Source: Crocinitomicaceae bacterium | GTDB lineage: Bacteria > Bacteroidota > Bacteroidia > Flavobacteriales_D > Crocinitomicaceae | Assembly: GCA_003247185.1 (NCBI GenBank) | Contig: QKAV01000065.1 | Location: 1-32,820, forward strand | DNA length: 32,820 nt | Reading direction: 5' to 3' | Shown: positions 1 through 32,820 of the stretch, piece after piece | Layout: each line of letters starts with the position of its first letter | Position numbering within the stretch: the first letter of the stretch is position 1 | The notes under the pieces: generated by a model | What the model was told of the DNA's origin: nothing | The model's input: only the letters and a program-made list of their open reading frames with translations | The model's database searches: none | Program-made: the position numbers and the translations under genes

Positions 1-65
1 CTACACTCACGATTATTTTTCTTTTTAATGGAATAAGAAGTAATTGTCGAATTTAACAAAAAGGC

Positions 66-1697
66 TTAAAAATTATCATGAGTAATTTTAAACAACGGAT
101 AATGCAGTCGTGTTTTATATGAAGGAGCAGTTGAGTTGCATATTGAAAATTGCTCTTGCTTTCCAGAGTCATACTGATTTACTTGCACATTAAACCCAAT
201 TACCCCTTCTCCACTTAAGGGTGAAACTTCGCTAAGGGGAATTTTTATATGCAAAGTATATCCAGTATCTGTTGTCTTTGATTTTAGCTCCGCTTTAGAT
301 TTTTCTGTAATATCACAGCCATGTTGAGAATGGTTCAATACTTTCATTGATTTTCCTTTTGAATCCGGCTTTACTGTAAAAAGATACTGCCTCACCTCAA
401 TACCCGGAGTTACGGAGCGGTTCATATTTTCTGTTATATTTTTCAGTGGTGTACGATCAACAAATATCTCAACCCCATCTCCTGTATAGTATTGCCCATC
501 AACAGGAGTTTTGATCTTTGATATTTTTTTGTCCACCTTAATCTGAAGAATGCCCTTATCTTTCCAAATCCTTACCCCATTATCAAAAGACAATGAATTT
601 CCTACACCGTCTTTCAGCACATATTCAGCGACTTCCGGGACAATGGTTATCGGAATATCATCAACAACCCTTAGTGATTTCTCATTTGGCAATCGGGACA
701 GCTTGTAATTTGAATTCTTTTCAGGCGAAATTATTTTATCATTCAAGCTGATTTCGCCGTTCTCTACTCCGGCAACACTGACATAAAAATTGCCATTATA
801 TTTTCGAACAGCAACTCCAGGCTTTTTGGCCGGCTCTTTTTGGCGTTTCGGGCAAGACAGTCCTGCATTTTTAAGAATAAACCATTCCGTATCCTTCTTG
901 AAATACTCATTCTTCGGCAAGGAACCATGGGTTCCAGTATATTCACAATATTCAACCTTATCACGTGATTGCTCTGCGTAGCGAATCATCATGGATTCAA
1001 AAAGTTTGTTTTCTTGTTGCCTGGAAGGGTAATCATCATTTCCACATTGTAGAATAACCGGAAATGGCGTCTGACGAATGTGATACATGGGCGAATTTTC
1101 GTCACACACCCCTTGTTTGGTGCTGTAACCAAGTTTCTTGCGAACTGCGGCGTGCGTAATCATTTGTGCGCTCTGAAAAAGTGCACCAGCCAAATTGTCC
1201 GCATCGACACCCTCTGCCTGAAGATATTTCTTATCCATTGCAAGCATTGCAGTAAGGTAACCTCCAGCAGAATATCCTCCGATAAAAATTCTGTCAGTAT
1301 TGCCCCCATATTTTGCAATATTCTTGAATACCCACGCAGTTGCCGCTGCACAGTCTTCAATATATTCCGGGTGTTTACACTTCGGATAAAGTCGGTATTC
1401 TACTGCAACCACAGCGACGCCATTTTTCACTAGCCATATAGGACCTCCGCGACTTCCGCTATTGAGGCCGCCGCCATGAAAATAGACGAGCGTAGGAAAC
1501 CCTTTGGTTCTCTCAGGCAGATACAAGTCTAGTTTGGACATTTTCTTTCGATACTCATCGGTTGTCGGTTCATTGATGTATGAAATATCTTTAAAAGATT
1601 TTGTTTTATACTCTGTTTTTTCAGCACCTTGTATATTGCAGATTAAAGATGGTAATATCATTAGAATTAGTGTTGACAAAGTACAATTTTTATTCAA
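66..1697 (-). CDS. Secreted alpha/beta-hydrolase esterase with C-terminal CBM9-like domain
   Basis: Probable exported carbohydrate esterase that removes acyl groups from a glycan. Seen: a signal peptide (hydrophobic TLSTLILMILPSLIC, then QGA); an HGGG oxyanion motif near residue 74; the nucleophile motif GYSAGG with Ser about 143; an acid candidate in GNDDYP (about 221) and His about 257 in GTHGSLP, so the triad looks complete. Residues of about 290-543 form a second beta-rich domain with GDGVEIFVD and a late IGFNVQVNQ segment, as in CBM9-like sugar-binding modules. The start chosen is a TTG at 1697 because AGAGGA lies six bases upstream and the signal peptide then begins MNKN; an earlier in-frame TTG at 1730 lacks such a site. 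It is the last gene of the minus operon, 68 bases after its neighbour with no promoter seen between. Fold confident; substrate inferred. Confidence 0.85.
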   Translation of the reverse strand: MNKNCTLSTLILMILPSLICNIQGAEKTEYKTKSFKDISYINEPTTDEYRKKMSKLDLYLPERTKGFPTLVYFHGGGLNSGSRGGPIWLVKNGVAVVAVEYRLYPKCKHPEYIEDCAAATAWVFKNIAKYGGNTDRIFIGGYSAGGYLTAMLAMDKKYLQAEGVDADNLAGALFQSAQMITHAAVRKKLGYSTKQGVCDENSPMYHIRQTPFPVILQCGNDDYPSRQQENKLFESMMIRYAEQSRDKVEYCEYTGTHGSLPKNEYFKKDTEWFILKNAGLSCPKRQKEPAKKPGVAVRKYNGNFYVSVAGVENGEISLNDKIISPEKNSNYKLSRLPNEKSLRVVDDIPITIVPEVAEYVLKDGVGNSLSFDNGVRIWKDKGILQIKVDKKISKIKTPVDGQYYTGDGVEIFVDRTPLKNITENMNRSVTPGIEVRQYLFTVKPDSKGKSMKVLNHSQHGCDITEKSKAELKSKTTDTGYTLHIKIPLSEVSPLSGEGVIGFNVQVNQYDSGKQEQFSICNSTAPSYKTRLHYPLFKITHDNF

Positions 1698-1765
1698 TTG
1701 ATTTCCTCTATTGTGGATGTTAAGATTCAATTATATTCCTTGGTTAATTGTTAAATTGGTTTTCA

Positions 1766-3247
1766 TTATTCAATCCGCAGGATACCATTACGGTTGATGA
1801 TCATTCGGACGCGGAAAACATGGGCGGTTGACTCCTCATTGTTTCGACAGAAGCGAACCACCATATTGATGTGATAGACACGATTAGCCTGTAATACTGA
1901 AGGTAAATTGTCATCAATAAAATTAATCCTGTTGATAGGATCATCCATTTGCTTGAGCCATGAATCCATCCGCAACCGGAAGATTGAACTGATACCATCT
2001 AATCTCAAATGACTGGACAAAAGGCTTTGGTTATTTAGTTTTAAGCTGTTGTGGAAGTGTAGAACCGACTCTGCTGGTAGAATACTGCGGAACGGATTAG
2101 AGATTGTCTCACGCAGCCTTCTTGCAAATACCGGTACGCTTTTGGCATCGTAGAATCGTACCCGTGAACTTGAGCGACCAATGTGTTTCTTGGTTAAAGG
2201 ATCGGCAAGTGCGGAAATATCATCTGCAATCAGCTTCGGTTGCAACTGAAGCAAAATACCGCGAACGATTTCCTTGATCCGATCCTTAAACATATATGAC
2301 ACGACGATAAGTACCGCCCATGGCAGACTATAACTAACAAACAGACATTCGGCCAGAAACATTGTCCCTACCGCAAACAGCATTGCGAGCGCCGCAGCAA
2401 AACCAGCAAGGATGTGACCTATACGGGCATCAGTACGAGAACGCTCTACCGACATATACGTTGCTCCCTGCGCCCATTTTTTCAACATACTTTCCCGGTA
2501 TAGGAAGACTTCGCCAGTTACGGGATTCTGTGGATCAATCACTGTCTCAAAATGGCGTGATGCGCGATAGTTCTGTTCTTTCTCACACCTCTCAATCAGC
2601 TCTGTGGTCAACTCCGACAGTTCAGCCCGATGTTCACAAAGCAGGCGCAGTTTATGGCACTCACGTCCAGTCTTGACGCTAATCGCTTCATCGGCCCACT
2701 GCAATGCGGTGCGTAGCGTTTCGGGAATTCGCGTGTCAGCGAAATGAATATGCAGTTTCCGATAAGCTTCCATAAACAGATCATGATCAGAATCGATCTG
2801 GCGTATTCGGGCAATAATATTGTTATTTGGGGTGTTTGACTTGAAGAGTTCAACAAGAATCTGGCGCAGTCCTTTCAGCTCTTCATGATGCATATTGACA
2901 AGCATACGCAGTTCATACAAAATCAACTCAACCGGAAGTTCACGTCCTAGTTCGGCATCATTAAGTGTTTTAAGAATGCGGGTCAGCGGACTGCATGCGC
3001 AGTCGGGGTTGGCGAGGTTCGCAAGAGATAATGGTGCTGGCAAAGTTCTAACATAGGATTTGAAATCCTGCAGAAATTGTTTCGCCGGATAGGTCTCTTC
3101 GGTCACGCTCAAATGGCACGGTGTGAAGAAATAGACGTCAAGGTCATACCGGTCTGTCTCCACATGATCCGAGACAGGATACTTTACCATCAGCTCCAGT
3201 TGATGTGAGCCATGGGTTGTGACTTTGCACTGCTGAGGGCTATTCAT
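1766..3247 (-). CDS. Two-TM membrane protein of unknown function
   Basis: I do not recognise a family. The 493-residue product has no signal peptide. Residues of about 50-270 are mostly polar and helical, with likely coiled-coil stretches such as HRAELSELTTELIERCEKEQ. Two adjacent hydrophobic helices follow at about 278-298 and 303-321, separated by a very short turn, so both large polar parts probably lie on the same (cytoplasmic) side. Residues of about 325-493 are a mixed basic/beta region ending in RMIINRNGILRIE. The start lies two bases after the stop of the GH63-like gene, so translation is probably coupled. Its place between a glycosidase and an esterase in a sugar operon is unexplained; a membrane scaffold or sensor role is only a guess. 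Confidence 0.8.
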   Translation of the reverse strand: MNSPQQCKVTTHGSHQLELMVKYPVSDHVETDRYDLDVYFFTPCHLSVTEETYPAKQFLQDFKSYVRTLPAPLSLANLANPDCACSPLTRILKTLNDAELGRELPVELILYELRMLVNMHHEELKGLRQILVELFKSNTPNNNIIARIRQIDSDHDLFMEAYRKLHIHFADTRIPETLRTALQWADEAISVKTGRECHKLRLLCEHRAELSELTTELIERCEKEQNYRASRHFETVIDPQNPVTGEVFLYRESMLKKWAQGATYMSVERSRTDARIGHILAGFAAALAMLFAVGTMFLAECLFVSYSLPWAVLIVVSYMFKDRIKEIVRGILLQLQPKLIADDISALADPLTKKHIGRSSSRVRFYDAKSVPVFARRLRETISNPFRSILPAESVLHFHNSLKLNNQSLLSSHLRLDGISSIFRLRMDSWLKQMDDPINRINFIDDNLPSVLQANRVYHINMVVRFCRNNEESTAHVFRVRMIINRNGILRIE

Positions 3248-3249
3248 CC

Positions 3250-4512
3250 TTAATTCTCATCAAGGCAGATCTGATCAAACAACCCCGCAAGCGCATTCCA
3301 GCTCATGAAATTTTCACCACAGACCCCTCGTCCACTTTCAGGGGAATAGTATTCGTGAAACATTCCGTTGGTTTTCAAGTCAGACGCTAGGAGAGCAACA
3401 ATATTTTTCGCCAATTCATTAGCTTTGGAAGTATATCCGCGTTGTTTCAAAGTATCCCAGACAATATAATTGGCGACAATCCAGATCGGCCCCAGCCAAT
3501 TGCTTGGGTTGCCGCGAGATACCTCGGGCGCATACATTGACTCATCCTTGGATAGAGAACGAACTCCGAAGTCACTCCAAAGGCGATCTTCAACCAGATT
3601 CTCCTTGACAAACGCATCAAATTGTTCTTCTGTGCCGATGCCAGCCCAAAATGGCAGGATACAACTCCATGAAAGGATTTTCAATTTCAGGCAATTCCAG
3701 AAAGTATCCAGCTTGAAGTTCAGTGAGCCCCAGAGCCGATGTTGTGAAATATTGGTTTTGCATTGCACATCAATAGAGAAGAATGATTTTTCACGATTGT
3801 CCCAGCAATACTTTTGTAATGAGTCCGCAATTCTATTTGCTTTTTCGTGATATTCCTTTGCGTAATCTGTACGTCCGCAGAACTCTGATAGTTCTGCTGC
3901 GGCTTGATAATCCCTGTAGAGAAAAATATTCAGAAAGACGGTCGCACAGGATTTTTCTGGGCGTCCCCAAGCCGCCGGGTCGTCATCTACGCCTAGCCCC
4001 CAATCTTTAGCCCAGAACATCAATCCTGTTTCAGAATGTAGGTAACGTTTTTCATAACATTGATGAAACGATCGCAATCGGTAGATGTTTTCATTTAAAT
4101 CCTCGAATTTCAGCAGGGAGTGTTTTAAAAGCAATAATCCCATTTGAGCGATAAATGGTTTTGCCATATTGTTGTCAGATGATATCAAGCAATCAAATGG
4201 GTCAGAGTCATCTGGTTGAATAAGAATCGGCAAAGCACCGTCGGATCCTTGGTGATCCAGAAAATTGAAAAAAGTTCCTCGGGCGTATGGAGCCAGCTTC
4301 TTAATGGCTTCACTGTCGCCCTGCTGTTCTGAGATATTGAAAATAGCAAGCAGTGTCCAATATGAATCCCAATCCCATAGGGTTTGAGCATAGGGGCCAC
4401 CGGGAGAGACGTATGGATGCTTCAAACAACCGCACGGTTCTTTCATCGTGTCGGGAAATGTATTTGTTATAAAATCAATAACTGTTGTTTTTTGTTCGTC
4501 GAAGGTGCTCAT
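3250..4512 (-). CDS. GH63/GH37-like (alpha/alpha)6-barrel glycosidase (MGH1-like)
   Basis: Probable cytoplasmic glycoside hydrolase of the trehalase/GH63/mannosylglycerate-hydrolase-like superfamily. Seen: the hallmark GGPYAQTLWDWDSYWTLLA near residues 34-52; an acidic loop GLGVDDDPAAWGRPEK near 172-188 where the family general acid Asp is usually found; RGNPSNWLGPIWIVANY near 335; and EYYSPESGRGVCGENFMSWNAL close to the C-terminus, including the Glu expected for the general base. There is no signal peptide. At 420 residues it is a single-domain member. AAAGGA lies eight bases before the ATG. The upstream ADP-ribosylglycohydrolase gene stops 17 bases away, so it is in the operon. Superfamily is confident; linkage and sugar specificity cannot be read from the sequence. 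Confidence 0.85.
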   Translation of the reverse strand: MSTFDEQKTTVIDFITNTFPDTMKEPCGCLKHPYVSPGGPYAQTLWDWDSYWTLLAIFNISEQQGDSEAIKKLAPYARGTFFNFLDHQGSDGALPILIQPDDSDPFDCLISSDNNMAKPFIAQMGLLLLKHSLLKFEDLNENIYRLRSFHQCYEKRYLHSETGLMFWAKDWGLGVDDDPAAWGRPEKSCATVFLNIFLYRDYQAAAELSEFCGRTDYAKEYHEKANRIADSLQKYCWDNREKSFFSIDVQCKTNISQHRLWGSLNFKLDTFWNCLKLKILSWSCILPFWAGIGTEEQFDAFVKENLVEDRLWSDFGVRSLSKDESMYAPEVSRGNPSNWLGPIWIVANYIVWDTLKQRGYTSKANELAKNIVALLASDLKTNGMFHEYYSPESGRGVCGENFMSWNALAGLFDQICLDEN

Positions 4513-4529
4513 ATTGCAAATCCTTTATA

Positions 4530-6041
4530 TTAGGAAATTCTGAAATCAAATCCGTCAAGATGATCGTTATGAAGATTACCAAACATCAGGCAAGCCTTCA
4601 TCGGTGCATGGCAACAAAACAGTTCCCAATGCATCAGATGAGTTTTACCTGCTGTAAGTGGCAGTCTAAACGCCGCACCACCTTCAGCACGATGAAAAGA
4701 TGGAAGCATCTTCTGTCGTGAATGATGATTCATCAACCGCTGGTCATCCAGCCAAAGCCGTTGTCCAACATCCGCTGTTGCCGATAGTACAATTTCATCA
4801 GGCTTGACGTTCTGGTTATTCACCGTCAGGAAAGAATACAAATGCAAAGTATTATAGCCATCAGCGTATTCTGATAGATCCATAAACAGGGTGTCGAATG
4901 AAACTAGATTCTCTTTCAGTTCTTCCGGGCACTTCCCGTGTTTTCGAAGATATGTTTCGACTTCTGCAAGATTGCACTTCGTATCGTCAACGATCAGCCA
5001 TTGCGAGTAATCTGGAGACGGCAGATCTTCAGTCGGACAGTAAGGAATATAGGCCGGATATTCAGATGTCTGTAATTTTGGAGCAAGTTCATCATGCAGT
5101 TGAATTGTTTGCTCAACGAGTTCATCCAACGTTAGCGGCACGCCAGGAATCGCTGTAACGAACGGGCTTAGGCAGAGCTCGTTTTTCACCATTCCAAGCC
5201 ACTTTTGTGGAAATACTTCCATCCCCTTGGCAATCCCTATAAAAGCGCCGCAGCTGGCTGCCGTACAGTCGGTATCACGGCCAAAAGAAATAGTCATCAA
5301 CGTTGTCTTGAGAAAATCTCCATTGCCCCGCAGTAGCGCATGCACAATGAATGCCATATTCATAACACAGTCGGTGAAATTAGAATTACGCTGCTCGGTG
5401 AGAAGCAAGAAATCACGAGCTTCCGTATCGCTAACTCCTGCATCATACTGTTCAAAGACCTTTTCCAGCGTCCGGTAAAGACGACTTGAGCTATCGGTTT
5501 TTATCCAGGCAAATCGCAGGGCTGCTTCAATATCAGAATGGACACACGCATGCGCCTCTGCCATTGCCATAAAGATTTCTCCACGCACACCATCGCCCCA
5601 GTGATCGACTTCTGCGTCCTGTTGTGCAAAATATGCCGCTGCATCAGGACGTTCAGGAAACAACAACGCCCATATTTCCGAACGTATAGTTGCTCCCATG
5701 CCATCCGCGAAGAAGTTGTTTTTCCAGCCGCTGGCTGGCGGCATGATCCCGTGCGCCATATTATGCAGTGCAAGACTATATTCGTCACAGCCATGCTGGA
5801 TTTTATTCAGCCAGGTATCTGCAAGTTTCTCACACGTAAGTTCAACGCCATGCGTTTTCAACGCATCCATCCAAACCAATTGAAGCTCCAGATCATCGTT
5901 GGGGACATCCTGTAAGTTGATCTGATCCTCTGTCAGGTTAACAGGGAACGGTACGCCTTCAAATGGCATTCCAATCGTACCGGCCAATGATTTCCCAAAC
6001 CAGCAGCCGCGAATTTTGTCCTGATAAAAACTTTTGTCCAT
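4530..6041 (-). CDS. ADP-ribosylglycohydrolase-family protein with extra C-terminal domain
   Basis: Member of the ADP-ribosylglycohydrolase (DraG/ARH) fold family. Seen: RGCWFGKSLAGTIGMPFEG at residues 11-29; NDDLELQLVWMDAL near 48, the counterpart of the family's metal-binding acidic motif; NNFFADGMGATIRSEIW near 107; and SFGRDTDCTAASCGAFIG near 253, carrying the DTD metal ligands. The catalytic-like domain ends about residue 330. A further 170 residues, probably beta-rich (KPDEIVLSATADVGQRLWLDD), are extra to the classical enzyme. The start shares one base with the symporter stop (TAATG) and has GAGGA six bases upstream. In this operon a role on an N- or O-glycosidic small molecule or glycan is as plausible as removing ADP-ribose from protein. 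Family confident, reaction not. Confidence 0.85.
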   Translation of the reverse strand: MDKSFYQDKIRGCWFGKSLAGTIGMPFEGVPFPVNLTEDQINLQDVPNDDLELQLVWMDALKTHGVELTCEKLADTWLNKIQHGCDEYSLALHNMAHGIMPPASGWKNNFFADGMGATIRSEIWALLFPERPDAAAYFAQQDAEVDHWGDGVRGEIFMAMAEAHACVHSDIEAALRFAWIKTDSSSRLYRTLEKVFEQYDAGVSDTEARDFLLLTEQRNSNFTDCVMNMAFIVHALLRGNGDFLKTTLMTISFGRDTDCTAASCGAFIGIAKGMEVFPQKWLGMVKNELCLSPFVTAIPGVPLTLDELVEQTIQLHDELAPKLQTSEYPAYIPYCPTEDLPSPDYSQWLIVDDTKCNLAEVETYLRKHGKCPEELKENLVSFDTLFMDLSEYADGYNTLHLYSFLTVNNQNVKPDEIVLSATADVGQRLWLDDQRLMNHHSRQKMLPSFHRAEGGAAFRLPLTAGKTHLMHWELFCCHAPMKACLMFGNLHNDHLDGFDFRIS

Positions 6042-8359
6042 TACTTTTCCTCGTCACTTATATGTAGTTTTTCATCCACTTGATGGAACTTTGCCTCGTC
6101 AGCAAGTGATACGCCATCTTCAACCATTCCATTATCAAGAGGATCGACCACCCGGTTCTGCAGATTGCGAAACAGCTGGATAATCCCGAACACTCCCCCG
6201 ATACTAAACCAAATACTGGTGATTGCGACCGCTACAGCAGGGACTATGATTTGTGTCAGAAGGAAGTATTTTCCCCACCATTCAAGCGGCCATGGTGATA
6301 CAGTATTCCAGACTACCATCATCAGGAAACAGATACCGAAATGATACACGTAGGTATAGATCACCAGACTGTATGATATAACTTTGTCGCCACGTGTATG
6401 CTCGTCAGTAATTCCGGCTATCAGATGGATGATATTGCTCCAACGCCAGTCTATTTTGGCTTTCACAGTTCCATCGATATTGTATTCTCCGCGGTGAAGC
6501 ATACGGTCAAGATTGAATGCATGGTGGCGTGTGAAGTGCGAAACAACAACATACACAATTAGAGTGAAAATCATCGTAAACAGATATGATTCAAAGCTGT
6601 TGATCGGAAATTTCTCCGGGTTCATTTCCCAGACAATAAGCGGATTCATTGGTTTTGAGATCATGGTAAGTAATGACCCGATTGGTTCAACCCAATTTCG
6701 ATCTTCCAGATAAGGATAGATCATGTTGGCCCAGTTTCGTTGCATAAAGATCGCCAAGAGCGAAAGAAACATACCTGACAGCAAAGAAGCCCAGGCACCC
6801 TGCTTGCTACCAAATTTTCCGTACAGGCCAAAGATCATCATCGGCCCGCAACCGCCAAGCCAGGTGGAGAGAACAATAGTGACAAAAAGATTTATGTAAT
6901 CCAATTGCGCCATGTAGCAGGAGCAGAACAAAAACAATAACCCAACAAAGATTGCAACAATTCGGAACATCCAGATATGCAGCCTCGGAGAAGGCGCTTT
7001 TTTAAAGAATGGAAGAATCGTATCCTGCACAATCGTCAGTACCGAACTAAATATAAACGAGTCATCAGTGGAAATCATCGCCAAGATAGCAAGCAGACAA
7101 AATAGCCCCATCATACCCGGCCCCATCAGTTTTCGCACCGTCACAGACATCATCGTCTGATGATAAATAGTCCGAAACTGTTGCGTCAGATAGGCGCTAT
7201 CTTCCAGACCCGCCTCTTCGAATGTTGTACGGGCAGTATCAATATAAACTGTATCCAGATTACTCTTATCCGACAGTGGAGCATCAACCCCTATCCTATG
7301 TTTCTGCTCTGGAATCGCTTCAATATTTGTAATCAGTTTCTTCTGAAGGTCTTTATCTTTTACAATATCACAAGCGACGCGAGCAGATAATTCTGTCCGA
7401 ACCTGCTTTGCCTCAGATGAAAAATGTTCGTGATTGAGAAAGACCAAGACTGCAATGGAAATAATCAGGTAAAGCAAAGGAGAGAAAAATCCCCTCCAGC
7501 GTCCCATTATGGAAGCCATTTTCTGTTCATGCGGGCTGGTTGCTGCTCCCTGCGCACCACCACCAATCCAGGAAGCTGCATGCAAGAAAGTTGTTGCTGC
7601 GCCTAAAACCAAAGTAAGCAGATTAAAGTCCCGTAATCGCAAGACATCATAAGGATTCAGGAAACTTTCTCCCTCAGAGCGATCCATTAATATCGGGGCA
7701 ATCTCTGTGCTCCAGTTAAATTTCCAGAGAAGATAACCGGAGAAAAATACAATCAGCGGCAGGCAGACCATCCCCTGAATCGCATCGGTGATGACAATGC
7801 TCATTGTCCCACCGCAACAAATGATAAAGATTGCTATGGATACACAGATCGTCATGAGCAAGACAAAGACCGAGACCTGATGTCCAAGTACCGTGATGTA
7901 TTGCGGGAATCCGAGAAAGTAAAGAAAAAAACGCCCGGCAATTGCCGGCATAATCGCATGCGCCATCAGTTCTGCCGTAGTACGCAAAGTCGAGGCGAAA
8001 ACACGCAGAGGCTTACTGCCATATCGCATTTCAAGAAATTGCCCAAATGACTGTGCTTTTGTTTCACGAAAGCGGTATATGCAATAGCCAAACAGAGCCA
8101 ATGTCAGGGTGATCGGAATCATTATCGCCCCCCAAATGCCAACGGCATAGCCGGTTTTGTATTGCTGTTCACAATACATCACGATAGAGAGAATGGAAAT
8201 TCCGTTTGCCATGTCTCCAGCCAGCAGTACATATCTCCCGCAAAGACGTCCCGCTGACAGAAAGTCGACTACTCCTTTAACGTATTTGGTTGTGTATAGC
8301 GCGAGTCCAATGACAAATATCATCGGAATGATTACGATTAGCCAGTCAATTAATGTCAT
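6041..8359 (-). CDS. Sodium/solute symporter (SSS family), likely sugar importer
   Basis: Inner-membrane Na+-coupled transporter of the SSS (SLC5-like) family. Seen: an N-terminal helix (IDWLIVIIPMIFVIGLALYTT), the polar VVDFLSAGRLCGRYVLLAGDMANGISI segment typical of TM1-2, and about fourteen to fifteen hydrophobic helices over 772 residues. It is longer than usual members (about 500-600): residues of about 310-405 form a hydrophilic insertion rich in charged residues between two helices, and there is a C-terminal tail with DNGMVEDGVSLADEAK. It overlaps the HAD gene by four bases (ATGA) and the next gene by one, so the three are translationally coupled. It is the only transporter in the window and so the likely uptake route for the oligosaccharide or monosaccharide processed by the neighbours. 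Confidence 0.92.
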   Translation of the reverse strand: MTLIDWLIVIIPMIFVIGLALYTTKYVKGVVDFLSAGRLCGRYVLLAGDMANGISILSIVMYCEQQYKTGYAVGIWGAIMIPITLTLALFGYCIYRFRETKAQSFGQFLEMRYGSKPLRVFASTLRTTAELMAHAIMPAIAGRFFLYFLGFPQYITVLGHQVSVFVLLMTICVSIAIFIICCGGTMSIVITDAIQGMVCLPLIVFFSGYLLWKFNWSTEIAPILMDRSEGESFLNPYDVLRLRDFNLLTLVLGAATTFLHAASWIGGGAQGAATSPHEQKMASIMGRWRGFFSPLLYLIISIAVLVFLNHEHFSSEAKQVRTELSARVACDIVKDKDLQKKLITNIEAIPEQKHRIGVDAPLSDKSNLDTVYIDTARTTFEEAGLEDSAYLTQQFRTIYHQTMMSVTVRKLMGPGMMGLFCLLAILAMISTDDSFIFSSVLTIVQDTILPFFKKAPSPRLHIWMFRIVAIFVGLLFLFCSCYMAQLDYINLFVTIVLSTWLGGCGPMMIFGLYGKFGSKQGAWASLLSGMFLSLLAIFMQRNWANMIYPYLEDRNWVEPIGSLLTMISKPMNPLIVWEMNPEKFPINSFESYLFTMIFTLIVYVVVSHFTRHHAFNLDRMLHRGEYNIDGTVKAKIDWRWSNIIHLIAGITDEHTRGDKVISYSLVIYTYVYHFGICFLMMVVWNTVSPWPLEWWGKYFLLTQIIVPAVAVAITSIWFSIGGVFGIIQLFRNLQNRVVDPLDNGMVEDGVSLADEAKFHQVDEKLHISDEEK

Positions 8360-9096
8360 ATTGTTTTCCCCGTGTTTTCCACCCCGTGCTGGATGGTTTC
8401 TCGTTCTAAAAGAATATGATGTCCAATGCCACAGGCACGGGGCAAATCTCGGTCTTCTTTCGGATTATCCCCGATCACGCATATTTCCGAAGGGGCTACT
8501 GGAATGTTTGCCAGCACGCGCAACCAGACGTCTATTACACATTTACAGCCACGCAAAATGTTTGTCCCAAAAATGCGCTTGAAATATGGTGTAGAAAAAT
8601 CATCATCTGCCAAACCAGCGGCCTGTAATTTGAGTACACACCCCATGTAAGGATTGTTGCTCATAATAAAAAGCCTCTTACCAGCCAGGTGTAGTGTTTT
8701 GACCAACTCCACACCATCTTCACATGGGATAAGGTTTTCCATATGCCAGTCGTACATACGGCGAAATGCCTCGTCAGCAGGAAGATGAAATTCAGCAAGA
8801 AAATCTGTATAATCCCAATAAACAACCTTTTCTGTCAGTTCAAGAATTGCCGACTCTGCGTCGGACTGTTTCCAGCCTCGCTCTAGCATCATGTCTCGAA
8901 TGACTGGAAATAGAAAATTACCGTGAAGAAGTTTATCGTGCGTCACTGATGATTTGTACGAGGTAAGAGTGCCATCAATGTCCACAAGAAAGTTATTGCA
9001 ATCTGGTATATCAAAACTGATCTCGTTCATAAGTGTTGTTTCTTTCTTGTCAATAAGTGAATCAGGCAATTGCACTTGCTTTTTCGTAAAGATCAT
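8356..9096 (-). CDS. HAD-superfamily phosphatase
   Basis: Cytoplasmic phosphohydrolase, first gene of the minus operon. Seen: motif I FLVDIDGTLT with the nucleophile Asp at about 39 and general acid Asp at about 41; motif II LFIMSNN; a Lys in RGCKCVIDVW; and motif IV CVIGDNPKEDRDLPRACG. The cap region between motifs I and II is helical and of moderate size. The ATG at 9096 has AAGAG four bases upstream and lies about 35 bases from the inferred transcription start, so it is preferred; a second in-frame ATG at 9030 (MNEISFDIP) would remove a 22-residue lead that looks poorly folded and remains possible. In this context it probably dephosphorylates a sugar phosphate or recycles a phosphorylated intermediate; the substrate is not visible. 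Confidence 0.88.
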   Translation of the reverse strand: MIFTKKQVQLPDSLIDKKETTLMNEISFDIPDCNNFLVDIDGTLTSYKSSVTHDKLLHGNFLFPVIRDMMLERGWKQSDAESAILELTEKVVYWDYTDFLAEFHLPADEAFRRMYDWHMENLIPCEDGVELVKTLHLAGKRLFIMSNNPYMGCVLKLQAAGLADDDFSTPYFKRIFGTNILRGCKCVIDVWLRVLANIPVAPSEICVIGDNPKEDRDLPRACGIGHHILLERETIQHGVENTGKTI

Positions 9097-9136
9097 TATC
9101 TCTTGTTTGTCATTAGAGAAATAAATTTATATTTAA

Positions 9137-9200
9137 TATATAACACATCATTCTTAAATAACAATAGATGTAATAGACAAAAAGATATATAATATAGACA
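9137..9200 (-). promoter_or_regulatory. Promoter P1 with three-part operator, drives the minus operon
   Basis: Read on the minus strand, the element contains three GTCTATWAT-like sites: GTCTATATT starting at 9199, GTCTATTAC at 9178 and ATCTATTGT at 9169. The start-to-start distances are 21 and 9 bases. The last site runs into a -35 box TTGTTA (9164-9159), followed by a 16-base spacer and a -10 box TATATA (9142-9137). The block TGTGTTATA just before and over the -10 is shared with the two plus-strand promoters. The expected transcript start is about 35 bases before the HAD gene. AraC-family activators typically bind direct repeats next to or over the -35 box, and the regulator gene lies directly beside it. 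Confidence 0.7.
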
Positions 9201-9461
9201 TTGATGGTGGTGGCGTTTTGAAAAATCGAAGTACAGGACGCTGAAATCATAAATTGCAATATTATTACAATGAATAGTTGAATCAATTATTTTGCAAATG
9301 GCTATATGCTGTTGTAGGATAAAATTACTGAAAGGGAAATTAGAGTTGCTACGTTATCAATTATTTCTAATATTTGCTGTTTTTATCTTACGGCATTCTA
9401 GGATTAAGAGTATTTAACTCGTAATCAAAGCACAATCCTAAAATCTGATTTTTATATTTGA

Positions 9462-9478
9462 ACATTATGGACTTTTCT
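9462..9478 (-). promoter_or_regulatory. Inverted 17-base operator-like element at the regulator start
   Basis: On the minus strand this reads AGAAAAGTCCATAATGT, an exact 17-base match to plus-strand positions 13073-13089, which include the distal operator site of promoter P2 (GTCCATAAT). Here it lies one base before the ATG of the AraC-type gene and covers the place where a ribosome-binding site should be; only a weak GGA is available to ribosomes. If the regulator binds it, the likely result is negative autoregulation. The other two sites of the three-part operator are not seen at the expected distances here. Confidence 0.5.
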
Positions 9479-9479
9479 C

Positions 9480-10355
9480 ATGAAGAAATTAAATTTTAAA
9501 ACTTATTTTGACGAATCGTTTTTTCCTATATCGGTAACAGAGATGACGATGAAAAATAATGATGGGCAAACTGTAACATCTATTCACTCCCATGGTTTTT
9601 CGGAAATAGTTTTTCTGGCCGATGGCACTCTTTCACATCATTGTAATGGCATTACGGAAAAACTCAAAAAAGGGAGCTTCCTTTTGATTCATCCTGAAAT
9701 GGAGCACTATTACTCAGGTATTACTCCGACGACTCTTTGTTATAACATCTTATATGATTCATCAATTCCGATACCAATTCTAATACAAAGGAAGTCTTTT
9801 TTTCTGCATCAGCTTTATCCAGAAAAAGAAGATATTCAGGCTGGTTACAGTGGCTTTTCCGGAAGGGTTCCTCCAAAACAAATTGAGCTAATTCTGGCTC
9901 TGATTCAGAATATACAACAAGAAAACCGAAGGCATCGATCCGGATTCCAGATAATGATCATCTCCTACTTTACCGCAATTGCAACCCTACTGTCGCGTTA
10001 TGCTAAAGAAGAGAAGGTCATTGACAGTAATTGGAGTCTGAGTAAAGTAATCGGAATGATGAGGGGAAGTTGTCATGACAGCACGGTTACAATTGCAGAT
10101 TTTGCTAAAGCCTCAGGGATGTGTCAGCGAACATTACTGCGGAAATTTAAAGCATCATTTGGGATTGGTCCCATGCAATATCTCCAGAAGCTCCGTGTCG
10201 AACTCGCCGTAAAGCTCTTGGAGAACATGGCATTCTCTCTGGATGAAGTTGCAATCAAGAGTGGTTTTTACAATTACAGCCATATGTGGAGAGGCTTTCG
10301 CAAACATTTGAACTGCACGCCAGCTGAAGTCCGATCGCATAAAAAGGAAAATTAA
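9480..10355 (+). CDS. AraC-family transcriptional regulator (cupin sensor plus double HTH)
   Basis: Cytoplasmic DNA-binding regulator, probably the local sugar-responsive activator. Seen: an N-terminal cupin-like region (SIHSHGFSEIVFLADGTLSHH ... GSFLLIHPEMEHYY, residues of about 33-87), a helical linker, and a C-terminal AraC DNA-binding domain at about 190-287 with both helix-turn-helix units (VTIADFAKASGMCQRTLLRKFK, and FSLDEVAIKSGFYNYSHMWRGFRKHLNCTPAEVR). The length of 291 is typical. The ATG has only a weak GGA upstream, and an operator-like element covers that site. The stop codon directly abuts the start of the GH78 gene, so the two are co-transcribed. Three promoters around it share a repeated operator that it probably recognises; this is inferred. 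Confidence 0.93.
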   Translation: MKKLNFKTYFDESFFPISVTEMTMKNNDGQTVTSIHSHGFSEIVFLADGTLSHHCNGITEKLKKGSFLLIHPEMEHYYSGITPTTLCYNILYDSSIPIPILIQRKSFFLHQLYPEKEDIQAGYSGFSGRVPPKQIELILALIQNIQQENRRHRSGFQIMIISYFTAIATLLSRYAKEEKVIDSNWSLSKVIGMMRGSCHDSTVTIADFAKASGMCQRTLLRKFKASFGIGPMQYLQKLRVELAVKLLENMAFSLDEVAIKSGFYNYSHMWRGFRKHLNCTPAEVRSHKKEN

Positions 10356-12740
10356 ATGAACGATTTTAAGGCAGCATCTTGGATCTGGACAAACCTTACG
10401 GATTCAGGGAAAGATCTATATCGGCTTTTTCGGAAAGAATTCATGTGGGTACAAGATTGCAGCCCTGTCCTGATTAAAATTTCTGCTAATTCAACATACG
10501 CTCTATTCGTTAATGGTCGACGCTGCCAAATTCAACAGCTTGCCGATTATCCTGATTCTATTACCTTCTCAAGTAGCGATATTACTCAATATCTGCATCC
10601 TGGAAAAAATCTCATCGCCGTCGAAATTCATTATATCGGGACAAATTTTTCAACAATTCAGGCAGGAACGCCGTTTTTACGCGCAGTTATATCTGCTGAA
10701 TCCAGCGTTTACGAGAAAACTGATACCTCTTGGCGATGGGCGGATAGCAGGGCTTATCACTCCGGTTTATCCTGCAAAGTTACCGAGCAGCTTGGCTATG
10801 TTTTTTGTTATGATGCTCAAAGGGAAATTGCTTGGATTGATCCGGAATTCGATGACTCCGGGTGGAGAAATGCATTTGAATACGACGCTTCCATTTTCTC
10901 TAACGTCGCAGTGGCTGAACGGGATGTGCCTCAATTGATACAAACAACAATCCCAAGCTGTGCTATTTCTCAAGTAGGTCTTTTGCGTAGAGTTACTGAG
11001 GAGGCTACATTTGCCTTAAGCCTCAGTCATGATTATCTTTCACCTCGCATTGAGGAAGAAATACTGCTTAATAAAAAGGCGATTCCACTGGAGGAATGTT
11101 TATCTACTCCTAAACGTGTTCTTTTACCCGAAAACAAAGAACCATACCGATTCCGCCCGCTTTCTGACTTTCCGGAAGCAAACGGTTTTTACATCATAAC
11201 GGATCTTGGGAGGGAGATGGTTGGCTATCTTTATTTCAGGCTTTCTGCTCCAGAGGGAACTGTAATCGATATTGCTCATGGAGAGCACCTTACAGATGGG
11301 CGGGTAAGGGCTGCTATTGGGGGGCGTAATTTTGCGGACCGCTATATCTGCAGTGAAGGGCGAAATGAATTCCTTTTTGTCCACCGACGAATTGGATGCA
11401 GGTATTTGGAGCTGCATTTCACTGGTTGTGATGCAGGCGAAATAGTACTTGAATATGTGGGGGTACTCCCTTTAGAGTTGCCGCTACCCGATGCAGCCAG
11501 ATTCCATACCGAAGACCGTTTGCTAGCGAAGATAAATGAGGTTTCTATTGACACACTAAAGCTATGTATGCACGAGCACTATGAAGATTGTCCCTGGCGG
11601 GAGCAAGCTCTTTATGCCTACGACGCAAGAAATCAAATGCTTTATGGCTACTATGTCTGGGGGAATTATGATTTTGCAGCATCCTCTCTGAATCTTCTCG
11701 GTAAATCATTTGATGGTGACAGGTATCTTGCCTTGACCGCTCCTGGTTTACCTGAAATAACGATTCCAATTTTCACCATGGTTTGGATAACAGCTCTGTG
11801 GGAGTATCAACTATTTAGTGGCTCGTCGACATTATTTGAACGCTGGCAAGAGCAGATAGATCACATTCTGGATCGAGCGTTGGTAGAGAAAGATTTGACT
11901 GTCGGTGGATTGTATCATCCTGGAGCAAGTGACTATATTTGGAATTTCTGCGAATGGAACGGTGAACTTCAAGGATATAGTTATTTGCGGGCACCATACA
12001 ATATCTATTTTCATGAGGCGTTGGCTTCAGCGGCCAAACTTCATGAGGTGCACGGAAATAAGAAACGTTCAACATTTCTTCTCCAAAAAGCAGAGCAGTT
12101 GAAAAATGTCATAGATCAGCTTTTTTGGGATCAAGATGCTTCTATCTATAAAGCGGATTATCCGGGAAGTAAAAAGGAATATTACGAACACATCCAAGTG
12201 ATAATGCTTTCCGAAGGAATAGTGCCGGAAGAAAAGAAAGAGCCTGTTTTGCGTGCGTTGCAGCAAAAGGAGCTATGCCCAGTCAGCCTAAGTGCACTTT
12301 TCTATCAAATCAATGGTTTGATGGAATGTGGTGTCGATGGCAGAAGATTCCTAACCGGATATATGAATAGCACTTTTGAGCCAATTGTTTTCTCAGGAGC
12401 AACATCTCTTTGGGAGACATGTAATGGAGAGGCAGACTTTGATGGTGCAGCAAGTCTCTGCCATGCCTGGAGCAGCGCGATGCCATATTTTTGTGGAAGC
12501 CGAATTTTAGGTGTACGTCCGCTAGAGCCTGGATTCCTGACATTCGAAATCAAACCTTATTACGCAGGATTGACGCATGCAGAGGGAGATGTTCCGACTC
12601 CATATGGTAAAATTCATATTTCCTGGAAATTCAATGACGGAAAGCTGTCCGTTCAAATCCGTCACCCGAAATGCTTAAATGCCATTGTTAATTCGTGGCC
12701 TGAGTGTCCGATTGATACAGTTGATTTGGAATTATACTAA
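10356..12740 (+). CDS. Alpha-L-rhamnosidase-like glycoside hydrolase (GH78)
   Basis: Predicted cytoplasmic inverting alpha-L-rhamnosidase of family GH78, or a close relative. Seen: N-terminal beta-sandwich regions (about 1-370) including SANSTYALFVNGRRC, and then the (alpha/alpha)6 catalytic barrel. The signature EDCPWREQALYAYDARNQ gives Asp411, Glu416 and Asp423, matching the acidic residues of characterised GH78 enzymes. A later SLWETCNGEADFDGAASLCHAW carries the second conserved Glu and the His of the family, and LGVRPLEPGFLTFEIKPYY starts the C-terminal beta domain. There is no signal peptide, so it acts on imported oligosaccharides. The ATG follows the regulator's TAA with no gap; AAGGA inside the regulator's end provides ribosome binding. 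Family confident; rhamnose specificity is probable. Confidence 0.88.
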   Translation: MNDFKAASWIWTNLTDSGKDLYRLFRKEFMWVQDCSPVLIKISANSTYALFVNGRRCQIQQLADYPDSITFSSSDITQYLHPGKNLIAVEIHYIGTNFSTIQAGTPFLRAVISAESSVYEKTDTSWRWADSRAYHSGLSCKVTEQLGYVFCYDAQREIAWIDPEFDDSGWRNAFEYDASIFSNVAVAERDVPQLIQTTIPSCAISQVGLLRRVTEEATFALSLSHDYLSPRIEEEILLNKKAIPLEECLSTPKRVLLPENKEPYRFRPLSDFPEANGFYIITDLGREMVGYLYFRLSAPEGTVIDIAHGEHLTDGRVRAAIGGRNFADRYICSEGRNEFLFVHRRIGCRYLELHFTGCDAGEIVLEYVGVLPLELPLPDAARFHTEDRLLAKINEVSIDTLKLCMHEHYEDCPWREQALYAYDARNQMLYGYYVWGNYDFAASSLNLLGKSFDGDRYLALTAPGLPEITIPIFTMVWITALWEYQLFSGSSTLFERWQEQIDHILDRALVEKDLTVGGLYHPGASDYIWNFCEWNGELQGYSYLRAPYNIYFHEALASAAKLHEVHGNKKRSTFLLQKAEQLKNVIDQLFWDQDASIYKADYPGSKKEYYEHIQVIMLSEGIVPEEKKEPVLRALQQKELCPVSLSALFYQINGLMECGVDGRRFLTGYMNSTFEPIVFSGATSLWETCNGEADFDGAASLCHAWSSAMPYFCGSRILGVRPLEPGFLTFEIKPYYAGLTHAEGDVPTPYGKIHISWKFNDGKLSVQIRHPKCLNAIVNSWPECPIDTVDLELY

Positions 12741-12764
12741 ACCGAAATCTTGCTCCTGTTTGTC

Positions 12765-12790
12765 AAAAAAAAAATTTTGGAAGCCCAAAA
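12765..12790 (-). terminator. Intrinsic terminator-like hairpin on the minus strand
   Basis: On the minus strand, TTTTGG (12790-12785), a four-base loop and CCAAAA (12780-12775) are followed directly by ten T residues (12774-12765). The shape is that of an intrinsic terminator, although the stem has only two G-C pairs. On the plus strand the same hairpin has no following T-run, so it would not obviously end the GH78 transcript. No minus-strand gene lies to its right, so its purpose could be to stop antisense transcription into the GH78 gene. Confidence 0.35.
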
Positions 12791-13078
12791 GCGATTCAAA
12801 GCGGCATGACAATAATCATAGGAGAGACCTTTCTTTTCTGAAATTTTTAATTGCTTCTGAGCTTTTAAGTGCGCAATTTGTTATCGTAAGATAGGTTATC
12901 ACTCTTTTCTTTTATTATTCCTTACAATGTTGCTAATGTATGTGTTTTTCATTTTGCTTATCCACCGTTGCGTTTCATAATATTTATATGAAATGCCGCT
13001 AATCTTATTTTATCGATAATTACATAATAAAATATATAAGTGCGTTTTTAGGACGGGTTAAAATTCGCGACTAGAAAA

Positions 13079-13142
13079 GTCCATAATGTGCACAAAACAG
13101 TCTTTTATGTCTATTGTTGAGCATAAGCTTGTGTGTTATACT
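13079..13142 (+). promoter_or_regulatory. Promoter P2 with three-part operator, drives the 13188-start operon
   Basis: Three direct repeats are seen: GTCCATAAT at 13079, GTCTTTTAT at 13100 and GTCTATTGT at 13109, with start distances of 21 and 9 bases. The third overlaps a -35 box TTGTTG (13114-13119), followed by a 17-base spacer and a -10 box TATACT (13137-13142). Transcription would start about 35-40 bases before the epimerase ATG. The whole block from 13094 to 13150 matches 24023-24079 at all but about five positions. Confidence 0.75.
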
Positions 13143-13187
13143 TCTTTCATGTAATAACGAAAATTAATATGAATAGGAGCTAAATAA

Positions 13188-14084
13188 ATGGAGCATTATA
13201 ATCTGTCATACCCAATAAATACAGTAAGTTGGGATGGCAAGGTGGTCACCCGATGCTCCGACGAATGCTTCTTGCCAACCTGTAGAACCTTGAAGCAACT
13301 CGGAGTTAACGAATTGATGGTTACAGGCTATGTTACTGTCGAGGAAGCTGACTTTGATATGATGGAGGAAACCAAGCGTCTCGGGGGGCTACTTGATTCT
13401 ATGGGGATGCGTCCGGCACAGCATCACGGATTGTCGGCGATGTATGCGCCGCAAGGTGAAAGTCAGGATCGTGTTATAGAGAAGTTAATTCGCTCAATCC
13501 ATTATACTGCGAATATGAATGCGCCAGTGTTGGTGATACATCCTGGACAGGTAGATCTTCACTTGTCTACAGTGGAGGAATATACCGAATATTTTTCTGA
13601 GCAGATTCGCAAATATGGAAGGCAGGAAATCCTAAAAACCTGCGCCGCCAATCTCGATACTGCCGGAGAAATTGCCGGAAAGCTGGGGGTAAAAATCGCC
13701 CTTGAAAATGTAGAGCTTTTTGCGGCGGATATCACATTGCTACGTGATCTGCTTGATGAGGTCAAATCACCGAATATTGGATTCTGCTTTGATTCAGGTC
13801 ACGCGCATTATAAGTCCGCTTCAGTTTTAAATTGTCTTGATATTCTTCAGGATCGCTTGCTCACTACTCATTTGCATGACAATCGCAGTGTTTTTGACGA
13901 GCATATGCCTCCGGGATTCGGAACTATTCCATGGATTGACATAATTCAAGGTTTGTGGAAGGCTGGCTATGATAATACGATTAATTTTGAGTCGGGAGGC
14001 TGGCCAGGGCTGGATAAGGAAACTGGATTCGAATTGGCTATTCAATTTTGGCGAGCGTGCGAATTATTAGCAAAGAAAAATTAG
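13188..14084 (+). CDS. Sugar-phosphate isomerase/epimerase-like TIM-barrel protein
   Basis: Xylose-isomerase-like TIM-barrel protein (AP-endonuclease-2 superfamily), cytoplasmic, 298 residues. Putative metal and catalytic residues are visible in order: Glu in KIALENVEL, Asp/His in IGFCFDSGHAH, His in THLHDNR and Glu in INFESGGW, so it looks active. AGGAG lies eight bases before the ATG. It is the first gene behind promoter P2 and is followed after 22 bases by the large glycosidase-like gene. Relatives include ketose 3-epimerases, inosose/2-keto-sugar enzymes and many proteins of unknown reaction; here conversion of a released sugar or keto-sugar is likely. It is only distantly similar to the second member at 25510. 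Confidence 0.88.
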   Translation: MEHYNLSYPINTVSWDGKVVTRCSDECFLPTCRTLKQLGVNELMVTGYVTVEEADFDMMEETKRLGGLLDSMGMRPAQHHGLSAMYAPQGESQDRVIEKLIRSIHYTANMNAPVLVIHPGQVDLHLSTVEEYTEYFSEQIRKYGRQEILKTCAANLDTAGEIAGKLGVKIALENVELFAADITLLRDLLDEVKSPNIGFCFDSGHAHYKSASVLNCLDILQDRLLTTHLHDNRSVFDEHMPPGFGTIPWIDIIQGLWKAGYDNTINFESGGWPGLDKETGFELAIQFWRACELLAKKN

Positions 14085-14106
14085 CGATAAAGCAAGGTGG
14101 AAGAAT

Positions 14107-16257
14107 ATGGAACACACATATCAGTTGAAAACACAGAATGCGCAATTAACCCTATCGTTAGAACACGGTGGTCTCGAAAGCATTGAGTATCAAGGGATAC
14201 AAATTCCGCTTTCTGGGTTTCCTCTTGTTGCAATAGGTATGCGAAATGCCGCAGGTGATTTGGTGACGTTGACCAGTCTAGATTTTAACTTCCACTTTAG
14301 CCAGAATGGGGATATGTTTTCGTTTATGTATTCTGAGTGTTCTCGCTACCCCGACTTATCGATTACAATTTACATTTCTGTTGAAAAGTCTTTTTTCAAT
14401 TTTCGTCCAGAAGTCCGAAATATTCCATCTGGAATACTGCTGGAGTGGATTGATGTTCCACAAATTACAATCCCTTCTGGTGGCGAGATTTTTTGGCCGC
14501 ACGCGGAAGGTGTTCTAATTGATGATCCTCAAGAACGTGAAAAATCACCATGGAGCAGGTATCACGTTTTAGGGTTTCTTGGTCGGACGGAAGGACTTGC
14601 TTATAGCGAAGGTGGATATTATCCAGGCGTCTGTCAAATGCAATTTATTGCTTGGCAAAAAAATGGCGCTGTGCTTTATTTCGGTGCACATGATAGAAGT
14701 CACGGAACAAAAGCTGTTGAATATGCTCCCCAAAAAGATGGAAGTTGCCGTTTTAGTCTTCAGACATTTTGTGGTGGAACCGGAGAAGATTATATCGCTG
14801 ATTTTGATTATGTGTTGGGAATGTTTGATGGCGACTGGATGGATGCCTGTTCCGTTTATCGCGATTGGATTAAAGAAGACCCGGCTCTTCCGGAAAGGGG
14901 GAAATTGCCTGAGATGGTCAAAGAGTCCCCCATTGTTATGATTTATCCGGTTCGTGGGTCTGGTGATGACAAAGGGAAAATGACAGAAGGAAATGAGTAC
15001 TTTCCTTACTGCAATGGACTGCCCAATGTCGAGAAATATGAAAAGCTCTTTGAGTCAAGGATTCTAGCACTATTGATGCATTGGGAAGGTACAGCTCCTT
15101 GGGCACCTCCGTATGTATGGCCTCCATTTGGGGGTGTAGAAAATCTCAAACAATACAGCGATGAACTTCACGCAAGGGGGAATTATCTCGGGGTTTACTG
15201 CTCCGGCAGTGCATGGACGCAACAAAGCTGTATCGTCGATTATTCCAGAGAGGAAGAGTGTGATAAAGAGAATCTGCGCCGCCATATGATTCGCGGTCCC
15301 AAAGGAGAGATTGAGGCCGTCGTCTGTTGCGCGCCGCAGGCGCAAAGGCTTGGGTTTGATATGTGCCTGACCGAGGAATGGTGTCGCCGCACCTTGAAAG
15401 AAGAACTTGCCAAGTTGATTTCGGTGGATATTGATTATGCTCAATTTTTCGACCAGAATCTCGGAGGTGCATATCATACGTGCTATTCGCGTGAACATAG
15501 CCATCCTGCCGTTCCTGGGCGTTGGCAAACTGTCGCCATGAAATCACTGTTAACAGAAATGACAGAAGACCTGCTTAACCAAGGCAGTGATATGGTTGTC
15601 GGATGTGAAGCAGCGGCAGCTGACATCTATTTGAAAGAACTTCCTTTCAACGATCTGCGCGGAAACTGGAACTGGGGACGCGGCATTCCGGTTCCTGGAT
15701 ACCAGTTTGTGTTTCATGAATACTGCAATAACTTTATGGGTAATCAATGCGGAATTACGGACGTTATCGACTCAAGTGCAAGTCCGGAGAATTTGCTTTA
15801 CCGTACGGCATACTCATTTATTTCGGGAGATCTGTTGTCCATCGTTTTAAAAGAGGAAGGAAAAATCCATTGGGGCTGGGGAGCTCTCTGGCAAATAGAG
15901 GAACCAAATCAGGATCAGGTCGTTACACTTATTCGGAATCTGAATCGCACTCGAATAGAGTTTGGGAAGTTTCTGCAATATGGCCGTATGGAAAAGCCAA
16001 AAATTCGAATAAAAACAGAAGAATACTGTCTTTGCGTGAATGGAAAGGACATATCGGTTCCTTCCTGTTTACATTCTGCGTGGGTTGCGCCAGACGGAGC
16101 GCGTGCAGAGTTTCTTGTTAATTATCTGCCTAAAAATCAAAAAGTGCATTGCCGGTATATGGCAGAACATCAAGCCGAATATGAAGGTCGACCGTTTGTT
16201 GAAGATAATGTGGAATTGCCTCCGTTAACTGCCGTGATCTTCTATATAAACCCATGA
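14107..16257 (+). CDS. Large cytoplasmic glycosidase-like protein (DUF6259-like)
   Basis: A 716-residue protein without a signal peptide. The sequence style (YPVRGSGDDKG, EYFPYCNGLPNVEKY, ALLMHWEGTAPWAPPYVWPPFGG) recalls the family I know as DUF6259, found beside carbohydrate genes; this match is from memory. Residues of about 1-255 look like a beta-sandwich and about 265-620 like a TIM barrel. Candidate catalytic acids are Asp in FFDQNLGG (about 445) and Glu in MVVGCEAAA (about 502), both following hydrophobic strands; the C-terminus is beta. AAGGTGGAAG precedes the ATG. It lies second in the P2 operon. A glycoside hydrolase role is inferred from fold and context. The N-terminus (MEHTYQLKTQ) has a decayed counterpart at 24118. 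Confidence 0.8.
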   Translation: MEHTYQLKTQNAQLTLSLEHGGLESIEYQGIQIPLSGFPLVAIGMRNAAGDLVTLTSLDFNFHFSQNGDMFSFMYSECSRYPDLSITIYISVEKSFFNFRPEVRNIPSGILLEWIDVPQITIPSGGEIFWPHAEGVLIDDPQEREKSPWSRYHVLGFLGRTEGLAYSEGGYYPGVCQMQFIAWQKNGAVLYFGAHDRSHGTKAVEYAPQKDGSCRFSLQTFCGGTGEDYIADFDYVLGMFDGDWMDACSVYRDWIKEDPALPERGKLPEMVKESPIVMIYPVRGSGDDKGKMTEGNEYFPYCNGLPNVEKYEKLFESRILALLMHWEGTAPWAPPYVWPPFGGVENLKQYSDELHARGNYLGVYCSGSAWTQQSCIVDYSREEECDKENLRRHMIRGPKGEIEAVVCCAPQAQRLGFDMCLTEEWCRRTLKEELAKLISVDIDYAQFFDQNLGGAYHTCYSREHSHPAVPGRWQTVAMKSLLTEMTEDLLNQGSDMVVGCEAAAADIYLKELPFNDLRGNWNWGRGIPVPGYQFVFHEYCNNFMGNQCGITDVIDSSASPENLLYRTAYSFISGDLLSIVLKEEGKIHWGWGALWQIEEPNQDQVVTLIRNLNRTRIEFGKFLQYGRMEKPKIRIKTEEYCLCVNGKDISVPSCLHSAWVAPDGARAEFLVNYLPKNQKVHCRYMAEHQAEYEGRPFVEDNVELPPLTAVIFYINP

Positions 16258-16322
16258 GAGCTTGATGCAAGATAAAGTACTAGTGGATTGTTATTCTGTA
16301 CAATACGATGTGGGAGAGTGAG

Positions 16323-17063
16323 ATGAAGCAACGTTGTTCAATAACCGGGAAGCGCTCATTACAGCAAAAATTTACTTTAGTAGAAATGCTTGTCGTGATT
16401 GCAATCATATCCATATTGTCGGCACTTCTGCTTCCTGCCCTGAATAAGGCAAAACAGGCCGCACATTCTGTGAGTTGTCTAAACAACACTAAAAATATAA
16501 TGTCTGGACTTATGTTCTATGCCGATTCATATCGATATTTTCCGGCTCGCATGAATGCGACAACCGGAATTCGGTGGTATCAGCGTGTATATGAGAGTAT
16601 AAGCGGAGACTCTGCCGCAAATCTAGTATTCTACAAAAATTCCGGCTATTTCAATTGTCCTGCCTATCAGTATGAGGCAGCAGGAGCGAATATACATCAA
16701 GGAACCATCGCTTATGGTAAGAGTGATGTTCTTGGCGGATGGTTTGCCACCATTAGGCCAGAGCAAATAAAACGTCCCTCAAAAGTAGCGGCAATCGGAG
16801 ATAGCGATGATGATGGCTTTTGGGGCGCAATAATATCCCATTCTACGTATCTACTTGGCAACAGGCATGAAGAAAGATCTTCTGTTTCATTTGTCGACGG
16901 ACACGCAAAAAGTATTTTAGCCGAGAGTGTAATTGCTCCTGATGTCGTATATGGGCTTATGGATTATTCAAGCGGTGCAACAATTGTCCGTTCAAGTGCA
17001 ACAGCCATTCCATTTGCGGCAGGATATATGCCAATGGAAGTGATACAAATGTGGAATAACTGA
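16323..17063 (+). CDS. Pseudopilin-like secreted protein, Lentisphaerota type
   Basis: Type II secretion/type IV pilin-like protein. After a basic lead comes FTLVEMLVVIAIISILSA, the prepilin cleavage and methylation helix with Glu at +5, then a globular domain of about 190 residues ending in the motif NRHEERSSVSFVDGHAKSI (His, about nine residues, DGH). The residue before the Phe is Lys rather than the usual Gly, which fits my recollection of homologues from this phylum. The ATG at 16323 is preferred to 16308 because GGAG lies six bases upstream; it gives 246 residues. Such proteins are highly multiplied in Lentisphaerota and some planctomycetes. Being inside a sugar operon suggests a cell-surface role in binding or presenting the glycan, which is not shown by the sequence. 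Confidence 0.88.
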   Translation: MKQRCSITGKRSLQQKFTLVEMLVVIAIISILSALLLPALNKAKQAAHSVSCLNNTKNIMSGLMFYADSYRYFPARMNATTGIRWYQRVYESISGDSAANLVFYKNSGYFNCPAYQYEAAGANIHQGTIAYGKSDVLGGWFATIRPEQIKRPSKVAAIGDSDDDGFWGAIISHSTYLLGNRHEERSSVSFVDGHAKSILAESVIAPDVVYGLMDYSSGATIVRSSATAIPFAAGYMPMEVIQMWNN

Positions 17064-17101
17064 AATTACTATATTTTAAATAAAGGACAAAAGGAAATCC
17101 A

Positions 17102-20100
17102 ATGGGGAATCAGACGAAAATTATTTTTACTGCGATTGTGTTTTTTCTTTGTAATATTTCCAATTTGTTGGCAGCACCGAAGCCTGGGATGCCGATTTTT
17201 ACTGACAACTTTGACACTCCAGCAACATTTGCGGAAAACTGGGTTGCCAATGGTGCCAAATCTTTGAACGGCCAAATGGTAATAAGGGGTGGGACACCGA
17301 ATCTTCGCATAGACCTCCCTCTTGAATTTTATGTGGAATGTGATGTCGCGCTCCGAAATAAAAAGCAACAATTAGGGCACGGCGGAATTATGATTGGTTC
17401 ATACAGGTTTCAAATTCAGTCAAATGGTAAAGCCTTTTTAATTGCAAAAGATATAGGCGGAAAATCCATCGTAAACTACGCCCCAATTTCTGAATATGAG
17501 ATGGGGAGACCTGTTCGTATTTCAATAGCTCGAACCGTAGATAATGATCTCGCAACATATACTTATTTCATCAATGGGAAAACGTATGGTTCATTTCGAC
17601 AAAACCTTCCGGATAAGGGCAAAGACAACAAACTTGTAATCTCCGGTGATGTTGAAAAAATCACAATTGATAATTTTTGCCTCTCATCTGTAAAAAAATC
17701 GGATAATGAATCCCCGAATCTTACTGTCAACAGTTCTTTCGAGGAATTGCAGGATGGGTTTCCTCTTTATGTAACACGCTTTTTCTATACCATGAATTTC
17801 AGTCTTGGCAAGCAATTTGATTATGACCAGTATATCGCATCAGTTAGTGCAGATCAATTTGAAAAGCACAGCGGTAATTACTCATTGAAGCTTGTTGTCA
17901 ATAAATATGCTTTAAGACATGAGATAGGATTTCACAGTACCGGGAAGGTTGAGGGGAAGCCTGGGGTGATGTCGTTGTGGATGAAATCAGACCGTGATGA
18001 TATGAAAGTACAATTTAACTATACTTATGGACAATATTCGCAAGTATTCAACGTTGGAAAAGAATGGAAACGCTATGAAACGGTGATTCCCAAGCTACAG
18101 AAGCCCAACTTATGGCCGGGAGCTTCGTTACTGGTTCGTAGTGACTTCAATAAAGATGGGGGGACGCTTTGGGTTGACGACGTTCAATGCGAAATTCTTG
18201 CAACAGCCCCGACAGAAGAAGACATTAAATCAGGAAAGACCTTTGCTACTCCGTACCGACCTTCAGAGATTGATAAAACAAAATTTGGGCCTGAGCCAAA
18301 AAATGCCCGAGCGCCCTCGTTCGCTGTCCCTGCATTACCGTCTGGAATTAAACCTTCTGTGGATTTGGATGCATGGAAATCGTATGCAACAAAGGTTGAT
18401 GATTTTCATTATACCAATAAGACCCCGAAAAATAAGACAGAAGTTTTTCTGGCATGCGATAAAGATAATTTATATGTCGGTTACCGCAATTTCGGAGATG
18501 AACTGGCGTTCTATAAAAAGGAACCTTCTTTGTTTACTCATGGCGTGGAATTCTTTTTCGCGCCATCCGAAACAGATAAAAAATTCTTGCACTTTGCTGC
18601 AAACGCAACCGGAGATAAGCGTGCTTATGGACTTGGTGAAGATCCCACGTGTGATATTGAGTGGCGTTGTAATGCTGTTGAAAACAAGACCTATGGAAGT
18701 GTGGATTACTTAGTGACTATTCCTATGGGTAATTTCGCGGATATCAACCTATCTGCTAATTGGCTGATTAACTTGTGTCGTAATGATAGTGTAGCCAAAG
18801 AGCATATTGCATTACCGTCAATCCCGCGAGTTATGTATAAGTCGGTTGATACATGGGCTAGAGTTTCATTTCCTGATGAGATTATTCGAGCCAATTCTAT
18901 TGGAGTGGATAAGGTAACGATCGTTGATATTTCCGGAAACAGGCAGCTTGGTCTTGATGTCAAGAATTCTACCGGAATAAAACAGGACATCAAAATCAAA
19001 GCTATAAATTTGACTGAAGGAAAAAAAGTAATCGCCGAAAAGGAAATTGCGGTGCCTGAAGAAGGCAAAGCAGAAGTTCTTTCTCCAATAAACGGTTCAG
19101 CCAAGAAAATCGCAGTTTCTTTTCGAGACTCTGCCGGGAAACTGTTATTTAACCGCAATCTTATACCAGCGGAAGAAAAATCTGTTTCCGTGCTCGGGCG
19201 TCTTTCTTTTTACATGAATGAACCTGAGGCTATTTTTCGTTGTAATGTAAACATACCTAATGCAGAGAAACACCAGGCTTTGCTGACGTGTGCGGGAAAG
19301 CAGGTTAAAATTCCTGCTGCTGAAAAATTCACTATAAATTTTCCTCTTTCAGATGTTAAGCCTGGAACATATGATGCAGAGCTTTCAATTATAGATGGTG
19401 AGCGAAAAGTAGCTCGAACAGCAATACCACTTATTAAGCGAGAGTTTCGTGAAAACGCAACACAAATCAACCATTTTTCTCGTTCTGTTGTTGTTAACGG
19501 TAAACCGCTGTTCATGTTTGCTCCGTTCTTGGGTGATTTCAATCATTCACATATATTCACGGCGGATACTGCAGTAAAAATGTTGGAAATATTTGACCGT
19601 TATGGGTTTAATTCCATGCATTTTCTTCTCGATCCCCAAAACGAAAAAGCCATTACAAGCGCAAACGCATTTCTAAGCACTGCTGATAAAAAGAACCTTT
19701 CTTCTATGATTTGGATAAAAAACCATGATATGAAAAATCCTGACTTTGAAAAAGTTATAACTCGAGTAGGCGGGAAAAATATTATTTCCTATCAGGTTCT
19801 GGATGAGCCAGAGTTGTGTGTTACAGCCGAGTGGACATTGGCTTATTTGCGTAAGCACAGAGGTTTTTTTCCGTACCACCCTATGCATATGAATAACACC
19901 GTACTTGGAATTCCTAATAATTTTGCGAACTTGGAAACCGATATCCTTATGCTTGATGATTATCTCACCAATGGAGAAAAGAGAACTGTTTATTCTGTAA
20001 TCCATATGGCGGATTTAATGTGGGAAATTGGAAAAGAAAAAGGGACACCCTGTTATTTCTTCCTTGTTGATAATAATTGGCCTCTTCATCACCGAGAACC

Positions 20101-20527
20101 ATCCTATGCTGAGCAGATCGCTCAATGTTATGGAGCAATAGCTTCTGGCTGTACAGGAATTTCACTTTTCTTTGGTTGGGCGCAGACTCCGGGAAATTGG
20201 AAGGCTAGTGTTCAGCTTTCCAAAGAAACAACGGTGCTGAATGATGTTCTAACCAGCGAAGAAGAATGTGAAGACGCAACATCTACAGGAGAATCGAAGT
20301 ATCTTAGGTGTCGAACAAAAAAGTACAACGGATATCTTTACCTTGTTACCTGCAATATTGATTCCACACCAGCAAATCAAATCACGTTTACACTACCTTC
20401 AAGCTACGAATATGAAGGCCAAGTAGATGTTATGTTTGAAGACCGCCAATGCGAAATCAAGGAAGGGAAATTTATTGATAATTTTGATAAATGGTCGCGG
20501 CACGTTTATCGTATTAAGATGAAATAA
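17102..20527 (+). CDS. Giant secreted multidomain glycan-binding/putative glycoside hydrolase protein
   Basis: Secreted 1141-residue protein. In order: signal peptide (about 1-24, ending LLAA); a jelly-roll domain (TDNFDTPATFAENW, about 30-200); a CBM4/9-like module from NSSFEELQDGFP to GTLWVDDVQCE (about 212-365); a CBM9/DOMON-like region (EVFLACDKDNLYVGYRNF ... VEFFFAP, about 410-590); an Ig-like stretch (about 610-785); then SRSVVVNGKPLFMF and a TIM-barrel-like region (about 795-1055) with VLDEPELC. Glu902 in DEP resembles the NEP acid/base motif of clan GH-A. A small beta region ends the protein. AAGGA lies seven bases before the ATG. It is fourth in the P2 operon. A full-length paralogue lies at 26500. 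Binding modules confident; catalysis is inferred, and no characterised family was recognised. Confidence 0.88.
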   Translation: MGNQTKIIFTAIVFFLCNISNLLAAPKPGMPIFTDNFDTPATFAENWVANGAKSLNGQMVIRGGTPNLRIDLPLEFYVECDVALRNKKQQLGHGGIMIGSYRFQIQSNGKAFLIAKDIGGKSIVNYAPISEYEMGRPVRISIARTVDNDLATYTYFINGKTYGSFRQNLPDKGKDNKLVISGDVEKITIDNFCLSSVKKSDNESPNLTVNSSFEELQDGFPLYVTRFFYTMNFSLGKQFDYDQYIASVSADQFEKHSGNYSLKLVVNKYALRHEIGFHSTGKVEGKPGVMSLWMKSDRDDMKVQFNYTYGQYSQVFNVGKEWKRYETVIPKLQKPNLWPGASLLVRSDFNKDGGTLWVDDVQCEILATAPTEEDIKSGKTFATPYRPSEIDKTKFGPEPKNARAPSFAVPALPSGIKPSVDLDAWKSYATKVDDFHYTNKTPKNKTEVFLACDKDNLYVGYRNFGDELAFYKKEPSLFTHGVEFFFAPSETDKKFLHFAANATGDKRAYGLGEDPTCDIEWRCNAVENKTYGSVDYLVTIPMGNFADINLSANWLINLCRNDSVAKEHIALPSIPRVMYKSVDTWARVSFPDEIIRANSIGVDKVTIVDISGNRQLGLDVKNSTGIKQDIKIKAINLTEGKKVIAEKEIAVPEEGKAEVLSPINGSAKKIAVSFRDSAGKLLFNRNLIPAEEKSVSVLGRLSFYMNEPEAIFRCNVNIPNAEKHQALLTCAGKQVKIPAAEKFTINFPLSDVKPGTYDAELSIIDGERKVARTAIPLIKREFRENATQINHFSRSVVVNGKPLFMFAPFLGDFNHSHIFTADTAVKMLEIFDRYGFNSMHFLLDPQNEKAITSANAFLSTADKKNLSSMIWIKNHDMKNPDFEKVITRVGGKNIISYQVLDEPELCVTAEWTLAYLRKHRGFFPYHPMHMNNTVLGIPNNFANLETDILMLDDYLTNGEKRTVYSVIHMADLMWEIGKEKGTPCYFFLVDNNWPLHHREPSYAEQIAQCYGAIASGCTGISLFFGWAQTPGNWKASVQLSKETTVLNDVLTSEEECEDATSTGESKYLRCRTKKYNGYLYLVTCNIDSTPANQITFTLPSSYEYEGQVDVMFEDRQCEIKEGKFIDNFDKWSRHVYRIKMK

Positions 20528-20578
20528 CATTATTGTTATTGCTTTAAGTATATTTAAAACTTTAGAAAAGGAATTGTA

Positions 20579-21166
20579 ATGAAAAATTTAAAACTTGCTA
20601 TAATCATGGCATCTATGTTTGGTGCATTGGGACTCGTTGCTGCGGAACAAGATATCTCTAAGCCGACCGACCAATCGTCACAAGAAGGAAATATTATTTA
20701 TCAAGATGATTTCTCCAATAAAGAGTATGTCAGTAAGAATTGGAAAAGAGTAGGTGGGATAATTGATGTTGATAATAAAAAGCTGATTAATTGGGTTGGT
20801 TCATTGAATGTTAAAATCCCCAAAGATATCTCTTGTTGTATTAGCGTAGATTACATTGCGGATGCACCAGCTAACAAAAAACAAACCGGCTGGGTTGGCA
20901 TCCTTCTTGCAAGTGATATTGCTTGTCGTGTTTGGATTCCTTTTGGCGCGCACCAGAAGACTGGAGATTTGGAATACGGAAAATCATTCGAATTTTCAGT
21001 AGAGATTATTCCCGATGTTGCAGAAAAAGAAATTTCCATATTAACGCGAGTAAATGGAAAAAAAATTCATGAGCAAACTGTTGATATGAGAGGAACCGAT
21101 TGGACTGTTCAGCTATACTCATATTGGCAGGGGGCGTTTAGTAATTTCAAAATTACTAAAAAGTAA
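20579..21166 (+). CDS. Small secreted jelly-roll protein
   Basis: A secreted 195-residue protein with a signal peptide (MKNLKLAIIMASMFGALGLVAA). The mature part starts IIYQDDFSNKEYVSKNWKRVGG and ends WQGAFSNFKITKK, the pattern of a single concanavalin/LamG-like beta-sandwich. The opening DDF...NW resembles the first domain of the giant protein encoded just upstream, so it may be a free-standing relative of that module. AAAGGA precedes the ATG by six bases. The upstream gene ends 51 bases away, so both are probably on one transcript. Role probably carbohydrate binding; no catalytic residues recognised. Confidence 0.75.
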   Translation: MKNLKLAIIMASMFGALGLVAAEQDISKPTDQSSQEGNIIYQDDFSNKEYVSKNWKRVGGIIDVDNKKLINWVGSLNVKIPKDISCCISVDYIADAPANKKQTGWVGILLASDIACRVWIPFGAHQKTGDLEYGKSFEFSVEIIPDVAEKEISILTRVNGKKIHEQTVDMRGTDWTVQLYSYWQGAFSNFKITKK

Positions 21167-21308
21167 TCGCAAAATTTATTAGGCGAAGATATAAGATGAA
21201 TTGGCGAATTAACTATATAGAAAATAATATTTAAAAACATATGTCTTTATTGCTGCCAATAAAATTTTGACACATTATACCAATCTAAATCATGATAGGA
21301 ATTTTAGG

Positions 21309-22361
21309 ATGACGGTTATTGCGCATTATGGTGAAAACATCTTAGATCAATACGGTATACCTGTTAATGCACATGGAGGATGTATTCTTCATTATGGGGG
21401 TACATACTATTGGTACGGAGAACATAAAACAGAAGGAACGGCCGGCAATCTGGCTCATGTTGGAGTACATGTGTATAGTTCGACCGATCTATACGCATGG
21501 AATGATTGCGAGATAGCACTGGATATCCGAGAAAACAAGATCCCCGATCTTCTAGATGGTTGCATCATCGAACGTCCCAAAGTTATTTTCTGTCAGAAAA
21601 CTGGAAAATTTGTAATGTGGTTTCATTATGAAGATGGAGACGGGACTTATCACCAAGCGATGTGTGGAGTGGCTGTCTCGGATTTCCCAGAAGGTCCCTT
21701 CCATTTCGTAAAAAAATTCCGACCAGATAAAGAAGTGTGGCCACTAGGTGATCAGGAGTTTTTTCATGATCCAGAAAGTATTACAGATGCAGAAGCGATA
21801 ATTCCCCAACTCGGCGGATCAGAATGTCCAGAAGCAAAAGGGGTGAACTATGTTGGTGTCGGTTATTACGAAGGACAGCAATCGCGCGACATGACTCTTT
21901 TTCAAGATGATGACGGAAAAGCGTATTTGGTTTATTCTTCAGAGGTCAATAGTACCCTGCATATATCTGAGCTTACCGAGGATTATACAGATTGTGCGGG
22001 ACGCTGGACTCGCGTTTTTCCGGAGCGTTGGATGGAGGCTCCCTGCGTATTTAAGCACGATGGCAAATATTATTTCATCGGCTCCGGTTGCACTGGCTGG
22101 GCTCCCAATGCTGCTCGTTCAGCCGTTGCAGAATCTATTTTTGGTCCGTGGCGGGAATTAGGGAATCCAGCCATCGATCAGGGGGGAGATACGACATATG
22201 AAAGCCAAAGCTCTTTTGTGCTAACGTTGACGGATGGAAATTTTTTATATATGGGTGATCGTTGGTGCCCGGAGAATGCTATTGATGGGCGCTATATCTG
22301 GCTTCCTATTATTTTTGAAGATGGTAGACCGGTTATTCAAAAAAGCATGACTAAATCGTAG
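21309..22361 (+). CDS. GH43-like five-bladed beta-propeller glycosidase (galactanase-like)
   Basis: A cytoplasmic GH43-fold enzyme of about 350 residues. Seen: PVNAHGGCILHYGGTYYWYGE near the N-terminus, IIERPKVIF with Glu88, DDDGKAYLVYSS, WMEAPCVFKHDGKYYFIGS with Glu243 as general acid, and TYESQSSFVL with Gln300. The usual Asp base of GH43 is absent from its normal place; the Glu/Glu/Gln set and the NAHGG motif recall exo-beta-1,3-galactanases of GH43 subfamily 24. The start at 21309 is chosen because AGGA lies eight bases upstream; an upstream in-frame TTG at 21267 has none. The preceding gap (142 bases) may hold a weak promoter. It is followed after 11 bases by an SGNH esterase, so the pair is coupled. 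Subfamily assignment is from memory. Confidence 0.87.
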   Translation: MTVIAHYGENILDQYGIPVNAHGGCILHYGGTYYWYGEHKTEGTAGNLAHVGVHVYSSTDLYAWNDCEIALDIRENKIPDLLDGCIIERPKVIFCQKTGKFVMWFHYEDGDGTYHQAMCGVAVSDFPEGPFHFVKKFRPDKEVWPLGDQEFFHDPESITDAEAIIPQLGGSECPEAKGVNYVGVGYYEGQQSRDMTLFQDDDGKAYLVYSSEVNSTLHISELTEDYTDCAGRWTRVFPERWMEAPCVFKHDGKYYFIGSGCTGWAPNAARSAVAESIFGPWRELGNPAIDQGGDTTYESQSSFVLTLTDGNFLYMGDRWCPENAIDGRYIWLPIIFEDGRPVIQKSMTKS

Positions 22362-22372
22362 GAAATAATGGC

Positions 22373-23635
22373 ATGAAGATAAAACTTTTACAAAACCATG
22401 ATTGGCTATTTCAATGTGAAGATACAATTCTGACGTTATGCCCTCCTTCTCCTGTTGATGTTACTGACGAAGTATATGAGCAACTTCCCGAATTTAATCA
22501 AAATGCTTGTCCGTGGGCTAAAGGCATTCCATTAAAAGGCGTGGCTGCCTATGAATGCAGTTTGACAGGTGCTTTTGTTGCTGAGTCTATTCGCGTTGAA
22601 ACGCTAACCGGAGAACTTCTTAATGCAGAACAAGACTATGAGATTGATTCTTTATGGGGTTTGATTGGGCGTTTACCACAAGGACGAATTGCCGAAAACG
22701 AAGCAGTAAAAATCAGTTATCGTTATTATCCATCACGAATGGATTCCGTGTTTAGGGATCGTTCTGATACTTTGAGCGTCCGTCAGGGAAGAAATGCATT
22801 GGCAACGCCTGAGGCTCCCGTGATGCAAGAGGGAGAGGAGCGTCTCATAAATATTTTTTATAGTGGTAAGTGCGAGCAACTGACAGACGAAATGATTTAT
22901 CCAATCCTTGAGCCGGAATTTTCATGGCCGGATGAGTTTTCATGGGCAATCCCAAATAAATCACTGTCAATGCTGGATGCTGGAAAAAAGGTTAAAATTC
23001 TTGCGTGGGGCGATAGTGTGACTGAAGGCGCCTATTTGCCAGAAAAAGACCGCTGGCAAAATCAATTCGTTGAAGCGTTGCCTTCACTTTTCCCTCAGGC
23101 AAATGTTGAACTGCAAACCGTCGGATGGGGTGGAAAAACTATGACTGCATATTTTTCGGAACCATCAGGCTCCATCCATAATTATTGTGAGCAAGTTTTG
23201 GCAAAAAAACCAGATTTGATAATCTCTGAATTTGTTAATGACGCAGGTCTGTCACCTGAAGAATGGAAAAATAATTATTCTCGTTGTCATGATGACTTCC
23301 GTTCCGCCGGAATAGAATGGATCATTTTAACCCCTCATTATGTGCGTCCTGATTGGATGGGGTTTATTTCAGGAAAAGAAATCGACGAAGATCCGCGACC
23401 TTATGTGAAGTTTCTGCGAGAATTTGCGAAAGAAAGGGAAGTTCCGTTGGCGGATGCTTCTTTGCTTTACGGGCATCTCTGGAAAGAGGGCATCCCCTAT
23501 CAGACAATGATGGTTAATGGCATTAATCATCCGGATCGTCGAGGCATGGCGCTCTTTAAAGATGCTTTGATGCATTTAATGGCGGCGTGTAAAAATAATT
23601 CCAATACCCCACCGATGCACCCATCATTAGCGTAG
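22373..23635 (+). CDS. SGNH/GDSL-family esterase with N-terminal beta domain
   Basis: Cytoplasmic SGNH hydrolase, probably a sugar-ester deacetylase. Residues of about 1-200 form a beta-rich domain of unknown kind (it includes AYECSLTGAFVAESIRVETL). The catalytic domain starts at KILAWGDSVTEGAY with Ser215, followed by VGWGGKT (block II Gly), ISEFVNDAG (block III Asn) and NGINHPDRRG with His386. The Asp that normally precedes that His appears to be Asn (VNG), a change worth noting. There is no signal peptide. The ATG has AGGA nine bases upstream and lies 11 bases after the GH43 stop. It probably deacylates the same imported oligosaccharide that the GH43 enzyme cuts. Confidence 0.85.
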   Translation: MKIKLLQNHDWLFQCEDTILTLCPPSPVDVTDEVYEQLPEFNQNACPWAKGIPLKGVAAYECSLTGAFVAESIRVETLTGELLNAEQDYEIDSLWGLIGRLPQGRIAENEAVKISYRYYPSRMDSVFRDRSDTLSVRQGRNALATPEAPVMQEGEERLINIFYSGKCEQLTDEMIYPILEPEFSWPDEFSWAIPNKSLSMLDAGKKVKILAWGDSVTEGAYLPEKDRWQNQFVEALPSLFPQANVELQTVGWGGKTMTAYFSEPSGSIHNYCEQVLAKKPDLIISEFVNDAGLSPEEWKNNYSRCHDDFRSAGIEWIILTPHYVRPDWMGFISGKEIDEDPRPYVKFLREFAKEREVPLADASLLYGHLWKEGIPYQTMMVNGINHPDRRGMALFKDALMHLMAACKNNSNTPPMHPSLA

Positions 23636-23637
23636 AG

Positions 23638-23817
23638 TTATGGGGGAGATCGCACTGAATCCCTGTTTCCGCTAGTTCCTCTATCATCCAATAGATCAGT
23701 AATGTGATAAAAATTACTAATATGCAATTTCCCCCAAAAGTCTCTAGCAAAATCATTTTTTAATCTTCGCCAACAGATAATTAATTGTTTTTCGGTATAT
23801 CCTTCTGTAGAAAGCAT
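23638..23817 (-). CDS. Possible small protein of 59 residues, unrecognised
   Basis: An open frame from an ATG at 23817 to TAA at 23638, only two bases beyond the stop of the convergent SGNH gene. It begins MLSTEGYTEKQLIICWRRLK and continues with a soluble, protein-like composition (two Trp, balanced charges, ITDLLDDRGTSGN). It fills the spacer neatly. Against it: no ribosome-binding site is visible before the ATG, and I recognise no family. It may be the tail of a decayed gene or chance. Confidence 0.22.
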   Translation of the reverse strand: MLSTEGYTEKQLIICWRRLKNDFARDFWGKLHISNFYHITDLLDDRGTSGNRDSVRSPP

Positions 23818-24007
23818 AACGATCGATGTACTAAAAGTTAATACTGTATTTGAATTTTGTTAGAGCCTCTAAATCTGTTCTCATTTGGATATTCTACTCA
23901 TATCACAGCATTTCTCATATATTTAGCGAACTGCCGTAAGCCCATTCGGTTGATAATGGAATAAATACATATTTTTTGCGATGGAAGGAATTCGCCACTT
24001 ATATGAA

Positions 24008-24071
24008 GTCTATAATTTATATAAAACTGTCTCTTATGTCTATTGTTGAGTATAAGCTCATGTGTTATACT
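24008..24071 (+). promoter_or_regulatory. Promoter P3 with three-part operator, near-copy of P2
   Basis: The same layout as P2 is seen: GTCTATAAT at 24008, GTCTCTTAT at 24029 and GTCTATTGT at 24038 (distances 21 and 9), then -35 TTGTTG (24043-24048), a 17-base spacer and -10 TATACT (24066-24071). Homology to the P2 region extends both upstream (to about 23990) and downstream (TTCTTTCAT and TAATAAC), past what a binding site alone would need, so it arose by duplication. It probably drives the oxidoreductase-epimerase-giant protein operon through a long leader. Confidence 0.72.
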
Positions 24072-24117
24072 TCTTTCATTAATAACCAGAATCTAAATAA
24101 ATAGCAGAGGGAATAAA

Positions 24118-24180
24118 ATTGGGCTTCCGTATCGATTGAAAACACAAAGAATATTCTGATTAGCTCTATTATTTATTAGT
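24118..24180 (+). pseudogene. Remnant of a gene start related to the 14107 gene
   Basis: From an ATT at 24118 the frame reads GLPYRLKTQRIF, a stop (24157-24159), then LALLF. This follows the N-terminus encoded at 14107 (EHTYQLKTQNAQLTLSL): LKTQ matches exactly and the later Leu positions line up in the same frame. AGAGGGA sits just upstream where a ribosome-binding site would be. The start codon looks mutated (ATG to ATT) and only about 20 codons are traceable, so this is a short decayed fragment and could be over-read. Confidence 0.35.
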
Positions 24181-24327
24181 GACTATATGATTCATGTTAT
24201 TAATTGCCATTCATGAAGATTATCGAAATATTCAAAGATAACAACTGACAGAGTATAAAGCATTTGTACCATTTCCCATCTAAATCGAAATTATTGAAAT
24301 AACTCATGATTATACAGGAGATACGTT

Positions 24328-25452
24328 ATGACCACAAAAAAACAGTTGCCTATCGGTGTTGTAGGCCTTGGTATGGGGCAACATCACGCCTGGGCTTCAC
24401 TTCGGGAACCGTCTGTTAAATTGGCAGCTATTGCTGAGCCGGATGAAAAGAGGTTTAATGAATTCAAATCTCTTACAGCTAAAACGCTAGGAAAAAAAAT
24501 TGCTGAAAAGCTCGATAAGATCCCTCGGTTTGATGATTATAAGACGATGGCTAAATCTGGCGAAGTTGAAGCCATTAGTATTGCTCTTCCAACAGATATG
24601 CATTATGAAGCCACTCGCTTTTGCCTACAACATGGTTTGCATGTTATCTGTGAAAAGCCCCCAACAACTAACGCCGCGCAAATGGTCAAACTCGCTCGCA
24701 TTGTTTACGAAAAGGGGCTTACTTACTCTTTTGTGAGACAGCAGCGTTTCACTCCGAAAATGATGGCTTGCCGCGAAATGGCATTGAAAGGGACATTAGG
24801 GCGTGTTTACCACGCTGAAAGTCACTGGTTACGTTGTCGGGGTATTCCTTTCCGTGGTGGTTGGGGAGTAAATAAAGATACCGGAGGCGGTGTGCTGCTC
24901 GATCTTGGCATACATCAAATTGACGATGCTTGGTTCTGTATGGGAAACCCAGTACCAGAAGCAGTCTTTGGTGGTATGCACTGTGCATTCGACTATCTGG
25001 CAAAAGGCAAAAAGCTATCTCATCCTTACAATGCTGACGATTTATCTGTTGGGATGGTTCGCTTCGCTGATGGTGCGACGCTCAGCCTATCCACGTCCTT
25101 CGCTATGAACCGCGTTCACCCCGAGATGCTGAAGAAAACTATAGTGCCTGGTTCTGATTGGCAGGAATTACATGTACTTGGATCTCATGCAGGGGTTGAT
25201 GTATACCGTGGGAAAATGGTAGCAAACCACCCGAAAGGGGTTTCAATAAAAGAGTTGCCAATGTCCAAAAAAATAGCCAATATGACCTGCGGTTTCGAAG
25301 GGCTTATTGCGGATTTTGCCAAGGCGGCTCTGACAGGAGAAGAGCCACTTAACTCGGCTCGTCAAGCGATACAATTGATGTATATGCTTGAGGCTATTGG
25401 AAAATCAGCTGAGACAGGCAAGGCGGTTCCTGTCAAAATAGTTAATCTTTAG
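24328..25452 (+). CDS. Gfo/Idh/MocA-family NAD(P)-dependent oxidoreductase
   Basis: Cytoplasmic sugar or cyclitol dehydrogenase of the Gfo/Idh/MocA family, 374 residues. Seen: an N-terminal Rossmann motif GVVGLGMGQHH, the ISIALPTDMHYE strand, the family CEKPPTTNAAQM motif (EKP Lys near residue 111) and GGGVLLDLGIHQIDDAW in the C-terminal domain, where the Asp and His belong to the usual catalytic set. AGGAG lies seven bases before the ATG. It is the first gene of the P3 operon, 57 bases before a sugar epimerase/isomerase-like gene. This pairing is common in pathways that oxidise a hydroxyl of a glycoside or sugar acid to a keto intermediate. The exact substrate cannot be told. Confidence 0.93.
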   Translation: MTTKKQLPIGVVGLGMGQHHAWASLREPSVKLAAIAEPDEKRFNEFKSLTAKTLGKKIAEKLDKIPRFDDYKTMAKSGEVEAISIALPTDMHYEATRFCLQHGLHVICEKPPTTNAAQMVKLARIVYEKGLTYSFVRQQRFTPKMMACREMALKGTLGRVYHAESHWLRCRGIPFRGGWGVNKDTGGGVLLDLGIHQIDDAWFCMGNPVPEAVFGGMHCAFDYLAKGKKLSHPYNADDLSVGMVRFADGATLSLSTSFAMNRVHPEMLKKTIVPGSDWQELHVLGSHAGVDVYRGKMVANHPKGVSIKELPMSKKIANMTCGFEGLIADFAKAALTGEEPLNSARQAIQLMYMLEAIGKSAETGKAVPVKIVNL

Positions 25453-25509
25453 AATTTCAATTAATCAAATGGCTGTATATTACAGCGAAACAAAATATGA
25501 AAGGTTAAA

Positions 25510-26415
25510 ATGAGTAATTCTACACCAATAAAAAATATCCGTATTGGAACACTTGCTCCTGCTGGCACTAATTCTGTATCGTATATCGAAGAGATCATTC
25601 CCTATGGATTTGAATCCTTCGCTTTTTCCTACAGTGAAAATTTCAACGGAGTTGATCCTGAGCAGCTGGCGGAACAAGTAATGCCAGTCGTAAAAAAACA
25701 CGATATCGAAGTGTCGACTATCTCTGTATATGGTGACATGCTTGGTGATACTGAAGAGGCAGAGGAAACCCGGCGGTCGTTCAAACGTGCTATTGATTGT
25801 GCTAAGTATTTTGAAACAGATATCGTTAGCGGATTTACCGGTCGTTTGCCAAAGTCTGTGCCAGACTGCATCGAACGTTTCAAGGAGGTCTGGACTCCGC
25901 TGGCTGAATATGCAAAAGATAAGGGTATACGCATTGCATTTGAAAATTGTATGGCGGACGGAGACTGGTATAACGGAGGCAAGTACAATCTTGCCATTAA
26001 TCCGGATGCATGGGAACTTATGTTCGACGCAATTCCTATGGACAACCTTGGGCTTCAGTGGGAGCCTTGCCATCAGATGGTTCAGGGGATTGATCCAATT
26101 CCACAGATTCGTGAATGGGCAAAAAGAATTTTCCACATACACGGTAAAGATGCCACAATTCGGAAGGATATACTGGCCAAACACGGATTTATGTCTCCAG
26201 TAAAATCAATGTGGCACCGAACCCCTGGTTTTGGCGATTCGAACTGGACTGACATCATTAGCGAACTGCGGATGATTAATTATAACGGGAATATTGATAT
26301 TGAAGGGTGGCATGATCCAGTTTATTGTGGTGACTTGGAAATGACGGGACAAGTGGCCGCTCTAAATTATCTTAAACGCTGCCGCGGTGAAAACATTGTT
26401 CCGAATCCTGCCTGA
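25510..26415 (+). CDS. Sugar-phosphate isomerase/epimerase-like TIM-barrel protein (second)
   Basis: Xylose-isomerase-like TIM-barrel protein of 301 residues, cytoplasmic. Conserved acidic/His positions are visible: Glu in IRIAFENCMADG, WEPCHQM (Glu where Asp is often found), His in IFHIHGKDA and Glu in NIDIEGWHDP. AAGG lies five bases before the ATG. It sits between the oxidoreductase and the giant secreted protein in the P3 operon. It is not a close copy of the 13188 product: motifs differ (WEPCHQM versus FDSGHAH), so the two operons probably use different reactions or substrates of the same general type. Relatives include 3-keto-sugar and inosose enzymes. Confidence 0.9.
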   Translation: MSNSTPIKNIRIGTLAPAGTNSVSYIEEIIPYGFESFAFSYSENFNGVDPEQLAEQVMPVVKKHDIEVSTISVYGDMLGDTEEAEETRRSFKRAIDCAKYFETDIVSGFTGRLPKSVPDCIERFKEVWTPLAEYAKDKGIRIAFENCMADGDWYNGGKYNLAINPDAWELMFDAIPMDNLGLQWEPCHQMVQGIDPIPQIREWAKRIFHIHGKDATIRKDILAKHGFMSPVKSMWHRTPGFGDSNWTDIISELRMINYNGNIDIEGWHDPVYCGDLEMTGQVAALNYLKRCRGENIVPNPA

Positions 26416-26499
26416 TATTCCATTGTTTGTTCAGGAAATAGAAGTCAGATCGACTTACCCATGATTACGCAGTTATTATCAAAAATTAGGAGTAATAAT

Positions 26500-29400
26500 A
26501 TGAAGTTACGGGCTATTGTGATGATATTTGTTGTCGGAGTGTTTTTACTACAAACAACAGTTTTTTCTGCTGAGTTGCAACGTGGAGCTACACTTTTCGA
26601 AGACAACTTCGATACGGTCGGTACTTTTGCTGAAAACTGGAAAACTCGCGATGGAAGCGGAAAGAACGGGAGTTTATTTGTTGGGGGAGGTCTTACTGAC
26701 TTGCGAAGCGAAATTCCAGCGGATTTTTTTGTTGAATGCGACATGACGATGAAGCACGATATGAAAAATAAAACAGGTTTCGCTGGATTCGTAATAGATG
26801 GTGTTTTATTTCAGGTTCAACCGCAGGGTAAAGCGTTTTTTCTCGGTAAAGATTACCAGAATATCCCTGTTCATTCATATAAAGAAGTCAAAGGTTATGA
26901 ATTGGGACGTTCGGTTCACCTTGCGGTAGCTAGAAAGTCAAAAGATAATATCGCTACTTATACCTTTTTTATTAACAATGAATATATTGGTGAAATTCGG
27001 AGAAAACTTCCTGAGAAGTCAAAAGATAAGATTTCGTTTAGGCGTTACCGGGTTGATGAAGCTACAATAGATAATTTCCGTCTATCAACGCTTAAGCTCT
27101 CCGATGATGCTTCTCACAATCTTACCATCAACAGTTCCTTCGAATATACACAGGATGAGTTTCCTCTCTACGTAACGAGAAATATGTTCAAGCCGAATTA
27201 CCAACTCGCCAAAAAAATGGACTATGACAAATATGTCAATCTAGTTAAGGTTGATTCTTCAGAAAAACATAGTGGCAATTATTCTCTGAAGCTGGTACTC
27301 AGTGAACTTTCAGATGGCCATGAAATCGGATTTCACAGTACAGGTTATGTTGAAGGCCGGCCAGGAGTTATGTCGATTTGGATGAAGTCAGATCAGGATG
27401 ATATGAAGGTTAAATTCAATTATGGGCATAACCCTCGTAATGCGAAAACTCACAGTGTCGGAAAAGAATGGAAACGCTATGAAATTGTGGTTCCCAAATT
27501 GCCAAAAAGGTCACCTTGGCCAGCCGGCAAGCTTTGGATCACACCAAAAGACAATCCGCAGGGAGGGACACTCTGGATCGATGATGTCCAATGTGAATTG
27601 CTTGATAAAGCGCCCACGACAGAAGAACTCGAATCTGGGAAAAAATTTGCTACGGTTTACCGTCCGGCGAGTCAGCTGGACAACGCAAAGTTGAAAGTGG
27701 AAGCAAAAATAGTTCGAGCCCCATCTTTTAAAATTCCTCTTTTGCCAAAAAATGTAAAACCGTCTGCAAATATTGACTTATGGAAATCTGATGCGGTGAA
27801 ACTTGATGATTTTCACGTTGCTTCGCTTGCACCAAAAAATAGAACCGAGGCATACCTCGCTTGCGATAAGGATAATCTGTATGTTGCATTCCGCAACTTC
27901 GGCGATAAACTGCAAGCTTCAAAACCAGGCAAAGGCAAAGATGATGGTATCGCTTTCACTCATGGAGTGGAGTGTTTCTTTATGCCTTCCGGTGTTGGTG
28001 AAGAATTTATGCAATTTGCTGCAAACGCGGCTGGTGCGCTAGTAGATATGGGGCTCGGATCTGACCGAAGCTGGAATTGTGATTGGGACTGCAAAACCGT
28101 AGAGAACAAACAACTTGGTTCTGTTGATTATCTACTGACTATTTCGTTGTCAGCCTTTGCGAGTACAGATCTTTCAAACAAATGGCTTATGAATCTCTGC
28201 CGAAACGATGGTGTCTCTCATGAAAATATTACATTGCCGTCTCTTCAATTTGTTCAATATAAAAATGTGAATTCCTGGCCAGAAGCCCTATTTCCAGAAG
28301 AGGTGATTCGCTCGCACATTATCGGAGTAAGCAGTGCTGATCTGGTAGACGTAAAAGGTCGAAAACAACTGAAATTGAATCTTGGGAATCAAACTGGTAA
28401 AGCAGTAAAAGGAAAAATACGGATACTGGATGACCAAGACAAGACTTCTGTCATCGGCGAAAAGGAATTCACCGCTAATACAGGAAATACTCCTATCTCT
28501 TTTGACATTGCGAAAGATACTAAAGACCTAAAAAAGGTATTGGTGGTATATCAAGACGATGCAGGGAAAACAGTTTTCAACCAGAAAAGGGAAGTTAAGG
28601 TTCAGAAGACTGTCACTATTTTGAACCGTTTGTCTTTCTACATGAATGAACCAGAAGCCGTATTTCGTGTGAAGGTAAATCTGCCTGATGCCGGAAAATA
28701 CAATGCTGTACTGAAATGTGCGGGCAAGAAAATTCAAATGAAAGCCGCACCGAAATTCAGTATTAAAGTTCCTCTGAAGGGCATTGGCGTAGGGATATAC
28801 GACGCAGTTTTGGCACTGAAGGAAGGAAACCAGGCCGTCGCAAGCTGTTCAACCAAGCTGATCAAACGCGAGTACAAAGATGGCGCATCACAGATCAACC
28901 GTTTTTCTCGCTCAGTGATCGTGAATGGAAAACCAATCTTCATGCTGACTCCATTCTATACAACGTTTGACTCAAAAAAGCCAGAATACTATGCCAGCAT
29001 AGTGGATATGTATGCTCGATACGGGTTCCGCTCTATACATTTCCTGTCAGAGGCAAAAACGCAAAAAGGATTATCCAATATTAAAGCTTTCATTGATGCT
29101 GCGGATGCCAGAGGCATGACCTATCTTCATTGGACTGGCAATCACACCATCGGCACAAAAACGCTTGAAGGATGGGAAAAAACTATAAAATCGTTAGGTG
29201 GGAAAAATACGATTGCGTATATTCTCCTTGATGAGCCTGAATTGAGCATGACAGCGGAACAAACCTTGAATTTCATGCGGCCACGCAGACCTTTCTTTCC
29301 GTACCATCCCGTTATGATGAACAACACAGTAATCGGCATACCAAATAATTACGCGAATCTGGAAACCGATATTTTGATGTTGGATGACTATCTGACAAAT

Positions 29401-29970
29401 CGTGAAGGCCGAACTGTTTTCTCAATCGTTAAGTGGGTTGACCTAATGATGAAAATTGGAGCTGCTGAAGGCAAACCCGTATATTATTTCATGGTTGGAG
29501 CAAATCAGCCATTACATTACCGCGAGCCTTCATATGCAGAACAGATAGCTGAGTCTTATGGTGCGATTGCCTCAGGTTGTACTGGAATTAGTTATTTCTT
29601 TGGAATGGCACAACAACCGGGAAACTGGAAAGCGATGAAGCAGTTGGCGAAAGAAACAGCCATTTTGAACGATGTGATTACTGAAGAGGCTGAATGCATA
29701 AATGTTAAGCATTCAGGCGATCCCAAATATCTGCGTTGTCTGACAAAAGTTCATGATGGTGCCCTCTATCTTATCACCTGTAATATTGACTCAAAGGCTG
29801 CAGGTGAAATTACATTTGTTTTGCCGAAAGAATATACTTTAGAGCACAACACTCAAAAAATAGAAGTTATGTTCGAGGATCGTACAATAAGCGCAAAGGA
29901 CGGTAAGTTCTCTGATTCATATGCTGGGCACGAACGCCATGTTTACCGCGTTAAACTAAAATCAAATTAA
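26500..29970 (+). CDS. Giant secreted multidomain protein, paralogue of the 17102 product
   Basis: Secreted protein of 1156 residues with the same architecture as the 17102 product from end to end: signal peptide (MKLRAIVMIFVVGVFLLQ, ending VFSA), jelly-roll (EDNFDTVGTFAENW), CBM4/9-like module (NSSFEYTQDEFP to GTLWIDDVQCE), CBM9/DOMON-like region (EAYLACDKDNLYVAFRNF), Ig-like part, then SRSVIVNGKPIFML and a TIM-barrel-like domain with LLDEPELS (Glu912). Strongly shared blocks include NLETDILMLDDYLTN and REPSYAEQIA. The start at 26500 is chosen because AGGAG lies eight bases upstream and a clean signal peptide follows; an upstream ATG at 26461 would bury it. It is third in the P3 operon. Each operon carries one copy, suggesting different but related ligands or substrates. 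Confidence 0.88.
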   Translation: MKLRAIVMIFVVGVFLLQTTVFSAELQRGATLFEDNFDTVGTFAENWKTRDGSGKNGSLFVGGGLTDLRSEIPADFFVECDMTMKHDMKNKTGFAGFVIDGVLFQVQPQGKAFFLGKDYQNIPVHSYKEVKGYELGRSVHLAVARKSKDNIATYTFFINNEYIGEIRRKLPEKSKDKISFRRYRVDEATIDNFRLSTLKLSDDASHNLTINSSFEYTQDEFPLYVTRNMFKPNYQLAKKMDYDKYVNLVKVDSSEKHSGNYSLKLVLSELSDGHEIGFHSTGYVEGRPGVMSIWMKSDQDDMKVKFNYGHNPRNAKTHSVGKEWKRYEIVVPKLPKRSPWPAGKLWITPKDNPQGGTLWIDDVQCELLDKAPTTEELESGKKFATVYRPASQLDNAKLKVEAKIVRAPSFKIPLLPKNVKPSANIDLWKSDAVKLDDFHVASLAPKNRTEAYLACDKDNLYVAFRNFGDKLQASKPGKGKDDGIAFTHGVECFFMPSGVGEEFMQFAANAAGALVDMGLGSDRSWNCDWDCKTVENKQLGSVDYLLTISLSAFASTDLSNKWLMNLCRNDGVSHENITLPSLQFVQYKNVNSWPEALFPEEVIRSHIIGVSSADLVDVKGRKQLKLNLGNQTGKAVKGKIRILDDQDKTSVIGEKEFTANTGNTPISFDIAKDTKDLKKVLVVYQDDAGKTVFNQKREVKVQKTVTILNRLSFYMNEPEAVFRVKVNLPDAGKYNAVLKCAGKKIQMKAAPKFSIKVPLKGIGVGIYDAVLALKEGNQAVASCSTKLIKREYKDGASQINRFSRSVIVNGKPIFMLTPFYTTFDSKKPEYYASIVDMYARYGFRSIHFLSEAKTQKGLSNIKAFIDAADARGMTYLHWTGNHTIGTKTLEGWEKTIKSLGGKNTIAYILLDEPELSMTAEQTLNFMRPRRPFFPYHPVMMNNTVIGIPNNYANLETDILMLDDYLTNREGRTVFSIVKWVDLMMKIGAAEGKPVYYFMVGANQPLHYREPSYAEQIAESYGAIASGCTGISYFFGMAQQPGNWKAMKQLAKETAILNDVITEEAECINVKHSGDPKYLRCLTKVHDGALYLITCNIDSKAAGEITFVLPKEYTLEHNTQKIEVMFEDRTISAKDGKFSDSYAGHERHVYRVKLKSN

Positions 29971-30378
29971 GTAGTTTGGCTAAGTCAACTTGGTCGTGTG
30001 TCTTTATCGTGACACTGAGTTATTGTCAACTGACAGGACATAGTGTGATTTTGTGGCGGATGACTAGCTGGTCAGAAAAGTATCTATGATTTACATACTC
30101 AATACTGACGTAAAATCTATTAGTGGGTAAGTGTGCCCATATATTTATATTAGAAAAAGTTTCGATAAAAAATCAGTTCATTATTCATTTCCTGCCTTTC
30201 AGTAAATGCGATTGTATTGGAAGGTAGGAGATCGCTGTCCATGAGCATGATTAATAAATTTCTCTGCTGTCACTAAAAACATGATTAAATTTAATTTTCG
30301 TAAATAATGAGTTTATATAATAATAGAACGAGAATTTCCTGTAGTAAAAATAGCAATCTAAAGGCAAGGATATAAAAT
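29971..30378. other. Intergenic region before the GxDLY esterase
   Basis: No gene seen in 408 bases. There are short inverted repeats (GTGTC/GACAC near 30000; TCCTGCCTT at 30190-30198 with AAGGTAGGA at 30221-30229, one mismatch), neither followed by a T-run, so no clear terminator. A TATAAT at 30316-30321 may be a -10 box for the next gene, but no good -35 box precedes it. ATCTATGAT (30082) and ATCTATTAG (30115) resemble single operator repeats without the conserved spacing. Confidence 0.45.
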
Positions 30379-31419
30379 ATGACTGAAAAAAAAATTAAAT
30401 GGCATAACCTTTCACCATCTGATTTCGAGGGAAAAGGCTGGAAGAAAACAGAAGCCCCTTTTGATAGGTTGCCCGCAAAAATAAAGAATACACTTCCTGA
30501 TGTTTGGGAACAATCTCATTCGTCTACAGGGATGTGTGTTCATTTTAATACCAACAGCCCTTCAGTTCATGTAAATCTGACGCTTGGCTCAGATCAGATT
30601 GGGGAGCAGAATTTTAATGTATGTTCTCATAGCGGTGTAGATCTTTACTGTTATGACTCAAACGAAAAGAGATGGCGATGGGCTGGAGCAACCCCTCATT
30701 TTGTAATTAAAGATCAAACACCAGAAATAAAATTACTTGATTCGTTAGCACCTAAAATGCGTCGTTGGCGTATGTATATGCCTATGCGTAATCAGTTGTT
30801 GAAAATTTCTGTAGGTGTTGATGCTGGAGCGGAATTTAAAGTAGCCCCTCCTCGTCGCAAGGCTCCATTGGTGTATTATGGCACCAGCATTGTACACGGA
30901 GCATTCTCAATCCGTTCCGGCTTGGGAGTAGCTCAGATACTAGCTCGAAAACTTGATATGCCGCTAATTAATCTCGGTTTTTCAGGATCAGCAAGAATGG
31001 AAAGTGAAATGGCGAAGTTGCTGACTGAACTAAAGGCTGGTATTTTTATTGTTGACCCTTATCATAATCTTAGTATTGAAACAATAGAAAGCAATGCAGC
31101 ACAATTTCTAGATATTTTATGTTCAGCCAAACCTGAGATCTCTATTTTTGTTTTGGGAGCTCCGCAAAATCTTTTTGAATGGCTATGGCCTGACATAAAA
31201 AAGGAGCAGGATGAGAAAACTCGATTGTTTGCTAAAATTTGCCGAAAATTAATGCATAAATACCCTAATTTGCATTACCTGAAAGGGGACAAATTCTATG
31301 GAAGTGATGAGGTGTCGATGGATGGCGTTCACCCAAATGATGAAGCATTCACTAATATGGCCAATATACTGGAAAAAAAGATTTTACAAATCAAAAATAG
31401 GGCATATGTTTCTGTCTGA
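30379..31419 (+). CDS. SGNH/GDSL hydrolase with GxDLY N-terminal domain
   Basis: Putative carbohydrate esterase of 346 residues. Seen: an N-terminal beta-sandwich with the name-giving motif GVDLYCYD (residue about 93), then an SGNH domain of the Lipase_GDSL_3 type starting PLVYYGTSIVHG (nucleophile Ser), INLGFSGSARM (block II Gly) and DGVHPNDEAF close to the C-terminus with the Asp-His pair intact. This two-domain layout is known in bacterial glycan esterases. No signal peptide is seen. AAGGA lies eight bases before the ATG. It stands apart from the P3 operon by 408 bases, so it may have its own promoter. It is of a different SGNH type from the 22373 product and keeps the Asp which that one seems to lack. 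Confidence 0.9.
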   Translation: MTEKKIKWHNLSPSDFEGKGWKKTEAPFDRLPAKIKNTLPDVWEQSHSSTGMCVHFNTNSPSVHVNLTLGSDQIGEQNFNVCSHSGVDLYCYDSNEKRWRWAGATPHFVIKDQTPEIKLLDSLAPKMRRWRMYMPMRNQLLKISVGVDAGAEFKVAPPRRKAPLVYYGTSIVHGAFSIRSGLGVAQILARKLDMPLINLGFSGSARMESEMAKLLTELKAGIFIVDPYHNLSIETIESNAAQFLDILCSAKPEISIFVLGAPQNLFEWLWPDIKKEQDEKTRLFAKICRKLMHKYPNLHYLKGDKFYGSDEVSMDGVHPNDEAFTNMANILEKKILQIKNRAYVSV

Positions 31420-31554
31420 GGTCAATAAAATTATTGTAGTATTGTTGTGGTTCAAGCAGTCCCGGTACTTCTGTCGTTGAGTGTTGAGAGGTTGGCCTTA
31501 ACCCCGAAGTGATATACTGTTAAGCTTGATTCTTTGGGTTGGGGGAGGACAGGC

Positions 31555-31886
31555 GTGGCAAACAATATCAAGACTAAATGCTGTATGAATCCAGAGTGTA
31601 AGCTTCATGGCAAAGCTAATGAAAGCAACATCCGCACTCACGGTTGGTACAAAACCAAAACACCAAGACGCCGCAGGTACATATGTAGTGCCTCGGCAAG
31701 TCTTTTAGCTCGAATCAAGGATCAGCTTATCATCCTCTCAGAGCGTCACGCGAAAAGATCAATTATGCTTGCGGTACTTCCGTCATTAACTGTAGAATTT
31801 GACCATCATGCAGCGGTTCTCAAGCGATCATCAATATTATCAGAGAACTCAACCACGAACTCCGCTATTGCAACAAGACACAACTG
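31555..31886 (+). pseudogene. 5' half of an IS1-like transposase gene, frameshifted
   Basis: From a GTG at 31555, with GGAGG six bases upstream, the frame encodes a zinc-ribbon start (TKCCMNPECKLHGK ... NIRTHGWYKTKTPRRRRYICSA) typical of IS1-like DDE transposases. Near 31693 one base seems lost: AGTGCCT is followed by CGGCAAG where TGC GGC AAG is expected, after which the coding sense moves to another frame (GKSFSSNQGSAYHPLRASRE). At least one more stop follows, then NIIRELNHELRYCNKTQL up to 31886, where homology on this strand ends. The catalytic part is missing from this strand and lies inverted just to the right. Confidence 0.75.
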
Positions 31887-32561
31887 AAGCACTTCCGCCC
31901 ATGAAACTTTATGATCAGCAATCTTCGCCAGCATAACAGGTGTAAAAACTTCAGAGCCGAAACGTAATACCTGATGCGGTCGCATGAAATTATAGTAACA
32001 CTGCTGCAGATCAAGCTGCTCATGTAACTTTTAAGACCGACGGGCATGCGCCGGTGTCTTTCGATGCAGGCATGATGTATTTCGTCTGATCGTCAGATTA
32101 AGTCTCTCAATGAATGAGGTATTCATTTTACCTGAATCTTCTGAACACTCGAGAGCATATACAATTTGTTCTTTACTGCCGATAATGACTTTGCGATCCA
32201 CTTTAGTGATCCGGTTCTTCTTGCGTTTCTTCACAACTTGCCCATACAAACAGGCTGGTCCGAGCATGCGTTTTAACACCCATCCGTAAGGAGTAAAATC
32301 ATCTGTTGTAATAAAGAATTTGCTCTCAATATTGCCTTTATGAAGGGCTTTACCGAATAGCTTGCGGATATTTTTATAGTTTCTTTTACCTGTCAGCACC
32401 GATGGCCATAGAGTTAAACCTGACATGCGATGAACATCGAGAATATACCGAGCTTTTACAGACGTCAGTAAATGGCATGAGATATTGATGTGGCCTCCAG
32501 TCACTTTTTTAACGTCAAAATTTACTCGTTTTTGTGTAATTACGTACTGGGCGTCATACAC
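31887..32561 (-). pseudogene. 3' half of an IS1-like transposase gene, inverted and with an internal stop
   Basis: Minus-strand frame from about 32561 encoding the catalytic half of the same transposase type: DAQYVITQKRVNF, FFITTDDFTPYGWVLKRMLGP, LYGQVVKKRKKNR and NTSFIERLNLTIRRNTSCLHRKT. An in-frame TAA at 32031-32033 interrupts it, after which the same frame continues KLHEQLDLQQCYYNFMRPHQ ... VSWAEVL to about 31887. No N-terminal zinc ribbon precedes it on this strand; the GTG at 32561 is only a nominal start following a stop. It is therefore non-functional as it stands. Confidence 0.75.
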
Positions 32562-32745
32562 TCAAAAAAAGTGATGCCTATGTCGATTAAAGTGTTGCTA
32601 ATATTCTAGAATGAAGAAAATATCACCTGTTTAAACTTTTTGATCCATGACAACTAAATCGATCTCACGTTGAAACTGACCTTTCCCCCTAGGAATAGTC
32701 CAAATTTCGAACTAGAATTGGACTCATTTAATGGAGGAAATGGTT

Positions 32746-32820
32746 ATGGCAGCAAAACGTTATTCTACAGAGCAGATTGTAAACAAGCTGCGTGAAGCCG
32801 AGGTGTTGATCTCGCAAGGC
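32746..32820 (+). CDS. IS3-family transposase OrfA, cut by the window end
   Basis: The first 25 codons read AAKRYSTEQIVNKLREAEVL after the Met and then ISQG, the typical start of the helix-turn-helix OrfA of IS3-family elements. GGAGG lies eight bases upstream of this ATG; the in-frame ATGs at 32731 and 32740 are too close to or before that site. The left end of the element could lie near 32671 (TGAAACTGACC), but no inverted-repeat partner is in the window. Whether the gene is intact cannot be judged. Confidence 0.75.
   Translation, partial: MAAKRYSTEQIVNKLREAEVLISQG

Follow-up and report, generated by a model that had tools for sequence, protein, structure and literature searches.

A predicted AraC-family operator built on a 21-base direct repeat at three promoters of a putative sugar-use regulon

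The DNA analysed here, referred to below as the window, comprises 32,820 nucleotides (contig QKAV01000065.1) of a genome bin assigned to the Crocinitomicaceae. It encodes an AraC-type regulator (9480-10355, plus strand) with the two features that define this group within the AraC/XylS family: a C-terminal domain with two helix-turn-helix motifs (HTHs; PF12833, HTH_18, at residues 209-286, E 6.4e-19; PF00165, E 5.4e-11) and the cupin-like N-terminal ligand and dimerisation domain of the AraC subgroup (AraC_binding, PF02311, at 33-92, E 1.8e-8). Among the 21 window proteins scanned, it alone matches a DNA-binding Pfam family (E<=0.001). An alpha-L-rhamnosidase-like protein (10356-12740, plus; open reading frame and Pfam, as for the other genes) starts directly after the regulator's stop codon and is probably co-transcribed with it. 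Three further units lie behind the promoters P1, P2 and P3. The P1 unit, on the minus strand, begins with a HAD-type hydrolase (8356-9096; putative start, with a relative in locus L058 that aligns from residue 1) and continues with a sodium:solute symporter family protein (6041-8359), an ADP-ribosylglycohydrolase family protein (4530-6041; 64% relative in locus L059) and a GH63/MGH1-like glycosidase (3250-4512; 61% relative in L059). The first gene behind P2 encodes an AP_endonuc_2 sugar isomerase-like protein, here called Iso1 (13188-14084, plus), which like the hydrolase is also supported by relatives, and P3 is followed, about 255 bases past the -10 element, by its first long gene, which encodes a GFO/IDH/MocA oxidoreductase (24328-25452, plus). 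The neighbouring genes, with rhamnosidase-like, GH43-like, GH63/MGH1-like and esterase-like products, make the side chains of plant polysaccharides a candidate substrate.

Several other genes of the window deserve mention. A pilin-like N-methyl/DUF1559 protein (16308-17063) follows Iso1, and a relative of it follows Iso1 in several Victivallales clusters. Two large paralogs (17102-20527 and 26461-29970) are 50% identical to each other and match no Pfam family at E<=0.001; their relatives occur in Victivallales clusters that bear the regulator. At the right end of the window, two short open reading frames (31534-31887 and 32031-32561), likewise without a Pfam match at that threshold, look transposase-like by eye.

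Each of the three promoters carries three GTCTATWAT-like 9-mers whose starts lie 21 and then 9 bases apart (9199/9178/9169 on the minus strand in P1; 13079/13100/13109 in P2 and 24008/24029/24038 in P3, both on the plus strand). These sites had been picked out in the original prediction, and we recovered all three arrays when the boxes, first read in the sequence, were re-extracted by script. We call them A1, in the distal half-site, and A2 and B2, in the proximal half-site, anticipating the reading given below. In P1 they are GTCTATATT (A1, 9191-9199), GTCTATTAC (A2, 9170-9178) and ATCTATTGT (B2, 9161-9169); in P2, GTCCATAAT (13079-13087), GTCTTTTAT (13100-13108) and GTCTATTGT (13109-13117); and in P3, GTCTATAAT (24008-24016), GTCTCTTAT (24029-24037) and again GTCTATTGT (24038-24046). 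A2 and B2 agree at 6/9, 7/9 and 7/9 positions in P1, P2 and P3, respectively. At the place of a distal B box, B1, the letters agree with A1 at 6/9 positions in every array and with B2 at 6/9, 3/9 and 4/9; A1, A2 and B2 are well kept in the window and B1 is weaker.

The arrays sit at promoter-like positions, with hexamers that are poor. P1 has TTGTTA-18-TATATT (9135-9164, minus), which a consensus promoter scan flags at 9/12, and P2 and P3, which the scan passes over, have TTGTTG-17-TATACT (8/12 by our count), with the -35-like TTGTTG at 13114-13119 and 24043-24048 and the -10-like TATACT at 13137-13142 and 24066-24071, each preceded by TGT (an extended -10 form). The P1, P2 and P3 regions contain 1, 2 and 5 promoter-like matches, against 3.5, 1.9 and 4.3 in shuffled sequence, and hexamer matches alone prove nothing here: the scan is uninformative, and P1 is called a promoter by its position. 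As to the proposed overlap of the last site with the -35 element, B2 by position covers a -35-like TTGTTR in all three promoters (in P1 also in the promoter scan), hexamers that are poor and for which the scan is at chance level. Overlap with a poor -35 element would suit an activator. The common TGTGTTATA proposed to cover the -10 is present in all three promoters, at an offset from the start of the third site that, by eye, is 22 in P1 versus 23 in P2 and P3.

The sites and their spacing exceed chance. A matrix built from P2 and P3 alone scores P1 at 26.0 bits, compared with 9.7 bits for the runner-up on either strand of the window and a top score of 19.5 bits in 300 shuffles preserving local composition; when the spacings were left free, 21/9 was the top triple in the P1 region. 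The genome-wide scan that had been proposed as a check, run with a pattern derived from all three arrays and allowing up to 3 mismatches, returned 3 matches in the bin (2.74 Mb, 76.6% complete), all of them in the window, and 0 for the reversed control, so that arrays scattered at random away from promoters are not a feature of this bin. The same search across 240 genomes of the bin's family gave 5 matches outside its own genome, all with 3 mismatches, against 17 (our count) for the reversed control, and these were set aside.

The three arrays do not carry equal weight. When P2 and P3 are compared in 20-base blocks, 15-18 of 20 positions agree from 0 to +80, while the remaining eleven blocks agree at 3-9/20 apart from one at -60 (13/20). 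One of these promoters seems to have been copied from the other, so P3 adds little independent evidence and that role falls to P1. As had been noted, P1 is otherwise unlike P2 and P3 and lies on the opposite strand: beyond the boxes and the -10 word it shares little with them, its -35/-10 spacer and its flanks differ, and its boxes were found by the matrix made from the other two promoters only.

Relatives of the regulator in the compared Victivallales clusters are 23-46% identical to it, the lowest value coming from a partial sequence. They are divergent from Iso1 relatives in six loci (L054, L057, L058, L059, L060 and L061, sister genomes counted apart). In L055 and L056, Nmeth and Big1 stand beside the regulator relative instead of Iso1; in L062 an Nmeth relative adjoins it on the same strand and no Iso1 match was found; and in L053 none of these cluster genes lies beside it. 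In L057, L058 and L059, HAD comes after Iso1 and Nmeth. In L059, a run of genes on one strand beside the regulator consists of Iso1, Nmeth, Big1, HAD, GHmgh and ADPrGH, the symporter being absent from it. Genes that the window divides between P1 and P2 therefore stand together in L059, which supports a common regulon for the P1 and P2 units, though not the P3 unit, independently of the DNA sites.

To compare operators across these clusters we looked for direct repeats at lags of 6 to 40 (35 lags) within the 75 bases preceding the -10 element, measured against shuffles. Lag 21 was the best lag in 8 of the 12 promoters outside the window (L054, L059, L055, L056, L061, L078, L071 and L072), and in P1 and P2; P3 ranks lags 30 and 18 above 21. 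The exceptions were L058 (best lag 19), L057 (lag 26, then 19), L060 (no clear repeat) and L110, which ranks lag 39 first and has window-like boxes 20 rather than 21 bases apart. Because no regulator relative is in view at L110, the repeat accompanies one in 8 of the 11 tested promoters that have such a gene nearby. Combining 11 representatives, Fisher's method gave p = 9.7e-8 for lag 21 (0.08 for lag 19), and the 8 promoters that remain without the window and L110 gave 1.2e-6, the next lag being 19 at 0.33; these values are generous, because the repeats had caught our attention ahead of the shuffled comparison and we selected the -10 words by eye. Left out of both tests were P3, as a copy of P2, and L056, L058 and L078, from sister genomes of L055, L057 and L061; the smaller test also omits P1, P2 and L110. 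As a control, 9/12 matches at lag 21 occurred in 2 of 60 other TATAAT upstreams from twelve Victivallales loci. L076 was dropped for a mismatched -10 anchor (by eye, a 21-base step separates its TTTGGC boxes), L053 and L062 lay outside the test, as did the Iso1 loci L066, L068, L069, L070, L074 and L075, whose fetched flanks held no regulator match, and L063, L065, L067, L073 and L077 repeat loci already included.

The words that are repeated differ between these promoters: TTGATTGA-like in L054 and L059, GCTGWTTTT-like in L055 and L056, and TTTGGC in L061, L078, L071 and L072. In L055 all four boxes can be made out by eye, with A1, B1, A2 and B2 reading GCTGATTTT, ATAGATGCA, GCTGTTTTT and GTGGATTGC at steps of 9, 21 and 9. 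Since the boxes have changed, a scan for the window's letters in the loci of the relatives was unsuccessful, the best hit (13.8 bits) lying in L059 away from its promoter. Orthologous clusters that keep the regulator and lose the sites would speak against the original prediction, and this was seen in part: the letters are not kept by the relatives, and L057, L058, L060 and L110 depart from the 21-base lag that the other 8 of 12 promoters show.

One genome, G242, does hold a window-like site. Allowing up to 2 mismatches, an A2-B2 pattern gave 48 matches across six genomes, one of them a 2-mismatch site at the end of contig C71 of G242, and its reversed control gave 30; at zero mismatches only the three window sites and one on G242:C129 were found. 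There the A2-B2 pair reads GTCTTTTTT GTCCATTGA, the -10 lies 28 bases from the B2 start as in P2, A1 precedes A2 by 20 and not 21 bases, and the site precedes a fragment of Iso1 that shares 74% identity with the Iso1 of the window. G242 also encodes the L053 regulator; of the seven HTH1 helices compared with the window's, that of L053 comes closest: across 28 pairs of eight regulators, the window and L053 are most similar (75%), followed by L054 and L059 (69%), which share a box word, and then by pairs at 62%. It is an assumption that the L110 site goes with the L053 regulator, since the two are on different contigs of G242; the pair linked on its contig C172 joins a different regulator to TTGATTGA-like boxes. 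Common descent by itself might account for part of this agreement between box and helix, though in overall identity L059 is closer to L060 (44%) than to L054 (40%).

The contig itself (G000:C143) appears to be foreign to its bin. No ortholog of the regulator was found in 240 genomes of the bin's family, of which 104 match it at E<=0.001, with the best other gene at 41 bits, in the HTH region only, compared to 661 bits for the gene itself. In a one-genome-per-species collection, a pattern-based scan that reaches close relatives only recovered three relatives (37-46% identity), all in metagenome-assembled genomes titled Victivallales, and the bin's single match to PF07596 (DUF1559 family) is on the window contig. 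These observations point to a contig of Victivallales type that was probably mis-binned or acquired. A relative at E<=1e-30 is present in 6 of the 137 genomes of G242's order, and the regulator gene has no match in the phage records searched. HTH_18 matches are numerous in three Victivallales genomes of 3.7-6.0 Mb, with 74 in G240, 82 in G262 and at least 150 in G278, the last count coming from 150 of 216 candidates scored.

A common AraC-type regulator acting at like operators is a standard bacterial way to switch several genes together. At araBAD, the proximal AraC half-site overlaps the -35 element; here B2 lies over a -35-like hexamer. The araI1-I2 half-sites in the E. coli K-12 sequence are 21 bases apart, the same direct-repeat arrangement as in the window arrays, and araC is divergent from araB. 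MekR and XylS have different effectors. Each AraC-type monomer uses its two HTHs to contact an A box and, roughly one helical turn away, a B box, and the dimer occupies two half-sites (PMC4514859, PMC5481539), as described for the A and B boxes of XylS (PMC5481539). The half-site strings that PMC4514859 gives are TAGC-N7-TCCATA for AraC, TGCA-N6-GGNTA-N6 for XylS, CACC-N5-CTTCAA-N6 for MekR and AGTGC-N5-AGTAT-N7 for MtlR. By our count on these strings, MekR at PmekA has a period of 21 and an A-to-B step of 9, exactly as in the window; XylS at Pm shares the period of 21 with a step of 10; AraC has a step of 11, against 9 and boxes that are alike in the window; and MtlR has a period of 22 and a step of 10. 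The words read by MekR and XylS are unrelated to those of the window, and XylS responds to benzoates (PMC5481539). The closest visual parallel is MtlR at PmtlE of Pseudomonas fluorescens (AGTGC-N5-AGTAT-N7-AGTGC-N5-AGGAT), where the A and B boxes are alike and give the same look of several direct repeats, with four boxes against three clear ones here, and where the weaker downstream site is described as the regulatory key (PMC4514859).

The spacings of the window fall inside the range of these four layouts, and we therefore read 21 as the step from monomer to monomer and 9 as the step from A box to B box within the proximal half-site. Two half-sites about 21 bases apart, the arrangement expected of an AraC-type dimer operator, were found in all three window arrays and in 8 of the 12 promoters outside. 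We consider it highly probable, from sequence comparison, that the arrays serve the AraC-family protein encoded at 9480 as activator operators and that the P1-P3 units form one sugar-use regulon. That the operator belongs to this protein and is common to the three units, as the original prediction had it, is the best reading of its domains, its divergently placed relatives and the recurrence of lag 21. In this scheme, a regulator dimer (a predicted stoichiometry) would bind two direct-repeat half-sites 21 bases, or two helical turns, apart, and within each half-site the two HTHs of one monomer would read the A box and then the B box about 9 bases on. With B2 lying over a weak -35 element, the proximal monomer would be placed next to RNA polymerase, so that the regulator, when bound to a putative effector, would most likely switch on all three units: HAD-symporter-glycosidase (P1), Iso1 (P2) and oxidoreductase (P3).

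The arrays might instead be the operator of another regulator encoded outside the window. The HTH_18 counts of G240, G262 and G278 show how many candidates such a host could offer, and the bin is 76.6% complete and perhaps not the contig's own, so that further regulators in the actual host would escape notice. We nevertheless regard this as very improbable, given that the 21-base repeat lies beside relatives of the 9480 regulator in 8 of 11 tested promoters, and that window-like boxes at zero mismatches recur, among the six genomes, only in the one encoding the closest HTH1 helix of those compared. It is very unlikely that each 9-mer binds one monomer, making a true three-part operator of equivalent sites. 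The likeness of A2 and B2 does make each array resemble three copies of one word. Yet AraC-type half-sites span 15-17 bases by our count on the XylS, MekR and AraC strings (PMC4514859), and a pair of monomers set at a distance of 9 bases would therefore collide; several relatives keep the 21-base step with A and B words that differ by eye; and MtlR illustrates that A and B boxes can be alike within one half-site (PMC4514859). The three boxes of the proposed three-part operator are real, and fit better as A1, A2 and B2 from a pair of AraC half-sites. That the likeness is merely the copy history of a duplicated promoter cassette, as the roughly 80 bases shared by P2 and P3 (spacer and start region included, and hardly more) might suggest, is scarcely credible, as P1 has hardly anything in common with them beyond the boxes and the -10 word, and the 21-base repeat recurs in other genomes in other letters.

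From sequence alone, a putative regulon can be assigned to an uncharacterised regulator of a little-studied group, and genes that should answer to one signal are predicted; no Victivallales AraC regulon appeared among the titles and abstract openings listed for the literature searched. The cluster also provides a worked case in which relatives of a regulator often retain the layout of the operator although its DNA word changes, a pattern that might assist the decoding of AraC operators in uncultured bacteria. A broader and rather doubtful extension is that the large Victivallales AraC repertoire has diversified by changing the HTH1 helix and A-box word around a 21-base geometry that stayed constant beside the -35 element, with the distal B box dispensable in three-box operators. 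If this were true, the operators of many Victivallales regulators could be read by lag 21 without a known motif. Among other AraC regulators of the three Victivallales genomes (306 HTH_18 matches scored; 19 of 30 fetched loci usable), lag 21 is only weakly ahead, with 6 of 19 upstreams reaching 9/12 in a tie with lag 30, and at 10/12 it is found in 2 upstreams, tied with lag 24. Finally, two G242 promoters (L054:3969-4142 and L110:13656-13744) carry MITE-like inverted repeats with common ends, CTCTAAAAACTG and CAGTTTTTAGAG, between the -10 element and the gene.
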